In this document: positions 1-64,000 of the stretch, piece after piece | Layout of the letters: each line of letters opens with the position of its first letter | How positions within the stretch are numbered: the stretch's first letter is position 1 | Assembly (NCBI GenBank): GCA_026706025.1 | Contig: JAPOZO010000060.1 | Coordinates: 62,001-126,000, forward strand | Source of the DNA: Candidatus Poribacteria bacterium | Lineage (GTDB): Bacteria > Poribacteria > WGA-4E > WGA-3G | Reading direction: 5' to 3' | Length of the DNA stretch: 64,000 bases | Position numbers and translations under genes: made by a program | The notes under the pieces: model-generated | Database searches by the model: none | Seen by the model: only the letters and a program-made list of their open reading frames with translations | Told to the model about the DNA's origin: nothing

Positions 1-140
1 GGAAATTTTTGTGCTAATGCCAAACGAACGATGGAATTTTCTATTCAACCTAATTACGAAAATCGAGTCAAAAGATAAAGCGCAGAATTTCTGATTGCTG
101 CGGTTATAACACACAGAATTTGGATGGTACACAAAAAAGA

Positions 141-1511
141 ATGTCTAAACAAGTAGGTGACCAACGGCGGAACTTCCGATTTGCACTCCTGCAAGGCACT
201 TTCATGCGAATCAACCTCGCATTTGCGGATTCCGCGACAGTGCTTCCTGCTTTTATCCATAAATTAAGCGGTTCCGACCTTCTGGTAGGTTTAACCGGTT
301 CAATGATGACAGTAGGGTGGATGTGGCCACAACTGCTAATGTCCAATCTACTGGAACACCGTCCACGCAAAATGCCGTTTTATGCCCTCGGTATGAGCGT
401 CCGCGTTTTGGCATGGCTCGCCGTCTTTTTCTGCACCATCACAATAGGTGAGCAAAACCCAATGTTGCTCGCCGCCTGCTTTCTCGGATTCTACTTCTTA
501 TCCTCCTCCGCCATGGGTGTTTCAACGCTCCCTTACATGGACATCGTCTCCAAATCTATAGAACCGCAGCGGCGCGCCCGTTTTTTTAGTCTGCGACAAC
601 TGTACGGTGGGTTTTTCGCCATCTGGGTCGGATTCCTCGTGCGGGCTGTTCTCGGAAATGAAGCCGAATTTACGGGCATTTTGGGACGGATTACACAGAT
701 TTTCAAGACGTTCACGATGTACTTTATCGGCACCATCTGTAATGTGGAAACGGACCTCGGTTTTCCCTATAACTACGCCTTTCTCTTTATCTGTTCGGTG
801 ACTGCAGCGTTTCTTTCATTTATCAGTTTTTTAGGCGTGCGTGAACCGATCCACCCTGTTCAACGAACACGGCAACCCATTTCACAACATCTAAAACAGG
901 GACCGCACTTCCTCCGAACAGACGCAAATTACCGACGCTTTATTCTCTTTCGCGTCTTTGGGCATTTCTCTGGAATGGCATCCCCTTTCTACATCCCTTA
1001 TGCACTGAACGAACTCGGACTTTCTGAGGCAACGATAGGCTTTTTTATTGTCTGTTCCGCGTTGAGCGGTGTGATTTCAAACACAATATGGGGATATGTC
1101 GGCGAGAAGTATGGGGTACGATGGCTCCTGATTATTACGGCAGGGTTGATGGGTATTCCTGCCGCAATCGCCTTTTCTTCGGGTGTATTGCCAGTGTCGT
1201 TACAAATGCCAGCCTTTTTGCTGATTTTCATAGTCGGTGGTATTTTGGGGAACGGCATGATGGTGGGTTTTATGGCATACATGCTGAATATCGCACCACC
1301 ACGGAACCGTCCGACTTACATCGGCTTTATGAACACATTACTCATGCCTGTAGGTTTCGCCCCAGTGTTAGGTGGAATTCTCGCACCGCATATCGGTTAT
1401 CGGTGGTTGTTCGCCATTTCAATCGGCATCTCTATCGCCGGCTTCCGCATCGCTACCGGTTTGCAAGAAATTATGCACGATAATGAAGTAGAAACTGAAA
1501 CCGAAGCATAA
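141..1511 (+). CDS. MFS transporter (probable 12-TM permease)
   Basis: A polytopic inner-membrane protein of about 456 residues with regularly spaced hydrophobic segments through its length and a charged central loop around residues 240-270, the usual split between the two six-helix halves of a major facilitator. The C-terminal half repeats the helix pattern, with a WGYVGEKYGVRW loop like the MFS loop A motif (G-x-x-x-D/E-R/K-x-G-x-R). The frame is open from a TTG at 120, but the ATG at 141 (MSKQVGDQRRNF) is the better start; no strong Shine-Dalgarno precedes either. Substrate unknown. The closest description is the general MFS permease found in sugar or nucleoside uptake loci. It has no operon partner in the window: the next gene begins 165 bases later with its own ribosome binding site. 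Confidence 0.82.
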   Translation: MSKQVGDQRRNFRFALLQGTFMRINLAFADSATVLPAFIHKLSGSDLLVGLTGSMMTVGWMWPQLLMSNLLEHRPRKMPFYALGMSVRVLAWLAVFFCTITIGEQNPMLLAACFLGFYFLSSSAMGVSTLPYMDIVSKSIEPQRRARFFSLRQLYGGFFAIWVGFLVRAVLGNEAEFTGILGRITQIFKTFTMYFIGTICNVETDLGFPYNYAFLFICSVTAAFLSFISFLGVREPIHPVQRTRQPISQHLKQGPHFLRTDANYRRFILFRVFGHFSGMASPFYIPYALNELGLSEATIGFFIVCSALSGVISNTIWGYVGEKYGVRWLLIITAGLMGIPAAIAFSSGVLPVSLQMPAFLLIFIVGGILGNGMMVGFMAYMLNIAPPRNRPTYIGFMNTLLMPVGFAPVLGGILAPHIGYRWLFAISIGISIAGFRIATGLQEIMHDNEVETETEA

Positions 1512-1675
1512 TACCTTATTGCGTCTCCTTTCTATATCCTATGACTCGGTTTTCATACTGTTATTTTTTTTTACGGCACATTTTGTAGTTGTTGTGGTAT
1601 ACTTAAAAAAGAGCGCAGAAATCGTTCGCCATCCCTCACAGATAGCACCCAATTCCCTAAGAGGAACCTGATCGC

Positions 1676-2326
1676 ATGAAACTCACCTCATTTTTCATCC
1701 TTTTAACGCTATTTACCTTTTCAACACTATACCTACCGATCAGTTCCGCCCAAGATTACACGCAATGGAGTTTACCCGACGGTGCCAAAACCCGCATTGG
1801 TAAGGGCAGTATCAATGATATGCAATATTCCCCAGACGGTGCTATATTAGCAGTCGCGGGTTCTGTCGGTATTTGGCTCTACGACGCGGAGACCTTTCAA
1901 GAACTTGCCTTGCTCAGGAAAGGTGAGGACAGTGTTCGTAACATATCGTTCAGTCCGGATGGCAGAACCCTCGTGAGTGGGAGTGCGGACAAGACAGTCC
2001 GCCTATGGGATATTGCTACTGGAAAACCCAAAAAAGCACTTATAGGGCATGCGGAGAGTATCACGAGCCTCGCATTTAGTCCCGATAGCGCAACGCTTGC
2101 AAGTGGCAGTCTGAACGGGAACATCCGCTTCTGGGATGTAAACACTGGAGAACACAAGACCACACTCACAGGTCATGCAGCAGAGGTGAGAAGCCTTTGG
2201 TTCAGTCCTGATGACGAAATCCTTGCAAGTACAGGGCCGGACGGCACCCTCCGCCTCTGGGATACAAACACTGGCGAGGAAGAGAAGACACTCGCCGCCT
2301 ATGGGATGTTGATACTGGCGAGTTAA
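1676..2326 (+). CDS. Exported WD40-repeat protein, C-terminally cut by a frame change
   Basis: The 216-residue product starts with a clear signal peptide (MKLTSFFILL..., cleavage near SSAQ) and continues with WD40 repeats: about four blades with the FSPDG...LASGS...RLWD pattern. A functional WD40 propeller normally needs six or seven blades. Frame 0 leaves the WD40 pattern after EEKTLAA and stops at 2324-2326, while the next frame carries on with the missing blade end (RLWDVDTGELKK) to a stop at 2362-2364. The gene therefore looks truncated by a deletion between near-identical repeats. AAGAGGA at about 1660 is a plausible Shine-Dalgarno for the ATG at 1676. No partner protein can be named. 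The product may be non-functional. Confidence 0.75.
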   Translation: MKLTSFFILLTLFTFSTLYLPISSAQDYTQWSLPDGAKTRIGKGSINDMQYSPDGAILAVAGSVGIWLYDAETFQELALLRKGEDSVRNISFSPDGRTLVSGSADKTVRLWDIATGKPKKALIGHAESITSLAFSPDSATLASGSLNGNIRFWDVNTGEHKTTLTGHAAEVRSLWFSPDDEILASTGPDGTLRLWDTNTGEEEKTLAAYGMLILAS

Positions 2327-2364
2327 AAAAAATACTCCAATATCCAAGATTCACCGAATTTTAA
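2293..2364 (+). pseudogene. Out-of-frame remnant of a WD40 blade
   Basis: In the frame offset from the WD40 gene, codons from 2293 read RRLWDVDTGELKKILQY and end at TAA 2362-2364. This matches the last strand of the upstream blades (RLWDTNTGEEEKTL, RFWDVNTGEHKTTL). The start of that blade is missing, so DNA was lost between two repeat units and the frame changed at about 2292-2300. Confidence 0.7.
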
Positions 2365-2392
2365 CAAATCCAATAAAGGGAGGTTATGATAG

Positions 2393-3157
2393 ATGAAGAT
2401 CGTAATGGCAAATTTAATTCTTGTGTGTGTTAGTGTAATTGTCCTGAGTCTAATGTTTACCAGCATCGGCAATGCCGAATTTGATCCGAAAACGGTTGTT
2501 GGGATGTGGCTCTTTGATGAGGGCAAGGGGGATACAGCAGTAGATTCCTCTGAAAATGGTAAAGACGGGGAAATTGTGAACGCTCCGAAATGGATAAAGA
2601 ACGGTAAATTCGGAGCCGCGCTTGAGTTTAATGGGAATGAGAGTAAAGGACATGTTGTCGTCGGAAATTTAGGCCTATCTGGGGCGGTTACATTGGTTTT
2701 GTGGGCAAAACCGAGTGATGCCGCCAATGATGATCGGTTAATATCGAATGTCAGTGGACCGACAAATCCGGCTTTCGCAATTCGGTTCCAAAATGGCGCA
2801 GTTGACATTTGGGGTAAGGCATGGAAACCCGTCATCCCAAAATTTGATGACAACAAGTGGGGACACTATGCGTTTGTATTGGATGACGAGGGAAACGCGA
2901 CGGGCTATTACAACGGCAAAGAAGGGAACACAGTTGCCGATACCTATGTTTTTACGGATATCAGTATCGGCGCAACTTTTTTGCATCAATGGGGACAATA
3001 TTATGCCGGTGTCTTTGACGATATCGCGTTTTTCACTGTCGCCCTGACTGAGGCTGATATTAAAACCATCATGACAACAGGTCTCAAATCCGCGTTGGCG
3101 GTTTATCCCGCCGGCAAATTAGCCATAACATGGGGAAATATAAAAACCAGTCCATAA
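2393..3157 (+). CDS. Exported LamG-domain (concanavalin A-like) protein
   Basis: A 254-residue protein with a signal peptide (cleavage near IGNAE, about residue 29) and one LamG/concanavalin A-like jelly-roll domain over the rest. It has the usual start (MWLFDEGKGDTAVDSS), a central KWGHYAFVLDDEG strand and the YYAGVFDDIAFFTVALTEADI strand near the end. Such domains bind glycans or act as surface adhesion modules. I see no catalytic residues, so binding is the likely role. A strong AAAGGGAGG lies 9 bases before the ATG at 2393. A paralogue with the same C-terminal signature (GLxxALxVxPxGKLAxxW) lies at 52340. The next gene begins 12 bases after the stop, so the two are probably co-transcribed. 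Confidence 0.82.
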   Translation: MKIVMANLILVCVSVIVLSLMFTSIGNAEFDPKTVVGMWLFDEGKGDTAVDSSENGKDGEIVNAPKWIKNGKFGAALEFNGNESKGHVVVGNLGLSGAVTLVLWAKPSDAANDDRLISNVSGPTNPAFAIRFQNGAVDIWGKAWKPVIPKFDDNKWGHYAFVLDDEGNATGYYNGKEGNTVADTYVFTDISIGATFLHQWGQYYAGVFDDIAFFTVALTEADIKTIMTTGLKSALAVYPAGKLAITWGNIKTSP

Positions 3158-3169
3158 GGATCAGACTAA

Positions 3170-4603
3170 GTGCAAAGCAACTTTCATCAGATAGAATCCG
3201 ATTTACTTAAAACAATCCTTGTCATCGTGGCAATGGTGGTGGGGTTTTCGATTTCCGATGCAGCAGACCCGGTTGCCGGACACTGGGAGGGACAGATTGA
3301 GATTCCCGGTCAACCCATCGCCGTAAAAATTGATCTCACTATCAACGACAGTGGCTGGAGTGGAACTATCGACATTCCAGCACAAGGCGCGAAGGGATTA
3401 CCACTGTCTGATATCCTTGTTGTGGAAGAAGATAGTGGTCTGCGCGTCAAATTCTCAATTCGCGGCGTGCCGGGGAATCCAACCTTTGACGGGAAACTGC
3501 AAGACGGTGCCATCAGTGGTACATTCAGCCAAAGTGGTGCTACATTCGGATTCCGTCTCTCCCGTGATATTGTCGTCAAGGATCCCGCAAGACCACAAGA
3601 ACCAAAACCGCCGTTCCCTTATAAAATCGAAGAGGTAGCCTTTCAAAACGGTACAGTCAACCTTGCGGGGACTTTGACGTTACCACAAGGTGACGGTCCG
3701 TTTCCTGCCGTGCTCCTCATCTCCGGTAGTGGCTTGCAGGATCGAGACGAGACGTTGGTTGGTCACAAACCGTTTTGGGTGCTTGCCGACCATCTGAGCC
3801 GTGCAAGTATCGCTGTACTCCGTGTAGACGATCCCGGTATCGGTCAGTCAACGCCGCATCCGAAACCGCCAACGACAGCGGACTTCGCAACGGACGTAGA
3901 AGCAGGCGTGGCATTCCTTAAGAAAGATGACCGTATTAATCGTATCGGATTGATCGGTCACAGCGAAGGCGGTCTCATCGCAGCCATCGTCGCCAGTCGC
4001 AGCAATGATGTCGGCTTTATTGTACTGATGGCAGGTCCCGGTGTTCCTGGTGCCGAGTTGTTGCGTAAACAGAACGAACGTATTTTTGATGCAGCGGGAA
4101 TAGCGGGTGAGCGTAAACAGAATTTACTAACGCTCCTCGATCAGTTGTTTACAATCTTGACTTCAGAAGATATCGCGGAAGACGAACGGCAACAAGGGGT
4201 CAATGAAATTGTACGCAAGCAGCTTGAAATTAACGGTGTTCCGCAAGCACAACAGGACGAGACGTACGTACGGGCACTCGCGGAACAGTCACTTACCCCA
4301 TGGATGCGCTATTTCTTGACTTTTGATCCACGCCCTGCGTTTGAGAAAATCCGAGTGCCTGTCCTCGCGCTGAACGGTGAACTGGATGTACAGGTTGATG
4401 CCGAACAAAACCTCACGGCTATCGTCGCAGCTCTCGAAAAAGGCGGTAATCACAAAGTTACTGTGCATCGCCTGCCGGAACACAACCACCTCTTCCAACG
4501 CGCGCGTACAGGTTTGGTAAACGAGTACGGTGCCATTGAAGAGACGCTTTCACCGATGGTATTGGACTTAATTCGAGACTGGATATTGTCAGTAACGCAC
4601 TGA
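3170..4603 (+). CDS. Exported alpha/beta hydrolase with N-terminal beta domain
   Basis: A 477-residue exported hydrolase. Residues 1-31 form a signal peptide (ISDAADP). Residues 35-135 are a beta-rich domain (GHWEGQIEIPGQPIAVKIDL). An alpha/beta hydrolase of the dienelactone hydrolase/esterase type fills the rest. The nucleophile elbow is GHSEGG with Ser265; Asp406 (GELD) and His440 (EHNH) fit the rest of the triad. This arrangement is known from secreted esterases and peptidase S9-like hydrolases; the substrate cannot be told. The start is GTG at 3170, chosen because ATAAGGA overlaps the stop of the LamG gene just upstream, which suggests translational coupling. Confidence 0.85.
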   Translation: MQSNFHQIESDLLKTILVIVAMVVGFSISDAADPVAGHWEGQIEIPGQPIAVKIDLTINDSGWSGTIDIPAQGAKGLPLSDILVVEEDSGLRVKFSIRGVPGNPTFDGKLQDGAISGTFSQSGATFGFRLSRDIVVKDPARPQEPKPPFPYKIEEVAFQNGTVNLAGTLTLPQGDGPFPAVLLISGSGLQDRDETLVGHKPFWVLADHLSRASIAVLRVDDPGIGQSTPHPKPPTTADFATDVEAGVAFLKKDDRINRIGLIGHSEGGLIAAIVASRSNDVGFIVLMAGPGVPGAELLRKQNERIFDAAGIAGERKQNLLTLLDQLFTILTSEDIAEDERQQGVNEIVRKQLEINGVPQAQQDETYVRALAEQSLTPWMRYFLTFDPRPAFEKIRVPVLALNGELDVQVDAEQNLTAIVAALEKGGNHKVTVHRLPEHNHLFQRARTGLVNEYGAIEETLSPMVLDLIRDWILSVTH

Positions 4604-4658
4604 ACAGAGGACAGTATTATATGTCTTCAAGTACCCTTGAATATATTGGAGGATACAC

Positions 4659-7600
4659 ATGGAATATCAAGTATTCATTACTGTTTTGGCAGTCGTTGCA
4701 CTGATATTGACCAGTGAACTCAGTAATGCGATGGCAGCTGAACCCGAAGGGCTGGTGGGTCGTTGGAATTTTGACGACGGAACAGGCACCGACACCTCTG
4801 GAAACGGGAACCACGCCGTGCTTGGTGGAACAAAGATTTATTCACTCGGTGAAGGACATGCTTGTATTGAAACGATGCCTAAGGCAGAACCGATGCGAAT
4901 TCCGGTGCCTGAAAACTCTCCGCTTGCGATGTCGCGTGGGACAATCTGTTTTTGGCTAAATACGATATCGGATAGGGCCAATATTCTCAGGTATAACAAC
5001 GATGCTGTCGAACTTAACACCTATCGTGGCTGTTTTCAGGTGCGTTTCCAAGGTGAGAAGGATTTTCAATATTGGGAAGGGATCCTTGACTACGACTGGC
5101 CCAAATACGACATGCGAGAATGGGCGTTTTATCCACATGTGAAAGCCTCCATCGGCGATTCCGAATGGCATCTGTTCGCGGTTGCTTATGACGACAAAGC
5201 CAAGCAAATCGTAGGGTGGCGTGATGGGGAACAGATTGCAACAATCGATTTATCAACGGCGGACATGGAACCACTCCGCCGAGAGGGTTTAACGGAGATT
5301 CACACCGATGAACGCTTTGTCGGCTATCTCGATGATCTCCGTATCTATAACAAGCCGCTGACCGACGCTGAAGTTAAGCAGATTTACGACGCGACCAAGG
5401 ACATCTATGCAGGAAGACGGGATACGAATCTGGTTAAAAGAAGGCAGAATACTTACAAATACCAAGAAATAGACAGGACGCTCTACAAGGCGTGGCTACA
5501 GTTCAAGCCCCCTACGAAACAATACGATAAGAACTTGTTCAAAAACATCGTGGCTGAAGGCACAAATTCAACTGTTCAAACAGCAAGTTCTGAATTGGCG
5601 CAAGCAATAGAGTCTATGTTCGGTTTCAAGCCTTCTGTTTCGGAGACTGCCACTGTCACTGGACCAAAGGTTATTCTCGGAACAGCCGAAACTTCCAGCT
5701 GGATCCGCGATCGTGCTGAAGACCTACAACTAGATCGAATTGAGAGAGATGGGTTCGTTATCAAGACCTTGAAAGAGGGCACAGATGTTGCAATTATCGT
5801 TGCGGGGAAAATCCCAGCAGGGGTTGTTTTTGGCACCTTCGATCTGATCCGTCGCATTCAAATCGGGCAGGATCCGCTTGAACTTGATGCGTTAGAGAAT
5901 CCACAGGTACCTATCCGTATGGTGGCACATTGGTCTTACTTCCGTGGACTTTTCGGAGACAGATGGCGCGGTGGTGGCAGAGATAACTCAATTTTCAGTT
6001 GGGAAGAACTGCGCACCGGCGACACCAAACTTATTCGAGACTGGGTGCGTATGCTGGCATCGTGCGGTTGGAACGCACTCTGTCCGAGTGAAATTAACTG
6101 GCATTATCGAAACAATTTTCTGGAACATCTTGACGAAGTAGAGAAACTTGGCGACATCTGCCGAGACTACGGCATCAAACTCTATTGGAGTCCGAATTAC
6201 CTCCTTGCACTCGACCCAAAAACCGCCGATGCACTCTACAGCAGAGTCCCTGACTTCGGTGGATACATGATGAAACTTGGTTCGGAGAAACAGAACGGTG
6301 ATCCACGCCCGCCAATGGTGAACCGCATTGCGGACACACTGAAACCGTACGATGGAAAGGTGCTTGTGCGTGCGTTCGTTTATGGTAATCTTCGATACAC
6401 CCCAGAGCCATACCGCAACTTGATTCCGTACGACCTATTCGCACACGAGGACGGAAACTTTCGAGATAACGTCATTATAGTTCCTAAGGGTAGCCCTCTG
6501 GACTGGGACCTCGCGGCACCCATTCCCGCCCTTGATGGTGCAATTCAGAAAAACTTATATGGAAGTGAACTTGTCATTGACAAAAGCTGGCCGGTCTCTT
6601 GGGTCAAGAAGTGGAAGTGGTGGTTTGAACAGGATACCTATCGCAACGGACCAGGAAGCCTGAATAAATTCAATGTTGATTGTATCATGGGTGTGTCTAT
6701 GATCTCACCTGCACCCGCATGGACAAAATCTCCATTGAACGCCGTCAACTATTATGGGTTGGGACGACTCACTTGGAATCCAGACTTAACAGTGGATGAA
6801 ATCTACACAGAATGGATTCAACAGACATTCGGCGATGATCCAGAGGTCCTTAGAACGATCAAGACCATTCTGATGATGCTTGAGGAAGTGACGCGTAAGA
6901 CCTACAACTATCGTGGTTACCGCGGTATATGGCTTGATTCCTCCGACCCCGGCATGGCACAAGTCAAGACCCCCTATATAGTTAATAGGGAAGGGGCAGG
7001 CACTATAACACCGGCGTTGCGTGAGCGTGTGTTAGCGCAATACGCGCCAGGGCTTCGTGAGATATATGGAGACCAGTTACGCGGAGAAGTACACCTCACT
7101 GCCTTCCACTTCACAGAACACGATCAGCGACTCTCTATTGGCAGAACCCTCATACAGGACATCTATGCCAACATCGAAGAAGGCGTTGAGATGGCTGAAC
7201 AGGCAGCCGAGTTGTGGAAAACGCTTGAAGGCAAGGTAGATCCGCACAGATACGAATACACGTTGAAAATGCTGGTGGACTATGCCGCATCCGAACGCAG
7301 CCGCACCCTTAAGAAATGGGTGACAAATTTTGAGGCACATACAGGTAGGACACGCCTGGACACGCTTGCTGGATTGACTGCTGAGGCACTCGCTGAGGTT
7401 GGTACATACAATGTGCGGCATTTCGGTGCCGTAGCCGATGGCAAATCGAACGATGCGGATTCAATTAACCGAGCCATTGCTGCCTGCAACACTGCTGACG
7501 GTGGCACGGTATTTGTCCCGTCTGGGGTCTATGCCACTGGCATTATCCATCTGAAAAACAATGTCACGCTCGCACTTGATGCAGGGGCTACACTCAAAGC

Positions 7601-8102
7601 TTTGCCTGATGCGGATGCCGTTCTGCTTATCGGAGAAAACTTAGAAAACGTGAACATCTACGGTCCCGGCACTCTCAACGGAATAGGCAACAATGCTATT
7701 ACGCTACGACACTGCAAAAACGTAAAGATCCGAAACTTGAACGTCCATAATGGAGGCAATGCTGCCATCTTTGCGACGGATTGCGATGGAGTGATGGTAG
7801 ACAACATCAACATCCGAACAAATCAGGATGGACTCAACCTCTCTGAATGCCGTAACGTGACAGTTAGCGACTGTCGCATTGACACAGGGCAACGCGAGTA
7901 CGGGCGACCTATCGGCGGTGGTACCGCAATAAAATTTGATGGACAAGTATCTTCGTCCGATAACATCACTGTTCAAAATTGTTTCCTTGCCAACGGTGGG
8001 GGTGCGGTTGCAAGCAACACAGAAACCGAGAGTAACTCAGGCAACGCCAATTTTAAAAATGTCCGAGTGCACCATATTTCACCTATAGCGCACACACAGT
8101 AA
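4659..8102 (+). CDS. Three-module exported protein: LamG, GH67-like glucuronidase, right-handed beta-helix
   Basis: A 1147-residue exported protein. After a signal peptide (cleavage near NAMAAE, residues 1-27) come a LamG domain (about 30-245: VGRWNFDDGTGTDTSGNGNH), an N-terminal domain like that of GH67 alpha-glucuronidases (about 280-410), a GH67-like barrel (about 410-770, with FGGYMMKLGSE and VLVRAFVYGN matching signature regions of that family), a helical part, and a beta-helix of pectate lyase 3/GH28 type (about 912-1147: YNVRHFGAVADGKSNDADSI). The combination points to breakdown of uronic-acid-containing polysaccharide outside the cytoplasm. I have not verified the GH67 catalytic acids. 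The beta-helix is short for an active GH28 enzyme and may only bind. TTGGAGG precedes the ATG. Confidence 0.78.
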   Translation: MEYQVFITVLAVVALILTSELSNAMAAEPEGLVGRWNFDDGTGTDTSGNGNHAVLGGTKIYSLGEGHACIETMPKAEPMRIPVPENSPLAMSRGTICFWLNTISDRANILRYNNDAVELNTYRGCFQVRFQGEKDFQYWEGILDYDWPKYDMREWAFYPHVKASIGDSEWHLFAVAYDDKAKQIVGWRDGEQIATIDLSTADMEPLRREGLTEIHTDERFVGYLDDLRIYNKPLTDAEVKQIYDATKDIYAGRRDTNLVKRRQNTYKYQEIDRTLYKAWLQFKPPTKQYDKNLFKNIVAEGTNSTVQTASSELAQAIESMFGFKPSVSETATVTGPKVILGTAETSSWIRDRAEDLQLDRIERDGFVIKTLKEGTDVAIIVAGKIPAGVVFGTFDLIRRIQIGQDPLELDALENPQVPIRMVAHWSYFRGLFGDRWRGGGRDNSIFSWEELRTGDTKLIRDWVRMLASCGWNALCPSEINWHYRNNFLEHLDEVEKLGDICRDYGIKLYWSPNYLLALDPKTADALYSRVPDFGGYMMKLGSEKQNGDPRPPMVNRIADTLKPYDGKVLVRAFVYGNLRYTPEPYRNLIPYDLFAHEDGNFRDNVIIVPKGSPLDWDLAAPIPALDGAIQKNLYGSELVIDKSWPVSWVKKWKWWFEQDTYRNGPGSLNKFNVDCIMGVSMISPAPAWTKSPLNAVNYYGLGRLTWNPDLTVDEIYTEWIQQTFGDDPEVLRTIKTILMMLEEVTRKTYNYRGYRGIWLDSSDPGMAQVKTPYIVNREGAGTITPALRERVLAQYAPGLREIYGDQLRGEVHLTAFHFTEHDQRLSIGRTLIQDIYANIEEGVEMAEQAAELWKTLEGKVDPHRYEYTLKMLVDYAASERSRTLKKWVTNFEAHTGRTRLDTLAGLTAEALAEVGTYNVRHFGAVADGKSNDADSINRAIAACNTADGGTVFVPSGVYATGIIHLKNNVTLALDAGATLKALPDADAVLLIGENLENVNIYGPGTLNGIGNNAITLRHCKNVKIRNLNVHNGGNAAIFATDCDGVMVDNINIRTNQDGLNLSECRNVTVSDCRIDTGQREYGRPIGGGTAIKFDGQVSSSDNITVQNCFLANGGGAVASNTETESNSGNANFKNVRVHHISPIAHTQ

Positions 8103-8170
8103 AAACATAATGCGCTACTGAGATGGAATATCGCAAGCAAAATTCCCAGCACCTTAACAGGTTATAGACA

Positions 8171-9604
8171 ATGTACTTCAAGAAGAAAATTATATTGACG
8201 TTTCTGGGTAGTATCATTTTAGCCATAGCAACAGGCTGCATCACTGATACTACCAAACAACCTAATCAACCTTCAAAAATATCGAACTTGAAGCGTACCG
8301 ATACAGACCGGAAACTGGAGCGCACTAAGGCGTTTACATCAAATCTACCGATCATTATTATTGATACATCTGGAAACTGGATTCGCGACGAACCGAAAAT
8401 CGAGGCACAAATGAAGATTATTTACGATGAATCCAGCGGTAGAAACACCCTAAATAGTCAGCATATTGATTTCGAGGGGAAAATCGGCATAGAATTGAGA
8501 GGAAAAACTTCGCTCGGATTCCCGAAAAATCAGTACGGCGTAGAAATTCAGGACGATGAAGGCAACGACAAAGATGCATCGTTATTGCAACTGCCAGCCG
8601 AGTCGGATTGGGTTTTAAACGGACCCTATTCGGATAAAACCCTCATGCGAAATCATTTGGCGTACGAGTTCAGCAATCGCATCGGCAGATACGCAAGCAG
8701 AACAAAGTTCGTTGAATTGTTTCTCAATGAGAGCGGTGACACAATAACCGAAAACAAACATTACGTTGGGGTCTATCTACTCATAGAAAAGATTAAGCGC
8801 GGAAAAGATCGTGTTGATATTAAACCGCTGAAACCCGCGGACATCACCGGCGGTTATATCCTAAAAATCGATAAAACTGACAGGTATGAAACTTATTTCT
8901 TTACCCGTACCGGCACACGGTTGTTTCATGTATATCCGAAAGGACACGAGATGTCCTTCGACCAAAAAGCGTGGATTCAGAACTATATGGGCGAATTTGA
9001 AGCGGCATTAGCCGGAAAGGACTTTAAGGACCCAGAACGCGGATATGCTAAGTACATTGATATAGATGCTTTTATCGACCATTTCATCATCAATGAACTT
9101 TTCAGGAACATAGACGGATTTCGGAACAGCACATATATGTACAAAGAAAGAGACGGTAAACTGACAATGGGACCCGTCTGGGATTTCAACTTATCAATGG
9201 GCAATTCAAGTTTCAATCAGGGATGGAAAACGGATGGCTGGCTGATTTATACAAACCATGTCCCCTTTTGGTGGGATCGACTCCTACAAGACGCAAATTT
9301 CAGGCAAAAACTCGTCAAGCGATGGCAGACGCTTCGGAGAGATGTACTCGCCACTTCTAAACTCCTTGATGAGATTAATCGAACTGCCGAGTATCTATCC
9401 GAAGCACAGAAACGGAATTTCCAGAGATGGCCCGTGCTGGGTCGCCGTGCCTTCGGTAATCCTACACGGGGTCTACCTACATATCAACAGGAGGTCCAAC
9501 AGATGAAAAAATGGTTACAGGATCGGTTGAAATGGATGGATGAGCATATCGCATCACCACGTTCATCTATTTTTAGCACCGGGAGACTAAGACGTTTCCG
9601 ATAA
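8171..9604 (+). CDS. CotH-family protein, lipoprotein
   Basis: A 477-residue protein with a lipoprotein signal (ATGC, lipidated Cys23) followed by a CotH domain: GIELRGKTSLGFPKNQY, then AESDWVLNGPYSDKTLMRN, YVGVYLLIEKIKRGKDRVDI, GGYILKIDKTD and GPVWDFNLSMGNS. These are the conserved blocks of the CotH family, whose members include the Bacillus spore coat kinase. The invariant lysine and the Asp of the DFNLS block are present, so protein kinase activity is plausible, but the family also includes structural members. Export to the outer membrane or periplasm is inferred from the lipobox. It stands alone, 68 bases after the three-module glycosidase and 298 bases before the MoxR cluster. Confidence 0.83.
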   Translation: MYFKKKIILTFLGSIILAIATGCITDTTKQPNQPSKISNLKRTDTDRKLERTKAFTSNLPIIIIDTSGNWIRDEPKIEAQMKIIYDESSGRNTLNSQHIDFEGKIGIELRGKTSLGFPKNQYGVEIQDDEGNDKDASLLQLPAESDWVLNGPYSDKTLMRNHLAYEFSNRIGRYASRTKFVELFLNESGDTITENKHYVGVYLLIEKIKRGKDRVDIKPLKPADITGGYILKIDKTDRYETYFFTRTGTRLFHVYPKGHEMSFDQKAWIQNYMGEFEAALAGKDFKDPERGYAKYIDIDAFIDHFIINELFRNIDGFRNSTYMYKERDGKLTMGPVWDFNLSMGNSSFNQGWKTDGWLIYTNHVPFWWDRLLQDANFRQKLVKRWQTLRRDVLATSKLLDEINRTAEYLSEAQKRNFQRWPVLGRRAFGNPTRGLPTYQQEVQQMKKWLQDRLKWMDEHIASPRSSIFSTGRLRRFR

Positions 9605-9640
9605 AACTCCTAACCGACAATTGTTTACTATTTTCCAAAT

Positions 9641-9674
9641 TATGCACCTTTTTCGCCCACAAATTGCGTCATTA
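9641..9674 (+). promoter_or_regulatory. Candidate ECF-type promoter of the MoxR cluster
   Basis: TATGCACC (9641-9648) and GCGTCATTA (9666-9674), 19 nt between ATGCACC and GTCATTA. The same bipartite motif lies before the genes at 40418, 58086 and 63188, always facing the gene. The remaining leader to 9903 is about 230 nt. It holds degenerate echoes of the same words (TTATGCACTG at 9697, GCCACAAATTTTGCCCC at 9737) and no open reading frame I can support. Confidence 0.5.
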
Positions 9675-9902
9675 ATAATTGAAACCTTAGTTTACTTATG
9701 CACTGAACAAATTTTTGCCCGATTTCGTGCTATTAGCCACAAATTTTGCCCCATTTTGTGCGGTTATTTCTGAACATTTCATAAAGCATCCGATTAATAC
9801 GGGAGTGTTCAGATTGGCACCGAATTTGCTACCGTAATATTAAGGCAAAATTTGTCTTTCTTTTACATTACAACTTCATAACAACAATACAGAAGGAACC
9901 TA

Positions 9903-10913
9903 ATGACAACGACACCAAACACTGACACAATGCATGCCGACGATGTTGCAGCAATTGACGAACTGCGTAACGTCTACGACCAACTAAAGCAAACACTTGC
10001 TAAGATCATCGTCGGTCAGGAGCAAGTTATCGAACACTTAGCGATCTGTCTGTTTTCTCAAGGACATGCACTCTTGATGGGCGTTCCCGGTTTGGCGAAA
10101 ACGTTGTTAGTGAGCAGGTTCGCTGAGACGATGGCATTGCAGTTCAGTCGAATCCAGTTCACACCCGATCTAATGCCGATGGACATCACCGGAACCGACA
10201 TCCTTCAGGAGGTACCTGGCGGTAGGCGGGAGTTCGAGTTCGTAAAGGGCCCCTTGTTTGCCAATCTCATTCTGGCGGACGAGATTAACCGTGCCCCCTC
10301 AAAAACACAAGCCGCGATGCTTGAGGCGATGCAGGAATACAAAATCACGGTCATCGGCAGAACATACCAACTGACACCGCCGTTCTTCGTATTGGCGACC
10401 CAGAACCCCATAGAGCAGGAAGGGACATATCCGTTGCCGGAGGCGCAACTGGATCGTTTCATGTTCAGGATTGAAGTAGACTACCCACAACGCGCTGAGG
10501 AGATAGAGATTGCCCGTACCACAACCGGTGTGGCACTGCCAACACTTGAACACGTCCTGACAGGTGAACGGGTACTTGCCTTTCAAGACCTTGTGCGACG
10601 TGTGCCCGTAGCAGAGCATATCTACGAATTCGCTGTTGATTTAGTACGTAGCACCCGCCCAAAAAGTGAGGCATCACCTGACTGGCTGAAGCCGCTTGTT
10701 GCTTGGGGTGCCGGTCCACGGGCAGTTCAATACTTGATCTTAGGGGCGAAGGCACGCGCAGCACTTAGCGGCAGCTACATGGCGCGACTTGAGGATGTCG
10801 TCGCAGTGGCGGATCCTGTGCTGACGCACCGCGTTATCACATCGTTCGCGGCAGAATCCGAGAACATCACCAGCCAAGACATCGTCAACCGTCTCGTTGA
10901 AGAACTTTCATAA
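9903..10913 (+). CDS. MoxR-family AAA+ ATPase
   Basis: A cytoplasmic AAA+ ATPase of 336 residues, the usual MoxR length. Walker A is GVPGLAKT (60-67), Walker B LILADE (122-127), sensor 1 ATQNP (165-169), and LDRF (183-186) carries the likely arginine finger. MoxR proteins work as chaperone-like remodelling ATPases with von Willebrand A domain partners, and the next three genes encode exactly such partners (DUF58, BatA-vWA, vWA/amidotransferase-fold). AGAAGGAA before the ATG at 9903 is the ribosome binding site. A candidate sigma-dependent promoter lies about 230 bases upstream, making this the first gene of the cluster. The direct substrate of the machine is unknown. Confidence 0.93.
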   Translation: MTTTPNTDTMHADDVAAIDELRNVYDQLKQTLAKIIVGQEQVIEHLAICLFSQGHALLMGVPGLAKTLLVSRFAETMALQFSRIQFTPDLMPMDITGTDILQEVPGGRREFEFVKGPLFANLILADEINRAPSKTQAAMLEAMQEYKITVIGRTYQLTPPFFVLATQNPIEQEGTYPLPEAQLDRFMFRIEVDYPQRAEEIEIARTTTGVALPTLEHVLTGERVLAFQDLVRRVPVAEHIYEFAVDLVRSTRPKSEASPDWLKPLVAWGAGPRAVQYLILGAKARAALSGSYMARLEDVVAVADPVLTHRVITSFAAESENITSQDIVNRLVEELS

Positions 10914-11067
10914 ATATGAGGTTTCTGCTCCGATGTGTCCGATGTCCAAATCGGGTTTCCGGTAAACGCCAGAAACCAAGTCCCATAATGAAATGAAGGG
11001 ACGACTCGATCACAAAAACCGTTAAGTCACCAACCAATGAAACTTATCCGCAAGGTAATTTAAAAAA

Positions 11068-12003
11068 ATGGCACTGCAACTCAAACGGGATTACCTTAAC
11101 CAGAAGGTCTTGGAACGTCTCTCCACGCTTCAATTGCACGCCCGACTCCCCATGGTAGGAAATGTATCCGGTAAACATCGGAGCCCTATTCGCGGTTCCA
11201 GTCTTGAGTTTGCCGAGTACCGTAAGTACGTTCCAGGCGATGACACACGCCGACTCGATTGGCGTGCCTATGCCCGCAATGATCGCTACTACATCAAGGA
11301 GTTTGAAGCCGATACGAACCTACGGATGTGCTTAATTGTTGATACCAGCGGTTCAATGGATTTTGAATACAACGAAAACCCCGCAGGAACCGGCGGGGAA
11401 CCCGGTTTGAGTAAACTTGACTACGCACGTCGGGTGGCAGGCACCTTAGCCTATATAGCCGCCCTACAAGGTGATGCCGTTGGACTCTACTGTGCAGGTG
11501 AAGCATTTCACATAGAAATTCCACCAAAGCGGAGTGCTACCCATCTTAGCGTTGTCCTTGATGAATTAGGAACAATGGAGGCGTCAGGCGAAACCGGGTT
11601 GGCTGACATTCTCCACGAAACCGCTGAACGTATCCCACAGAGAGCACTCATCGTCGTCATTTCAGATCTATTCATGGAACCTGAAACGGTGCGGAATTGT
11701 TTTGAACACCTGCGGTTCCGTAAACACGATGTCGCTGTATTTCATCTCATGGAGCAGAACGAACTCGATTTTGAGTTCGATCGCCCAATGCGATTCGCTG
11801 ATATGGAAGGTGGAGAACCTATACTTGCAGATCCGACTGTCATCGGTGCGCAGTACCGACGCGCAATGGAAATGTACCTCGAAAGTATGGACGAGGTGAT
11901 TCGCGACACCGAGGTTGACTATCACCGTATCTGTATACACGAAAACTATGGGGATGTATTGGCACGATTCTTATTGGGACGGACACCCAAAAGACAGAAG
12001 TGA
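11068..12003 (+). CDS. DUF58 / vWA-like protein
   Basis: A 311-residue DUF58 protein. The signature FAEYRKYVPGDDTRRLDW lies at residues 48-65 and a vWA-type MIDAS metal site (DTSGSM, residues 92-97) follows at once. DUF58 proteins are encoded next to MoxR ATPases throughout bacteria and are thought to be their binding partners. There are no membrane segments, so it probably sits in the cytoplasm or at the membrane face. A 154-base gap separates it from moxR; it holds a weak inverted repeat (GGTTTCTG/CAGAAACC) and no obvious gene. Stop at 12001-12003, followed at once by a repeat element. Confidence 0.92.
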   Translation: MALQLKRDYLNQKVLERLSTLQLHARLPMVGNVSGKHRSPIRGSSLEFAEYRKYVPGDDTRRLDWRAYARNDRYYIKEFEADTNLRMCLIVDTSGSMDFEYNENPAGTGGEPGLSKLDYARRVAGTLAYIAALQGDAVGLYCAGEAFHIEIPPKRSATHLSVVLDELGTMEASGETGLADILHETAERIPQRALIVVISDLFMEPETVRNCFEHLRFRKHDVAVFHLMEQNELDFEFDRPMRFADMEGGEPILADPTVIGAQYRRAMEMYLESMDEVIRDTEVDYHRICIHENYGDVLARFLLGRTPKRQK

Positions 12004-12008
12004 GGAAT

Positions 12009-12154
12009 AGTTGTCAGTTATCAGTTGTCAGTTAAAAAAGGTTGTGGATAGTTCCAAAGTCTCTTTCTGAAAACTGAAAGGTTTTTCATGCCTCGCAGTG
12101 AGAGAAAACCGTACTGAAAACTGATAACCATTTCTCCGATAACTGAAAACTAAT
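12009..12154 (+). repeat. CAGTTGTCAGT-family intergenic repeat, copy 1
   Basis: Left arm AGTTGTCAGTTATCAG and right arm CTGAAAACTGATAACC form an imperfect long inverted repeat filling the gap between the DUF58 and BatA genes. It shares inner blocks (CTGAAAGGTTTT, GAAAACCGTACTGA) with the copy at 26937-27065. There is no coding capacity; it looks like a MITE/REP-like element. Confidence 0.7.
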
Positions 12155-12161
12155 AAAAATT

Positions 12162-14183
12162 ATGAGTTTTTTACAACCGTTAGCATTAATCGCGCTTCCG
12201 TTGATGGCACTGCCGATCATTATCCATTTAATCAATCAGCAGCGGCACCGGACGATCCCTTGGGCAGCGATGATGTTCCTCATGAGTGCAAAGCGTATGA
12301 GCAGAGGTATGGCGCGCCTCCGGCATCTTCTGATCCTACTGATGCGCGTCCTTGCCATCGGGGCTTTGATTTTCGCCATTAGCCGACCACTCTCCGGCGG
12401 ATGGTTAGGAAGCGTCGGATTGAGTAAGCCTGATGCCACACTGATTCTCCTCGATCGCTCCGCCAGTATGGAAATGCAAGACCTACAAGCGGGTGAGTCA
12501 AAGAGATCCACGGCACTGAAAAGACTTGCACAATTGCTGGAGCAAGGTGATTACGGAACACATCTACTTCTGATTGATAGTGCCAGCACTCAGATGCAGG
12601 AAGTGGATTCACCGAAGGCTCTATTGAATCTACCTATGACCGGCGCGAGTGCCACCAGTGCGAATATCCCAAGTATGCTTGAAACGGCGTTAGCCTATCT
12701 CAAGGCAAACGAGTCCGGCCGCGCCGAAATATGGATCTGTTCGGACCTGAACGAGAACGATTGGGATATTCACAGCGGTCGGTGGAACGCGATACGCGAG
12801 GCGTTTGCCCAATTAGACGGTGTGCATCACTTCCTACTGGCATACACCGATCCACCTTCTGGAAACTTGTCGGTAAGAGTGGAAAACGTCCAACGGTGGA
12901 AACGTGGCAATGATGCAGAACTCATTCTTGATGTGATGGTGCGTACGGGCGGTGACAGCAGTGGCACGCGACGCGTACCGATTGAGTTTGAAGTCAATAA
13001 CGTACAGTCTGTGGTTGAAATGGAACTTGACACACTCGGCGCCTCTTTACAAGGACACCGTATCCCTATTGATGCCAAACTCAGCTCAGGTTGGGGGTCC
13101 GTGAGTCTACCGGGCGATGCGAACCCCCTGGATAATCGGTTTTTCTTTGTCTTTTCAGAACCGCCAGTCCGAAAAGCAGTTGTCGTCAGTGATGATAAAA
13201 GGATCGGCGAAGCGTTCCGTCGGGCACTCGCTGTTCCGCTGGATGCCCGACTGCAACACAACGCAGATGTGATTCCCGTGAACCGAGTCGCGGAAATCGA
13301 CTGGGAAAATACCGGATTGCTGATTTGGCAAGGCCCACTACCAAGCGGGTTGGTAGCGGAACAGATCGCGCATTTCGTCAACAGCGGACGTGTAGTTATG
13401 TTCTTTCCACCGGCGCAGAACGCTGGTGAACAACTATTCGACTCACACTGGAGCGACTGGCAGTCCTCTGATGGTGGACAGGTTTCCAAAGTCGCATGGT
13501 GGCGCGGCGATGCCGATCTACTGGCACATGTGGAGAGCGGAGATGCCTTGCCTTTGAACGGACTCCGCACCTATCGCTACCGAACCCTTGAGGGTACTGG
13601 AACGCCGTTAGCAAGGTTTGGCAACGATGCCCCCCTACTAACCCGTGTGTCTACTGATCACGGCGCAATCTATTTCTGCAGCACGCTGCCTACAGCACAA
13701 TTCTCTTCCCTCGAACGCGACGGTATAGTGTTTTATGTCATGCTACAGCGGGCGTTGACTGAAGGTTGTCTCGCATTGGCTGCCGCGGCACAACGCGATG
13801 CTGGCGTTGGTGTGCTTGCAGACCGAGATCAGTGGAAATCAGTGGCTTCCGCAGAGAACACCGTGTCCCTCTCACAACGTGAATTGCATGCTGGCGTTTA
13901 TCGTGAAGACGAATATTGGGTAGCCGTGAACCGCAGCCAAACTGAGGACAGTGCCAAGGCATCGCCTGTTGAGACGGTGGATGCCCTCTTCGATGGACTG
14001 TCGTACCGAAGAATTGATGTTGATGTTGGGGACACATCTGCCTTAGCGAGTGAACTCTGGCGTATCTTCCTCATCGCAATGGCGTTGGCACTCATTTTGG
14101 AGGCAGTGCTGAGTTTGCCAAGCAGGAAAACGGAAACCACTCCTTTAATTGATCTCACAGTTGCAGAGGGAAGCACGGAGTAG
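12162..14183 (+). CDS. BatA-type membrane protein with vWA domain
   Basis: A 673-residue membrane protein. The N-terminus is an aerotolerance-regulator (BatA) domain: a first membrane segment (LALIALPLMALPIIIHLI), then IPWAAMMFLMSAKR and a second segment around residues 58-78. A vWA domain follows, with a MIDAS-like DRSASM at about residue 105. Residues 340-560 form a soluble periplasmic-type region, and a last membrane segment lies near the C-terminus (WRIFLIAMALALILEAVL). BatA proteins accompany MoxR and DUF58 in Bat-type operons, where they are thought to form a membrane-anchored partner of the ATPase. No Shine-Dalgarno of note; the repeat element lies just upstream, so expression probably depends on read-through from moxR. 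Confidence 0.9.
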   Translation: MSFLQPLALIALPLMALPIIIHLINQQRHRTIPWAAMMFLMSAKRMSRGMARLRHLLILLMRVLAIGALIFAISRPLSGGWLGSVGLSKPDATLILLDRSASMEMQDLQAGESKRSTALKRLAQLLEQGDYGTHLLLIDSASTQMQEVDSPKALLNLPMTGASATSANIPSMLETALAYLKANESGRAEIWICSDLNENDWDIHSGRWNAIREAFAQLDGVHHFLLAYTDPPSGNLSVRVENVQRWKRGNDAELILDVMVRTGGDSSGTRRVPIEFEVNNVQSVVEMELDTLGASLQGHRIPIDAKLSSGWGSVSLPGDANPLDNRFFFVFSEPPVRKAVVVSDDKRIGEAFRRALAVPLDARLQHNADVIPVNRVAEIDWENTGLLIWQGPLPSGLVAEQIAHFVNSGRVVMFFPPAQNAGEQLFDSHWSDWQSSDGGQVSKVAWWRGDADLLAHVESGDALPLNGLRTYRYRTLEGTGTPLARFGNDAPLLTRVSTDHGAIYFCSTLPTAQFSSLERDGIVFYVMLQRALTEGCLALAAAAQRDAGVGVLADRDQWKSVASAENTVSLSQRELHAGVYREDEYWVAVNRSQTEDSAKASPVETVDALFDGLSYRRIDVDVGDTSALASELWRIFLIAMALALILEAVLSLPSRKTETTPLIDLTVAEGSTE

Positions 14184-14254
14184 CTATTGGCTATCAGCCG
14201 GATGTTAACCTCTTTATTGAAAAATATCAGCACCGATAGCCAGAAAGGGAAAAA

Positions 14255-16462
14255 ATGCAAGAACAACAGGGAAGCCTCGAATTTCTCTCAAGCAGCTCCA
14301 TCATGGCCTTGGGACTGTTTATCGTGGCTGTGACCGGTGTCCTGTGCTGGTTGGCATGGCATCGTAGCGGTTATCGCATGCGAACCGGATGGCTTGAGTT
14401 GCTGCGTTTTGTCCTGGTCTGCTTAGTGGTCACCACACTAAATCAGCCCGAATGGTTGAAGATACAACCGCCAGATCGACGTTCAACGCTCGCGGTGCTC
14501 TGGGACCAATCCAAAAGTATGGAGACGCGGGATGTCTTTGACGACCAAGACCTCTCCGGCGAACGCAAGAGCCGCGCTGAGACAATTCAACCGCTGATGT
14601 CCGAGGCAGTCTGGAAACCGTCGGATACGACGGATATTAACGTGGTGTTCGAGCCGTTCTCTTCACAGTTGGACCCTGCAGAAGAAGCAACAGATTTGAA
14701 TGCTGGACTGTCACACGTGCTCGACAACCACACAAACCTTCGCGGCGTGGTGCTTCTATCGGACGGTGATTGGAATGTCGGTAACTCCCCCGTGGAGGCA
14801 GCTACACGGTTTCGGATGAAAGGGATTCCCGTCTTTGCAGTAGGGGTCGGCAGTAAGGTACCACTACCGGACCTTGAGTTAGTCAGGATGGACGCGCCGA
14901 CTTTTGGAGTAACAAATAAGCAGCTCCGTATCCCCTTTGTTGTTCGCAGCACTTTAGGGCAGGACCGGGATGTGAGTGTCACACTCAGCGTCAATAACGA
15001 GGCAAAGGTTACCAAGGTTGTCGGTGTCCCTGCCATGAGTCAGGCGCAAGATAATATCGTCTGGACACCCCCAGCGACAGAGAATTACACGTTAAACCTC
15101 CGTATCGCACAGGATGCCGAGGAATTGATCCCGGAAAATAATGAGATATCCGCACCGATATCAATACGTGAGGAACAATTGAGAGTCCTTGTCATCGAAT
15201 CGTTTCCGCGGTGGGAGTACCGATACCTACGAAATGCTTTAGAGCGGGATCAAGGCGTTGAAGTAACATGCCTTCTTTTTCATCCTGAGTTGCCACAAGT
15301 CGGCGGCGGTCGCACTTATATTAAACGTTTTCCTGACGCAAGGGAACTCAGTCGTTATGACGTAGTGTTCCTTGGCGATGTCGGTGTGAAAGAAGACCAA
15401 TTAACGACTGAACAAGTCCAGGAATTACGGAAGTTAGTCAGTGCCCAAGCTTCAGGGATCGTCTTTATGCCGGGACGCTCAGGATCTCATGACACGTTAA
15501 TTCCCGGTCCGCTCGCCGACCTCTATCCCGTGGTCTTGGATCCAGCAACACCTCAAGGTGTCGGCTCGAATATACAAGGGTATTTCGCACTCACTGCGTC
15601 AGGGCAGCGAAGTTTGCTCACACGTCTTGGAGATACCGACCAAGATAACGGCGAAGTATGGCGTAAGTTGCCAGGATTTTTCTGGTATACCGGAGTCAAG
15701 CGCGCCAAGGCTGGCACTGAGACACTGGCAGTACACGATCAAGTCGCGACTGCTTCCGGACGCGTACCATTAATCGTGACCAAGACCTATGGCACCGGTA
15801 AAGTCCTTTTTATGGGAACAGATAGTGCTTGGCGTTGGCGGCACGGTGTTGAAGATAAATACCACTATCGCTTCTGGAGTCAAGTCGCGCGGTGGATGGC
15901 ATACCGCCGACAGATGGCACAAAGCGAAGCAATACGCTTGTTTTACGCACCTGATCGACCCAACGTCGATGACGTGTTGACGTTGAATGCCAACGCTATT
16001 GACAATGTAGGGGGGCCTTTAGATAGGGGTTCAGTTGTTGTACAAGCAATTTCACCATCGGGCAAAACGCAGACAATTCGACTTCAACCGGGCACAGAGG
16101 ATCTGGCGGGCTTATTCGTCGGTTCGTTTGTGCCGAAAGAACCCGGTAACTATCGCCTTATTGCGAGTAGCAGTGAAACCGGTGCCTCTGTTCAGACGGA
16201 TCTATCGGTACAAGGCTTAAATCGTGAACAACAAGGACGTTTGGCGCGTTTTGATGTATTAGATGAGATCGCTAAGATTACCGAGGGTAAGTTGGTACCG
16301 GTTTCCGAAGTGCCGAGTCTATTGGAGCATCTCGCAGCCTTGCCGGAGCCAGCACCGACTGTCCACCGGACGCGGCTCTGGGCACACCCTATCTGGGCGG
16401 GCGTTTTAGTCTTTCTACTTGGGGCGTTCTGGGTCGCAAGAAAAATGAACGGTGCAGTGTAA
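14255..16462 (+). CDS. vWA / class I amidotransferase-fold membrane protein
   Basis: A 735-residue membrane protein with two N-terminal membrane segments (about 16-38 and 47-63), a degenerate vWA domain (WDQSKSM at about 88, VVLLSDGDWNVG at about 166), then a class I glutamine amidotransferase-like fold starting at LRVLVIESFPRWEYRYLRNAL (about 310-330) and reaching about 470. A C-terminal membrane helix (WAGVLVFLLGAFWVA) ends it. This architecture recurs downstream of MoxR-DUF58-BatA in planctomycete-like clusters. I see no catalytic cysteine in the usual amidotransferase elbow, so it probably acts as a structural or binding domain. AAAGGGAAAAA precedes the ATG at 14255. Confidence 0.82.
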   Translation: MQEQQGSLEFLSSSSIMALGLFIVAVTGVLCWLAWHRSGYRMRTGWLELLRFVLVCLVVTTLNQPEWLKIQPPDRRSTLAVLWDQSKSMETRDVFDDQDLSGERKSRAETIQPLMSEAVWKPSDTTDINVVFEPFSSQLDPAEEATDLNAGLSHVLDNHTNLRGVVLLSDGDWNVGNSPVEAATRFRMKGIPVFAVGVGSKVPLPDLELVRMDAPTFGVTNKQLRIPFVVRSTLGQDRDVSVTLSVNNEAKVTKVVGVPAMSQAQDNIVWTPPATENYTLNLRIAQDAEELIPENNEISAPISIREEQLRVLVIESFPRWEYRYLRNALERDQGVEVTCLLFHPELPQVGGGRTYIKRFPDARELSRYDVVFLGDVGVKEDQLTTEQVQELRKLVSAQASGIVFMPGRSGSHDTLIPGPLADLYPVVLDPATPQGVGSNIQGYFALTASGQRSLLTRLGDTDQDNGEVWRKLPGFFWYTGVKRAKAGTETLAVHDQVATASGRVPLIVTKTYGTGKVLFMGTDSAWRWRHGVEDKYHYRFWSQVARWMAYRRQMAQSEAIRLFYAPDRPNVDDVLTLNANAIDNVGGPLDRGSVVVQAISPSGKTQTIRLQPGTEDLAGLFVGSFVPKEPGNYRLIASSSETGASVQTDLSVQGLNREQQGRLARFDVLDEIAKITEGKLVPVSEVPSLLEHLAALPEPAPTVHRTRLWAHPIWAGVLVFLLGAFWVARKMNGAV

Positions 16463-16666
16463 TAGGGTTGATCTCAGAGCCATTCAATTGTAGATTTTTG
16501 GTTTTTGGCGTTGTCCTTTTCGCAGGTGTTAATACTTTATATATGTTATGTTTTAAAACAAAACGCAGAAATTTTCGCAGCATTTCGCAGCGGATCCTGA
16601 AAAAAAAGACATCCAATCCAATAATTTCTTAAAATTGAATGACCCTGGGGTTGATCTAAAAGCAAA
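16463..16666. other. Intergenic region between the vWA protein and the oxidoreductase
   Basis: With the promoter that follows, the gene-free stretch is 310 bases. GGGTTGATCT occurs at both ends (about 16466 and 16649), and CATTCAATT (16480) faces AATTGAATG (16633), so the region may be a decayed insertion flanked by short repeats. TTCGCAG is repeated in the middle. No ORF or RNA gene is supportable. Confidence 0.3.
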
Positions 16667-16702
16667 TAGACACGTTCAATCGAACATGGTATAATATACC
16701 AT
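16667..16702 (+). promoter_or_regulatory. Sigma-70-type promoter with palindromic operator over the -10
   Basis: TAGACA (16667-16672), a 17-nt spacer, and TATAAT (16690-16695). The -10 sits inside a perfect inverted repeat, ATGGTATA-A-TATACCAT (16686-16702), as expected for a repressor site that blocks the promoter. It gives the oxidoreductase gene at 16773 its own transcription start inside the MoxR cluster. Confidence 0.6.
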
Positions 16703-16772
16703 CAAGGAGTGAATACGGGAACCAAACCGATAACCAACAACTGGAGTAAGAAAGCCACAGAAGGAATTTATA

Positions 16773-17774
16773 ATGCCTAATAACTATAAAGTTGCAATAG
16801 TCGGTTGCGGTGGAATTTCTCACATGCACGCTGGATGGTATGTAAAAGAACCGAGAGCGATACTAACAGCGATTGCCGACATTGATGAAGAACGCGCTAA
16901 AGCTTATAGTGAGCAGTACGGCGTTGAAAAGCAGTATACCGATTATATTGAGATGCTCGAAACAGAAGATATTGATATTGTTTCGGTGTGTACGCGCCCG
17001 AAACTGCACGCACCGATCGTGATTGAAGTCGCAAAACGGGGCGTGAAAGCAATTCTTTCTGAAAAACCGATGGCGGAAAACCTCGGACAGGCGCGAGAGA
17101 TGCTTGAGACATGTTCACAGCACGGTGTGAAATTAGCGATTGACCATCAAGTACGGTTTTCCGCGCCGTATGCTGCCGCGAAACAGATAATTGCCGACGG
17201 TCAGATTGGTGAACTCTTCCGAATTCACGGCATCTGTGGCGGCGGTGACCTGAAAGACAACGCTACACACACCGTTGATCTGATGCGATTTATTTACGGC
17301 GACCGTCCCGTCAGTTGGGTGATAGGTCAAATCGAACGGATCGGCACGCCGACCAAATATGATCTGCACTCCGAGAATTTCGCGATCGGGTATTTCAAAT
17401 TTGAAAACAATGTCCGGGGTATCATTGAATCTGGTAACGATACCGCCCCCGGTTATCACCATATCTACTGCTACGGGACAGAAGGCGAAATTGAACTGGC
17501 TGCGCCGGGTGGACCCGGACTCCGTATCCGCAACCAGCAATCTGATGGAGCATGGGTAACGCCAGAATTGCCATCGGAAACTGATCCCGTACAAGACATA
17601 ATCGCAGCCATTGAGGAAGACAGAGAACACCGCTCAAGCGGTTATCAGGGATACGCTTCCTTAGAACTCCTTATGGCAATTTATGAATCGTCTCGGAAAC
17701 GACAGCGGATTCATCTACCCCTTGAAGAGATGGAGTCGCCATTGACATTGATGGTTGATGACGGTTGGGTATAG
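16773..17774 (+). CDS. Gfo/Idh/MocA-family NAD(P)-dependent oxidoreductase
   Basis: A cytoplasmic oxidoreductase of 333 residues, normal for the family. The N-terminal Rossmann fold starts with VAIVGCGGISHMHA (dinucleotide-binding GxGGxxxxH), followed by SVCTRPKLHAPI and SEKPMAEN, the conserved EKP motif near residue 95. The C-terminal substrate domain has the DHQVRF and DLMRFI(Y)GD segments. Enzymes of this type oxidise or isomerise sugars, inositols or sugar acids; the substrate cannot be read here. It has its own promoter upstream and interrupts the MoxR/vWA/DUF4175-like gene order. The product has nothing evident to do with the ATPase complex, so I take it as an insertion into the cluster. 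Confidence 0.9.
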   Translation: MPNNYKVAIVGCGGISHMHAGWYVKEPRAILTAIADIDEERAKAYSEQYGVEKQYTDYIEMLETEDIDIVSVCTRPKLHAPIVIEVAKRGVKAILSEKPMAENLGQAREMLETCSQHGVKLAIDHQVRFSAPYAAAKQIIADGQIGELFRIHGICGGGDLKDNATHTVDLMRFIYGDRPVSWVIGQIERIGTPTKYDLHSENFAIGYFKFENNVRGIIESGNDTAPGYHHIYCYGTEGEIELAAPGGPGLRIRNQQSDGAWVTPELPSETDPVQDIIAAIEEDREHRSSGYQGYASLELLMAIYESSRKRQRIHLPLEEMESPLTLMVDDGWV

Positions 17775-17799
17775 TTGCTGGCGGGGTTGCACCCCTCCC

Positions 17800-17858
17800 A
17801 CTGATAGTTGACGACTGACTGCTAATTACTGAAAACTGATGACTGACAACTAATAACC
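17800..17858 (+). repeat. CAGTTGTCAGT-family intergenic repeat, copy 2 (short)
   Basis: ACTGATAGTTGACGACTG at the left and CTGATGACTGACAACTAA at the right form an imperfect inverted repeat of the same family as 12009-12154. A small GGGGT/ACCCC hairpin (17783-17795) lies just before it. Confidence 0.55.
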
Positions 17859-17875
17859 AATACGAGGAGATTTCC

Positions 17876-20800
17876 ATGCACCAAACACAAGCAAAAACGC
17901 GCTCACAAAAGGATGCAGTCAACTTACCGCCGCGCATGAAGGCAGCACTTGAACAGTACCAAAAACGCGTATGGATAGTCAAACTCGCTGAAGGGACACT
18001 GGCAGCACTCTTCGGCATTATGATTTCATATCTTGTCGTGTTTGGCTTAGACCGCATGTTTGATACACCTACGCTCTTGCGGGTACTTATCCTACTGATG
18101 GGTATGGTGGGAATGGTGCTCTTTTTGCCCCTAAAGTACTATAATTGGGTGTGGCGACACCGGAGTTTGGAAGGTATCGCTCGACTGTTGCAGCATAAGT
18201 TTCCACGTTTTGGCGATCACGTGCTCGGTATCGTGGAACTCGCATCCAGTCGGACAGATCAATCGGCAAGCCCCGCGTTAGTTGAAGCAGCGATGCGTCA
18301 GGTTGATGCCGAGGTCGCAAAGCATAACCTCGCAAATGCTGTCCCAAATCCTCGACACCGCCGCTGGGCTTATGCGGCAGGCATTCCGATAATACTGGTT
18401 GTCATCGGGAGCATTGTGATTCCCGCAACGAGTCGGAACACGCTCGCTCGATGGCTGACCCCGTGGCGAAACGTGGAACGGTATACCTTCGCACAGTTGG
18501 AAGGTAACGCTGATCGGCGCGTTGTGGCATACGCGGAATCCTTTGATGTCGAAGCCCGCCTCAAAGAGGATTCACCATGGAAACCTGAGTCGGGCGAGGC
18601 ACAATACGCAGAACAGACCCCTATAGTTGCTGAACGCGACGGGGCAACCTACAAATTCCAATTACCGCCGCAAACCAAGGACGGAAGCGTCGCACTCCGC
18701 GTCGGAGACGCACGACGTTCTATTCCCGTTGAACCCAAGTTGCGTCCCGCACTAAAAAATCTCACTGCTAAAGTCCAATTACCGGACTATCTACAACGCC
18801 AAGAACCACGCATAGATGATATCCGCGGCGGAATTGTGAACTTAGTGAAGGGTAGTACCGCCACCTTAGAAGCCACCACGACACGTGAACTGTCGGAAGC
18901 AACTCTGAACAATCGTCCCCAAAAGGTGGATGGTGTGCGCGTGACAACCGAACCAATAGCGGTAGAAACGACGACAGAAATGCACCTGACATGGCGGGAT
19001 CGGTTCGGTCTCGCCGCCCGTGAACCACAAGTGCTACGGTTTGAGGCACTCGATGATGAATCACCAACAGTTGCTCTCAACAAATTAAAGAATAATCAGG
19101 TCGTCATTTCTAATGAAGTGCTTGCTTTTGAGATTCAGGCATCGGACGATTTCGGTGTAAAACGGATCGGCTTAGAATGGACGGGTATCGCCAATCCAAT
19201 TCACAACCCCGAACCCACCAGCGGCGAGAAAATAGTATCCGCAGGGACACCGACAGCGGACACCGTGACCGTCGCTGCCACATTTTCCCCGAAGCGTGAG
19301 AGTGTGAAACCACAGAGTCTCCGCTTGCGTGCCTATGCGGAGGACTACCTACCTAACCGCGATCGCGTCTATTCGTCGCCTCTTGTCCTCCACGTACTCA
19401 CGCCATCAGAACACTTCAAGTGGTTAGTCGGACAGATGCAGCTCTGGACGGGTGCTGCAAAGGATGTTCACGACAAGGAACTACAACTGCACCAAATCAA
19501 CCGCGAACTACGCGACCTACCCCCGGAAACCCTTGACGATCCCGCGCAGCGCAAGCGGATCCAAGAACAAGCTGCCGCAGAACGCGCCAACGCAGCAAGA
19601 CTTGACAGTCTGGTCGAAACCGGCACAGAGTTGGTTCAAGAAGCAGCGAAGAATGAAGAATTTGATGCAAAACAACTGGAGGCATGGGGAGATATAATTG
19701 AGCAGTTAGATGAGATCGCTGGACAGAGAATGCCTTCTGTCGCAGACCTACTTTCGCGTGCCGCTGAGGCACCCGGAAGCCCTGCTGAAACGGCTTCTGC
19801 TGGTAAATCTACCACGAATGCTGGAGAACAAGGACAGCCGGCAGCCCAAGCACAACGGTCGTCTTCTGGCGGTGAACCGAATGACTCAGAAAAGGTGGAG
19901 AAGTATGGACCTGACAATATCCTGCCACCTGAAGGTTTAGATGAAATTCCAGAGGATCCGAACAAACCCGGCAAGGGGGTCAGCGTAGACCGGAGCAAAC
20001 AGCCACAAGGTGGTAAACCCGGTTTTACTCCCGCCAATCCAACGCCTACTGTCTCCGACGTTGAGTCAGGGTTCAACAAAGGTGAAGACGCAGCGGAAGG
20101 ACAGGCACCGCAGATCGTGGGGGGGCTCCGTATTCCTACAACCATGCTCAAAGGCAGCGGAAGGGACAATGAAAAGTCAGAAGACGAAGAGACACCGGCA
20201 CCTCAAGCAGCGGATCTCGTCCTTGAAGCCGTCGAAGAGCAGCAGGAACTGCTGGATGCTTTTGCCAAATTAGCAGACGAGATGAGCAGGCTGCTCGTCA
20301 GCTTTGAAAACAGCACGTTTGTGAAACGATTGAAAGCCGCCTCGCGAAAACAGATCGATATCGCAGTAGACCTGAACAATCTTGATAGTTTCGGTCTTGA
20401 CCGCACCGCCGCTCTAAATAACCAATCTGATCGGGAACGTTTGGCGGAACGAGAAACCAACGAGTCTGAAACTGTATCTACTATCATACAAGACATGGTG
20501 GCTTATTCCGATCGCCGCCCTTCTCCAAACTACTTGCGCGTGCTTTCGGAGATGCAGGACGCGCTTGTCTCAAATCAGATGCAAGACATAGCAAAGACGA
20601 TTAACAAAAATTTCGTCGGACAATCTACCATTGAGGCGGAATTTTGGGCGGATACCCTGGATCGATGGGCAGAACAATTGGTAGATCCGCCCAATCGACC
20701 ACCCCCAGAGGGCGGCATGATAGAATTGCCAAACCTACCGCCAGAAATCGTCTTGGAAGTGTTGCGCATTATCGATCGCGAGATCCAGTTGCGGGAGGAG

Positions 20801-21295
20801 ACGCGCGAACTTGAACAGGCGAAAAAAGCAATTACATCCGACGAATACGCAGAGCGTAGTATCACTTTATACGATACACAGATTACGCTCACCGAGGATA
20901 CTCGCGAAGTCGCAGCGCAAATTAGCCTTTTACCTAACGCTCAGGAACGCCTCATTCAACAGCAACTCGCGAAGGTGACGGCAGCCGCAGACGTTATGGA
21001 TGAGGTAGAAGACATCCTCGCGGAACCGGATACGGGTCCCAAGGCGATTGCAGCGATAACGGAAGTCATCGAAATTCTGCTCCAAACATGCCGGATTCCA
21101 AATACGCCGATGGTAATGACAGCACCACCGGCAACTGCTGCCGCCTTGAGGCTCACGGGGATTGGGGACGACACCGGCACAGCCTTTCTTGAGAACCGTT
21201 CACCCAGACAAGCGACAGGCAAAACAGGGCGCGTGTTACCAGAGGAATTTCGTCAGGGACTGGACGCTTATTTTAACGTTTTAGAAGGAAGATAG
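17876..21295 (+). CDS. DUF4175-like large membrane protein of the MoxR cluster
   Basis: A 1139-residue protein. Two hydrophobic segments near the N-terminus (about 37-62 and 67-90) and a third near 162-182 anchor it in the membrane. A long beta-rich region follows (about 190-500, with repeated Ig-like strand patterns such as ITVxLPDYLQRQEPR). Next come a charged helical region rich in Glu, Gln and Ala (about 515-640), a low-complexity Pro/Gly/Ser linker (about 640-750) and a long helical C-terminus. The layout matches DUF4175-like proteins encoded with MoxR, DUF58 and BatA genes. No enzyme motif. It probably extends into the periplasm as a scaffold or sensor. CGAGGAGA precedes the ATG. Confidence 0.7.
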   Translation: MHQTQAKTRSQKDAVNLPPRMKAALEQYQKRVWIVKLAEGTLAALFGIMISYLVVFGLDRMFDTPTLLRVLILLMGMVGMVLFLPLKYYNWVWRHRSLEGIARLLQHKFPRFGDHVLGIVELASSRTDQSASPALVEAAMRQVDAEVAKHNLANAVPNPRHRRWAYAAGIPIILVVIGSIVIPATSRNTLARWLTPWRNVERYTFAQLEGNADRRVVAYAESFDVEARLKEDSPWKPESGEAQYAEQTPIVAERDGATYKFQLPPQTKDGSVALRVGDARRSIPVEPKLRPALKNLTAKVQLPDYLQRQEPRIDDIRGGIVNLVKGSTATLEATTTRELSEATLNNRPQKVDGVRVTTEPIAVETTTEMHLTWRDRFGLAAREPQVLRFEALDDESPTVALNKLKNNQVVISNEVLAFEIQASDDFGVKRIGLEWTGIANPIHNPEPTSGEKIVSAGTPTADTVTVAATFSPKRESVKPQSLRLRAYAEDYLPNRDRVYSSPLVLHVLTPSEHFKWLVGQMQLWTGAAKDVHDKELQLHQINRELRDLPPETLDDPAQRKRIQEQAAAERANAARLDSLVETGTELVQEAAKNEEFDAKQLEAWGDIIEQLDEIAGQRMPSVADLLSRAAEAPGSPAETASAGKSTTNAGEQGQPAAQAQRSSSGGEPNDSEKVEKYGPDNILPPEGLDEIPEDPNKPGKGVSVDRSKQPQGGKPGFTPANPTPTVSDVESGFNKGEDAAEGQAPQIVGGLRIPTTMLKGSGRDNEKSEDEETPAPQAADLVLEAVEEQQELLDAFAKLADEMSRLLVSFENSTFVKRLKAASRKQIDIAVDLNNLDSFGLDRTAALNNQSDRERLAERETNESETVSTIIQDMVAYSDRRPSPNYLRVLSEMQDALVSNQMQDIAKTINKNFVGQSTIEAEFWADTLDRWAEQLVDPPNRPPPEGGMIELPNLPPEIVLEVLRIIDREIQLREETRELEQAKKAITSDEYAERSITLYDTQITLTEDTREVAAQISLLPNAQERLIQQQLAKVTAAADVMDEVEDILAEPDTGPKAIAAITEVIEILLQTCRIPNTPMVMTAPPATAAALRLTGIGDDTGTAFLENRSPRQATGKTGRVLPEEFRQGLDAYFNVLEGR

Positions 21296-21332
21296 TAGAT
21301 ACACGGTATACTGTTAAACAGAGGATAGACCG

Positions 21333-22283
21333 ATGGAAATCAATGAAAGAAAAGATGCTATTCCGTTTGAGTTGTTCGCCAGTTTCAAGCGGATAGAAAC
21401 AGGTAATCCGATCATCGCGTTGCCGCCACCACTCTGGGCAGCAGCAACACATGCGATCATTGTTGACAGGACGGTACACTACATCTGGTGTAAACGGGAT
21501 CTTGGCGTTCGCTGGTTGATAATGCACGCCACGGCTCCTATTGATGATCTCACGGACATCACGCAGGACGCACGGAACCCTATTATTGAACCCTCAACGG
21601 ACGGTTTTGATAACGCAGCCGTCGAGTACCCTTTTCCGTTCCTAAATCCTGCTGATGGGAAGTATTATATGTACTATCGGGGCAAAGGAGAAACAACACC
21701 CGAACAGACAGGTCTGCTTGTGAGCGATGGAGACTTAGGCGAGTGGCAGCGCGTTCAGCATACGCCTGTTATTCCCGCAGATACCGAACACGAACGGCAC
21801 GGATCAACACACCCTTCGGTAGCAGTAGAAGGCGACACAATTCACATCGTTTATACCGGCAAGGCGACACGATCTTTCGGCGAGGGACTCACAATGTGTC
21901 ACGCCACCGCACCGACGAGCGATCCAGCAGCGGTCACAAAAAATCCTGCCAATCCGGTTTTCACAGGAAGTGGGGAAACATGGGATAGCAAATCCGTTCG
22001 TGAAACCGAATTGTTCAAAGGACCACAGTACTTCCATATTATCTATGGCGGTTTCGATGGCGAAGTCTGGCGGATGGGACATGTCCGGACTCGCGATTTT
22101 CAGACCTTTGAACCGAACCCTTACAATCCTATATTTACACCATCGGACACCCCTGAAGCATTCGATTGCGACAGCGTGTTAACGGGGCAAATCCTCGAAA
22201 TCGGTGATACCTATGCCATGCTCTACGCTGGGAAAAAAGGACAAGAATGGCAGACCGGTTTAGCTACAATTCGAGAAGATTAG
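21333..22283 (+). CDS. Five-bladed beta-propeller glycosidase-like protein (GH43/GH130 superfamily)
   Basis: A 316-residue protein without signal peptide. Repeated blades of the type PSVAVEGDTIHIVYTGKA, YPFPFLNPADGKYYMYYRGK and GDTYAMLYAGKKG are typical of the five-bladed propellers of GH43/GH32/GH68 glycosidases and GH130 phosphorylases. Conserved acidic positions lie near the blade starts (for example EYPFPF, DCDSVLTG). The cytoplasmic location would fit a mannoside phosphorylase-like role better than a secreted hydrolase, but this is inference. AGAGGA lies before the ATG, 37 bases after the DUF4175-like gene, so it may be read from the same transcript. It has a distant functional relative at 32446. 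Confidence 0.72.
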   Translation: MEINERKDAIPFELFASFKRIETGNPIIALPPPLWAAATHAIIVDRTVHYIWCKRDLGVRWLIMHATAPIDDLTDITQDARNPIIEPSTDGFDNAAVEYPFPFLNPADGKYYMYYRGKGETTPEQTGLLVSDGDLGEWQRVQHTPVIPADTEHERHGSTHPSVAVEGDTIHIVYTGKATRSFGEGLTMCHATAPTSDPAAVTKNPANPVFTGSGETWDSKSVRETELFKGPQYFHIIYGGFDGEVWRMGHVRTRDFQTFEPNPYNPIFTPSDTPEAFDCDSVLTGQILEIGDTYAMLYAGKKGQEWQTGLATIRED

Positions 22284-22392
22284 ATGTTGGAACGTTCAAT
22301 AATTTACACCAAATTCACACTGAAAGTTATGAACAAAACGTCCGTTCAATGCAAGAACGAGGAGAAAATAATCACAAGGAGGTCTGGAACAG

Positions 22393-24123
22393 ATGGCTCG
22401 TTTTATTTTCATGTTGATATTAGCCGCTTGTGTCAGTATGTTTACTGATATTGTCTTTGCTCAGGGTGCCGCGATGAGCGGTGGGACCCTCCGCGGACAG
22501 ATTACTGACGTAACGCCAGCGCAGAACCCTATTGAGGACGTTGAGGTCAAGATTGTTGCACAAGATAGCGGCAAGGAATGGACAATAAAGACAGATGCAG
22601 ATGGCAATTACAAACACGCTGAGCTCCCCGCCGGACGCTACCTGATTAGCATATCTAAGGACGGATACGACAAGCGCGTTGGGAAATCTGTTACCATTGT
22701 TGATGGTGGCGACCACTTCGTTCCACTCAAAATGGCTGAGAAAGGTAAGGTCAATCTGTTTGAGGTGCAACCAGGCAAAATAGACAGGATGGTCATTAAA
22801 CAGCGAATCAAGCAGCAAACTAAGTCGTTACTCCAAGGTGTTGCTGAAAGTATGGGCGAGCGTTACAAGCTGGACGAAGCAGTTGTCAAATCACTTTATC
22901 AGTCAATGGTTAATTCTATTGAGGGGCTACTGGCGCAGATTGGTGGTCTGAGTACCTTCGCGAATGCAAGTATAGCGTTCAAAATGTTATTGGCACAGCC
23001 CGATTGCAAGGCAGCGTTTGCTGAACACTTGAGCGAGGCGCAGCTTCAGGATTATTTGGACTTCACAGCAGCACGACAGCAGCGAGATCGAGAGGCGGTC
23101 GCTCGTCGAATAACCGCTGCACTTGACAGAGAACTCAGTTTGACGGCAGATCAACGCGAAAAAGTTGTGAAGTTGCTGCGTGGTGCTGCGTGGAGGAATA
23201 GTGGTTTCGCAAGTTCAATGAACACCCTACGGATCAGTTCGCAGAAAGCAGTGCATCTGGTGCATCATAGATTGAAAATCTCTCTGGATAATACCTTGAG
23301 CGAAGCGCAATCCAAGGTTTGGCATGCGTTGGTTAACACAAATGCGAACAGAGAGCATCTCGCTGTCCTCATGCCCGAAGTCGAGGTTCAGGTTGGCATC
23401 GCGGATAAAAAGGTAGATGCGGGTAAAATTGTGGATCGAAACAAAAAGCGTCCGTTTATCCGCAAGGAAGCAGCCAAGCCTGTCAAGATAGAGAACGAAG
23501 TTAAAGTAGTGATTAATGAAGTAGCGATTGACCCGCCGGAGAGACTACAACCTTGGATTGAATTTAACGCAGGGACAGCAGCATCTCAAGAACAAATGAT
23601 GGAGATCGCCGAAGCCAAACTCACAGCGCATACCGAATTGTTAGGTTCCCTCGACGAGCGTGCCACTCGGCGTTTGGCACTTGCTGCCAAAGGCGTGGCA
23701 CAACAGTACATTGAAGCCCAAGACGAAACTCCCGAAGCGAGGGAGGAATTGTGGGGAGATGGAAGTACAAACGTTGACATTACGGATCATCCGATGTATC
23801 AACGAGCTATTAAAGATGTACTTTCTGAAGAGGCGTTCGCGCAGTATAGCGCGTCCCAAGCGGAAAGAGAAGTTTGGCATCAACAGGTGCTGCGTGATGT
23901 GATAGTGGCGTGCATAGACACGCAGCTGCTTTTGGACGACACACAGCGGGAAACGTTAGAAACAGCAGCATCGCAATTGGTACCCAGTCCACTTAAGGAA
24001 AAGAAATCCGCGGAGTTCATGTTTTTCCAACTTTTCCCACAGACAGTAAACTTTGAGATCCTGACACATTGGCAGCAGGACGAATTTAAACGCGTGTTCG
24101 GTCCAATGATGTGGCGGAGATGA
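22393..24123 (+). CDS. Exported protein: carboxypeptidase-regulatory-like domain plus LTxxQ-type helical region (copy 1)
   Basis: A 576-residue exported protein. A signal peptide (cleavage near FAQGA, about 24) is followed by a carboxypeptidase regulatory-like beta-sandwich (about 30-115: LRGQITDVTPAQNPIEDVEV ... DGNYKHAELPAGRYLISI). The rest is alpha-helical, with LSLTADQREKVVKLL near residue 245, a pattern like the LTxxQ repeats of Spy/CpxP-type periplasmic proteins, and a related LLDDTQRETLETAA near the end. Function unknown; a periplasmic binding or chaperone-like role is one option. A strong AAGGAGG precedes the ATG by 10 bases. The neighbour at 24144 is its tandem duplicate, 20 bases downstream. 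Confidence 0.7.
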   Translation: MARFIFMLILAACVSMFTDIVFAQGAAMSGGTLRGQITDVTPAQNPIEDVEVKIVAQDSGKEWTIKTDADGNYKHAELPAGRYLISISKDGYDKRVGKSVTIVDGGDHFVPLKMAEKGKVNLFEVQPGKIDRMVIKQRIKQQTKSLLQGVAESMGERYKLDEAVVKSLYQSMVNSIEGLLAQIGGLSTFANASIAFKMLLAQPDCKAAFAEHLSEAQLQDYLDFTAARQQRDREAVARRITAALDRELSLTADQREKVVKLLRGAAWRNSGFASSMNTLRISSQKAVHLVHHRLKISLDNTLSEAQSKVWHALVNTNANREHLAVLMPEVEVQVGIADKKVDAGKIVDRNKKRPFIRKEAAKPVKIENEVKVVINEVAIDPPERLQPWIEFNAGTAASQEQMMEIAEAKLTAHTELLGSLDERATRRLALAAKGVAQQYIEAQDETPEAREELWGDGSTNVDITDHPMYQRAIKDVLSEEAFAQYSASQAEREVWHQQVLRDVIVACIDTQLLLDDTQRETLETAASQLVPSPLKEKKSAEFMFFQLFPQTVNFEILTHWQQDEFKRVFGPMMWRR

Positions 24124-24143
24124 CTATGAAAAGGAGCAAATAG

Positions 24144-25835
24144 ATGACTCGTTTTAGTTTTGTGTTAATAGTTACTGCTTGGGTCGGAATGTTTACTGGC
24201 ATTGCCCTTGCCCAGGACAACGCTATAAATGGTGGTACTATTCGTGGCATGATTACCGACACAACCCCAGAACAAAATCCGATTGAAGGTGTTGAGGTCA
24301 AAATTGTCGCCCAAGACGGCACAGAGCATACAACAAAAACAGATGCCAACGGCGATTATAAAAAAGCAGGTATCCCCGCAGGACGCTATACCATCAGTAT
24401 CCACAAGGAAGGATACAATGACCGCCGCGGAAAACCCGTTACAATCGTTAACGGTGGAGATCATTTTGTCCCGCTCAAAATGACTGAAAAGGGCAATATT
24501 GGGTTGTCCTCTAAAACGCAAGGCGTAAATTTGGATCCTAACCTTGACAAGCAAATCGAATCTTTACTTGCGCGCGTCGGTGAAAGTATCGGTAAGCGTT
24601 ACAATCTCAATGAGGCAGCTACCAAATCACTTCGTCAGTCAATTTACAATTCAAATAAGATTGTGCTAACGCAGAACGAGAGTCTGCGTGCCTTCGCGAA
24701 GGCATTGGAAGGGGGCAACATAGCACTACTTGAATTCTTTTTGTCACATCCACACACCAAGGCAATATTTGCTAAACACCTGACCGAGACGCAACTTCAG
24801 GAGTATCTGAAACTCAACCAAAATAGATGGCAGCTATACCAACAAGCAATCGCACGTCAAATAGTCGTGATGCTTGACCGAGAACTCTCCCTAACGACCG
24901 ATCAACGCCAAAAAATTGAACAATTACTACTTGACACGAAGGACAGTGATACCTTCCCAAACTCAATGATCATAATGCTTAATTCACTGAACGCAGCCCA
25001 TCTGGTGCACTATAAGTTAAAACTCTCTCTGGACGAGATATTGAGCCAGACACAATCCAAAATTTGGCATGGACTCGTTAGCGCAGATTTGGAGGAACTA
25101 CACGAAATTGCCGCACCCATACCCGAAGTTGTAATAAAGGGTGCGGTCGATGCTGGCAAAGTGCAAGAAAAAGAGGCTGACGCGATACTTGAGCAGCTCA
25201 ATAAACAGACCGCCGATAAAGGTAACACACCAGAATCTCAAGAGCGTATAGAGCAGATGCGGCAGCTCATGGAAGCCAAGTTGGCAGCACATACTGAACT
25301 GTTACAACCACTCGATGAGCGTGCCTCTCGACATCTACGAGTAGCCGCCAAAGGGATCGTTCAACAATACCTCGAAATTCATGGCAAAACGCCTGAAGCA
25401 ACAAAACCGGAAACCGATGCGAAACCCAAGCAGGCTGGCGAAATCACTCCCAAAGAAGCTGCAGAGAAACTCAAAACCTTAAGGGAAGGGGTTGATATTA
25501 CAGATCACCCACTCTATCAACAAGCCATCAAGGATGTACTCTCCGAAGATGCCTTTAAACTATATCGCGCCCACCAAACCGAAAGAGACAACTTGCGGCA
25601 ACAGGTGCTACGCGATAGGTTGGTAGCACTTATAGATAACCAGCTCCTCTTGGACGAAACACAGCGGAACCACTTAGAAACTGTAGCAGCACAAGTGACG
25701 CTCCCCTCCTCAAATGAGGAAGCAGTCATGGCACTATTCATGCAATTTTCTCAACAAACAGACCTCAAGATACTGAGTTCTTGGCAGCGGCGCGAATTTG
25801 GACAACTGTTCGGTCCACCAGTAGAGAAAGAATAA
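24144..25835 (+). CDS. Exported protein: carboxypeptidase-regulatory-like domain plus LTxxQ-type helical region (copy 2)
   Basis: A 563-residue tandem paralogue of the preceding gene. It shares signal peptide layout, the beta-sandwich (IRGMITDTTPEQNPIEGVEV) and the helical C-terminus (LSLTTDQRQKIEQLL; LLDETQRNHLETVA). The middle region, around residues 345-450, is rich in Lys, Glu and Pro and differs most. AAAAGGAGC precedes the ATG. The two genes and the squalene-cyclase-fold gene that follows (21 bases further) are spaced like an operon. The divergence between the copies indicates an old duplication rather than a recent tandem event. Confidence 0.7.
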   Translation: MTRFSFVLIVTAWVGMFTGIALAQDNAINGGTIRGMITDTTPEQNPIEGVEVKIVAQDGTEHTTKTDANGDYKKAGIPAGRYTISIHKEGYNDRRGKPVTIVNGGDHFVPLKMTEKGNIGLSSKTQGVNLDPNLDKQIESLLARVGESIGKRYNLNEAATKSLRQSIYNSNKIVLTQNESLRAFAKALEGGNIALLEFFLSHPHTKAIFAKHLTETQLQEYLKLNQNRWQLYQQAIARQIVVMLDRELSLTTDQRQKIEQLLLDTKDSDTFPNSMIIMLNSLNAAHLVHYKLKLSLDEILSQTQSKIWHGLVSADLEELHEIAAPIPEVVIKGAVDAGKVQEKEADAILEQLNKQTADKGNTPESQERIEQMRQLMEAKLAAHTELLQPLDERASRHLRVAAKGIVQQYLEIHGKTPEATKPETDAKPKQAGEITPKEAAEKLKTLREGVDITDHPLYQQAIKDVLSEDAFKLYRAHQTERDNLRQQVLRDRLVALIDNQLLLDETQRNHLETVAAQVTLPSSNEEAVMALFMQFSQQTDLKILSSWQRREFGQLFGPPVEKE

Positions 25836-25856
25836 TCGTAAGGAGAATCAGAAAAG

Positions 25857-26921
25857 ATGAAGAAAAAACACAGATTCATTATCGGGTTTTCCAGTTTCCT
25901 GATGTTGCTCAGCATATTGGAAACCCACGCGCAAGATCCCACGATCCGCTACGGTACAGGGGTACCACCAGCGGTTAGAAGCATCAACGACCGGAGCTTG
26001 CGGTATCTTGCTAACACGCAACTCGAAGACGGCAGCTGGCCAGGCGGACAGAATGGGGCAGGAATCACCGGGATTTGTGTCATGGCATTTATGGCGAGTG
26101 GCGAGGATCCGGATTACGGACCTTATGCCACGCATATCCGTAAAGCCTTGCGCAATATGATCATAAATCAGAATCCGAAAACCGGGTACATGACAGGGTA
26201 CGGGCATGGATCAATGTACCACCACGGTTTTGCGATGTTAGCACTCTCCGAGGCGTATGGTGCAGTAAATGAAGAACTCCTCTGGAAAGGGAGTGATACA
26301 CCCGCCAATCGGCGACGTACCATCGGCGAGGCTCTGGAACTTGCAGTACGGTGTGCGTTAACCGCGCAAGAAAAAAATCCGTGGGGTGCTTGGCGGTATT
26401 CACCAGGATCCCAAGATGCCGACACAACCGTCGCTGGCACCGTGTTGATGGGCATACTCGGCGCACGAAACGCTGGAATTGAGGTCCCTAACGAAGCTGT
26501 TGATAAGGCATTAACTTTTTTTCAAACTTGCACCATGCGAGGTGGCGGTGTCTCTTACCAACCCATGAGCAGTCATGGCGACGGACTCACTCGGACAGCC
26601 ATTGGAACACTCGTTTACGCAATCGGAAAAAGGAAGGATACCCCAGAATACAAATCCGCCTCCGAGTTTATCAAGCGCAGAATGGATCAAAGTGTACGCA
26701 GTCGGTACACCTTCTACAATCTCTACTATATGGCGCAGGCACTCTTCCAAAGCGACTTCAAGGCATGGCAAGCTTGGAATCAACGGATCATTGAGCGGCT
26801 TCAAGGGATGCAGCAAGAAGATGGCAGCTTCACGAGTAGCTACGGGAGTGCCTACGCGACCGGAATGGCTGTTCTCACTTTGGCACTGAATTATCGCCTA
26901 TTGCCAATTTACGAGAGGTAG
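25857..26921 (+). CDS. Exported prenyltransferase/squalene-oxidase-repeat protein (alpha/alpha toroid)
   Basis: A 354-residue protein with a signal peptide (cleavage near THAQ, about 23) and an alpha/alpha-barrel of the squalene-hopene cyclase type. QW-like motifs are present (QLEDGSWPGG near 57, QQEDGSFTSSYGSAY near 320), and an acidic DADTT segment falls where cyclases carry DxDD. The length is about half that of a real squalene-hopene cyclase, and the protein is exported, so cyclase activity is unlikely. Similar short exported proteins accompany MoxR/vWA clusters in planctomycete-like bacteria. GTAAGGAGA precedes the ATG. Probable last gene of the 22.4-26.9 kb operon. Confidence 0.78.
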   Translation: MKKKHRFIIGFSSFLMLLSILETHAQDPTIRYGTGVPPAVRSINDRSLRYLANTQLEDGSWPGGQNGAGITGICVMAFMASGEDPDYGPYATHIRKALRNMIINQNPKTGYMTGYGHGSMYHHGFAMLALSEAYGAVNEELLWKGSDTPANRRRTIGEALELAVRCALTAQEKNPWGAWRYSPGSQDADTTVAGTVLMGILGARNAGIEVPNEAVDKALTFFQTCTMRGGGVSYQPMSSHGDGLTRTAIGTLVYAIGKRKDTPEYKSASEFIKRRMDQSVRSRYTFYNLYYMAQALFQSDFKAWQAWNQRIIERLQGMQQEDGSFTSSYGSAYATGMAVLTLALNYRLLPIYER

Positions 26922-26936
26922 ATAGCGATCAGAAGA

Positions 26937-27065
26937 ATAGTTACCAGTTGCCAGTTACAAGACCGTTGTGATTAAATCATGGGAAACACCCAAGCAACAA
27001 CAAACCTCTTTAACTGACAACTGAAAGGTTTTCGTAGAAAACCGTACTGAGAACTGACAACTGAT
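26937..27065 (+). repeat. CAGTTGTCAGT-family intergenic repeat, copy 3
   Basis: Left arm TAGTTACCAGTTGCCAGT, right arm GAACTGACAACTGA, with the shared inner blocks AACTGAAAGGTTTTC and GAAAACCGTACTGA also found at 12009-12154. It fills the gap before the gene at 27083. Confidence 0.7.
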
Positions 27066-27082
27066 GAAAATGGAGAAAAACA

Positions 27083-29632
27083 ATGCAGTGGCATCGAAAA
27101 AAGACACTTGTCGCAATAGCAGCACTATCAATATTGTGGCTTCCTTTGACACAGGCTGAAGAAACAGAAACCGTATTGCATTGGAAAAACGGGGATAGCC
27201 TTCCTGGTCAACTATTGGAAAGCAAGTCGGGGGAAATCCACTGGTCATCACCCCACTTTTCCGATGATATGATTGTCAAGATCAATGTATTGGACGCAAT
27301 CGTTTTTCCGAAACAATCGGTGCCAGTAACAGAGACTTTTCGCGTCGGCACGGTATCCGGTGATATCTGGATGGCTAACCTCATCAGTTCGGATGATAAC
27401 ACGCTCCTCTTTTCCAGCAAACGGCACGGCGAGTTTCGGGTGAATCGAGAGATGATTTATACGCTTGAGAGTCGAGAGCATTCCAACCTTCTCTTTGACG
27501 GCTCCCAACTCTCAGCCTGGAAACTCCGTGAGCAAGATAAAGACGATGGAGCAGTTCTACTCTCACAAGAGGTTCAACCGAGTTGGCATGCGGATCGCGG
27601 TGGTCGTCCGCAGACAAACACCGCCAAGGCAAACATCTTCTACGCGTTCGACTGGCCCAAGCGTTTTGAGATTGATCTGGAGTTAGCATCTACCGCGCGG
27701 CCCCCGAGCTTTGTTTTCGCACTCGGCAAAAACCTGTACGAGACAGTACGGTTGGAAACCTGGGTCAACGAACTCGTCGTCGTTCAAGGCACACTGTTTG
27801 AGCCTGTGTTGACGATTCAGCCTGATCGCCGAAACTTCCGTTTACGGATCGCCTATCATGAAAATACGGGTGATGAAAACAGCGGGGTCTTGAAGGTGCT
27901 TGATTTGAATGGCAATGTGCTGTTGAAATTAGATGGTGTCAAACCGACCCTCGAGGCATCTGGAATCTACATTTATAACCGAGGGCAGGATCTAACCGTG
28001 CGGCGGTTGAGGGTCTATCGGCAACCTACTGAGATTACAAACCGGCAAATCGATGCTTCTAAACCCCGTGTCTACATGATGAGTGGAGAGATCGTTCCGG
28101 GCAAACTATTTGTTGAGAAAAACCGAAGTTACGTTCTTGATACAGATGGAACGCGACGGGATATTGATTTGCAGCAGATTGATCGCGTCGTTCAACCCGG
28201 TATCACGTTGAAGCCAACCGATCAATCTACGATGTTGACATATATTGACGGAACTGTTCTGCGTGGGCAGATCACACAATTGAATTCCGATAGCGTGCAA
28301 CTACAGACCGCATTCGTGGACGAGCTAATAACATGCTCACTTGCAGGTGCTTCACTGCTTAAATTTGAGCCAACACCCAAAACGCAAACACCCACTGAAG
28401 ATTACGATAAACTGTTTTATGAGTCGGGGAGCCTCCGAGGTCATATGCTATTCGACAGCAAAGATGTTGCCAACCTTCGATGGCAGCCTGCAGGCGCATC
28501 TGAGTCCGTGCGGTTGGCGAACGTCCGAGGCATCCGTGTAGAACGGGCTTTGCAACGTGTATCAAAGCGGAAACCTTTTGATATAGCACAGTTTCCGCAT
28601 CTGTTGCACCTGAAGAATGGAGAAGTCATTCCATGTCAAGTTTTATCTTATGATGAAACGAGCATCGGTTTTCAATCGCCGTTTATCAGTGCCCAGCACA
28701 TCGATTCGGAACACGTGAAAGGTATTGAGTTCTCTGGTAAAAAAACACAATCAAGAACAGAAAATCGAAATCCTATTACTATCACAGGTGGGAAAGGTAA
28801 ACATCGCGTTATACTCGAAGATGGTCGAATCTTGAATGCTGTAACGCGTAGAGCTAAAGACGGTAAAGTTGAAATCATCATACTTTCGGACAAAAAAGAG
28901 GAACAACCGAAGTGGGTGAAGGTCGAAGGGGACTTTGCTGTAAACGATGCCGTCGCTCTTAAGCGTGGCGTTGAACTCATCTTTGATCCGCTTGAAACAA
29001 GAAGTCGGAAACTTGATGCGAAATTGGAACGGGCGTTAACCATTCCGCGCTTCAACCGTGATAATCCACCCAATCACATTCTTGTCGCGAGTAACGGTGA
29101 TTTAAAGCGAGGCGAACTCTTAGGCATCAACGGACAAAAAATCCAATTTGATTCAAAGCTGCGGAAATTCTCCGTTCCGATAGACCGTGTCGCACGGGTC
29201 GTTGATGTCAGCGTGAATAGTCCTCAGTTGTCAGCAATCGGTAGTCAGTCACAAGAGGTTGTCGGTTCATCAAATCCTTCTTTAACTGAAAACCGAAAAC
29301 CGACAACTTTGACCAAGAACTCGTCTACAAATACTTTTGCTAAGGCGCGATTTCCTGGCCAAAACTATTCCCCTGAGATACGTGTTACGCTGACTGACAA
29401 CCCAATTTTAATCTTTGAACCGCTCGAAGTCAAAGAGGGTAAACTATTGGGACGCTCATCAATCTACGGCAAAGTATCGGTGCCTATAGAGAGCATCCAG
29501 TATCTCCACTTCGGCGAAAAAGCAAAATCGTTCAAATCTGCGTATGAAGAATGGGTCGTCCGTCCCGCGAAAGAACCAGAGTACGAAGACAAGCCTTCAC
29601 CAAGCCAAACCCCAAGAATCAAAGACCGGTGA
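27083..29632 (+). CDS. Exported protein of repeated Sm-like/SH3-like beta modules with LamG-like insert (copy 1)
   Basis: An 849-residue exported protein; signal peptide with cleavage near TQAEE (about 23). It is built from short beta modules that recur through its length: HWKNGDSLPGQLLESKSG (about 32), MSGEIVPGKLFVEKNRSY (about 333), YIDGTVLRGQITQLNSDS (about 388), LKNGEVIPCQVLSYDETS (about 512) and SNGDLKRGELLGINGQ (about 672). Residues about 130-320 look like a concanavalin A-type jelly roll. About 41 extra residues (about 715-755) relative to its tandem paralogue come from an in-frame repeat element at 29225-29307. Function unknown; a structural or surface role is inferred. ATGGAGA precedes the ATG. 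Confidence 0.68.
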   Translation: MQWHRKKTLVAIAALSILWLPLTQAEETETVLHWKNGDSLPGQLLESKSGEIHWSSPHFSDDMIVKINVLDAIVFPKQSVPVTETFRVGTVSGDIWMANLISSDDNTLLFSSKRHGEFRVNREMIYTLESREHSNLLFDGSQLSAWKLREQDKDDGAVLLSQEVQPSWHADRGGRPQTNTAKANIFYAFDWPKRFEIDLELASTARPPSFVFALGKNLYETVRLETWVNELVVVQGTLFEPVLTIQPDRRNFRLRIAYHENTGDENSGVLKVLDLNGNVLLKLDGVKPTLEASGIYIYNRGQDLTVRRLRVYRQPTEITNRQIDASKPRVYMMSGEIVPGKLFVEKNRSYVLDTDGTRRDIDLQQIDRVVQPGITLKPTDQSTMLTYIDGTVLRGQITQLNSDSVQLQTAFVDELITCSLAGASLLKFEPTPKTQTPTEDYDKLFYESGSLRGHMLFDSKDVANLRWQPAGASESVRLANVRGIRVERALQRVSKRKPFDIAQFPHLLHLKNGEVIPCQVLSYDETSIGFQSPFISAQHIDSEHVKGIEFSGKKTQSRTENRNPITITGGKGKHRVILEDGRILNAVTRRAKDGKVEIIILSDKKEEQPKWVKVEGDFAVNDAVALKRGVELIFDPLETRSRKLDAKLERALTIPRFNRDNPPNHILVASNGDLKRGELLGINGQKIQFDSKLRKFSVPIDRVARVVDVSVNSPQLSAIGSQSQEVVGSSNPSLTENRKPTTLTKNSSTNTFAKARFPGQNYSPEIRVTLTDNPILIFEPLEVKEGKLLGRSSIYGKVSVPIESIQYLHFGEKAKSFKSAYEEWVVRPAKEPEYEDKPSPSQTPRIKDR
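29225..29307 (+). repeat. CAGTTGTCAGT-family repeat inside a coding sequence
   Basis: CAGTTGTCAGCAATCGGTAG at the left and AACCGAAAACCGACAAC at the right belong to the same family as 12009 and 26937 and share the inner TCTTTAACTGAAAAC. It is read in frame as part of the 849-residue protein, giving a Ser/Gln/Asn-rich segment that the tandem paralogue lacks. Confidence 0.65.
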
Positions 29633-29652
29633 CAATTTTTAGGAGAATGACA

Positions 29653-32070
29653 ATGGGGCGAAACGTAAACAAAATACTGCTCGCGGTTTTAGTTGTAATA
29701 GTGTTATGGTTTCCAACGGTACAGGCTGAAGAAACAAAGACGCTGTTACGCTGGAAAAATGGCGGAAGCCTTCCCGGTCAACTACAGGAAAGCAGTTCAG
29801 GAACAATCCGTTGGGCATCACCATACTTTTTGGACGATCTGGTGGTTGATATCAATGTATTGAATTCAGTGGTTTTCCCGAAAACGTCTAACCCCGCAAC
29901 GGAGACCTTTCGCGTCAGCACTCTATCCGACGATGTCTGGATAGCAGACCTCATCGGTTCCGATGACAACACCTTTCTCTTCTCCAGCAAGCGGCACGGT
30001 CAATTTCGAGTAAAGCGTACGGCAGTTCGTAGCCTTGAACATCGAAACTACTCTAACCTTCTTTTTGACGGTTCCCAACTAACAAATTGGAAATCATTCA
30101 AGTCTAAGAAAGATATAGATGATCTTATACCTCTGGTTTTCCATGAGCCAAGCTATGACTGGCATCGGGATAATGAAGGTCATCCACAGACAAGTCGAAA
30201 TAAAGCAAAACTCTTCCACGCGTTCAAGTGGCCCAAACACTTTGAGATTGACTTAGAATTGGCATTTACCGGACATCCTCCGAGATTTGTTTTCGCATTC
30301 GGCAAGGACCTATATCAGGCACTACGGTTGGAAGTCTGGAGCAACAAACTCGTGGCTGTTCAAGGCACACTGTTTCAACCTGTGTTAACAATTCAGCCAG
30401 AACAACACGATCTCCATTTGCGACTGACTTATGACGAAGGGGCTGGTGTGCTAAGGGTGTTTGATTTCAATGGCAATTTGCTGCTAAGGTTAGAAGGAGT
30501 CAAGCCGACGGTCAAAGAATCAGGTCTCTATATTCAGAATCGGGGCAAAGGTCTGACGGTGCGAGTGTTAAAGGTGTACCCTCAATCGACTGCCGAGCCA
30601 ACAGCACAACAAGTAGATTTTTCTAAACCACGCGTCTATATGATGAATGGAAAAGTCGTTCAAGGCGAACTATTTGTCCAGAAAGACAGCACCTACGTGC
30701 TTGATACAGATGGAACCCAGCAAGATATTGATCTACAGCAGATCAGTCATGTCGTTCAACCGGGGACTCCATCAACAGCATTGGACGTAGCGACTGGGTT
30801 ACCCAGTCCCTACATAAAATATCCTGATGAGGTTGTTTTGCACGGCAAGGTTACACAAGTGAACTCAGAGCGTGTGATCCTCCAGACGGCTTTCGCTGAC
30901 GATCCAGTAACTTGTTCGCTCGCGGGTGCATCACGACTTCATTTTGATATAAATCGCAAAACCAACGGGACGGTTCAAAATACGGACATGTTGTTTCATG
31001 CCACCGGAAATCTACGCGGACGCGTTTTATTTCGTGAAAACCGGGGTATATTGTCCATACAATGGGAGCCTCTGGGGGCATTGAAACCCGTGCGGTTAGC
31101 AAACAACCGAGCAGTACATATCAGACGGTTTTTACAACCTACATCAAAAGTATCCCGACATCTTGACACTGCTCAGTTCCCTCACACCTTACATCTGCAG
31201 ACCGGAGAGATCTTTCCGTGTCAGATCACCGCTTATGATGGAAAGTCCATCAATTTTCAATCGCCGTTTATCAGGGCGCAGCACTTAAATTCGGCAAATA
31301 TGAAAGCACTTGAGTTCTCCAATAGAACACGCGCGCCGGGCATTGATAGAACACAACCTGAAACCGACTTTGATTCCTTGAGGGTTAAGTATAAGGAAAA
31401 TGGGGTGGTTAAAATGCAACTGGTTAGGCAGGATAAAGATGGAAAACGACTAGTATTTAGAATAAATGCCGACGACGCGAAGAAACTGGACGAAGGACAA
31501 CTGGTACGGACAGTAAAAGTAAAAGAAGTGAATCCCGGACGAGAATGGATGGAAAGCGATGCGTGGATCGGACTCATGGCCACACCGTCCAACCCCGAAA
31601 AGGATAAGTCGGTTCTGAAATTGAAACGCGCCTTAACCGTCCCGCGCTTCAACCGAGATAACCCACCGAATCATATATTAGTCGCGAAGACAGGCGATAT
31701 GAAACGTGGAAAATTCTTAGACTTTCAAGGGCAAACAATTCAGTTTGATTCAAGATTGCGGAAGTTTTCCGTCCCGATAGATCGTGTGGCACGGGTCGTT
31801 GATGTCAGTGGTGATGGTTTCCATCAGGTATCAACCACTCAAACTGAGGTTCGCGTCACATTGACCGACGGTTCAATGCTGATTTTCGAGCCGCTTGAAG
31901 CTAAAGATGGTAAACTGATAGGACGTTCATCGGTCTACGGAGAAGTATCAGTACCCGTGAGCAGCATCGAATATCTGTACTTTGGAGAGAAGGCGAAATC
32001 CTTCAAGACTGCCTTTGAAAAATGGAACATCCGTCCAGCAAAAGAACCCGCGTCCGAGGACAGTCCATAA
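29653..32070 (+). CDS. Exported protein of repeated Sm-like/SH3-like beta modules with LamG-like insert (copy 2)
   Basis: An 805-residue tandem paralogue of the gene at 27083, similar over its full length (LRWKNGGSLPGQLQESSSG; VPRFNRDNPPNHILVAKTGD; RKFSVPIDRVARVVDVSGD). The frame is open upstream to 29551, but the ATG at 29653 is the start because AGGAG lies 7 bases before it and the signal peptide (VLWFPTVQAEE) follows directly. It lacks the repeat-derived insertion of copy 1 and has its own extra segment around residues 590-635. No catalytic motif is visible. The pair lies at the end of the long same-strand block, so it could be the most distal part of the MoxR-linked region or an independent unit. 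Confidence 0.68.
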   Translation: MGRNVNKILLAVLVVIVLWFPTVQAEETKTLLRWKNGGSLPGQLQESSSGTIRWASPYFLDDLVVDINVLNSVVFPKTSNPATETFRVSTLSDDVWIADLIGSDDNTFLFSSKRHGQFRVKRTAVRSLEHRNYSNLLFDGSQLTNWKSFKSKKDIDDLIPLVFHEPSYDWHRDNEGHPQTSRNKAKLFHAFKWPKHFEIDLELAFTGHPPRFVFAFGKDLYQALRLEVWSNKLVAVQGTLFQPVLTIQPEQHDLHLRLTYDEGAGVLRVFDFNGNLLLRLEGVKPTVKESGLYIQNRGKGLTVRVLKVYPQSTAEPTAQQVDFSKPRVYMMNGKVVQGELFVQKDSTYVLDTDGTQQDIDLQQISHVVQPGTPSTALDVATGLPSPYIKYPDEVVLHGKVTQVNSERVILQTAFADDPVTCSLAGASRLHFDINRKTNGTVQNTDMLFHATGNLRGRVLFRENRGILSIQWEPLGALKPVRLANNRAVHIRRFLQPTSKVSRHLDTAQFPHTLHLQTGEIFPCQITAYDGKSINFQSPFIRAQHLNSANMKALEFSNRTRAPGIDRTQPETDFDSLRVKYKENGVVKMQLVRQDKDGKRLVFRINADDAKKLDEGQLVRTVKVKEVNPGREWMESDAWIGLMATPSNPEKDKSVLKLKRALTVPRFNRDNPPNHILVAKTGDMKRGKFLDFQGQTIQFDSRLRKFSVPIDRVARVVDVSGDGFHQVSTTQTEVRVTLTDGSMLIFEPLEAKDGKLIGRSSVYGEVSVPVSSIEYLYFGEKAKSFKTAFEKWNIRPAKEPASEDSP

Positions 32071-32150
32071 AGCGTTAACAATCATCACGCAGAAAAAGGA
32101 CTGTGATAAATAACGAACAGCCCGATTAACGCAGTATTTCCGTTAATTAC

Positions 32151-32447
32151 AAACGTGAGTTTGATAACAGATTTTGAATTTTGTAGGTTGGGTTGAACGC
32201 AGACCTACTAAAAATTGCATAGAGCAGATGACTTTTGAGTTCATCAAGAAACCTGAAACCGCCACAAACCGAGAGAAACCCAACGCATTCTCGCACCCAG
32301 AGCGTTTGGGGTGTTGGGTTTCGCTATTTGTATCTACAAAAATGGGCGGTTGAAAATCGGCTACTTCTGTATCAACGTGTGAGTTCTTGGTCTTTACCGC
32401 TCAACCCAACCTACGGGAATTTCAATCTTATTTTCAAACTCACGTTT
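32151..32447. mobile_element. MITE-like element, GTAGGTTGGGTTGA family, copy 1 (complete)
   Basis: About 297 bp with long terminal inverted repeats. The left end is AAACGTGAGTTTGATAACAG, then GTAGGTTGGGTTGA (32183). The right end carries TCAACCCAACCTAC (32401-32414) and TCAAACTCACGTTT (32434-32447). A second inner hairpin pairs GAAACCCAAC (about 32275) with GTTGGGTTTC (about 32324). The flanks show a possible AATTA duplication. No transposase; the right end overlaps the stop codon of the neighbouring minus-strand gene. With its flanks it fills the gap 32071-32445, in which I see no gene. Confidence 0.75.
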
Positions 32448-33846
32448 AATTATAAAGCTTCTGCGATGTATGATCTCCCCTTAGATCAACTGTTTCTCCA
32501 CCCTCTGTCGCCCAGTTAGTGAGACGATCTATCGGAATCGTCCGCAAACCGACTTGGGCGTTTCCCGTATAAAAGACGTAGCCAACACCATCTTTAATGT
32601 ACATACGAGGCCAACCGACCCAATTGCTATCAAATTGGTCTGCATTGATGCCGAGACCGGGTAAAGCCGGATTTCTCGGATAGTATTCCCAATTAACGAG
32701 ATCTTTCGAGCGAGCAAGTCCCACCGTATCCCACCAACCGTGATGTGATAGGTTACCTTCAGGCTTCCAAGTATTACAACCTTCATACCACAAATACCAC
32801 ATTTCACCGATCCGATTCAGGGATCTCGGTCGAACATGAACAGCGTCCCAGTTGTCCAGCGTTTCAGGCGCGAAGACAGGATTCCGTTCATCGGGGTGCC
32901 AGTTTATCAGATCGTCGCTATAGAGTAAATATCCTCGGTCTCCTGCGGGTCCCCGCTGAGGCTCCGGCGTAAATCCAGCGTAGAAAAGGAGATAACGATG
33001 CGATAGCCCCTCAGCGCGAATAAGATCAAACTCGTGCGCATGCGTCGGATGTTTGTAGACAGGGTTGTCCGTATACTGAAAAAATGGACCCATCGGATGG
33101 TCCGCTATAGTTAACATGAATCCCTGCCATTCTGGAAACTTCTGTGCAGAGAACATAATCGCGACGCGTCCCTCATCTGTGACGACAGCACCGCTGACAT
33201 ACAGATTGTCGTATGGCGTATCAAGATAGGAGATAAGGGGTTCAAGATGCCCCTTCCACCGCTTTAGGTCTGGACTCATAGCCACGCCGATCGTTCTTCT
33301 TGAAGACCCTTCCTCATCACCAACCATTCCTGCCATAACATACATGTAGTACAAGCCTTCGTATTCAATAATCACGCCCGGGATAACCTGTTTTTCATAA
33401 AAGGAACCTTTTGGACCACGGGATATGATCGGTTTGGTAATCTCTTGGAGCCACGGAAGAATTGTCACTGTCCATGATTGAAGATTAATACCTGCTGGCG
33501 TTTCAACGCAGAGACAGTTATCCATCGGTTCGTAAACGTTTTCCCATTCACCCAACGGCCCCCGAATCCAACCAGTTATCCCGTTGACCCAGAACCTGAA
33601 AAAATTTCCCTTCTTCAGAACCCTGACACTCCACGGTGGCATTCCAAGGTTATTATATGTCTTCCAGATTCGCGTGTTCGTACGGGTTTCTCGAACAACC
33701 TTAAATCCATCCACAGAGATCGCAAGGTACGCCCTCTTCCCTAATGCCGTGTCTCCAGAGAAAAAGACTTTACTCTCCTTAGTGCCCGATTCCCCGGTCA
33801 ACACCAGATTCATTTCATAGTTCCCAGTGACGCGTTTTTCTACCAC
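32446..33846 (-). CDS. GH43/GH32-superfamily-like beta-propeller protein
   Basis: A 466-residue protein without signal peptide. The first 150 residues form a beta-sandwich (LVLTGESGTKESKVFFSGDT; NFFRFWVNGITGWIRGPLGE), and the rest is a five-bladed propeller with repeated blade motifs: EYEGLYYMYVMAG, RYLLFYAGFTPEPQRGPAGD, EMWYLWYEGCNTW, DGVGYVFYTGNAQVG. This is the plan of GH32/GH43-type enzymes; catalytic residues are not verified. The start is GTG at 33846 with AAAAGGAT 8 bases before it. The last codons (KLYN) and the TAA stop run into the terminal repeat of the MITE-like element, so the C-terminus may have been altered by its insertion. The M81 gene at 33859 ends 12 bases upstream, so the two form an operon. 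Confidence 0.72.
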   Translation of the reverse strand: MVEKRVTGNYEMNLVLTGESGTKESKVFFSGDTALGKRAYLAISVDGFKVVRETRTNTRIWKTYNNLGMPPWSVRVLKKGNFFRFWVNGITGWIRGPLGEWENVYEPMDNCLCVETPAGINLQSWTVTILPWLQEITKPIISRGPKGSFYEKQVIPGVIIEYEGLYYMYVMAGMVGDEEGSSRRTIGVAMSPDLKRWKGHLEPLISYLDTPYDNLYVSGAVVTDEGRVAIMFSAQKFPEWQGFMLTIADHPMGPFFQYTDNPVYKHPTHAHEFDLIRAEGLSHRYLLFYAGFTPEPQRGPAGDRGYLLYSDDLINWHPDERNPVFAPETLDNWDAVHVRPRSLNRIGEMWYLWYEGCNTWKPEGNLSHHGWWDTVGLARSKDLVNWEYYPRNPALPGLGINADQFDSNWVGWPRMYIKDGVGYVFYTGNAQVGLRTIPIDRLTNWATEGGETVDLRGDHTSQKLYN

Positions 33847-33858
33847 ATTTCTATCCTT

Positions 33859-35349
33859 TTAAGTTGACTCGGATTTACCATAAGAGACATTTGAATCCAG
33901 TGGATAGACCGGCCTCCTTAACTTCTGGTAATCGTAGTTGAAGAGATTTGGGCTATGAACACCAGGGGTATCCACTTCCAAAATCTGATGTGCGATCGGT
34001 GTGTAATCCGCTCGGAAATGCACAGCAGATTTGAGGGCGATAAGTTTACGTGTCCGCGGTTCAATTCCAACACTCCGAAGCACCTCGGCATCGTAAGGTT
34101 GAATCCGCCTCTCGGTCAAGATAACCTCAACACCGCCAACTTGAATGACAGCTGTCCTACCCATGTTCCCGGTGGTGCCACGTCCCATCGGCCCCTTGAG
34201 AACAAATTTGCCGTCAGAAAGCACTTTGACATATCCTGTAAGCGCAACAGGTGCCCCGTGTTGTGTGTCCGTTTTCCCACCAACATTCAGTTGGACACGG
34301 TTTCCGACACCTGCCTCAACTGCCTGGGCAACCGATTCAGGATCTGCGATCACCGCGATCACGGCATCTTGAACGTCTGTTTCTATAAACTTCTGCAGAA
34401 TCGTCGTACCGTCACAGGGACCGCCACCACCGGGGTTATCCGCGCCATCGGCGAGTACAATCGGCTTGCCATCTGCCTGATTGGCGATTTCAATTGCGGC
34501 TTCAACAGTATGTAGATTAAACGTGAATTGTTCGCGCATCTCCCAGATATCGGACGCAAACTGATCAGCACAAACCTCCGCGAGTGCCATATCGCCGTTG
34601 GTGGTAACGAGTATTGAAATGCCTGCATCCGTTATATCAGCGAACGGGAAGCCCATGGAAAGTGTGGCTGTCACAACGCCTCGCTGGGTTTCAAGCGCGT
34701 GGAGTGCCTTGATGACTTCTGTCATCGGTGCTTTCATTGTGCATTGCGCCGGGGGCGCGGTGAGTAGTGGAAGTTGGCGATATGCCATCGTCGGTTGAAT
34801 CTTGCCCTCATTTATACCAAAGAGCAGTTGTCCGGCTTCAAACCCGCGTTCGTAGCAATCTACGTGCGGATAGGTATCGAATCCGATGATAACGTCGGAG
34901 TAATCTACCATTTTGGGGGTAATATTCGCGTGTAGGTCGAGCGTCGTGACGATCCGCGTTGCGCCTACGATCTCACGTACCGCCTGAATCAAGTCCCCTT
35001 CTGCATCCTCAAGTTCATCTGTTACCATCGCACCGTGTAAGTCGAGGAGCACCCCGTCAAGTTCTCCGGCGTTCTGCAAAAGCTCTAAGAACTCCATCTT
35101 GAGTGTCTGATAAGCAGTATGCTCTACTATGCCGGACGGTGTCGCAAACGTCCACAGCAGCGGGACAGGTTGTAAACTGAGTTGTTCAGCAACATCGAGG
35201 AAACCACCGGTAATTGTTCGGGTCCCTCGGAATGCGGTGATAATCTCGTCCCCGCGGTGGTAACTCCCATTTTTAAAGTTATCAAGGGGTGTCGCGACAG
35301 GTGAAAATGTATTGGTTTCGTGTCCGATACAACCGACTGCAATTCGCAT
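33859..35349 (-). CDS. M81-family (MlrC-like) metallopeptidase
   Basis: A cytoplasmic protein of 496 residues, normal for the M81/MlrC family first described in microcystin breakdown; most members act on unknown small peptides or amides. The N-terminus has the family signature GCIGHETNTFSP, and DLHANITPKMV and GFDTYPHVDCYERG hold further conserved histidines and acids expected to bind zinc. The NPGGGGPCDGT segment opens the second half. The frame is open to 35394, but the ATG at 35349 starts exactly at the conserved MRIAVG and has GAGAGG upstream. First gene of a two-gene unit with the propeller protein downstream. Its regulation is not visible: the upstream gap holds a repeat remnant. Confidence 0.88.
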   Translation of the reverse strand: MRIAVGCIGHETNTFSPVATPLDNFKNGSYHRGDEIITAFRGTRTITGGFLDVAEQLSLQPVPLLWTFATPSGIVEHTAYQTLKMEFLELLQNAGELDGVLLDLHGAMVTDELEDAEGDLIQAVREIVGATRIVTTLDLHANITPKMVDYSDVIIGFDTYPHVDCYERGFEAGQLLFGINEGKIQPTMAYRQLPLLTAPPAQCTMKAPMTEVIKALHALETQRGVVTATLSMGFPFADITDAGISILVTTNGDMALAEVCADQFASDIWEMREQFTFNLHTVEAAIEIANQADGKPIVLADGADNPGGGGPCDGTTILQKFIETDVQDAVIAVIADPESVAQAVEAGVGNRVQLNVGGKTDTQHGAPVALTGYVKVLSDGKFVLKGPMGRGTTGNMGRTAVIQVGGVEVILTERRIQPYDAEVLRSVGIEPRTRKLIALKSAVHFRADYTPIAHQILEVDTPGVHSPNLFNYDYQKLRRPVYPLDSNVSYGKSEST

Positions 35350-35423
35350 GGGCTGCCTCTCTTCGCTGTAAATTGTGAAACAAATATACCACATCTTTGT
35401 CAGCGTGACAAGCAGAAATTCTT

Positions 35424-35463
35424 GACTGCTGATGGCTGATCACTGACAACTGATAACTAACCA
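35424..35463 (+). repeat. CAGTTGTCAGT-family remnant between divergent genes
   Basis: TGCTGATGGCTGATCACTG followed by ACAACTGATAACTAACCA matches the right-arm words of the copies at 17800 and 26937. Only about 40 bases remain, between the start of the M81 gene and the aldo/keto reductase gene. Confidence 0.45.
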
Positions 35464-35577
35464 CCAGATTTTTGTTAATCAAAAAGCCGAGATTTGATAG
35501 AATAGTTGATAGAAGTGCTTCGCTGCCAGATTTCAAGGTTACCAACATCCATACAGCTAGTCATAGGAGAAATCGCT

Positions 35578-36537
35578 ATGGAATATACCTACCTCGGCCG
35601 AATTGGGCTACGGGTGAGTCGTCTCTGTCTCGGCACCGTCAATTTCGGCAGACACGCGTCCGAAAAGGACGCACTTTCCGTGATGAGTCGGGCTCTGCAA
35701 GCGGGAATTAACTTTTTCGATACCGCTAACATCTATAACGAAGGTTTAACGGAAACAATTGTTGGAAATTGGTTGGCAGCGGATAAAAGTCGGCGCGATC
35801 AGATTGTTCTGGCGACCAAACTGTATGGCAAGACGGGTGAGGGTCCGAATGATGGTCGTCTGTCGGCGTATCATATCCGTCGAGCCTGCGAAGACAGTCT
35901 ACGCCGTCTGCAGACCGATCACATAGATATCTACCAGATGCATCATGTTGATCGCCGCACACCGTGGGATGAGATTTGGCAAGGGGTGGAGCAATTGGTA
36001 CGTGAAGGTAAAATCCTGTACGTTGGTAGTAGTAACTTCGCTGCGTGGGACATTGCTCGCGCACAGGGTATTGCTGCCCAGCGCAATTTTCTTGGGCTTG
36101 TCTCAGAACAGAGCGTGTATAATCTCCGGAGTCGGACAATTGAGCTTGAGGTGCTCCCATGTTGTCGCGAACTCGGTTTGGGAGTCATTCCATATAGTCC
36201 GATGGGCGGTGGATTGCTCTGCGGTGTACTCGACGACCCAACCACTGGACGGCGAGGCAGGGAATCACTTAGACAAACGATTGAGAGGCACCGATCGCAG
36301 CTGGAAGCGTATGAGGAACTCTGCGCATCAATAGGGCAACCCCCGGCTAACGTCGCCTTGGCATGGGTCCTCAGTAATTCAGACATCACAGCACCGATCA
36401 TCGGACCGCGGACGGTCGAACAGCTTGCGGATAACTTATCTGTCTTGGAATTGGAATTGGACAATGAAGTACTCGCAAGACTCGATGAGATTTGGACCGG
36501 CCCGGGTGGTGAAGCCCCAGAAGCGTACGCGTGGTAG
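35578..36537 (+). CDS. Aldo/keto reductase
   Basis: A cytoplasmic NADPH-dependent (beta/alpha)8 reductase of 319 residues. The catalytic tetrad is in place: Asp48 (FFDTA), Tyr53 (NIYNE), Lys81 (LATKLYG) and His122 (YQMHH). The C-terminal cofactor site is seen in IIGPRTVEQLADNL. It belongs by pattern to the YajO/potassium-channel-beta-like class that reduces aldehydes or sugars; the substrate is unknown. The frame is open from 35506, but ATAGGAGA lies 8 bases before the ATG at 35578 and the conserved MEYTYLGRIGLRVS begins there. It points away from the M81 gene and precedes the sulfatase gene by 148 bases. Confidence 0.93.
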   Translation: MEYTYLGRIGLRVSRLCLGTVNFGRHASEKDALSVMSRALQAGINFFDTANIYNEGLTETIVGNWLAADKSRRDQIVLATKLYGKTGEGPNDGRLSAYHIRRACEDSLRRLQTDHIDIYQMHHVDRRTPWDEIWQGVEQLVREGKILYVGSSNFAAWDIARAQGIAAQRNFLGLVSEQSVYNLRSRTIELEVLPCCRELGLGVIPYSPMGGGLLCGVLDDPTTGRRGRESLRQTIERHRSQLEAYEELCASIGQPPANVALAWVLSNSDITAPIIGPRTVEQLADNLSVLELELDNEVLARLDEIWTGPGGEAPEAYAW

Positions 36538-36685
36538 CGGACAGTGATGTGTTGAGTTTCACGCCTCAAGCAGCTTCAAGATTCCTATAGTTTCAACACG
36601 AACAACTTGATTCTCGATTTTTGATGCCCCGTCCAATCTCAATGAATGCCACGCACATTGCCCTTGATTCATTAAAGGAGTAAAA

Positions 36686-38146
36686 ATGTCAAAACGTCCA
36701 AATATCCTATGGTATTGTACAGACCAACAACGTTTCGACACCATCGGAGCGTTAGGAAACCCACATATTAATACACCGAGACTCGACGAATTTATGGGTC
36801 AATCGGTCACATTCACCCACGCTTATTGTCAATCTCCTATTTGCACTCCTTCCCGCGCAAGTTTCATGACCGGTATGTATCCGTCAGCCGTGAGCGTTAC
36901 CGGCAATGGCAACCCAGTTTTCCCCGAATATTATGAAGACCGGTTGATTACCCATGCCCTCGCACGGGATGGCTACGACTGCGGGTTGATTGGTAAGCTC
37001 CATCTCGCAAGTGCTTATGAAGCACAAGAAAACCGCGTCAACGATGGTTATCGCTACTTCCAATATAGCCACGACCACGGAAAGCCGAATGCATTGGGGC
37101 ACGAATACGCAGATTGGCAACGTGGACAAGGTGTTGATCCTGAAGCGTTAATTGCGGGGAAGGCAATAGCGCAAAAGTATCCAAACAGGACAGGACGCGT
37201 GAATGCACCGACTTCCGATCTCGATAACGTTCCCCCGCATCTCCACCAGACCTATTGGTGTACCGAAAAAACGATCGAATTTATCGAGAAAAATCGTCGA
37301 GAAAATCAGCCGTGGCTGCTTAGCCTCAATCCGTTTGATCCACACCCACCCTTTGATGCCCCTTGGGAGTATTACCGGCGATACGATCCAGAAACACTAC
37401 CAGGTCCCCACTTTCAGGAAAGCGACATCGCCTTTCAGTCGAAATTGACAGAGGCAGGCATTGATTTCCAATCTCAGGCGAAACCACCTTCAGAGTGGGA
37501 CGACAAGCGGATGCAAGCGTCTTATTATGCCATGATTGAACAACTCGACCACGAATTCGGACGCATCCTTGACTATCTTGATGCCGAAGGACTCCGTGAA
37601 GATACTATCATCATCTTCACGTCCGACCACGGAGAGGCACTCGGTGACCACGGGTTGGTATACAAAGGATGTCGTTTTTACGAAGGATCGGTGCGGGTGC
37701 CACTCATTATTTCTTGGCAAAATCATTTCTTGCAGGATGCTCAGAGTGATGCACTCGTGGAACTGCTTGATATTGTCCCGACACTGTACGATGTGCTGGG
37801 TGCAGACATCCCTTACTACGTACAAGGTAAATCGCTCGCGCCACTCTTGCGTGGTGATGTCCCTGCTGATGATCATCGAGAGGCGGTTCGTTGCGAATTT
37901 TTCGATGCAATCTCAATGCCCGATCAGACCCATGCCACGATGTATCGAGATCGACGCTGGAAACTCGTCGTCTACCATCAGAAAGGAGTTTGTGAACTCT
38001 ACGACCTTGATAATGACCCGTGGGAACACAACGACCTTTCCGACCATGCCGATTACCAAACTGTCAAGTGGGAACTGATGCAAAAGAGTTTCGATGCGAC
38101 CGTCTATGCACATCCTCAAATGATACCCCGGGTCGCTTCACACTAA
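36686..38146 (+). CDS. Type I (formylglycine) sulfatase
   Basis: A sulfatase of 486 residues with the formylglycine-forming motif C-T-P-S-R at residues 53-57 (cysteine type), preceded by the metal-binding N-terminus NILWYCTDQQRFDT and followed by the conserved LIGKLH and TSDHGEALGDHG blocks. It removes sulfate from sulfated sugars or other esters; the PF00884 family is greatly expanded in Poribacteria-like genomes. No signal peptide is visible, so it may be cytoplasmic or exported by another route. Activation needs a formylglycine-generating enzyme, which is not in this window. TTAAAGGAG precedes the ATG. Its stop codon (38144-38146) lies inside the left arm of an inverted repeat. Confidence 0.93.
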   Translation: MSKRPNILWYCTDQQRFDTIGALGNPHINTPRLDEFMGQSVTFTHAYCQSPICTPSRASFMTGMYPSAVSVTGNGNPVFPEYYEDRLITHALARDGYDCGLIGKLHLASAYEAQENRVNDGYRYFQYSHDHGKPNALGHEYADWQRGQGVDPEALIAGKAIAQKYPNRTGRVNAPTSDLDNVPPHLHQTYWCTEKTIEFIEKNRRENQPWLLSLNPFDPHPPFDAPWEYYRRYDPETLPGPHFQESDIAFQSKLTEAGIDFQSQAKPPSEWDDKRMQASYYAMIEQLDHEFGRILDYLDAEGLREDTIIIFTSDHGEALGDHGLVYKGCRFYEGSVRVPLIISWQNHFLQDAQSDALVELLDIVPTLYDVLGADIPYYVQGKSLAPLLRGDVPADDHREAVRCEFFDAISMPDQTHATMYRDRRWKLVVYHQKGVCELYDLDNDPWEHNDLSDHADYQTVKWELMQKSFDATVYAHPQMIPRVASH

Positions 38147-38283
38147 TGCTTTATCTACTTTCAAATTGTGAGTAAATTTTTTAAATAGTGAACCTTGTTA
38201 CTCACAGCAACGTTTCTTCCTGTAGGAGCGAGTTCCAACTCGCACCCCCGTACCACAAGACTTGGATGCACAAAGCATTAGTG
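38141..38283. repeat. Hairpin cluster flanked by CACTAATGCTTT inverted repeat
   Basis: Outer arms CACTAATGCTTT (38141-38152) and AAAGCATTAGTG (38272-38283) are a perfect 12-bp inverted repeat. Inside lie two further hairpins: GTGAGTAA/TTACTCAC (38168-38175 and 38198-38205) and GCGAGTT-CC-AACTCGC (38228-38243). The left arm contains the TAA stop of the sulfatase gene. It could be a MITE-like element or a terminator cluster; there is no T-run typical of an intrinsic terminator. Confidence 0.6.
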
Positions 38284-38311
38284 TTTTATCCATAAGAAGG
38301 TGAGAAAGTAG

Positions 38312-40225
38312 ATGAGCGTGAGAGCGATTCTGATCGGTTTGGTACTCGTCATCGTCCAAACGGCAATTACCCCTTATAATGACTACTATCTCCAAGGGAC
38401 CGATATTTCTGGAAACCACTTTCCTTTGGGGGCAGTATTTACGCTCATTTTTCTCACCTTAGTCGTCAACCCCATTATAAAAAAAGCATTTCCTCGGGCG
38501 GTGCTAAGTCCGGCGGAGTTGATGGTCGTATGGGTGATGATGGGCGTAGCTTCAGCGATTCCGTCGAAAGGGATGATCGGGTACTTACTACCGTATTTGG
38601 CGGCACCCGTCTATTTTGCTACACCTGAAAACGAATGGGCGGAAACGCTTCACCCGCACTTTCCGGAATGGTTAATTGTGTGGGATATGCACGCCGTTAC
38701 CGATTTCTATGAAGGGGAGTCGTCTGTTCCTTGGGTACTCTGGATAAAACCGCTCATCGTCTGGACAGTTTTCATCCTCTTACTCTACTGCCTGATTATC
38801 TGTGTATCAATTGTGATACGGAAACAGTGGATTGAACGCGAACGATTCATATTTCCGCTCGTTACGGTGCCCGTAGAAATGGTTCAACAAGCCTCAACGC
38901 ATCGTCCTCTGGATGGCTTTTTCAGGAACCCACTTGTATGGGTCGGGTTTGCGATCGCTGCCGCATTTCATCTACTCAACGGATTGCATGAGTATGTTCC
39001 CGCACTCCCGTCTATTCCGAACCGGTATGACCTATATACCCCTTTCACAGAACGTCCGTGGATTGTGATGGGGTGGTGGCCCCAATTTCGGTTCTTCCTC
39101 TATTTTTCCGTTATCGGTATAACCTATTTTCTCGCTATGGAGGTATCGTTTAGCTGCTGGTTCTTCTTTCTATTCTTCAAGTTACAGTACATCATCATTA
39201 ACGCTTTTGCGATTCCTATTAGTCCGTGGATCTCCGCGAGAGGCCAGACAATGGCTGCCTATGTCGTCATGGTTCTCGCCTTCTTGCTTAACAGCCGATC
39301 TCATATAAAAGACCTTTTGAAACGTACATTTCTGGAGTCCGCCGCCGCCACAACGATTGACGATTCAGACGAGGTGTTACCCTATAGATGGGCAGTTCTC
39401 GGAACAATTCTTAGTTTTCTACTACTTGCGGGTCTCTGTGTCTATGCTGGCATGTCGCTTTGGGTCGCTTGCAGTATTATAGCACTGTTCTTGATTGCTT
39501 CTACTGCGCTGACATGGATGGTGGTCAACGGCGGAATGTTATTGATCCAAGCACCGATGTACCCCGTGGAATACTTCGAGATTATTGCTGGCTCAAGAAT
39601 CATTAACGCAAACAGTTTGGCACTCTTAGGGTTTCAGCGGGTAATGATGCGCGACTGGGGCGGTATTTTAATGCCGAGCGTTCTACACGGATTCAAAGCG
39701 GCAGACCCACTTCGATTAAATCGAAGAAGCATTCTCGGAGCGATGGTACTTGCTATTGTTGTCGCTATCGGTGTTTCTTACGCTGCATCGTTACCCTTGA
39801 TTTATGAAAAAGGTGGTCTGAATCTGCAAAGGGGTCCATTCGTCGGATCGCCAAGATACTTCAATCATATGGTTTCCCTGATTCAGTATCCGAAAGATCC
39901 AAAATTGGGCGAGGCATATAGCATGCTCTTGGGTGCTGGCATCACCGGCTTTCTGCTGATTATGCAGCGTCAATTTATGTGGTGGCAACTTCACCCAATT
40001 GGATATGTGATGGGTGCGGTCTATTCATCCTATTTTCTTTGGTCTTGTATGTGTGTCGGCTGGTTTTTGAAGTATCTGGCACTAAAATCAGGCGGCATCG
40101 GATACTATCGGCGGTTCCGACCACTCTTCATGGGATTGATCATCGGTGAATTCGGCATCGTCGGGTTTTGGATGGTGATCGGGATATTTACCGGTGTAAA
40201 TTATCAAGGCGCATTACCCGGTTGA
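38312..40225 (+). CDS. DUF6785-like polytopic membrane protein
   Basis: A polytopic inner-membrane protein of 637 residues with a dozen or so hydrophobic segments and a conserved early block (FPLGAVFTLIFLTLVVNPII, then LSPAELMVVWVMMGVASAIP). This resembles the DUF6785/DUF6784 proteins that are abundant in Poribacteria and related phyla and distantly recall oligopeptide transporters. Function unknown; transport is the natural guess from topology. AAGGTGAG precedes the ATG at 38312 by about 10 bases. Its position directly after a sulfatase suggests uptake or export of a desulfated product, but the hairpin cluster between the two genes may separate their transcripts. Confidence 0.72.
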   Translation: MSVRAILIGLVLVIVQTAITPYNDYYLQGTDISGNHFPLGAVFTLIFLTLVVNPIIKKAFPRAVLSPAELMVVWVMMGVASAIPSKGMIGYLLPYLAAPVYFATPENEWAETLHPHFPEWLIVWDMHAVTDFYEGESSVPWVLWIKPLIVWTVFILLLYCLIICVSIVIRKQWIERERFIFPLVTVPVEMVQQASTHRPLDGFFRNPLVWVGFAIAAAFHLLNGLHEYVPALPSIPNRYDLYTPFTERPWIVMGWWPQFRFFLYFSVIGITYFLAMEVSFSCWFFFLFFKLQYIIINAFAIPISPWISARGQTMAAYVVMVLAFLLNSRSHIKDLLKRTFLESAAATTIDDSDEVLPYRWAVLGTILSFLLLAGLCVYAGMSLWVACSIIALFLIASTALTWMVVNGGMLLIQAPMYPVEYFEIIAGSRIINANSLALLGFQRVMMRDWGGILMPSVLHGFKAADPLRLNRRSILGAMVLAIVVAIGVSYAASLPLIYEKGGLNLQRGPFVGSPRYFNHMVSLIQYPKDPKLGEAYSMLLGAGITGFLLIMQRQFMWWQLHPIGYVMGAVYSSYFLWSCMCVGWFLKYLALKSGGIGYYRRFRPLFMGLIIGEFGIVGFWMVIGIFTGVNYQGALPG

Positions 40226-40362
40226 TTTTCGTTTTTTATTCAATTAAAATCATACGAATATTCAGTTTTGCGGCGTACTTGAAGAAACACTTTCTTCGCA
40301 TTGGATTTTAGCGTTTGCAAAAACCCCAAATGCGACCTGCATTTTTCGTTTTTTTTAAGAAT

Positions 40363-40395
40363 TATGCACGTCATCCCCCAAAAATTGTGTCATTA
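40363..40395 (+). promoter_or_regulatory. Candidate ECF-type promoter of the C39-like lipoprotein gene
   Basis: TATGCACG (40363-40370) and GTGTCATTA (40387-40395) with 18 nt between ATGCACG and GTCATTA, the same motif as at 9641, 58153 and 63277. The -10-like half lies 22 bases before the ATG at 40418; AAAAGGGGG (about 40400) in between is the ribosome binding site, so the leader is very short. Confidence 0.5.
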
Positions 40396-40417
40396 ATTTT
40401 AAAAGGGGGATAAAATT

Positions 40418-41098
40418 ATGCAACGCAATAAGTTTTCTTCAAAAAATGTTCGCCGTCCCTTGATTGCGGGTTTTTCATATTCAACTGTGCCTGTCTGTAT
40501 TGTATTGTTGGTTTTCGTGGTTTTGACAATTAATTGCGGTTCGCCGTCCAAAACACAGTACTACGTCCCTGAAATGGCAGCTACTACTGCTGCGAAGGCG
40601 ATGCCAACAGATTCAAGGAACACCGATAGTAGTTTGCCAAAAGCTGCTGCTGTCAATTTACGCGAGTTGCCTTACGTCAGGAATGTTTTTAAAGAGATTC
40701 CGGACATTAGTAGAGGTGGACTTGACGATTTCTACTTGACGACGCGCGGGAAAGCACAACATGTTGCTATTGTCTCCAACTGTTCGTTTGATGTCCTAAA
40801 GGCATTTGTCGCGAAAGGTTGGGCACCTATTGTAATGGTTCAATTGCAAGGACGGAGACCGGAAATTTTGCCGATGTCTCGTTACGATGACCGATCTGGA
40901 GAGGTGTCACTTCAACACCTTGCTAATTTTGGTGAGCGTCGTGTAAGTTACAAGAATTTCGAGAGAGATTGGACGAGTTCACGAAATAAATGTGTTTTAA
41001 TTACGCCACAGCAACTCTCAGAAGCAACTGTTCGGAAAGTCCTGTCAAGATATCTACCTATAGGAACATTTGAAGGGATTCGTGTGAAAAGCCGTTAA
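40418..41098 (+). CDS. Lipoprotein with degenerate C39-like domain
   Basis: A 226-residue protein with a long N-terminal hydrophobic segment ending in LTINCGSPS, a plausible but non-canonical lipobox (Asn at -1). Residues 85-220 resemble the second half of papain-fold C39-like peptidase domains: a helix and strand KAFVAKGWAPIVMVQL, then SRYDDRSGEVSLQHL and the ERRVSYKNFERDW segment. The active-site Cys and His expected in C39 enzymes are not evident (the His position reads PEILPM), so it is probably a non-catalytic relative. This is my own pattern reading and uncertain. A candidate sigma-dependent promoter lies immediately upstream. Confidence 0.55.
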   Translation: MQRNKFSSKNVRRPLIAGFSYSTVPVCIVLLVFVVLTINCGSPSKTQYYVPEMAATTAAKAMPTDSRNTDSSLPKAAAVNLRELPYVRNVFKEIPDISRGGLDDFYLTTRGKAQHVAIVSNCSFDVLKAFVAKGWAPIVMVQLQGRRPEILPMSRYDDRSGEVSLQHLANFGERRVSYKNFERDWTSSRNKCVLITPQQLSEATVRKVLSRYLPIGTFEGIRVKSR

Positions 41099-41116
41099 TA
41101 CCAAATTGTGTTTTAA

Positions 41117-41806
41117 AGCGAACTTAGTTTCTTTTCTGGAGCATACGGAAAAGAACCGATTAACCTCACCCAACATCTATCTGACGACGGTGGCCCCGCG
41201 TGGTCTCCGGATGGGAAACGAATTGCTTTTTCATCATTTCGGGATGGGAATCCAGAAGTTTATGCGATGAACGCCGACGGTACAAACCTAACACGACTCA
41301 CCGATCATCCAGGCGCGGATATCTATCCGGCGTGGTCTCCAGATGGAAAACAGATTACATTTGAATCCACTCGTGTTTTTGGATCGGACATCTTTGTGAT
41401 GAACACTGATGGTACGAACATAAGACGGGTTACTACCTCACGATTTCAGGACACAGATCCAGCGTGGTCTCCTGATGGCACACAGATCGCTTTTGCGTCT
41501 TGGCGCAACAAAATCTGGGACATCTACATAATAAATGTGGACGGCAAAGCGGAGACGAATCTAACGGATAGCAGATCCGAGGATACACATCCGACGTGGT
41601 CGCCGGACGGTCAACGGATCGCCTATTCATCAAAGCGTGACGGTCTTTACGGTATATACGTGATCAACGCTGACGGTAATGGCGGTTTTGCCATTGCTGA
41701 GGACTTACAATTGGCACTGACTCCAAATTGGTCCCCAAAACCCTTAGCTATTTCTCCTAAAGGGAAGTCGTCAACGCTGTGGGGAACTCTCAAAATTAAA
41801 AAATAG
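41117..41806 (+). pseudogene. PD40/TolB-like propeller gene that has lost its 5' end
   Basis: Five PD40 blades are encoded, each with the WSPDGxxIAF...IYVMNADG pattern. The frame runs from 41117 (a TAA lies at 41114-41116) and its first half-blade (INLTQHLSDDGGPAWSPDG) is already propeller sequence, yet there is no ATG, GTG or TTG before 41267, which falls in the middle of a blade. A complete protein would begin with a signal peptide and further blades. The 5' part is therefore missing, and translation from 41267 would give only 179 residues. TolB-like propellers act in the periplasm. This copy is probably inactive. Confidence 0.7.
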
Positions 41807-41817
41807 ACACAAAGGAT

Positions 41818-42687
41818 CTAAGATATACCAAAGTGGTCGGATCCAGGCATTGGGTGTTCTTGCGCGACTTCTGCATTAATTTCGACACCCAATCCAGGCT
41901 GCTCTGGAACCACAAATGCGTTATCTTGCATGAGCGGTTCCTTAGAAATTGCGAGATCCCACCGCCAATCCACCTGATCCGCATGATATGGAAGTTCCAT
42001 CACAATGAAATTTCGCACAGCAGCACAGACATGCGCCGTTGCAGTCATCCCGATGGGCGATGTGATGTTATGCACCGCAAACGGCATGTAATACAGACCA
42101 GCCAAATCCGCAATTTTCTTCCCCTCCAGTATTCCACCCGTTCCAGATACATCAACGTGGAGCATATCACAGGTTTGCGTCTGGATCAGTTCTCTGAAAT
42201 CGTCTCGACGAAATAGGAACTCACCCGTACAGATTGGGATAAATGTAGCAGAATTTACCTTCGCCATCGCTTCGACATTATCGTTCGGCACGAGGTCTTC
42301 CAAGAACATCAAATCAAACGGCTCTAAACGCTCAGCAAGTTTCATCGCCGAGTGGACACTGAATAGGCTATGACAGTCGATGCTAATATCAATACCATCG
42401 CCGACTGCCTCGCGTGCGGCGGCAACCAACGCTGTCATTTTCTGTAATTCTGCTGTGTTCAGTTCCCAGTTGACTGCATCCTGTTTAAGTTCGTTTGCGG
42501 AGTTGTCGGTGTCGAACTTAATTGCTTGGTAGCCATCAGCAACGCCTCCTTTAGCGCGCTGTGCCCAACCCTCTGGCGTGTTTCCACGTCCATGTCCAAC
42601 ATCGGCATAAAGTCGAATCCGATCTTGATACTTCCACCCAACATCGGTTTCCAAGACAGTATTTCTTGTAATTTTATTATAAACCAA
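41818..42687 (-). pseudogene. Truncated duplicate of an enolase-superfamily dehydratase gene
   Basis: The frame from 42687 (TTG, no ribosome binding site) runs to TAG at 41818. From about the position of residue 106 of the full gene at 44321-45454 onward it is nearly identical (about 17 differences in about 270 residues by my reading), but it lacks the N-terminal capping domain. Homology at the DNA level stops at about 42644, where CCACCCAACA is the last shared word, next to a one-base deletion. The catalytic Lys, Asp, Glu and His positions are still present, although Pro in EDPVP is Leu. Without the capping domain the product should not bind substrate, so I call it a pseudogene. Confidence 0.75.
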
Positions 42688-42773
42688 CTAAACTTACAAT
42701 CAAATCGTTATTAATGTCTATTTTTTCGGAAGCAATCTATCGAAAATCTTCACGGTTTTCCAGAGGAGATTCT

Positions 42774-44324
42774 ATGAATCGAAAAAAAATTGCGATTATC
42801 GACCTGGCCGCTAACAACAGCCGTCGTTCTTTATACGGACGTGTTATGTATCCAAACTTCGCAAGTATCATGCCTCAAGCAATAGGGGTCTGGTGTAGAG
42901 AAGAAGGGCATGATGTTACATTCATGTGCTATACCGGTTGTGAAGATTTGATTGAAGATTTGCCAGACGATCTGGATCTTGCAATTATAGGGACTTTCAC
43001 ACTCGGCGCTCAACTTGCCTATGCTCTAAGCAACCACCTTCGCTCGCAAGGTGTTATCACTGTATTAGGGGGTCCACACGCGCGATGCTATCCGGAGGAT
43101 GCCCAGCAATATTTCGATTACGTCCTCGGTTTTACTGATAAAGCCGTCATCCGAGAAGTCCTATCTGATTGTTCAAAATATCGCCCCATCGGCACCTACA
43201 TCTCAGCGAAACAACAACCGATGGTACTCCCGAGCGTCCGTGAGCGTTGGTCCTTTATTGAGCCGATATTGCAAAAAGCGTGGCTTTTCAAAAGCGTTTC
43301 GATGTTAGGAAGTCTTGGATGCCCGTATACTTGTGCATTCTGTATAGACGCGAATATTCCGTATCAACCGCTCGATTTTAATGTCCTCAAGGACGATCTC
43401 CGTTTTCTCTTGCATCAACTCAAACATCCTATAGTCGCATGGCATGACCCGAATTTCGGCGTTCGATTCGACGACTACATGGGCGCGATTGAAGAAGCGG
43501 TACCGCCAAATAGCATCCGTTTCATCGCCGAAAGCAGTTTGTCGCTTTTATCCGAGCCCCATCTCAAACGCCTCAAGAAGAACGGATTTAAGGCAATCCT
43601 ACCCGGTATTGAGTCGTGGTTCGATCTCGGAAACAAATCAAAAACTGGGTCAATGATAGGCATGGAGAAAGTCCGAAAGATCTCTCATGAAGTCAACACC
43701 ATCTTGAGATATATCCCTTATGTTCAAGCCAACTTTGTATTCGGACTTGATACCGACCAAGGCGCAGAGCCTTTTGAATTGACGAAACGATTTGTCGATA
43801 TGACACCGGGCGTATATCCAGCCTACAATATCGTTACCGCTTATGGAAGAGCCGCATCCCTTAATCTCGACTACCAACGTGCCAATCGTGTCATACCCAT
43901 TCCATTTCATTTCATGAACAATTTATGCACGAACGTAAAACCCAATAATTACGCATGGACCGAATTCTACACATACATGATTGATTTAAACAATCATGCA
44001 TTCTCATGGAAATCGATTGCAAATCGTTGCAGAGTAAATAAGGAACCGATTCCACGGTGGACGAATGTTATAAGAGGCCTGGAAGCGAGAGTTGGTAAAA
44101 TGAAGATGAATAGAGAAATGCTTCAGCAATTTGAGAGTGATACCAAGTTCCGAGCTTACTTTGAACAAGAAACGACAGAATTGCCACAGTTTTATATCAA
44201 TCAAATACAACAAGACCTCGGGGCACTGTGGAAATGGCTTCCAACTGGCGCCCTGTCTTACGATCCGAATGCCTATCTCAAGTCTGAGGAAAGCAAGGGG
44301 TTAACCATAAAAGCAAAAGACTAA
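42774..44324 (+). CDS. B12-binding-domain radical SAM protein
   Basis: A 516-residue protein. Residues 1-150 form a cobalamin-binding Rossmann-like domain (DLAIIGTFTLGAQLAYALSN; VLGGPHARCYPEDA), though no DxHxxG ligand motif is visible. The radical SAM core follows, with the CxxxCxxC cluster-binding motif CPYTCAFC (Cys183, Cys187, Cys190) and a GIE(S) segment (LPGIESW) further on. Such enzymes methylate or rearrange carbon skeletons. The product is unknown. The frame is open from 42714, but AGAGGAGA before the ATG at 42774 sets the start. Its stop (44322-44324) overlaps the stop of the dehydratase gene on the other strand, and it is flanked on both sides by copies of the dehydratase sequence. 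Confidence 0.88.
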   Translation: MNRKKIAIIDLAANNSRRSLYGRVMYPNFASIMPQAIGVWCREEGHDVTFMCYTGCEDLIEDLPDDLDLAIIGTFTLGAQLAYALSNHLRSQGVITVLGGPHARCYPEDAQQYFDYVLGFTDKAVIREVLSDCSKYRPIGTYISAKQQPMVLPSVRERWSFIEPILQKAWLFKSVSMLGSLGCPYTCAFCIDANIPYQPLDFNVLKDDLRFLLHQLKHPIVAWHDPNFGVRFDDYMGAIEEAVPPNSIRFIAESSLSLLSEPHLKRLKKNGFKAILPGIESWFDLGNKSKTGSMIGMEKVRKISHEVNTILRYIPYVQANFVFGLDTDQGAEPFELTKRFVDMTPGVYPAYNIVTAYGRAASLNLDYQRANRVIPIPFHFMNNLCTNVKPNNYAWTEFYTYMIDLNNHAFSWKSIANRCRVNKEPIPRWTNVIRGLEARVGKMKMNREMLQQFESDTKFRAYFEQETTELPQFYINQIQQDLGALWKWLPTGALSYDPNAYLKSEESKGLTIKAKD

Positions 44325-45454
44325 GATATACCGAAGTGGTCGGATCCAGGCATCAAGTGTTCCCGCGCGACATCTGCGTTGATTTCGACACCCAATCCGG
44401 GCTGCTCCGGCACCACGAATGCGTTATCTTGCATGAGCGGCTCCTCAGAGATTGCGAGATCCCAACGCCAATCCACCTGATCGGCGTGATATGGAAGTTC
44501 CATCACGATGAAGTTTCGCACCGCAGCGCAAACGTGTGCTGTCGCTGTCATCCCGATGGGCGATGTGATATTATGCGCCGCAAACGGCATATAATACAAG
44601 TCTGCCAGATCCGCAATCTTTTTCGCCTCAAGTATCCCCCCTGTGCCAGATACATCAACATGGAGCATATCACAGGATTGTGTCTGGATCAGTTCTCTGA
44701 AACCGTCTCGACGAAACAGGAATTCACCCGTACAGATAGGGACAGACGTTGCAGAACTTACCTTCGCCATCGCTTCGACATTATCGTTCGGCACGGGGTC
44801 TTCCAAGAACATCAAATCAAACGGCTCTAAACGTTCAGCGAGTTTCATCGCCGAGTGGACACTGAATAGACTATGACAGTCGATGCTAATATCAATGCCA
44901 TCGCCAACTGCCTCGCGTGCGGCGGCAACCAACGCTGTCATTTTCTGTAATTCTGCTGTGCTCAGTTCTCGGTTGACTGCATCCTGTTTAAGTTCGTTTG
45001 CGGAGTTGTCAATGTCAAACTTAATTGCTTGGTAGCCATCAGCAACGCCTTCTTTAGCGCGCTGTGCCCAACCTTCTGGTGTGTTTCCGCGTCCATGTCC
45101 AACGTCAGCATAAAGTCGAATCCGATCCCGATATTTTCCACCCAACAGCTGATAGACCGGTACACCCAGACTTTTGCCGAGCAGATCCCACAGGGCAGTC
45201 TCTATCCCGCCGATCGCCGATAGACCCATTGCATATCGGTTGCTCGCCGCACCAATCAGTCGGTGGTAGAGCGGTTCTATGTTTCTCGGATCTGCGCCGA
45301 CGAGTCTGTTCTTGAATTGCAGAACAATCTCAGCGATTCCTGATCCAGGATGTGCCTCACCTATCCCTGTCAATCCCGCGTCGGTTTCAATCTGGACGTA
45401 GTTCCACTGTTTGTAGCCCTTTAGCGTCATCGCTTTCACATCGGTAATTTTCAC
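44321..45454 (-). CDS. Enolase-superfamily sugar acid dehydratase (mandelate racemase/muconate lactonizing family)
   Basis: A cytoplasmic enzyme of 377 residues: N-terminal capping domain (about 1-110), then the beta/alpha barrel. Candidate catalytic and metal residues are Lys145 (AIKFDID), Asp192 and His194 (IDCHS), Glu218 (FLEDP), Glu244 (TGEFLF) and His294 (AAHN). The D-x-H pattern and the SPIG segment after the His resemble galactonate/mannonate-type dehydratases, so a sugar acid is the likely substrate. The start is GTG at 45454 with AAAGGAGA upstream, preferred over the ATG at 45502. The 3' two thirds are duplicated at 41817-42644 as a broken copy. Confidence 0.9.
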   Translation of the reverse strand: MKITDVKAMTLKGYKQWNYVQIETDAGLTGIGEAHPGSGIAEIVLQFKNRLVGADPRNIEPLYHRLIGAASNRYAMGLSAIGGIETALWDLLGKSLGVPVYQLLGGKYRDRIRLYADVGHGRGNTPEGWAQRAKEGVADGYQAIKFDIDNSANELKQDAVNRELSTAELQKMTALVAAAREAVGDGIDISIDCHSLFSVHSAMKLAERLEPFDLMFLEDPVPNDNVEAMAKVSSATSVPICTGEFLFRRDGFRELIQTQSCDMLHVDVSGTGGILEAKKIADLADLYYMPFAAHNITSPIGMTATAHVCAAVRNFIVMELPYHADQVDWRWDLAISEEPLMQDNAFVVPEQPGLGVEINADVAREHLMPGSDHFGIS

Positions 45455-45567
45455 GCCTATTCTCCTTTGTCTATCGGTTGAGAAATTCAATAGATATTGC
45501 ATCTGCTAAGCATTCATGATAACATGTATATTGAGATTGTGCAACAACGACGGAAGGAGATTAGCCA

Positions 45568-46473
45568 ATGACAGACCAAGAAATCAAAACCGCTTATGAG
45601 CGTGACGGGTATGTGGTGGTCAAAGACATTATTGATAACCGAGATTTAGATCCCATCCGTGACTTCATCAAGGCAAAAGTTGATGCCTATAGCGATGAAT
45701 TGTATACGGAAGGTAAACTATCGTCGCGCTACGAGGACGAATCGTTTGAACGACGCTATGCCGCGATCTGTGAAGAGTTAGATATCCTGCCTCGCAACTG
45801 GTCTTTTGGTATGTTCGGACGCGAATTTTATGACCTCTACAACCTCCCCGGTGTTCTCAATGTGCTCCGCCTTCTCTTGGGTTCTGAAGTCTCGAATATC
45901 GGTACGCCAGCGTTACGGACAAAACTTCCCAGAAGCGTGATTACCTCGTTTCCGTGGCATCAAGACAGTCAATATCTCGACCAATCAACCATCGGAAAGA
46001 AGGAAAAACACACCGCAGGTCTCCACATGGTTACGGTGTGGGTACCGCTGGTCGAAGCGACAGTTGAAAATGGATGTTGCTGGGTTATTCCCGGCAGTCA
46101 CCGTTGGGGTTTATTAGACGGTGCGCGTGGCACGGATTCAAACGTCCGAATGGAGGAAGATGTCGAGGCGCGTGGTACACCCGTGCCTATCCCGCTTGAA
46201 CCCGGTGGTGCCTTGTTCATGTCGAATCTTTGCGTCCATACCAGCAAAGTGAACACAACACAGAAATCCCGATGGAGTATCGACTTCCGCTACTTTCCCA
46301 CACCCGATCGCGCTGATTTGACTGTCGAGCAGCGTGAAGCTGCCGAATTCGTGAAAGACAAAGCACTGACAGGTGGTAGAGTGCCACTTGTTGTGCTCAC
46401 TGAAGGGCACAAGCCGACTTGGGAGGAATGGGAAACACAAGTCTCGGCGCAGCAAGCGCGTAGATCGGGTTGA
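45568..46473 (+). CDS. Phytanoyl-CoA dioxygenase (PhyH)-family Fe(II)/2-oxoglutarate oxygenase
   Basis: A cytoplasmic 301-residue oxygenase with the iron triad His131-x-Asp133 (WHQD) and His224 (CVHTSKVN) and a following Arg235 (KSRWSIDFR) that would hold 2-oxoglutarate. The jelly-roll blocks (TVWVPLVEATVENGCCWVIP; LEPGGALFMSN) are typical. The substrate is unknown; this family is strongly expanded in Poribacteria-like genomes and covers many small-molecule hydroxylations. GAAGGAGA precedes the ATG at 45568 by 9 bases. Divergent from the dehydratase gene across 113 bases, so the two may share a regulatory region. A long hairpin follows the stop. Confidence 0.92.
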   Translation: MTDQEIKTAYERDGYVVVKDIIDNRDLDPIRDFIKAKVDAYSDELYTEGKLSSRYEDESFERRYAAICEELDILPRNWSFGMFGREFYDLYNLPGVLNVLRLLLGSEVSNIGTPALRTKLPRSVITSFPWHQDSQYLDQSTIGKKEKHTAGLHMVTVWVPLVEATVENGCCWVIPGSHRWGLLDGARGTDSNVRMEEDVEARGTPVPIPLEPGGALFMSNLCVHTSKVNTTQKSRWSIDFRYFPTPDRADLTVEQREAAEFVKDKALTGGRVPLVVLTEGHKPTWEEWETQVSAQQARRSG

Positions 46474-46528
46474 ATAGGATCACGCGGGAAACAAAGGAAA
46501 GCAAGCGTGGAAGCGTTTAACCGCGGCT

Positions 46529-46574
46529 GGAAGATTGGAAGGATGGAAAAGGTCTTTCCACCTTCCAATCTTCC
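46529..46574. terminator. Long perfect hairpin between convergent genes
   Basis: GGAAGATTGGAAGG (46529-46542) pairs perfectly with CCTTCCAATCTTCC (46561-46574) around an 18-base loop that itself contains GAAA/TTTC. Outside it, GCAAG-CGTGGAAG (46501) can extend pairing with CTTCCATCTTGC. It lies between the convergent PhyH and outer-membrane-protein genes, so a bidirectional terminator is likely. A repeat element is the alternative, since no U-run follows the stem. Confidence 0.6.
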
Positions 46575-46611
46575 AACCTTCCATCTTGCAAGCCCTCACA
46601 TCAAGTTTACA

Positions 46612-47124
46612 TTAGAAATAGGCATGTATACCCGTCCCCACGTAGACACCAGCTAGACCTTTGGATCCAGAGTCGGTTTCCTCCGTACCAAACCCCTGAC
46701 CGACTTCCACGTTCAAGCCGAGCGGTATCCCACCAAGTGAAAATACAAGCTCCCCGCCAAAGGCGATTCCACCGCCTAACCTCGTCGTGAGGAGATCCTT
46801 CCTTTTTTCGTACTGCCACGCACCCTCTAAGGTGAAATAGAGTCGAGATATGTTCCACCTGCTTTGATGCTCGAAGATGGCATACGAAATGCCCGCACCT
46901 AACATGTGATCGCTATCTTGATCACTGAGGATAAAACGTCCAACGGTCTGAAGATATACCGGTGCCAGTCCGGTATAGCGGAAACTAATTCCACCAAATG
47001 TCGGAGTCGCGCCTTGGAGTCCGATACCGAAATTTTTCGTGAGATCCGTTCCTTGTGCTTGCGCTGAGAAACTTAAAGTTATTCCGAAAAAGATACTGGT
47101 GAGATAAAAAGTCAAGCGTTTCAT
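46612..47124 (-). CDS. Small outer-membrane beta-barrel-like protein
   Basis: A 170-residue protein with a signal peptide (cleavage near AQAQG, about 24). The mature part alternates polar and hydrophobic residues in about eight strands, with Gly-rich turns, and ends in Tyr-Phe, the C-terminal aromatic that signals outer-membrane barrel assembly. It resembles OmpW/OmpX-sized barrels or conserved hypothetical exported proteins; no specific family is recognisable. AAGGAGA precedes the ATG at 47124. It lies downstream of the FG-GAP gene at 47197 (72 bases) on the same strand and may be co-transcribed with it. Confidence 0.6.
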   Translation of the reverse strand: MKRLTFYLTSIFFGITLSFSAQAQGTDLTKNFGIGLQGATPTFGGISFRYTGLAPVYLQTVGRFILSDQDSDHMLGAGISYAIFEHQSRWNISRLYFTLEGAWQYEKRKDLLTTRLGGGIAFGGELVFSLGGIPLGLNVEVGQGFGTEETDSGSKGLAGVYVGTGIHAYF

Positions 47125-47196
47125 TGTCTTCTCCTTGAATAAATTGGCCCCCGTTCTGGAAACCGAGTTTTAGAAAAAATAAACTACCCATTTTGT

Positions 47197-48864
47197 TCAT
47201 TGAGCGATCAGCAGTGCCACCCGATGCGGATCAGTAGTGGACGGATAATATATAAGGAGGTCCTGCTTGTTGTCCTTATTGAGGTCCACCAGTCGAGCGT
47301 TTTGTTCGTTGTTAGGCATAGCAACTGCCACCTTTTGAGGTGTCCGTGCTAACAGTTCTGGTCCCGGTACACCGAGAAAGACGTGCAACTCTTTCCAGTT
47401 CTTTCCAACCAATAAATCTGAGCGTCCGTCACCGTTCACATCGCCAAGCAGTAGGACTGGAAAGAAGACCTTATCTGTCTCGAAGAGATCTAAGTTCGGC
47501 CTGATTTTACGAATAGTAGCGGGTTTGTGGGAGTGCCTATCGCCTCCGATGCGATAGAATTCGAGATCTATTGCAATCGACTTGCCGAGCATCGCCCGGC
47601 TCATCCCAATAAGCCCAGTCTTTACGTCCTTGAAAAGAATGTCGGTCTTACCATCTCCATCAAAATCTTGGAACCACTGCGACGAATAGCCCCACGGCTG
47701 CAACCCGCCAGCGGTCCCTCGCGGTCGAATTGTCGTACTGACATCCCGCGCGAACACCGTTCCATCCGGTGTTGACGTGCCGAAATGCACTTCGTACAGG
47801 CTACGCTGTTTCGCAAGACTTCGTCCTTCTAACGCGTGGATCACCAAATCAGCAATATTGTCGCCGTTCAGATCTTGGAACGTGTGCAGCACCCGCCGCT
47901 TCGTGTTCTCTCTGAAGCCGAACATGAGCGAGAACATATTCTCGTCCTTGAAATCAAAAGCGATCGAATAGGCACCGTCAGTGTCAAATGGGATGTCAAC
48001 AGCGAAGGTTTTCGCCGCCGAGGAAAACATCCCGCGAGCATCCTGACGGTAAACGTCAAAATGATCCGCGTTCCAGAACACGAGATCGCCGCGTCCATCT
48101 TGGTCGTAGTCTATCTGGTGGATACGACTCAGATACCAATGGACAGTTAAGGGCGTTATCCCTACCTCGCGGTAACTGCGAGTATCGTCCAAGGCAGTCT
48201 CGTCGAGAAAGGGGTCGGGCGGTCCGAGTTTTATCGGGTTAGTGAATGAACCATCGCGCAATTGCGTGGCTATCCAGAAGCCATCAATGTCTGGAACTAC
48301 TAAGTCGTCAAGACCGTCACGATTTACGTCTCGACTGATGTCAACATAGGGGATCCCACTTTCACCCGTCGCGTTGTAGTTCGTAGTGACTTTGACCAAT
48401 ACACGTTCCACCGCCGAATCCGGATCAAACCAGTTCAGACGACCCTGCTCGTAGGTGATTAAGCGATCGCGCCCACCGATGTTTGCGACATCAACGAACA
48501 ACACTTTAGAACGCAGCGGCGCGTCAAGTTCGGATACCCAAGTGCCCTCACTGAACGCGTAAATGTGCAAGTGTCGGTTCTTATTTTTATCTATATTTAC
48601 CACAGCAAGTTCAGCGAAATCTCCACCAAGAAAAAACCCTGTCAAAACCGTCTGGTGTTTCGCTGTGCCGGTGACAACCTCGTGCTGCCCGAAAGTAAAT
48701 TCCGTGGCAGTGTGCTGTATCGGAGCAGCACCTTTGCCAAACAGACCTGAGCATCCCGATAGAAAGACACTAAAAGCCAGTATAGAGAGCAGACTTCGTC
48801 GAGAATGTCGTGTGCACTCAGCTGCGGAAATCCAGCGTTTGCGGGATGCGTTTCGCTTTTCCAT
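47197..48864 (-). CDS. FG-GAP/VCBS-repeat propeller lipoprotein
   Basis: A 555-residue protein with a lipobox LSGC (Cys38) after a hydrophobic segment and a beta-propeller of FG-GAP repeats carrying calcium-binding loops: DVNRDGLDDL, DYDQDGRGDL, DLNGDNIADL, DFDGDGKTDI, DVNGDGRSDL, DLNKDNKQDL. Such propellers bind ligands or other proteins at the cell surface. The start is ATG 48864 with AAAGGAGGA upstream; the frame is open to 48882. The promoter carries a candidate TetR operator shared with the paralogue and the tetR gene. It sits just upstream of the outer-membrane-protein gene. Confidence 0.82.
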   Translation of the reverse strand: MEKRNASRKRWISAAECTRHSRRSLLSILAFSVFLSGCSGLFGKGAAPIQHTATEFTFGQHEVVTGTAKHQTVLTGFFLGGDFAELAVVNIDKNKNRHLHIYAFSEGTWVSELDAPLRSKVLFVDVANIGGRDRLITYEQGRLNWFDPDSAVERVLVKVTTNYNATGESGIPYVDISRDVNRDGLDDLVVPDIDGFWIATQLRDGSFTNPIKLGPPDPFLDETALDDTRSYREVGITPLTVHWYLSRIHQIDYDQDGRGDLVFWNADHFDVYRQDARGMFSSAAKTFAVDIPFDTDGAYSIAFDFKDENMFSLMFGFRENTKRRVLHTFQDLNGDNIADLVIHALEGRSLAKQRSLYEVHFGTSTPDGTVFARDVSTTIRPRGTAGGLQPWGYSSQWFQDFDGDGKTDILFKDVKTGLIGMSRAMLGKSIAIDLEFYRIGGDRHSHKPATIRKIRPNLDLFETDKVFFPVLLLGDVNGDGRSDLLVGKNWKELHVFLGVPGPELLARTPQKVAVAMPNNEQNARLVDLNKDNKQDLLIYYPSTTDPHRVALLIAQ

Positions 48865-48893
48865 GTTTATCCTCCTTTCCAATTTTCATTACA

Positions 48894-48924
48894 TTAACAT
48901 AGATAAATAAATGAACAGTGTTAA
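48894..48924 (-). promoter_or_regulatory. Promoter and TetR-type operator of the FG-GAP lipoprotein gene
   Basis: On the minus strand TTAACA, a 17-nt spacer and TATGTT form a sigma-70-like promoter. The -35 lies in the operator TTAACACTGTTCA (48912-48924, one change from the 13-bp palindrome TTAACACTGTTAA). The whole 31-base block is almost the same as at 50701-50731. Confidence 0.6.
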
Positions 48925-48952
48925 CATACAAGCAAAAAAATAAGCAATAGAT

Positions 48953-50671
48953 TTATTGGGCGATCAGTATCCTCACTCGATGCGGCTCAGTTCCGGGAGG
49001 CTTTCTCGGGGCACCGTGAGCATCTCGTAACGTGAATGGGTGATGCATGAGGATATCCTGCACCCCGTCCTTGTTGAGGTCAACCAACCAGGTGTACTCC
49101 TCATCGTTGGGAGCAGCGATCGCCACTCTCTGAGGCTGCTGAGCGAATATTTCCGGTCCCGGCACACCGACAAAGACGACCATGATCCGCGGGTGATCCG
49201 CGAGGAGCAGGTCTGAGTGACCGTCGCCGGTCACATCCCCGATGCGTAAAGTCGTGTTGAACGCGCGCGGGTACTTCTTTTCAGTGTTTCGGCTCTCGTG
49301 CGTCGCTCCGCGAAGCACGATGTCCAGTGGCACCCACCCCGGTTCGCGATGGCTCGGCACACCATCCAACGCGATTCCGCGGGTGGTGTTGGGTCTGTCG
49401 GGATAACGGTCTCCTTCCATTTGGTAGAATTCGAGACCCAGCCCGACATCATCACCCATGAACCCCTTGATGCTCTTCCAGAGACTACCATGGAGGTGCT
49501 CAAGATCAATGGTTGTGATCATCAGATCGACCTTGCCATCGCCATTGAAGTCCTGCCGGTCCATCCCAAGCTGGATTCTTTCGTCCGACTCGAACGCGAT
49601 GTTAACATCTTGTCCGAACACAATGCCGCCATTTGGTGCTGGCGCGCCGAAATGTACTTCGTAACTGGAGTGCTTGTTGGAGATATTCTTGCCCGAAAGT
49701 TTGAAAATCACCAAGTCGGCGACACCGTCGCCGTTCAGGTCTGCCAACGAGTGCAGCACCCTCCCTGTCATATCTCCGGCGGCGAGTAAGGAGAGCCGGT
49801 CCGAGTCGAATGCCACATCGATCGTGAAGGTCTTGGTCCTTGAGGTAAACAGGCCTCGCTCGTTTTGGAGATGAACCTTGAAGTGGTCCTCGTTCCAGAA
49901 CGCCAAGTCAGTACGACCATTTCTGTCGTAGTCAATTTCGTGAACACGGCTCTGAGACCAAGGGTCGTATCGATATCCATCTGCACCGCGGATCCTCGCC
50001 ATTTCGGTGGATGGACCAATCTTCACCTTCTCGGCGAACGTACCGTCGCTCATCTGAATGAACACCCAGAAGCCATCAGAGTCCGGCACCACCAAGTCAT
50101 CACGAGCATCTCCATTCACGTCCCGAGTGATGTCCACATGCGGGATTTCGCCGCTGCGAGGCGGCTTGAAGTTGGAAGCAACCACCACCAATGGGCGTTC
50201 CGTTGCCGAGTCGGGATCAAACCAGTTCAACCGACCCTGCTTGTAGGTGATTAAACGATCGCGTCCACCAACGTTTGCAACATCAACAAACAACACTTCA
50301 GAACGCAGCGTTGTGTCGACTTTCGGTACCCAAGTGTTGTCGCCGAACGCGTAGATGCGCAAATGCTGGTTGTCGTTCTCGTCGATGTGCAGGACAGCAA
50401 GTTCAGCGAAATCACCATCAAGCAGGAATCCCGTCAAAACCGTCTTGCGTTTCGCAGTACCGATTTTGACTTCATACTGCTCGAAAGTGAATTCCGCGGT
50501 AGCAGGCATCGTCTGTTCGACCGCTTCGCCAAGCAGACCTGCGTATCCGGATAGAAGGACACCAAAAACCAGTATAGAGAACAGGTTTCGTCGGAACTGC
50601 CCTATGCGTCCGGCTACTGAGCCTGGCTTTGCGGAAAGAAAGCGTTTGTTGGATAGGTTTCGCTTTTTCAT
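48953..50671 (-). CDS. FG-GAP/VCBS-repeat propeller protein, paralogue that lost its lipobox cysteine
   Basis: A 572-residue paralogue of the gene at 47197 with the same layout: N-terminal hydrophobic segment, then FG-GAP repeats with calcium loops (DVNGDARDDL, DYDRNGRTDL, DLNGDGVADL, DFNGDGKVDL, DVTGDGHSDL, DLNKDGVQDI). Where the paralogue has LSGC, this one has LSGY (Tyr43, codon TAC instead of TGC, at 50543-50545), so it cannot be lipidated there and may stay anchored by the signal segment or be released. AAAGGAGAC precedes the ATG at 50671. The promoter and operator match the paralogue; the tetR gene ends 107 bases upstream. Confidence 0.82.
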   Translation of the reverse strand: MKKRNLSNKRFLSAKPGSVAGRIGQFRRNLFSILVFGVLLSGYAGLLGEAVEQTMPATAEFTFEQYEVKIGTAKRKTVLTGFLLDGDFAELAVLHIDENDNQHLRIYAFGDNTWVPKVDTTLRSEVLFVDVANVGGRDRLITYKQGRLNWFDPDSATERPLVVVASNFKPPRSGEIPHVDITRDVNGDARDDLVVPDSDGFWVFIQMSDGTFAEKVKIGPSTEMARIRGADGYRYDPWSQSRVHEIDYDRNGRTDLAFWNEDHFKVHLQNERGLFTSRTKTFTIDVAFDSDRLSLLAAGDMTGRVLHSLADLNGDGVADLVIFKLSGKNISNKHSSYEVHFGAPAPNGGIVFGQDVNIAFESDERIQLGMDRQDFNGDGKVDLMITTIDLEHLHGSLWKSIKGFMGDDVGLGLEFYQMEGDRYPDRPNTTRGIALDGVPSHREPGWVPLDIVLRGATHESRNTEKKYPRAFNTTLRIGDVTGDGHSDLLLADHPRIMVVFVGVPGPEIFAQQPQRVAIAAPNDEEYTWLVDLNKDGVQDILMHHPFTLRDAHGAPRKPPGTEPHRVRILIAQ

Positions 50672-50700
50672 TTTAGTCTCCTTTCGGGTTTTCCGTATGT

Positions 50701-50731
50701 TAACATAGATAAATAAGTTTACAGTGTTAAG
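50701..50731 (-). promoter_or_regulatory. Promoter and TetR-type operator of the second FG-GAP gene
   Basis: On the minus strand TTAACA, a 17-nt spacer and TATGTT, with the -35 in TTAACACTGTAAA (50719-50731). It differs from the block at 48894-48924 at only a few positions. A further TTAACA half-site (50701-50706 on the plus strand) lies near the -10. Confidence 0.6.
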
Positions 50732-50777
50732 TTATAGACGAAAAAATATATTTGGCTTTCACCAAATAGTTTTGAAT

Positions 50778-51383
50778 CTATGCCTTTAAACCCTCAATTG
50801 TTGTGTGAATTACCGTGTCAATTAATTTATCTTTCTCTGTCCAAGGAAAATCGGGAAAATCAATTAGGAGCAGTGTGACACCGTGAACCGCTGACCACAT
50901 GACCTGACCGGTAGTCTCGACATCTACTTGGCGAAATACCTGCTGCCGAATGCATTCAGAAACCATTTCACGCAAATAATCAAACACTTTTTCGCCAACC
51001 GATCCCTCTTCCAGACCTAACCCCTTCTGGAACTGCGGACGGATAACAAACGTGAGTTTATAATCTTGTGGATATTTCAGACCGAACTCGACGTATGCTC
51101 GCCCACTTTTTCTCAGCGTCTCGACCGGATCGCTTATATTACTTTTTAGCTGCTCAAGCGTGTTTAGCAGGTTCAGGAGTGTCTCCTTGCAAACGGAATC
51201 TAAAAGATCTGCTTTGTCCGTAAAATAGAGATAGATCGTCGTTGGTGAATATTCGATCTTGTTGGCAATCTTTCGCATGGAGACGTTCTCATAGCCTTCA
51301 TTGACAAACAACTCTCGCGCCGCAGAAAGAATTTGTTGTTGCAACTGTTCTTTTTCCCTTACTCTCCGTTCTTTTATGCCCAT
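50778..51383 (-). CDS. TetR-family transcriptional regulator
   Basis: A cytoplasmic repressor of 201 residues. The N-terminal helix-turn-helix follows the TetR pattern (ILSAARELFVNEGYENVSMR, then KIEYSPTTIYLYFTDKADLL, about 18-62); the rest is the ligand-binding helical domain. The ligand is unknown. A 13-bp perfect palindrome lies in its own promoter and near copies lie before the two FG-GAP genes downstream on the same strand, so it probably represses itself and them. AAAGGTG precedes the ATG at 51383. The Hfq-like gene diverges from it 264 bases away. Confidence 0.92.
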   Translation of the reverse strand: MGIKERRVREKEQLQQQILSAARELFVNEGYENVSMRKIANKIEYSPTTIYLYFTDKADLLDSVCKETLLNLLNTLEQLKSNISDPVETLRKSGRAYVEFGLKYPQDYKLTFVIRPQFQKGLGLEEGSVGEKVFDYLREMVSECIRQQVFRQVDVETTGQVMWSAVHGVTLLLIDFPDFPWTEKDKLIDTVIHTTIEGLKA

Positions 51384-51415
51384 TACTTCACCTTTTATTT
51401 ACAAAGTTATTTAAC

Positions 51416-51428
51416 TTAACACTGTTAA
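51416..51428 (-). promoter_or_regulatory. Palindromic operator in the tetR promoter
   Basis: TTAACACTGTTAA is a perfect inverted repeat around one central base. Read on the minus strand, its TTAACA is the -35, with TTTGTA 17 nt further on as the -10, so a bound repressor would block polymerase at tetR. One-mismatch copies lie at 50719 and 48912. Confidence 0.65.
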
Positions 51429-51646
51429 TTATATCATACGTTTTTCCTTTTGTCAAATTTTTTTTGAAAAATTTTTCCACCCGTGCGTTTTTCAGACGAG
51501 CTTTCCGTAAACAATGTTATTTTCTCTTCAATTATTTCGTCTACCTTGCTATGATTATTACATTCAGACTTTCAATAATATTGAGATGACAAATTAGGTT
51601 AATACCTTGCAAGGATTTTGTTTTATTTTAAGAAGACACAAAAACG

Positions 51647-52147
51647 ATGAAAACACAACAACAACTCACATCCATGGCAGAAAAACAGAGCATCCATAAC
51701 CCGTATTCAGAACAATACCTTTTGACGCGAACCTTTCAAACCGATCAGTCGCTTGTGAGATTGATAACGTATGACGGTATTCGCGATGAGCGAGTACGAA
51801 AAGTTACCCAGTACAATCTTTTGCTCGCTGGCGCGTCGCCACTGCCCAAATTGGAAGTCCTGCTGGTATTCTCGGTGGAAAACGCCAGACGCTTTTCACC
51901 GTATCTGCAAATCCACGAAGGTGTCAAAGATTTAGGGTTGAAAGCCGTGAAGAAAATAGCAGAACGCCGGTTGGTGGATATGCGGGTCGCTGTCGGGGAT
52001 GCAGTCGCGATTACGCTTCGCAACGCCATCGCGGTCCGCGGTATCTGTCAAGGGTTCTCGAAATATAACATGGTACTTGATATACGCGGTGAACTCCTGC
52101 TTGTCTATAAGCACGGGATCTACACTTTTGAGAAAAATCCGTATTAG
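51647..52147 (+). CDS. Hfq-like protein with C-terminal Sm domain
   Basis: A 166-residue soluble protein. Residues 112-164 match the Hfq/Sm fold: an Sm1-like strand pattern (AVAITLRNAIAVRGICQGFS) followed by LLLVYKHGIYTF, close to the Hfq Sm2 signature YKHAIST. The N-terminal half has a second, weaker Sm-like pattern (RLITYDGIRDERVRKVTQYN), so the protein may hold two Sm modules, unlike the usual single-domain Hfq of 70-100 residues. A role in small RNA or mRNA binding is likely by family, not proven here. The ATG at 51647 has only a weak GAAGA upstream. It diverges from tetR; the palindrome at 51416 is over 200 bases away. Confidence 0.65.
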   Translation: MKTQQQLTSMAEKQSIHNPYSEQYLLTRTFQTDQSLVRLITYDGIRDERVRKVTQYNLLLAGASPLPKLEVLLVFSVENARRFSPYLQIHEGVKDLGLKAVKKIAERRLVDMRVAVGDAVAITLRNAIAVRGICQGFSKYNMVLDIRGELLLVYKHGIYTFEKNPY

Positions 52148-52197
52148 AACGCTCCTTTATAATGCGGACATTTCCTATTTCTGTCCTATCTTTTTAA

Positions 52198-52226
52198 TTG
52201 CCTATTTTGATTGATTTTGCTACAAT
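52198..52226 (+). promoter_or_regulatory. Sigma-70-type promoter of the LamG gene
   Basis: TTGCCT (52198-52203), a 17-nt spacer, and TACAAT (52221-52226), in an AT-rich gap 114 bases before the start codon at 52340. Confidence 0.5.
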
Positions 52227-52339
52227 GCATATCATTAAAAATCTTAGACCCACATCCTTAGGCCCGAGTCCTCCCATTGGAAATATAGGATCTTGGACTG
52301 GATATCTTGCAGTGTTTTCGACCAAGGAGAAAAATAGAG

Positions 52340-53140
52340 ATGAGAGTTGAAAATCAAAGTAGATTTTTGTTCGTTTGGTTGATTTTTATCGTTTTTGGGT
52401 TGTTATGGACAAATATCAGCCGTTCTGCGCCGATTGATTTGAAAACTGTTGAGGTCGCCTATCTCTTCGACGAAGGCAAAGGCAACGTTGCCAAAGATAT
52501 TTCTGAGAATGGTAGAGATGGCGATATATCTGGGGCAGGATACGTCAAAGGTGTGTTTGGGACGTGTCTGGATTACGATGGCAAGGACGACAATCTGGTT
52601 GTTCCCGGATACGCTGGAGTCGGCGGCACAGATCCCAGAACGGTGGTCTTCTGGTTTAAAGCCGGGGATACAAGAGAGCATTCATGGGTGAAATGGGGCC
52701 CAAATCTTACTGGAGAAAAATATTACGTCCGAGCGCATCTGAGAGGTGCCGAATGCAATTTGAGGATTGAAGTCGCTGGCGGACAAAATTTCGGCGCAGA
52801 CAACGTTTGTGATAAAGAGTGGCATCACATGGCGGTCGTCTTTCCGAAAGGCTCGGATGCCGTGAAAGACCACGATCTTTATGTTGATGGTAAACTTCAG
52901 TCCAAGGAAGGCAACGATCAAGCGATGGATACGAATGATGAGGCACAAGAGGTTAATATGGGGGACTTTCTGGCGCACCACCAATTTATGTTCGGTCTGT
53001 TCGATGAAGTTGCTATCTTCAGCGTAGATTTGACTAAAGACCAAATTGAGGCAATCATGGACAACGGATTGCAAGCAGCACTCGGTGTGGACCCACAAGG
53101 GAAATTAGCCACAAGTTGGGCGATGATTAAGACGTATTAA
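52340..53140 (+). CDS. LamG-domain (concanavalin A-like) protein, exported
   Basis: A 266-residue exported protein, paralogous to the gene at 2393. The signal segment (residues about 10-32, ending at ISRSAPI) is followed by one LamG domain starting with VEVAYLFDEGKGNVAKDISE and ending with FGLFDEVAIFSVDLTKDQIE. The C-terminal tail GVDPQGKLATSWAMIKTY matches the tail of the other copy. Glycan or protein binding is the likely role; no catalytic motif. The frame is open from 52307, but AAGGAGA lies 9 bases before the ATG at 52340. Its stop overlaps the stop of the convergent PhyH gene by a few bases. Confidence 0.82.
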   Translation: MRVENQSRFLFVWLIFIVFGLLWTNISRSAPIDLKTVEVAYLFDEGKGNVAKDISENGRDGDISGAGYVKGVFGTCLDYDGKDDNLVVPGYAGVGGTDPRTVVFWFKAGDTREHSWVKWGPNLTGEKYYVRAHLRGAECNLRIEVAGGQNFGADNVCDKEWHHMAVVFPKGSDAVKDHDLYVDGKLQSKEGNDQAMDTNDEAQEVNMGDFLAHHQFMFGLFDEVAIFSVDLTKDQIEAIMDNGLQAALGVDPQGKLATSWAMIKTY

Positions 53141-53970
53141 TCCCACAAATCAAGCCCTAATAATTTCCGTCCCAACGGTGTCAGTTCTGGTGCCCCATAG
53201 TTCTTGGCTTCCCATCCCCTCGGATCACCGGGATAGGGTCCACGTCCTAATGCTCTGCGCTCCTGCCATAATGTAATGCGTTCTTGCTGCCGTTCTTCAT
53301 TCATAGGATTAGGCGCGCGATAATAGTTCATGTATTGTGCCAACCGTGGTTTGTCGGAAGTATTGCGACCATTACCGTGCGGAAGCGCGACATGCCATAT
53401 AAGCAATGAACCCGCCTTCGCTGGCACCTGTATGAATTTTTCCCTATATATTTCCGGCGTAAGTTCTGGCACCCATGGGTTTTCTTCATCAATCAGCGAC
53501 TTATGCGCACCGGGCCAACAGACGAAAGACCCCTGATTGTCGGCTGTGTCTCTGAGAAACAAAACGCCTTGTGTACTAAACCCAACGGGTAACTTTGAGG
53601 TGTCCGCATCCCAATGATACATGCCCTTATGGTCCCACTCAGGGTAGTCGGGATGTTTAGGCGGTTTCATGTTGACTCTATCAATGTGAACCCAAATCCG
53701 CTCTGTGCCATAAACCTCACTATAAATCTGGTGGATGGGTGGGTGTTGATATACGTTCCACATCGCTTGGTGAAAATACATCTCCACCATACCTGCGCCG
53801 GGTTTGTGAGGTGCTTGATACCAGCCGTCTGGATCTGAAGGGTCCATCTCTAAAAATGCAAAAATTGCGTCAACGACTGGTTCACACAGTTCAGTAGGAA
53901 CGGCATTTTCAATCACCATATATCCGTACTCATCAAAATAGTCGCGATGTGCTTGTGTTAATATGGGCAT
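53137..53970 (-). CDS. Phytanoyl-CoA dioxygenase (PhyH)-family oxygenase
   Basis: A cytoplasmic 277-residue Fe(II)/2-oxoglutarate-dependent oxygenase. The iron ligands are His119-x-Asp121 (YHWDAD) and His198 (LPHGNGRN), with Arg209 as the likely 2-oxoglutarate anchor. GSFVCWPGAHKSL and AKAGSLLIWHVALPHG are the conserved strands. The start is ATG 53970 after AAAGGAAA; the frame is open to 54012. It is only distantly like the PhyH gene at 45568, so the substrate is probably different. Convergent with the LamG gene and downstream of the large sensor gene on the same strand (72 bases). Confidence 0.92.
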   Translation of the reverse strand: MPILTQAHRDYFDEYGYMVIENAVPTELCEPVVDAIFAFLEMDPSDPDGWYQAPHKPGAGMVEMYFHQAMWNVYQHPPIHQIYSEVYGTERIWVHIDRVNMKPPKHPDYPEWDHKGMYHWDADTSKLPVGFSTQGVLFLRDTADNQGSFVCWPGAHKSLIDEENPWVPELTPEIYREKFIQVPAKAGSLLIWHVALPHGNGRNTSDKPRLAQYMNYYRAPNPMNEERQQERITLWQERRALGRGPYPGDPRGWEAKNYGAPELTPLGRKLLGLDLWD

Positions 53971-54042
53971 TTGGTTTCCTTTAATCTGATAGCTACAATA
54001 GAGTGGTGGCACGACAGCGCGTGCCTACTATTCTAACGATTT

Positions 54043-57000
54043 TCACACTGCTTTGATAACCACAATCGTCATATCGTCGTTCTGCTGAGCGTCACCAGAA
54101 AAATCACGGACATCGCTAATAATCGCATCTATCACCGCTTCTGCGCTCACTGTTTCGTCCATTCCTTTGATAAGATCAACTAAACGGTCAGCCTCCATAT
54201 AGAATCGGTCAGGGTTATGCCTTTGAGGTGCTTCAGCAATGCCATCGCTGAAAAGGATAATCGCATTCCCAGGTTTTAGGTCAATAGGGGGTGTTTCTTG
54301 ATATTCAGAAAATCGAAAAGCACCCAATGGTGTTCCATCTATCGGAAGTTCTTCAACATCGTTTTCACGATGTTTGATAATAGGATAAGGGATTCCGGCG
54401 TTGGCATATCTAAACGTCTTATCCGTTGGGTCAATGGTCAATATCGCCATCGCACAATTGGTGTATCTTTGAAATCGAGGATAAAGATTTTGGTTCAGTG
54501 CCTGCAACATTTGAGATGGAGATACCCCCGACTTCGCTTCTGAATGGAGCACCCCAGAAGATAGAACGGCATTCATTGCGCCTTTCATACCTTTGCCGGT
54601 AACATCTGCCAACACAATGGCGAGCGTGCCGTCGCTGAGATGGATATAGTCAAAAAAATCCCCACTGACGGTGCGGGCGGAGATGCAAACGCCTGCAACC
54701 TCAAGTCCTGGAACTTCAGGTGCGGTTTGCGGTATCAACCCCATCTGCATCTCTTGTGCATCAGCGAGTTCGGAAACTGCTTCCCGTTGATAGGCTAAAA
54801 CCTGTTGACGCTGGTGGTAATAGCGGTAGACAAGAATACCACAAAACAACAGTAAAACCACAATCGCGCCACCTAAAGGATAGAGAATCCATCCATTTTG
54901 GTGCCACGGCAATACAACTGTCAACGTCAGGTTTGCAGGAGCAGAGTAGTTTAGGTCTCGGTCAATCGCAACGACCTCAAAAGTATAAGTTCCCGGTTTG
55001 TCAAAACTGATGTTGAACGTATCCGATAGTGTCGGTTTGTGCCAATCGGAGTCAATCTCTTTGATGCGAACCCGATACTGTCGTTTTTCTTTCACGGTTT
55101 TGAAGTCAATACTGCTGTACTGGATAGTTACACGCGTATTGGTGGTAATGTCTTCGATTGTCTCAAGAGAACCAGTTTGTGCAGATGTTTTGTGGGTTTG
55201 AACTGAAACGATACGCACACGCGGTGGAACCCGATTCGGATTGTATTGGGTCACCCCATCAAACGTTGCAAACCAGAACCTCCCCTCCGAATCTTGGCAA
55301 ATTCCCAAAACCCGATTACCTATGAGTCCATCTCGTGTATCTAAAGATACCCATGAGGTGCCATCATATTGAGAGACACCACCGCTGAACGTTCCAATCC
55401 AGAGAGATCCCTCTTCGGCCTCGTAAATTGAGGACACATCGTTTTGTACGAGTCCATCATGGGTCGTGAAATTAACAAGTTGATCGCCATCATATCGAAA
55501 GACACCGCTGCCTCGGGTTCCAAACCAGAGGAATCCTTCTCGGTCTTGATGGATCGCCCATACAGAGTCGGATGCAAGTCTGGCATTAGTCGTAAAGTTG
55601 ACGAACTTTTCACCATCATATCGGGAGACACCGCCACCCCGGATTCCAAACCAGAGGAATTCTTCTCGATCCTGATAAATTGAGATGACATCATTGTGTG
55701 TGAGTCCGTCATCAATAGTGAAGTTGACGAACTTTTCACCATCGTATCGAGAGATCCCACCACCGGTTGTTCCAAACCAGAGGAATCCCTCTCGGTCTTG
55801 ATGGATCGCCCATACGGAGTTAGAGGCGAGTCCGTCATCGGTAGTAAAGTTGACGAACTTTTCACCATCGTATTGGGAAACACCACCGCTGTTTGTTCCA
55901 AACCAGAAGGCTCCCTTTTGATCCTGATAAATTGAGATGATGTCATTTTGTGCGAGTCCATCATCGGTTGTAAAGTTGATAAACTCATTGCCATCATATT
56001 GACTAATTCCGCTGTCTGTTCCGAACCAGATGGATCCCTCCCAGTCTCGGTAAATTGTGTAAATAGTGTTGCTCACAAGACCATCAGCAGTAGTGAAGTT
56101 AATAAATCCGCTGCTATCGTATTGGCTGATTCCGTCACCCGAGGTTAAAAACCAGAAGCCCCCTTCTCTGTCTTGAAAAATATCCCATATATGGTTAGAT
56201 GCGAGGCCATCAGTGGTAGTGAAGTTGACGAACTTTTCACCATCATATCGAGAAACACCACCACCGTTTGTTCCAAACCAGAGGAATTCATTTCGGTCCT
56301 CATGGATCGCCCAGATAGAATTGTGAAGGAGTCCATCAGTGGTTGTAAAATTAACAAACTGATCATTATCGTATCGAGAAATTCCGTCGTTTGTTCCGAA
56401 CCAGAGGAATCCTCCTTGGTCTTCATGGATCGCCGGGACAGTATTGTTAGCGAGGCCATCAGTGGTAGTGAAGTTAACAAACTTTTCGCCATCGTATTGA
56501 GAGATGCCACCGTTTGTTCCAAACCATAAGTGTCCGTCTCGGTCTTGGTGGATCGCCAAGGTGTAGTTAGATATAAGTCCATCGTCAATAGTGAAGTTAA
56601 CAAACTTTTCGCCATCGTATTGAGAGATGCCATCGCTTGTTCCAAACCATAAGTGTCCGTCTCGGTCTTGGTGGATCGTCAAAACAACGTTAGCTACAAG
56701 TCCATCGTCGGTAGTGAAGTTGACGAACTTTTCACCATCATATCGAGAGACCCCATACTCCAAGGTACCGAACCATAAAAATCCGTCTCGGTCTTGGTGG
56801 ATTGTCCAGACAGAGTCACCTGCAAGTCCATCGTCGGTGGTGAAGTTGACGAACTTTTCACCATCATATCGAGAGACCCCCCCTGTGTCAGTTCCGAACC
56901 AAAGGAAACCCTCCCGGTCCTGATAAATCCTCCGGACATGGTTATGTCCCAATCCATCAAGGTAAGTATAGTGCTTCCATGTCCCATGTTTGAAAGGTGG

Positions 57001-58086
57001 AAAACGAAAATCTATATTAACCGTATTTTGTAGGTCAACAGGGACGATTATACTTGACTTATCGTTAGGCGTGTCCCAGGTGTGGCAACGTATTTGATAC
57101 GACCCAGCAATCAGGTTGGTGAATTGATACCTACCTCTGCTGTCTGAGAAAGTCGTTGCTCTCCTTTGACTGACACCATCCCCTCCGATCAAAATTGCCT
57201 CCACAAGAACACCAGCATTTGGGGTATTATTGTCAAGTGCCAATACGTTCCCTGAGATACTAATAGCCTTCCCTAAAGTCATGTTCATTTTCGCACGATC
57301 ACCTGCAGAAAGTTGGACTCCTATTTCCCAATTACCTTTATCTCCATGGGTGGCTTGAATATCATAGTGTCCACTTGCTGGATAGACTGAAAACTGGTAA
57401 AAGCCTTCGGCATCAGTTTCTGTTTTGGCGATCATAGTGCTGCCCTGCCATAGGTGCAGGGGGACATTGGCTAAGGTCTTTCCCGACGCATCGGTAATGA
57501 TCCCGGTTATCACCGCACGTGTCGGTGGAAGCACACGCGTTGTTAATGCCCAATTCCCCAACCCGTTTGAGACCTTTATCAGGCAGCGGTTTTTACCCTG
57601 ACGCAATGAAACAGGAACCCTATCTTCATCCGCAACGAGCGGCCTTCTAACTATTTGCGTGTGTACCCTTTGATCGTTCAGAAAAACCGCGACGCCATCA
57701 TCACTGCCAACAAGGATTTCTCCGTCGCCATCCATATTGCTTTCCAGCAGGCAGAACACATAGCAAACCGCTTCTCGATGATTTCCAACGGCATCAAGCA
57801 AATTGACGATGCTTCCTTCGGAGCGATATACCGTCCACGTCAAGGTTTCTCCTTCAGAAGTGGTCACTGTATCGCCGGGTTTGGGATTAGCAGAAGCCTC
57901 GCCGTTAGCAGACGCGAGGAAATCGGTCTCCAAATCCTCTGGGAAAAAGGGACCTAACACCAGCCATTCTTTGATGAACGTGCCATCAACGGGGTGCGTT
58001 GGGACATTATCTTGAGCGTGTGCAACGGTAACGTAGAGACTGAAGAAAACAAGAATCCAACACCGTGCAGAAAAGAGGTTATGCAT
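54043..58086 (-). CDS. Propeller sensor with PP2C/SpoIIE-type phosphatase (Reg_prop, Y_Y_Y, phosphatase)
   Basis: A 1347-residue membrane sensor. Signal peptide (cleavage near VAHAQ, about 25); a PA14-like beta domain (about 30-190); two carboxypeptidase-regulatory-like beta domains (about 190-350); fourteen Reg_prop blades (about 375-960), each like GVSRYDGEKFVNFTTDDGL, enough for two seven-bladed propellers; a Y_Y_Y domain (about 970-1040); one membrane helix (about 1055-1080); a short coiled-coil linker; and a PP2C/SpoIIE phosphatase (about 1105-1345, with SGDFFDYI, ADVTGKGMKGA and LFSDGIAEA metal-site blocks). Output is thus Ser/Thr dephosphorylation, not a histidine kinase. The partner is unknown. 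CCGGAGAA precedes the ATG. The sigma-type promoter motif lies at 58153. Confidence 0.9.
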   Translation of the reverse strand: MHNLFSARCWILVFFSLYVTVAHAQDNVPTHPVDGTFIKEWLVLGPFFPEDLETDFLASANGEASANPKPGDTVTTSEGETLTWTVYRSEGSIVNLLDAVGNHREAVCYVFCLLESNMDGDGEILVGSDDGVAVFLNDQRVHTQIVRRPLVADEDRVPVSLRQGKNRCLIKVSNGLGNWALTTRVLPPTRAVITGIITDASGKTLANVPLHLWQGSTMIAKTETDAEGFYQFSVYPASGHYDIQATHGDKGNWEIGVQLSAGDRAKMNMTLGKAISISGNVLALDNNTPNAGVLVEAILIGGDGVSQRRATTFSDSRGRYQFTNLIAGSYQIRCHTWDTPNDKSSIIVPVDLQNTVNIDFRFPPFKHGTWKHYTYLDGLGHNHVRRIYQDREGFLWFGTDTGGVSRYDGEKFVNFTTDDGLAGDSVWTIHQDRDGFLWFGTLEYGVSRYDGEKFVNFTTDDGLVANVVLTIHQDRDGHLWFGTSDGISQYDGEKFVNFTIDDGLISNYTLAIHQDRDGHLWFGTNGGISQYDGEKFVNFTTTDGLANNTVPAIHEDQGGFLWFGTNDGISRYDNDQFVNFTTTDGLLHNSIWAIHEDRNEFLWFGTNGGGVSRYDGEKFVNFTTTDGLASNHIWDIFQDREGGFWFLTSGDGISQYDSSGFINFTTADGLVSNTIYTIYRDWEGSIWFGTDSGISQYDGNEFINFTTDDGLAQNDIISIYQDQKGAFWFGTNSGGVSQYDGEKFVNFTTDDGLASNSVWAIHQDREGFLWFGTTGGGISRYDGEKFVNFTIDDGLTHNDVISIYQDREEFLWFGIRGGGVSRYDGEKFVNFTTNARLASDSVWAIHQDREGFLWFGTRGSGVFRYDGDQLVNFTTHDGLVQNDVSSIYEAEEGSLWIGTFSGGVSQYDGTSWVSLDTRDGLIGNRVLGICQDSEGRFWFATFDGVTQYNPNRVPPRVRIVSVQTHKTSAQTGSLETIEDITTNTRVTIQYSSIDFKTVKEKRQYRVRIKEIDSDWHKPTLSDTFNISFDKPGTYTFEVVAIDRDLNYSAPANLTLTVVLPWHQNGWILYPLGGAIVVLLLFCGILVYRYYHQRQQVLAYQREAVSELADAQEMQMGLIPQTAPEVPGLEVAGVCISARTVSGDFFDYIHLSDGTLAIVLADVTGKGMKGAMNAVLSSGVLHSEAKSGVSPSQMLQALNQNLYPRFQRYTNCAMAILTIDPTDKTFRYANAGIPYPIIKHRENDVEELPIDGTPLGAFRFSEYQETPPIDLKPGNAIILFSDGIAEAPQRHNPDRFYMEADRLVDLIKGMDETVSAEAVIDAIISDVRDFSGDAQQNDDMTIVVIKAV
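55240..56965 (-). repeat. Tandem DNA repeat encoding 14 Reg_prop blades
   Basis: Units of about 120-126 bases repeat 14 times in frame (blade pattern YDGEKFVNFTTDDGL...HQDREGFLWFGT). Units differ by scattered changes, so the array is mostly old, but several neighbours are near identical and could recombine. Confidence 0.8.
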
Positions 58087-58152
58087 CTGTTCTCCGGATA
58101 AAACTATTCATTCCAGCATATTTGCCGAGTAACAAAGCCTTCAATTATTATT

Positions 58153-58186
58153 TAATGACACGACTTGTCAGTGAAAAGGGTGCATA
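58153..58186 (-). promoter_or_regulatory. Candidate ECF-type promoter of the propeller/phosphatase gene
   Basis: On the minus strand TATGCACC (58179-58186) then GTGTCATTA (58153-58161), 19 nt between ATGCACC and GTCATTA, ending 67 bases before the start codon at 58086. The halves match the sites at 9641, 40363 and 63277. The rest of the gap up to 58336 holds no gene. Confidence 0.5.
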
Positions 58187-58336
58187 TTTTTAGAGTGCAA
58201 AGGACGCTAAAATTTATTTATCAGATACGCGCTAATAAATGATAATAGCACATTTAGCAAAGAAAGTCAAATCAGGGAATGACTGTTTGTGGTAGGCAAA
58301 TCTATCAATTTTCAGTGGTATGATGGCACTTGAAAA

Positions 58337-59809
58337 TCATCCAATCTCCATACGCAGAAAAGAGAGAAACGTGCCAACGAACAGCACCAGCAGGAACAGA
58401 ATCAACAGTAGGAGGTCGATGATTGCGGCATTAAAATCCGCACGAAAACGGTGTTGATCCTCAAATTTCGGGACGGCATCGAAGTTCACAGGTTTTTGCG
58501 ATGTCCCTTCTGGAATACCGACCGCATGTGGACTTTCAGGGTCTGCGCGATCCGTATCAATGAGGAATTGTCGAAACTGTTTGGCGTATTGGCGTGTTTG
58601 AGTGATGAAGTCTAAATGGCGAGGCAAACCGGTACCCGCCAGCCCTTCAAAAGCATACTGCACAATAGCTGCTGGCGAAATACGGGTAAGTGAACGAGCC
58701 GTTTGAATCTGACGGAGTTCCGCTGAAAGGTAGCCTGTATGCAAGCGATCCCGTAATTCTGCATCTTTATTAACATATTCCGCACCTAACGCTGTTGCGA
58801 TTGTCGCCGGAGTTTCTCGTTTGGGCGGTTCTTTGATACGAGCAAAGTAGCGTCTTTGTAAATCTTCGCGTGAATCCCGAGCCTGCGCCATAAATTCTCT
58901 GGCGGGGGGACGGGCATGCAAACGGTTACCGACGGAACCGAGAGCATTTGGCAGTAGCACCACCCAAACCGTCCAAATCAACAATAGAACCGCCAAGCTC
59001 GTCGAGGACTCTCTAATACGACTGGAAACAAGGATTCCCAAAAAAATAAAAATTGAGGTATAAATCAAGGCGACACAGATGATCAAACCCAACCGTACCC
59101 AATGGCTGCTGCTGAATGGAACGGTCTCTGAAAGGTATATGATGAAGATACTGACAATCGCTGCAAATAAAAAAGGGATTGCAATCGTAAAGAAAGCACC
59201 GAGAAATTTACCACAAATCACGGCACTCCGTGAAATACTATTTGATAGCATCAACCGCAGTGTGCCACGTTCTTGTTCACCGGAAATGGAATCAAACGTG
59301 AACAGAATACCCATGAAACTTAGTAGAACAGCCGTCACGAATCCCCAATCGATTTTGATATAGCTCGGCATAATACTTCTCTCGCTTGGAACCTGCTCTG
59401 CAATGAACAGTATATCAACATTGGGGGGATAGGTTAACCCCCATATTTCTGTGAATTCGTAGGAAGTATCTCCGTTCCACCAGCGGCGTGTCCGACCGTC
59501 AGTGTTACCGCGGACTTCGTCAAGCAGGAGTTTTTCGCCGCCATCTGCAGAAAAAGATAGAGGACTCGGTTTTTTGTAGAGGTGCCCAGGGCCCCTTAGA
59601 GCCAGATCATACAGTGTCTCACACCGAGATTGCAATCGGTTTTGTGAGGCAATAGTCCGTCCTCGATAGATATCAATTCGCTGCTTGTATTCTCCAAGAT
59701 ACACAACGGCATTGACAATCATCAGTATTAAAATTAATAGTGTTGTCAGTGCAAAGCGGAGACTGCTTAAGTGATCGTACAGTTCCCGTATGACGATGTG
59801 AAAAATCAT
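58337..59809 (-). CDS. ABC-2-type transporter permease (DUF3526-like)
   Basis: A 490-residue inner-membrane protein. An N-terminal membrane helix (about 18-38) is followed by a large soluble loop, then a cluster of helices between about 150 and 290 (including the conserved GEQERGTLRLMLSNSISRS motif after the second helix) and a last helix at about 465-485. This is the ABC-2/GldF-type permease layout with a big periplasmic domain. It would pair with an ATPase, but none is encoded here. It starts 10 bases after the stop of the paralogous permease gene at 59820, so the two form an operon and likely a heterodimer. Confidence 0.85.
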   Translation of the reverse strand: MIFHIVIRELYDHLSSLRFALTTLLILILMIVNAVVYLGEYKQRIDIYRGRTIASQNRLQSRCETLYDLALRGPGHLYKKPSPLSFSADGGEKLLLDEVRGNTDGRTRRWWNGDTSYEFTEIWGLTYPPNVDILFIAEQVPSERSIMPSYIKIDWGFVTAVLLSFMGILFTFDSISGEQERGTLRLMLSNSISRSAVICGKFLGAFFTIAIPFLFAAIVSIFIIYLSETVPFSSSHWVRLGLIICVALIYTSIFIFLGILVSSRIRESSTSLAVLLLIWTVWVVLLPNALGSVGNRLHARPPAREFMAQARDSREDLQRRYFARIKEPPKRETPATIATALGAEYVNKDAELRDRLHTGYLSAELRQIQTARSLTRISPAAIVQYAFEGLAGTGLPRHLDFITQTRQYAKQFRQFLIDTDRADPESPHAVGIPEGTSQKPVNFDAVPKFEDQHRFRADFNAAIIDLLLLILFLLVLFVGTFLSFLRMEIG

Positions 59810-59819
59810 TTTTTAAAAC

Positions 59820-61328
59820 CTAAATCTCCTGCCTGACGAAAATGGCAAAGGTCGCCAAGAACAACGCAACATTGAGTAGTATCAATAACTGCAGGTCGGG
59901 GAGTGCCCGTGTAGCGTTTATCCAGAGATTGGCGCGTTGATAGACAAATCTCGGCAGATCGTCTAAGTTGATGGCACCTTTATCGCTCGCAAACCACTGT
60001 CGACTTGAAAAGGCATCTTCATCATAAAAGTAATTAATCAGCGTGCGTCGGTAGTGGCGCGCCGTCTCAAAGAAGTCCACAACGCCATCAAGGTCTGTTC
60101 CCAACCACGCCTGTGTTGCGAGATTATACATCGCTGCCGGGGAAAGTCGAAGTAGATTCTGCGCGATTCTGGCTCTCCGAAACCGGATTTGATCTAAGGC
60201 AGGCAGGCGTATCAATCCCATTCTCTCTGCTGCGTCAATGTGTAAGGGTGCTAAGAATTGATGGTAGCGGATAACATGTGGAACGCGTTTTTCAGATTCC
60301 GGGCTGATGGATTGCCAATCATAAGCTCTAAAGTTTATACGCATCAGCGTTCTTTGGTTATTGAGACCTACATTTAATCCACCGCGAGAGCCTTCTACGT
60401 TAAAGTGGTCGCTTTCGCCTGCAATCCCATCGTTCCGAAGATATTCCATAGCCTCTTCATTGGCTGTCTCTCGTATTTGCCACATCGCATCGTAACTCGA
60501 ATCTATCAGACTCCTTTGCGGCTTTATCAGTTGATCAACCACCGACACACTAACAGAAGGATAAACCAATACCAATACCACCCAGACAAATAGAGAGATC
60601 ATGAGTGCTGTTGCGGTGCGGTGCACTGATGCAGAAATAAAAAATCCTATCAAATAGATAGCAGAAAGATAGATAATCGAAGTTAGTAGGATGCCAGCAA
60701 TTCGTAGAAAATCCGCTTCACTAAAGACGATTGAACCCGTTGATACGATCCAAATCAAGGCGATGATAAAACTGATGATGAGCGGTAGGATTAGACATGT
60801 CATTGCACCAACGTACTTCGCGCCCAAAATGCTTCCACGTCTCACCGGATGGCTCATTGTCAGGCGCATTGTCCCGCTTTCACGTTCGCCTGCAATCGCA
60901 TCGTAAGCAAACAGCAGTGCCAGTAATGAAAGCACAAACTGAAAAACAAAAACGAGGTCGATTCGGTAGAAATGATCGATGAAAAAATTGCCAGAACTGT
61001 GGGAATGCGCATCCCACAAGACAGGGACATGTGTGTAATAGATTCGCAGCGTATTGCCGAGCCGACTGTCCATACCGGCGTTAAAAATACTCATCGGATT
61101 CGGCGGTCGATCAACCTTTGGCATTAAAAAGGAATAGGTTCGGGTGGCCAAAAGTTCATCACGGTGCGCATCTCTGGCGGCATTGTAACTTGCTAACCGT
61201 TGTTCATAATCGTTAATTCTGATGAACATGGTTGTGGCAACCAGCAGCAGACAGGTAATCACCGTAATAGCAAAACGAAATGTGATTAGATGCGCGAGAA
61301 TCTCACGCCTCAATAGTACCCAAAACAT
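59820..61328 (-). CDS. ABC-2-type transporter permease (paralogue, first of the pair)
   Basis: A 502-residue inner-membrane protein with the same layout as its downstream partner: an early helix (about 13-35), a large loop, a helix cluster with the GERESGTMRLTMSHPVRRGS motif, and a C-terminal helix near 480-497. It is the first gene of the pair. TAGGAA lies before the ATG at 61328; the longer frame to 61367 has no ribosome binding site. The 5' gap up to 61741 contains no gene but carries the second copy of the MITE-like element. The ATPase partner must come from elsewhere in the genome. Confidence 0.85.
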   Translation of the reverse strand: MFWVLLRREILAHLITFRFAITVITCLLLVATTMFIRINDYEQRLASYNAARDAHRDELLATRTYSFLMPKVDRPPNPMSIFNAGMDSRLGNTLRIYYTHVPVLWDAHSHSSGNFFIDHFYRIDLVFVFQFVLSLLALLFAYDAIAGERESGTMRLTMSHPVRRGSILGAKYVGAMTCLILPLIISFIIALIWIVSTGSIVFSEADFLRIAGILLTSIIYLSAIYLIGFFISASVHRTATALMISLFVWVVLVLVYPSVSVSVVDQLIKPQRSLIDSSYDAMWQIRETANEEAMEYLRNDGIAGESDHFNVEGSRGGLNVGLNNQRTLMRINFRAYDWQSISPESEKRVPHVIRYHQFLAPLHIDAAERMGLIRLPALDQIRFRRARIAQNLLRLSPAAMYNLATQAWLGTDLDGVVDFFETARHYRRTLINYFYDEDAFSSRQWFASDKGAINLDDLPRFVYQRANLWINATRALPDLQLLILLNVALFLATFAIFVRQEI

Positions 61329-61461
61329 TGCCCTATTCCTACGATCTAATATGTTTTGATAGTACAAGACGAAAATTGTGCATTTTGTGCGGAGATAAAT
61401 ATCTGGAATTTGCTAATATAGGACTTACGCAAGACTTTAAAACTGTGTCATACTTTGGTAT

Positions 61462-61718
61462 TAACGTGAGTTTGACAAAACATCTTGAATGTTGTAGGTT
61501 GGGTTGAATGGGAATCTACTAAAAAGTGTATAGCGAAGATTACTTCCAGGAGGGACCCTGAAAATACCAGAGGCTTCGTGAAACCCAACGTTTTTCTATT
61601 TCCAACGTGATTTGTTTGTTGGGTTTCGCTATATCTCTTTACCTCAAAGATTCATGGCAGGGCGGAATTTACCCTATAAACAGAACTGTTTGGGCCTTTA
61701 CCGCTCAACCCAACCTAC
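61462..61718. mobile_element. MITE-like element, GTAGGTTGGGTTGA family, copy 2 (right end lost)
   Basis: The left end TTAACGTGAGTTTGACAAAA (61461) and GTAGGTTGGGTTGA (61494) match copy 1, and the inner hairpin GAAACCCAAC/GTTGGGTTTC is present. The right TCAACCCAACCTAC is at 61705-61718, but the outer TCAAACTCACGTTT end is missing. The stop of the small coiled-coil gene (61742) lies just beyond the break. The remaining DNA from 61329 to 61461 shows no gene. Confidence 0.7.
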
Positions 61719-61741
61719 GAAAACAGATGCTGAAGTTCCGC

Positions 61742-61966
61742 TTACAGATCAGCAATTTTTGAAAGTTCGTTCTCGCAAACGTGTATCTCCTCATTGATGA
61801 ACTGAATTTTCTCGTCTACCTCAGCAAGCGTACGGTCTTTTGTTTCGACAACTTCTTTGCGAAAATCCTGTAGCCTCTCCAGTTTTGCTTTGAGAGCATG
61901 ATGCTTGTCTTTCAGCAAAGACTGCCTTGCTTCGAGTTCAACGTGATCTTTTGCTTCTTCTGTCAT
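61742..61966 (-). CDS. Small coiled-coil protein
   Basis: A 74-residue, highly charged protein predicted to be one long helix with heptad-like spacing (LEARQSLLKDKHHALKAKLE; LAEVDEKIQFINEEIHVCEN). No family is recognisable. GAGGAGA lies just before the ATG at 61966, 16 bases after the stop of the sigma factor gene, so it is the second cistron of that operon. Its C-terminus ends 23 bases from the truncated right end of the MITE-like element. A regulatory partner of the sigma-fused protein is a possibility, based only on position. Confidence 0.55.
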   Translation of the reverse strand: MTEEAKDHVELEARQSLLKDKHHALKAKLERLQDFRKEVVETKDRTLAEVDEKIQFINEEIHVCENELSKIADL

Positions 61967-61982
61967 TATAGCTTCTCCTCAA

Positions 61983-63188
61983 TTAATCCTGAGAATGATA
62001 GTCTTCAGGGTTCAGATAGACGGTTACCATACCGACGAAGTTCAAGAAATAGAAAACCGCATCGTTTTTAGGTTCGATGAGATCGTCTTCCGTACGCTTC
62101 ACTAACGCTCCATCTGCTAACATTTCCACGGTTTCCTCCATCTCACTTTCGGAAATACCACAGCCGTTTGCTAAATCCGCAACCGATTTTTTGCCCTCCA
62201 CTAAATGTCTTAAAACAGCGACTACGGTAGGATTCGTAAAGTATTTCGCAAGATTCACGATTTCAGCATCGGGTGCGTTGGATAGAAATTTATCGGTGCT
62301 GGTCGTCCAGACTGAGCCGCGGCTTGATCTCTGGCCAGAGGCGGCATGATAGGCACCTGCGTAGCACCACGTGATTGGGTCTTTCGCATGATCAGGGAGT
62401 CGGAGTAATGCATTAAGTGCTTGTTTTTTATCTGAGTTAGTAGAAGCATCCGAGTTAGCCGCAATGTCCTTAATTTGCGCTTGTAAATCGGTGATCTGAC
62501 GCTGCATTTCTTCCAACTTTGCTTCAACCTTGGATCCGTTTCTCACTTCATTTGTCATAATGGTTTCTCCTTCCGACAGCGGTTGGGAACGATGTTCGCC
62601 TTCGCTTGTGGTTGTGATGTTTAATACTTCTTGAATCATGGGTTCGTACTTCTTTAGCTGCTGCCGCGCGCGATGGAGGCGGCTCTTGATCGTATTTTCA
62701 GATACGCCTAAGAGTTCGCCTATTTCTGAAGAGGTCATCTCTTCAAAATAGTGAAGTGTGATAACCTCCCGGTCCCTCTCTTTCAACTTGGTAAGGAGGC
62801 TTTTGACCAAATCGTGTTGCACTTCGGCAGTTGTTTTCGCATGTTCCCTCGCAATATACCGAGAATATGCCTCTGTCTCTATTTCTGAGATGTAGATCTC
62901 TTGCAATGCCTCAGTCTGTAACCGATTTTTTCGGTACCATGCGATACACAGATGATTCGCAATCGCATAGATCCACCCTGAAAACTTTGTTGGATCATTT
63001 AGCGTTGCGAGTTTCTGATGGACTTGCAGGAAAGTCTCTTGTGTAATATCCTCAGCAGTCTGAAAATCCCCTACTTTCCGAAACGCAAGCGCGTGAACCT
63101 GCCGTTGATACTTTTCAATCAAGGTCGCGAAGGCATTTTCATCACCCGCAAGGATGCGATGGATCAACCCAACATCGTCACTTCTCAT
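61983..63188 (-). CDS. ECF-type RNA polymerase sigma factor fused to a winged-helix domain
   Basis: A 401-residue cytoplasmic protein. Residues 1-175 are an ECF sigma factor: region 2 (LIEKYQRQVHALAFRKVGDF; EDITQETFLQVHQKL) and region 4 (LKERDREVITLHYFEEMTSS; GVSENTIKSRLHRARQQLKK). After a linker comes a helical stretch with a coiled coil (about 215-240) and a winged-helix domain of ArsR type (about 305-380: NPTVVAVLRHLVEGKKSVAD). ECF sigmas are normally under 220 residues, so the C-terminal half is an extension. An internal ATG at codon 211 has its own strong ribosome binding site, so a separate C-terminal product of about 190 residues could also be made. A candidate autoregulatory promoter lies upstream. 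Confidence 0.88.
   Translation of the reverse strand: MRSDDVGLIHRILAGDENAFATLIEKYQRQVHALAFRKVGDFQTAEDITQETFLQVHQKLATLNDPTKFSGWIYAIANHLCIAWYRKNRLQTEALQEIYISEIETEAYSRYIAREHAKTTAEVQHDLVKSLLTKLKERDREVITLHYFEEMTSSEIGELLGVSENTIKSRLHRARQQLKKYEPMIQEVLNITTTSEGEHRSQPLSEGETIMTNEVRNGSKVEAKLEEMQRQITDLQAQIKDIAANSDASTNSDKKQALNALLRLPDHAKDPITWCYAGAYHAASGQRSSRGSVWTTSTDKFLSNAPDAEIVNLAKYFTNPTVVAVLRHLVEGKKSVADLANGCGISESEMEETVEMLADGALVKRTEDDLIEPKNDAVFYFLNFVGMVTVYLNPEDYHSQD
62556..62574 (-). promoter_or_regulatory. Internal ribosome binding site and in-frame ATG within the sigma gene
   Basis: On the minus strand GGAAGGAGA is followed after about 7 bases by ATG at 62558-62556, which is codon 211 of the sigma factor frame. 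The spacing is ideal, unlike a chance coding GGA run, and the sequence that follows (MTNEVRNGSK) starts a distinct coiled-coil/winged-helix unit. Confidence 0.5.
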
Positions 63189-63276
63189 CGAACATCTCCA
63201 GAAAGACTCTTTTCACCAAGCATATTACACGCTTCTCGAATAGATGTACAACATGCTATCCGCTCACTTCAGTATA

Positions 63277-63308
63277 TAATGACGCGATCTGAGAAAAAAG
63301 GGTGCATA
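63277..63308 (-). promoter_or_regulatory. Candidate ECF-type autoregulatory promoter
   Basis: On the minus strand TATGCACC (63301-63308) then GCGTCATTA (63277-63285), 17 nt between ATGCACC and GTCATTA, followed by an 88-base leader to the sigma gene start at 63188. It matches the sites before the MoxR, lipoprotein and sensor genes. Confidence 0.55.
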
Positions 63309-63527
63309 ATTTTGAAAAAAAGTAGGTTTGAAAGGGAATATTTGTCGGAAGGTTTGCCTGAAACATGGCGTTGCAGTGGCGAAGGTTAGAAAAAACCGGG
63401 TTCCAGTTCTTCCAAACCCCCGCCAGCGAAAACTGAGTTTAATTCTCAGGTTCGATATGTCCGAGATGGACGATTGTCATACTCACAAAGTGCAGGAAAA
63501 AGGGACGGCATCATTCTCTCCCGTGTG
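63309..63527. other. Intergenic DNA between purC and the sigma promoter
   Basis: Part of a 339-base gap. I see only a weak CTGAG/CTCAG inverted repeat near 63430-63450 and no supportable ORF, tRNA or terminator. Confidence 0.3.
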
Positions 63528-64000
63528 CTACAGTGCTTCACCGACGATGAGGCGATATGCCTCGCGATATTTTTCACTTGTTTTAGAAATAACATCTTCT
63601 GGCAATTCAGGGGCAGGAGGTTGTTTACTCCAACCGATGTCGGAAAGGTAATCTCTCACGAACTGCTTGTCAAAACTCTGCTGCGGTTTACCAGGTTCAT
63701 AGAGATCTGCGGGCCAGAACCGAGAGGAGTCCGGCGTGAAGACCTCATCAATGACGATGAGTTTTCCGTCGCGTTGCCCGAATTCAAACTTCGTATCGCA
63801 GAGGATAATCCCAGTGCTTTCGGCGTGCTCGCTGGCGGCTCTGAAAAGTGCGAAACTGATATCAATTAACTGATCTGTAAGCTCGCTGCCGACCTCGTTA
63901 CGCATCTCCTCAATGGAGATCGGTTCGTCATGCTCGCCTTGTTCGGCTTTGGTTGTTGGCGTGAACAGAAGTTCTGGAAGCCGATCAAATTCCCGCAGTC
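63528..64000 (-). CDS. purC: Phosphoribosylaminoimidazole-succinocarboxamide synthase, C-terminal part (5' end beyond window)
   Basis: Only the C-terminal 157 residues or so are in the window; the coding strand enters from the right edge. Conserved blocks of SAICAR synthetase are present: LPELLFTPTTKAEQGEHDEP near the edge, then ILCDTKFEFG and VFTPDSSRFWP, typical of the longer form of the enzyme that makes SAICAR in purine synthesis. The frame ends in TAG at 63528. It is encoded on the same strand as the sigma gene downstream, but a 339-base gap with its own promoter separates them. As a core enzyme it is cytoplasmic. Confidence 0.93.
   Translation of the reverse strand, partial: LREFDRLPELLFTPTTKAEQGEHDEPISIEEMRNEVGSELTDQLIDISFALFRAASEHAESTGIILCDTKFEFGQRDGKLIVIDEVFTPDSSRFWPADLYEPGKPQQSFDKQFVRDYLSDIGWSKQPPAPELPEDVISKTSEKYREAYRLIVGEAL

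Follow-up and report, generated by a model that had tools for sequence, protein, structure and literature searches.

In the analyzed stretch of 64,000 nucleotides from the genome of a Candidatus Poribacteria bacterium (referred to as the window), an intact gene for a predicted cobalamin-type radical SAM enzyme lies between a complete copy of an enolase-superfamily dehydratase gene, designated D, and a second copy of this gene that is cut at its 5′ end, designated D′. With roughly even confidence, we attribute this arrangement to a recombination that was homologous on one side, within D, and illegitimate on the opposite side, and that brought in a scrap of an insertion sequence (IS) together with the radical SAM gene. 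The genome assembly comprises 6.27 Mb in 103 contigs with an estimated contamination of 4.96%.

Layout of the locus

From left to right, the locus contains a DUF6785/DUF6784 membrane protein gene (38312-40225, plus strand, assigned by domain search and from the relatives' loci), a 226-amino acid frame, the 3′ part of a 5′-truncated PD40 β-propeller gene (41118-41806, plus strand) whose end abuts D′, then D′ itself (41818-42644, minus strand), an IS remnant (42646-42720, plus strand), the radical SAM gene (42774-44324, plus strand), D (44321-45502, minus strand), and a PhyH dioxygenase gene (45568-46473, plus strand, PhyH E = 2.7e-27). D is a full MR/MLE dehydratase gene with a 393-amino acid frame and matches to Pfam MR_MLE_C (E = 6.5e-60) and MR_MLE_N. 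Its best curated model is that of the D-galactonate dehydratase-like members of the mandelate racemase subgroup (NCBIfam galactonate dehydratase), although D scored below the cut-off (256 versus 311 bits). D′ lacks the first ~120 codons and, with them, the N-terminal domain, so that MR_MLE_C alone is matched.

As the original prediction had stated, the two dehydratase copies are arranged as direct repeats that read in one direction, with a radical SAM gene between them on the opposite strand. Positions 41810-42643 and 44314-45147 aligned over 835 columns with 90.3% identity, and in each copy the repeat extends from the dehydratase stop codon (CTAAGATATACC on the plus strand) as far as the word CCACCCAACA. 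With an E value of 1.3e-171, the match of D′ at the protein level is far beyond chance. Among ~274 shared codons, the alignment revealed 19 replacement and 54 synonymous differences, the former being similar to the ~17 residue differences initially reported. The longest identical run between the copies is 54 bp, and the repeats could in principle recombine and delete the insert between them. A search of the window identified no tRNA and no Rfam family; thus, there is no sign of an integration at a tRNA gene.

The most likely start codon of the radical SAM gene is the ATG at 42774 and not position 42714, yielding a product of 516 amino acids that matches the relatives. Its stop codon overlaps that of D on the opposite strand by 4 nt (44321-44324). 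A stretch covering 42719-44309, considered here as the inserted module (plus strand), is shared with the radical SAM loci of the related genomes G001 and G009 at 86% DNA identity. Comparison of the gene with its G001 counterpart gave dN = 0.061 and dS = 0.669 (dN/dS ~0.09), values from which it is judged intact and under selection; for D versus G001, dS was 0.92. The GC3 value of the radical SAM gene was 0.458, compared with a mean of 0.492 (sd 0.042) for 37 long frames. An alien base composition of the insert, which had been proposed for examination, was dismissed as a weak signal.

The dehydratase locus in related genomes

D was searched in 60 genomes including the analyzed one (threshold E ≤ 1e-120) and was found in 30 of them, as a single copy in 29 and in two copies in the analyzed genome alone. 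The radical SAM gene was matched at none of the 29 D loci of the other genomes (flanks of up to 1.5 kb fetched), each of which has one D; such a comparison with related genomes had been proposed as a check. The arrangement of D, radical SAM gene, and second D is private to this genome among those searched, and the genus carries D as a resident gene in one copy.

Of 20 fetched loci, 18 have the PhyH gene next to D, and 17 have the DUF6785 gene on the other side of D, at a distance of 41 bp to several kb; at two of the three remaining loci, the contig or the fetched stretch ends there. The ancestral order is DUF6785-D-PhyH, as in the relatives. The gap between the DUF6785 gene and D is a naturally variable spot, ranging from ~41 bp in G008 up to several kb with sigma-factor and propeller genes. 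In G004, it contains an intact 332-amino acid PD40 frame followed by genes for 914 and 420 amino acids before D; compared with this genome, the PD40 gene of the window is cut and the 914- and 420-amino acid genes are missing. The PD40 block is closest to that of G004 (93.4% identity over 654 columns versus 88.7% to G006).

An IS remnant at the truncation point

A DNA search with positions 42600-44340 against 38 genomes of the genus revealed that 42646-42723 recurs as a dispersed repeat, at seven places in G018, five in G011 (four at contig starts), two each in G005 and G027, and one in G030. In G018, a complete element (locus L121, ~530-1578) is bounded by inverted ends that match each other (TAGACATTATAAC...) and contains two frames in which HTH_Tnp_4 and DDE_Tnp_4 domains were recognized, from which we take it to be a member of the IS5 family. 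The window holds the right end of this element alone, a 75 bp, A+T-rich remnant (26% G+C) with 86% identity over 78 bp to the relatives' copies. Its terminus abuts the 5′ region of the radical SAM gene, with ~55 bp left to the start codon, and its interior side is fused to D′ at codon ~120 (42644/42646). With the right end of the IS located at the cut, the join reads D′, IS scrap, radical SAM gene. At the D/IS junction (42641-42646), ~2-4 bp were common by eye, which is no better than chance. No IS sequence was found at the other border of the insert (44309-44324), and no further copy in this genome assembly, although repeats are easily lost from such assemblies.

The arrangement had been interpreted as a duplication that brought the gene along or as an insertion that duplicated its target. 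A lineage-specific insertion with partial duplication is retained from this proposal; a clean target-site duplication is not seen, as the cut joins IS scrap.

Mosaic ancestry and decay of D′

In a phylogenetic tree of alignment columns 360-745 (codons ~120-250), D and D′ were sisters with a support of 0.995 (0.997 with a tighter cut). In a tree of the remaining columns, D′ grouped with G004 and G029 (support 0.988; tighter cut, 0.981), and D with G032 and G014 (0.868). The maximum chi-square value (15.4, permutation p = 0.0004) placed the switch in ancestry between codons 199 and 221; it was obtained with 29 informative sites, two further sites with the opposite pattern (TB_FA) being disregarded. 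As judged from these alignments, D′ is a mosaic, the first third of which is sister to D, whereas the rest is closest to the alleles of two other species. Three sites near the stop codon reunite D and D′ (3 of 4 versus 0 of 13, Fisher p = 0.006, post hoc test), and the imported tract may therefore be internal rather than the result of one crossover. At none of the sites uniting D and D′ is the shared state confined to this genome when all 26 relatives are considered. The trees give little resolution of how the species of the nearest relatives are related, too little to tell host from donor.

Comparison with the 26 relatives assigned 15 of the 19 replacement differences to the D′ side and one to the D side, with three being ambiguous. 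The changes in D′ mostly affect residues that are fixed in all 26 relatives, e.g., G122W, R125Q, P236L, G267D, D301G, and L383P, a pattern by which D′ is recognized as a decaying pseudogene. Values of dN = 0.033 and dS = 0.433 were obtained for D versus D′. A ratio this low would be hard to explain if D′ had been a pseudogene from the outset, but is expected if the greater part of D′ came in as an already diverged, functional allele. By hand count, six derived replacements fall into codons 120-199 (80 codons) and nine into codons 221-383 (163 codons). The density of decay is about equal on both sides of the ancestry switch, and D′ was therefore probably pieced together at about the time when it lost its function.

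These results bear on two earlier ideas. A target duplication followed by neutral decay was rejected for D′ as a whole, since 54 synonymous to 19 replacement differences are far from neutral, and the synonymous excess is concentrated in the imported tract. Within the 5′ third by itself (nine synonymous and six replacement codons, 120-199), such a history would be possible, and D′ did decay after being cut. In addition, the divergence of the copies had been taken to indicate an event that is not very recent. As most of D′ carries the allele type of another species, the 10% divergence between D and D′ is no clock for the event.

Origin of the arrangement

The recombination favored here would have started from an incoming molecule with the order IS scrap, radical SAM gene, and part of a D gene (its 3′ two thirds or more). 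On the homologous side, recombination inside the resident D would have left D complete and placed the radical SAM gene at the D stop codon. On the illegitimate side, the interior of the broken IS would have been joined to a D cut at codon ~120, giving rise to D′. The stop codon of the complete D touches the insert, whereas neither the codon at which D′ is cut nor the point within the IS to which it is joined stands out in any way; this fits a molecule that was broken at two random points. The illegitimate junction is observed directly at 42644; the homologous one is deduced from the ancestry switch in D′. We infer that this was a single event and that the molecule derived from another cell of a related species. 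No donor with the order IS-radical SAM-D was found among the 38 genus genomes, which speaks against this account.

Two routes would lead to the same end product. In the first, a linear fragment would be circularized by end-joining, and a single crossover with D would then give the order D′, IS part, radical SAM gene, D; in the second, one-ended, homology-facilitated illegitimate recombination would be involved. In a study with E. coli, linear DNA with one homologous end is reported to have usually given a partial duplication of the target gene and not a deletion, and circularization followed by a single crossover is named there as a fate of such DNA (PMC3240628). The E. coli products resemble the window in having a full and a truncated gene copy around foreign DNA with a non-homologous junction at one end; they stem from a lacZ experiment, whereas the event in the window is deduced from a scar that is old, whose truncated copy is a mosaic and whose junction contains IS scrap. 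The window would share with homology-facilitated illegitimate recombination one illegitimate and one presumably homologous junction and an insert of ~1 to 2 kb, but this process is described as usually accompanied by a matching deletion, where the window has a duplication instead (PMC3240628). The same study gives 3-10 bp of microhomology as usual for this process (PMC3240628), and the ~2-4 bp at the junction in the window are at or below this range, which counts against the account. A pure single crossover predicts a difference between donor and host over the whole overlap, yet the 5′ thirds are sisters; a conversion tract must therefore be added.

A stepwise origin is possible but less probable. 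In this case, a tandem duplication of D in this lineage would have been followed by separate landings of the radical SAM gene and the IS between the copies, a deletion starting within the IS that took away the 5′ end of the left D, and the later replacement of a tract of D′ by the allele of a relative. The bases that D and the 5′ part of D′, possibly also the last ~50 bp, share against the nearest relatives are in favor of such a series, as is the unstable and eroded state of the DUF6785-D region, where the PD40 gene is cut and the 999- and 914-amino acid genes of G004 are missing. However, it requires at least four events, in which the stop codon of D would have to be the precise landing point of the radical SAM gene, and no intermediate was seen in any genome. 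The similar density of decay across the D′ mosaic also suggests that little time passed between assembly and truncation.

It is improbable that the radical SAM gene moved as IS cargo by one-ended or composite transposition, with the dehydratase fragment as a collateral product. The IS terminus is located directly upstream of the gene, and in G018 the gene is flanked by what we presume to be transposase-like and RRXRR-like frames. However, a terminus 55 bp before a start codon is also expected from an ordinary IS insertion upstream of a gene, and G001 and G009 carry the gene behind a different upstream sequence. A composite transposon, which requires an IS copy on each side, was rejected, because no IS end was found at the border at 44309-44324 and no second copy in the assembly. 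A chimeric assembly from mixed DNA, conceivable with 103 contigs and the estimated contamination, is very improbable, as a chimera joins unmutated pieces, whereas the scar is aged (IS remnant 86% identical to other copies, and D′ with replacements of its own at fixed residues).

Genomic distribution of the radical SAM gene

In G001 and G009, the radical SAM gene is located between an enolase-type and a Gfo/Idh gene. The corresponding site is present on contig C13 of the analyzed genome without the radical SAM gene. The two flanking genes are ≤350 bp apart in at least 22 of 38 genus genomes, the analyzed one included (hand count among the matches listed), and the empty C13 site is thus most likely the old state. 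Among the other genomes listed, 10 have a gap of 0.4-4.7 kb, two contain the gene, and four could not be judged; seven sites without the gene were aligned. A jump of the gene from C13 to the window was rejected, since the flanks adjoin without the gene in most of the genus.

A second version of the radical SAM gene, 60-64% identical, occurs at other sites in other members of the genus. In none of 13 other genus members with this gene was it found at D; ten of them have D elsewhere, i.e., on another contig or far off, and three have no D at the threshold used. At a further site, whose flanking genes we take from their sequences to be ROK-kinase-like and phosphoheptose-isomerase-like, a hand count in 38 genomes gave three with the gene (G005, G011, and G029), 30 without it and with adjacent flanks, and five that could not be judged. 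At a third locus, the right flank was not conserved, and in G018 the gene lies between the two frames mentioned above, whose names are likewise our assumption. The presence of the gene at varied sites, which are empty in most relatives wherever they could be judged, indicates that it was gained or lost repeatedly. As to vehicles, a phage was rejected after viral contigs had yielded two weakly similar sequences (32% and 24% identity), and a plasmid after eight matches among 72,556 records, one of them full length (Gemmatirosa kalamazoonensis, 55%).

An enolase-type gene is the immediate neighbor of the radical SAM gene at two loci (the window and G001/G009) and is two genes off in G004, G032, and G027. 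As there are tens of enolase-type matches per genome (41 matched stretches in this one), the adjacency is just a post hoc hint. We consider it unlikely that the radical SAM gene is a nomadic single gene that has a spreading route of its own and recurs beside enolase-superfamily genes. If this were true, by an unknown moving process or by repeated selection beside dehydratases, it would represent a new kind of mobile or modular metabolic gene.

The radical SAM protein family

The residues C183, C187, and C190 of the CxxxCxxC [4Fe-4S] cluster motif were invariant in 21 of 21 sequences with a mean column identity of 76%. The curated cut-offs were not reached for Pfam Radical_SAM (23.1 versus 29.5 bits), B12-binding (20.9 versus 32.1 bits; 26.8 bits for the relative L207), and TIGR04013 (25.2 versus 251 bits). 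The family is divergent, and a profile cut-off is a labeling rule and not a property of an enzyme. The structure model had a mean pLDDT of 75 and a pTM of 0.81, with a poorly predicted cluster loop. A fold search with this model ranked radical SAM enzymes first, the closest being TokK, AprD4, CysS, OxsB, and TsrM (E = 4e-8 to 1e-5, TM-score 0.42-0.52 by query length), and was consistent with a predicted N-terminal B12-type fold. However, AprD4, one of these top matches, is not known to use cobalamin. In the window protein as in all five, a Rossmann-like domain at the N terminus precedes a radical SAM barrel, and the CxxxCxxC motif is shared; the window protein is 11-14% identical to them in the fold alignment, and no sequence match for it was found in the PDB.

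A pattern scan of GTDB genomes yielded 412 confirmed loci of the family, the best 80 of which were 60-74% identical and derived from Acidobacteriota, Ignavibacteriota, Bacteroidota, Gemmatimonadota, Calditrichota, and others. A tree of 89 sequences showed a grouping largely by phylum, with the window sequence next to G001 and G009, followed by a member of the Poribacteria from another family. The genomic neighbors were mostly unrelated, the commonest recurring enzyme partner being a second B12/radical SAM protein with DUF4070 (10 of 97 loci). Most likely, the protein is a working cobalamin-type radical SAM enzyme, as predicted, and its placement beside D is most likely an accident of recombination and not a functional pairing. 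In the available parts of the literature naming both Poribacteria and radical SAM, nothing points to this radical SAM family.

The interpretation in the original prediction is partly supported by these results. The class of mechanism is known and ordinary, and the example is unusually legible: in an uncultured phylum, it provides a readable fossil of a single-gene acquisition, in which the insert, the illegitimate junction, the homologous side, the imported tract, and the decaying remnant can be distinguished. It illustrates that the divergence of flanking copies need not date an insertion. The radical SAM gene itself represents a conserved, widespread, and uncharacterized cobalamin-type family, and is the part of the locus most worth biochemical attention.

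Genomic neighborhood of the radical SAM gene

The radical SAM gene falls within the interval between the DUF6785 gene and the MR/MLE (enolase-superfamily) dehydratase gene (window 40225-44320). Across the genus this interval is variable: its length ranges from approximately 41 bp to several kb, sigma-factor/propeller genes occur in it, and in the window genome the stretch is eroded. An enolase-superfamily gene adjoins the radical SAM gene or sits two genes away in three separate loci (window 42774-44324; L082 of genome G001; L087, L092, and L099), a proximity that is possibly due to chance. In G001, short dispersed repeats of two types that are present in many genomes of the genus also have matches 5' of the radical SAM gene (L082 9741-9940). 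In genome G018 (L091), the radical SAM homologue is flanked by frames at 7807-8706 and 10924-11910, which we take to be transposase-like and RRXRR/IscB-like.

Other repeats in the window

Three pairs of similar long frames with neighboring members (22393-25835, 27083-32070, and the FG-GAP-like pair at 47197-50671) look like tandem gene duplications. A 1347-aa frame (54043-58086) contains approximately 11 copies of a 126-bp unit (array 55487-56877), the units being propeller-like repeats; its C-terminal part presumably resembles a SpoIIE-type phosphatase.

The radical SAM protein family and a possible DUF4070 partner

The radical SAM protein (42774-44324) is a member of a widespread, strongly conserved, uncharacterized, putative cobalamin-type family with 412 confirmed loci in GTDB, the best 80 of which (L167-L246) showed 60 to 74% identity to it. 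Gene neighbors were mostly unrelated across loci. Another B12/radical SAM protein, which carries DUF4070, is encoded near the family's radical SAM gene in 10 of 97 loci (L181, L184, L185, L188, L195, L197, L207, L230, and L238, and at greater distance L177), in most of the 10 immediately downstream on the same strand. The two proteins possibly form a two-enzyme pathway.

Follow-up and report, generated by a model that had tools for sequence, protein, structure and literature searches.

The question raised by this locus is whether a single TetR-family protein controls, through one shared operator, both its own gene and the neighboring genes for two FG-GAP repeat proteins, and what the operator consists of. 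The locus lies in a 64,000-nt stretch of Poribacteria DNA, here called the window, and contains four genes:

50778..51383, minus strand: tetR, TetR-family repressor of 201 aa with TetR_N and TetR_C_33 domains (Pfam)
48953..50671, minus strand: FG2, exported FG-GAP repeat protein (beta-propeller type) of 572 aa (PF13517, 7.3e-18)
47197..48864, minus strand: FG1, FG-GAP repeat lipoprotein of 555 aa (FG-GAP domain match)
46612..47124, minus strand: orf170, predicted 8-stranded outer-membrane beta-barrel (structure model)

The tetR product matches the N-terminal TetR_N helix-turn-helix in Pfam (PF00440, E 2.3e-15, 56.5 bits against a cutoff of 24) as well as the C-terminal ligand and dimerisation domain TetR_C_33 (PF13305, E 6.4e-9, 36.8 bits against a cutoff of 26.8). 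TetR orthologues in Poribacteria are 83-95% identical. None of the named TetR subfamilies (FadR, FasR, ScbR, RutR, AcrR, BetI and others) came above its NCBIfam equivalog cutoff, the best being FadR with 47.3 bits against a cutoff of 200. FG1 and FG2 are paralogues that are 51% identical. For FG1 we use the ATG at 48864, which has GGAGG upstream, instead of the TTG at 48882 given in the ORF list. The FG1 lipobox reads LSGC while in FG2 the cysteine is replaced by a tyrosine (LSGY); many relatives have LSGC or LSSC. FG2 may thus go without lipidation, and because its lipobox cysteine is missing the two proteins may differ in location. Folds closest to the FG structure model (mean pLDDT 70) include lectins of propeller type and integrin alpha chains; as the TM-scores are low, only the propeller class should be read from this. 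For orf170 two of five models were good (best pLDDT 84) and depict an 8-stranded barrel whose nearest neighbors are OmpX/OmpW/OprF-type barrels, with E above 0.001. This gene has no operator of its own and is probably co-transcribed after FG1. The models and predicted signals of FG1, FG2 and orf170 point to an exported and outer-membrane function.

We also note several features around these genes. Divergent from tetR, at 51647-52147 on the plus strand, is a gene for a protein of 166 aa with an Hfq match in its C-terminal part (PF17209, E 6e-7); an Hfq-like gene adjoins tetR in some relatives only (L013, L027, L031, L038). Inspection by eye of the 1347-aa protein encoded at 54043-58086 on the minus strand suggests numerous propeller-type repeats like those of two-component regulators and, in the C-terminal part, a resemblance to a SpoIIE-type phosphatase. 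In the related locus L020, two ORFs that look like IS transposase halves (8670-9571) lie between FG1 and orf170.

A preliminary description of this DNA had reported a perfect palindrome, TTAACACTGTTAA, at tetR with one-mismatch copies before both FG genes, and had treated this 13-bp sequence as the whole operator. The palindrome is indeed present at 51416-51428, with 6-bp arms and one center base, and the copies lie on the minus strand at 48912-48924 and 50718-50730 (the latter had been placed at 50719, one base off). Allowing up to two mismatches, the window holds six matches to the 13-mer against 1.33 expected, a level reached in 0 of 100 shuffles. Alignment of the tetR promoters and FG promoters of Poribacteria relatives revealed, however, that the conserved unit is 31 bp long and that the 13-mer is only its left half. 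The window contains three copies of this unit:

51398..51428, minus strand: predicted tetR operator, 31 bp, TTAACAGTGTTAAGTTAAATAACTTTGTAAA, with palindromes at 51416-51428 and 51398-51410
50700..50730, minus strand: predicted FG2 operator, 31 bp, TTAACACTGTAAACTTATTTATCTATGTTAA, containing the possible promoter TTAACA-17-TATGTT
48894..48924, minus strand: predicted FG1 operator, 31 bp, TTAACACTGTTCATTTATTTATCTATGTTAA, containing the possible promoter TTAACA-17-TATGTT

From the near edges of the 13-bp palindrome and its two copies to the respective ATG codons the distances are 32, 46 and 47 nt. The element is composed of two tandem 13-bp palindromes with the consensus TTAACANTGTTAA and with centers 18 bp apart. 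Its full consensus is TTAACAGTGTTAAGTTAAATnACTnTGTAAA before tetR (35 sites) and TTAACACTGTTAAnTTATTTATCTATGTTAA before FG genes (45 sites), the information content being ~1.7 bits per column within the 31 bp versus 0.5-0.6 in the FG flanks, and no random sequence of the size of the window scored comparably. A search for an RNA element gave no Rfam match. Operator positions 25 and 29 differ between FG and tetR sites; we considered this difference as a -10 signature, but dyad symmetry also accounts for position 29.

Searching the genome for further sites, as had been proposed, gave an outcome that depends on which unit is used: judged by its frequency, the 13-mer fails this check and the 31-mer passes it. 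With up to one mismatch the 13-mer occurs 14 times, no more often than its reversed control (14), and it was rejected as the operator unit on this ground. Full 31-bp sites, in contrast, occur exactly three times in the 6.3-Mb genome, all at the tetR/FG2/FG1 locus (E 1e-7 to 1e-6 under the sequence model), with the fourth-ranked match to the element model at chance level (E 0.39). The window's own genome has none of the unlinked extra sites that are present in some relatives.

We then placed the element relative to the promoters, for which three further features are needed:

51451..51456, minus strand: tetR promoter -35, TTGACA, 12/12 together with the -10, spacer 17 nt
51428..51433, minus strand: tetR promoter -10, TATAAT, overlapping the operator by one base
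50749..50768, minus strand: candidate tetR terminator hairpin TATTTGGTGAAAGCCAAATA followed by a T-run, just before the FG2 operator (read from the sequence)

The same hairpin occurs in relatives, but it is absent from the terminator-scan list, which makes the assignment a weak one. The preliminary description had assigned TTAACA and TTTGTA as the -35 and -10 of tetR; these are replaced by the 12/12 match TTGACA-17-TATAAT at 51456-51428. All of the 35 tetR-type promoters that we compared keep this arrangement, with a mean match of 11.5/12 and a 17-nt spacer without exception, and in them the operator begins between one base inside and two bases after the -10. With the promoter at 51456-51428, the tetR palindrome overlaps the edge of the -10 and the start site and not the -35, and the operator would extend, at the usual spacing, from about -7 to +24. 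An operator over the -35 of all three genes, as was claimed, is therefore incorrect for tetR, where it sits at and after the -10, and is no more than plausible for the FG genes. The TTAACA-17-TATGTT arrangement is present before both FG genes as described, and scores only 9/12; seven such matches were found against 4.9 expected by chance. A fairly conserved TATAA[C/G] abuts the FG operators and lacks a recognisable -35 (the best pair upstream scores 7.4/12 versus 8.7/12 for the pair in the operator). TTAACA-17-TATGTT is thus the best FG promoter candidate, with TATAA[C/G] a plausible alternative -10.

Whether the element belongs to this TetR can be judged from its distribution. In 34 related Poribacteria loci it precedes tetR and nearly every leading FG gene. 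Among 73 genomes of the order, counted plainly and uncorrected for shared ancestry, the site is present in 42 of 42 that encode a TetR orthologue, 29 lack both, and in two a site occurs without TetR. In one of these two (G049) the contig begins 72 bases before the site; in the other, the complete genome G026, TetR has been lost and one site stands before a truncated FG remnant. This latter locus (L110, 5116-5392), with its retained operator and an FG gene that breaks off at about residue 71, is a relic of the system. Two genomes (G002 and G053) have the FG gene start within 50 bases of a contig end, so they were not judged. Relatives without TetR often keep FG and orf170, and 18 of 18 such loci are without the site, their best score being 14.8 versus 47 for the window sites. 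In loci L034 and L036 (about 3200-3430 and 5956) the tetR gene now lies downstream of orf170, and its former place retains a tetR-type operator, 84 bases before the FG operator.

More distant TetR homologues, 26-42% identical, were collected from Clostridium, Sedimentibacter, Bacillus and other Firmicutes (loci L046-L063). They were gathered partly via the peptide KIANKIEY of the DNA-binding domain, a selection that accounts in part for their similarity in this domain; the DNA motif played no role in it. Of 16 Firmicutes tetR promoters, 14 contain a perfect AACANTGTT, against an average of 0.12 and a highest count of 2 in 300 null runs; a second palindrome usually accompanies it, with 18 bp as the favored spacing. 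In L050, where tetR is the second gene of an operon, a perfect copy of the palindrome precedes the first gene, which is flavodoxin-like. The genes downstream of the Firmicutes homologues encode mainly flavodoxin/FMN-binding proteins or DUF6544 proteins, which are unrelated to FG. Because Firmicutes keep the motif with different targets, the motif goes with the TetR and not with the FG genes.

Taken together, we consider it highly probable from these sequence comparisons that TetR (50778-51383) is an autoregulatory repressor that acts via the 31-bp tandem operator on tetR, FG2 and FG1-orf170. We infer binding, repression, a two-dimer mode, a ligand and the exact FG start sites as follows. A pair of TetR dimers would occupy the operator, the strong left site first and the right site probably cooperatively. 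At tetR, where the operator runs from the last base of the -10, bound TetR would keep RNA polymerase from initiating or from clearing the promoter. At FG2 and FG1-orf170 the operator would span the whole candidate core promoter TTAACA-17-TATGTT and RNA polymerase would be blocked. A putative ligand bound by the C-terminal domain would free TetR from the operator, and this release would yield the two exported FG-GAP proteins, the outer-membrane barrel and more TetR.

The part of this scheme that is most readily questioned is the number of dimers. A single TetR dimer could bind the left 13-bp palindrome only, as BioQ does, with the right half kept as promoter or leader sequence. Such an arrangement would fit the near-perfect left palindrome (5.6 of 6 pairs) next to a degenerate right one (3.2-4.0 of 6), and the right half does double as a possible -10 in the FG genes. 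At tetR, however, the right half is conserved at 1.5-2.0 bits at TGT and the flanking bases though no promoter element is located there, and the Firmicutes promoters independently favor a second palindrome at exactly 18 bp. We regard a single dimer as rather unlikely, and binding by two dimers, for which the geometry speaks, as the most likely mode.

The element might instead be the operator of another regulator, the neighboring TetR being a bystander or a co-target, since TetR-family genes are in general known to be sometimes under the control of others. This we find improbable, as all genomes with this TetR have the site while FG genomes without TetR do not, and as the same motif geometry recurs at the promoters of homologous Firmicutes TetRs that have different neighbors. 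Since the site follows this TetR from genome to genome, the TetR very likely acts as the repressor. The earlier proposal of an autoregulated TetR with an operator common to three promoters is thus strongly supported by the 73-genome co-occurrence, by the site-free FG loci of TetR-less relatives and by the Firmicutes homologues. Some TetR-family proteins are activators (FasR, by annotation), and TetR could in principle activate the FG genes while repressing itself; the position of the operator, on the candidate core promoter of the FG genes and on the start site of tetR, is however typical of repression (PMC9210681), which makes activation very improbable. The least probable reading is that the 31-bp similarity reflects a shared or duplicated promoter with no regulatory protein, for although FG1 and FG2 are paralogues and some relatives have decayed tetR copies that include a promoter, the tetR and FG sites have the same symmetric bases in different promoter contexts, conservation falls sharply beyond 31 bp, and relatives without TetR have no element.

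In addition to the locus itself, some relatives have copies of the operator elsewhere. G008, G010, G058 and G067 have an unlinked site with TTGACA-17-TATAAT in front of a gene for a polysaccharide deacetylase (PF01522, with E 2.4e-33 for one family member) and, in G010 at least, of a 175-aa lipoprotein-like gene as well. In G012 and G054 an operator and a decayed tetR start stand before the polysaccharide deacetylase gene. G065 has a copy of the FG locus without tetR that carries a decayed tetR remnant, and G054, G069 and G029 have second loci in which tetR is present only as fragments and both operators are kept. Decayed tetR starts after extra operators were detected in L104, L114 and L111 (0 of 200 shuffles) and were not found in L102, L103, L112 and L118. 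In all of these loci except L111, a polysaccharide deacetylase gene is preceded by an unlinked operator with a tetR-type promoter, and the decayed tetR start of L104 and L114 is situated between operator and gene. The simplest reading of these sequences is that the locus was duplicated and the spare regulator lost, with its promoter and operator retained. A decayed extra tetR would in this way leave a promoter-operator that drives the next gene. The targets gained in Poribacteria would be the FG-GAP proteins, the outer-membrane barrel and, in some genomes, the unlinked polysaccharide deacetylase. More broadly, a single TetR lineage may have preserved an operator code of two 13-bp palindromes 18 bp apart in both Poribacteria and Firmicutes even as its whole target set was exchanged, with the Poribacteria surface regulon growing by tetR-FG duplication and decay of the extra tetR; we consider this history about as likely as not.

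These results define from sequence a regulon of one repressor, one 31-bp operator and three promoters in an uncultivated phylum whose gene regulation has been little studied. Although the organism is uncultured, the site is open to tests with purified protein. Since the targets are surface or exported proteins and the phylum is known from marine sponges, a host or envelope signal is a possible inducer. The system is of interest for its clean natural controls and for the change of targets between phyla, and the relatives illustrate by what route an autoregulated unit, local at first, can come to include unlinked genes. Our literature searches found no paper on the TGAACAGTGTTCA site (shorter forms gave no useful TetR match), none that connects TetR with flavodoxin and FMN-binding genes in Clostridium, and none that connects FG-GAP with Poribacteria. 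As far as we found, the regulator, its site and its targets are undescribed, and the mechanism is an ordinary one for the TetR family.

Among characterized regulators the likeness is to the type with an operator of about 28-32 bp that has room for two dimers, here 31 bp with palindromes 18 bp apart. QacR of Staphylococcus aureus binds as a dimer pair to the 28-bp IR1 operator at -6 to +21 of qacA (PMC9210681), a long palindromic operator over the transcription start comparable with about -7 to +24 of tetR here. It differs in operator sequence, in having a single long inverted repeat and in controlling an efflux pump instead of exported FG-GAP proteins and a barrel. In Corynebacterium glutamicum, CgmR places two dimers on a 32-bp operator and RolR two dimers on a 29-bp operator with two palindromes, one of them TGAAC-N4-GTTCA (PMC9210681). 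RolR acts as a roadblock far downstream and on resorcinol genes, whereas both palindromes here follow one consensus at a fixed 18-bp spacing. DarR binds overlapping palindromes as a dimer-of-dimers (PMC10636190). The BioQ palindrome of C. glutamicum, TGAAC-N3-GTTAC (13 bp, PMC9210681), is close as an operator sequence to the Firmicutes TGAACAGTGTTCA and to TTAACANTGTTAA here; BioQ, however, uses one 13-bp site and one dimer at biotin genes, while the sites in this genome are only at tetR, FG2 and FG1. The same palindrome pair and spacing in the regulator's own promoter are shared by the uncharacterised Firmicutes TetR group, which has other genes downstream.
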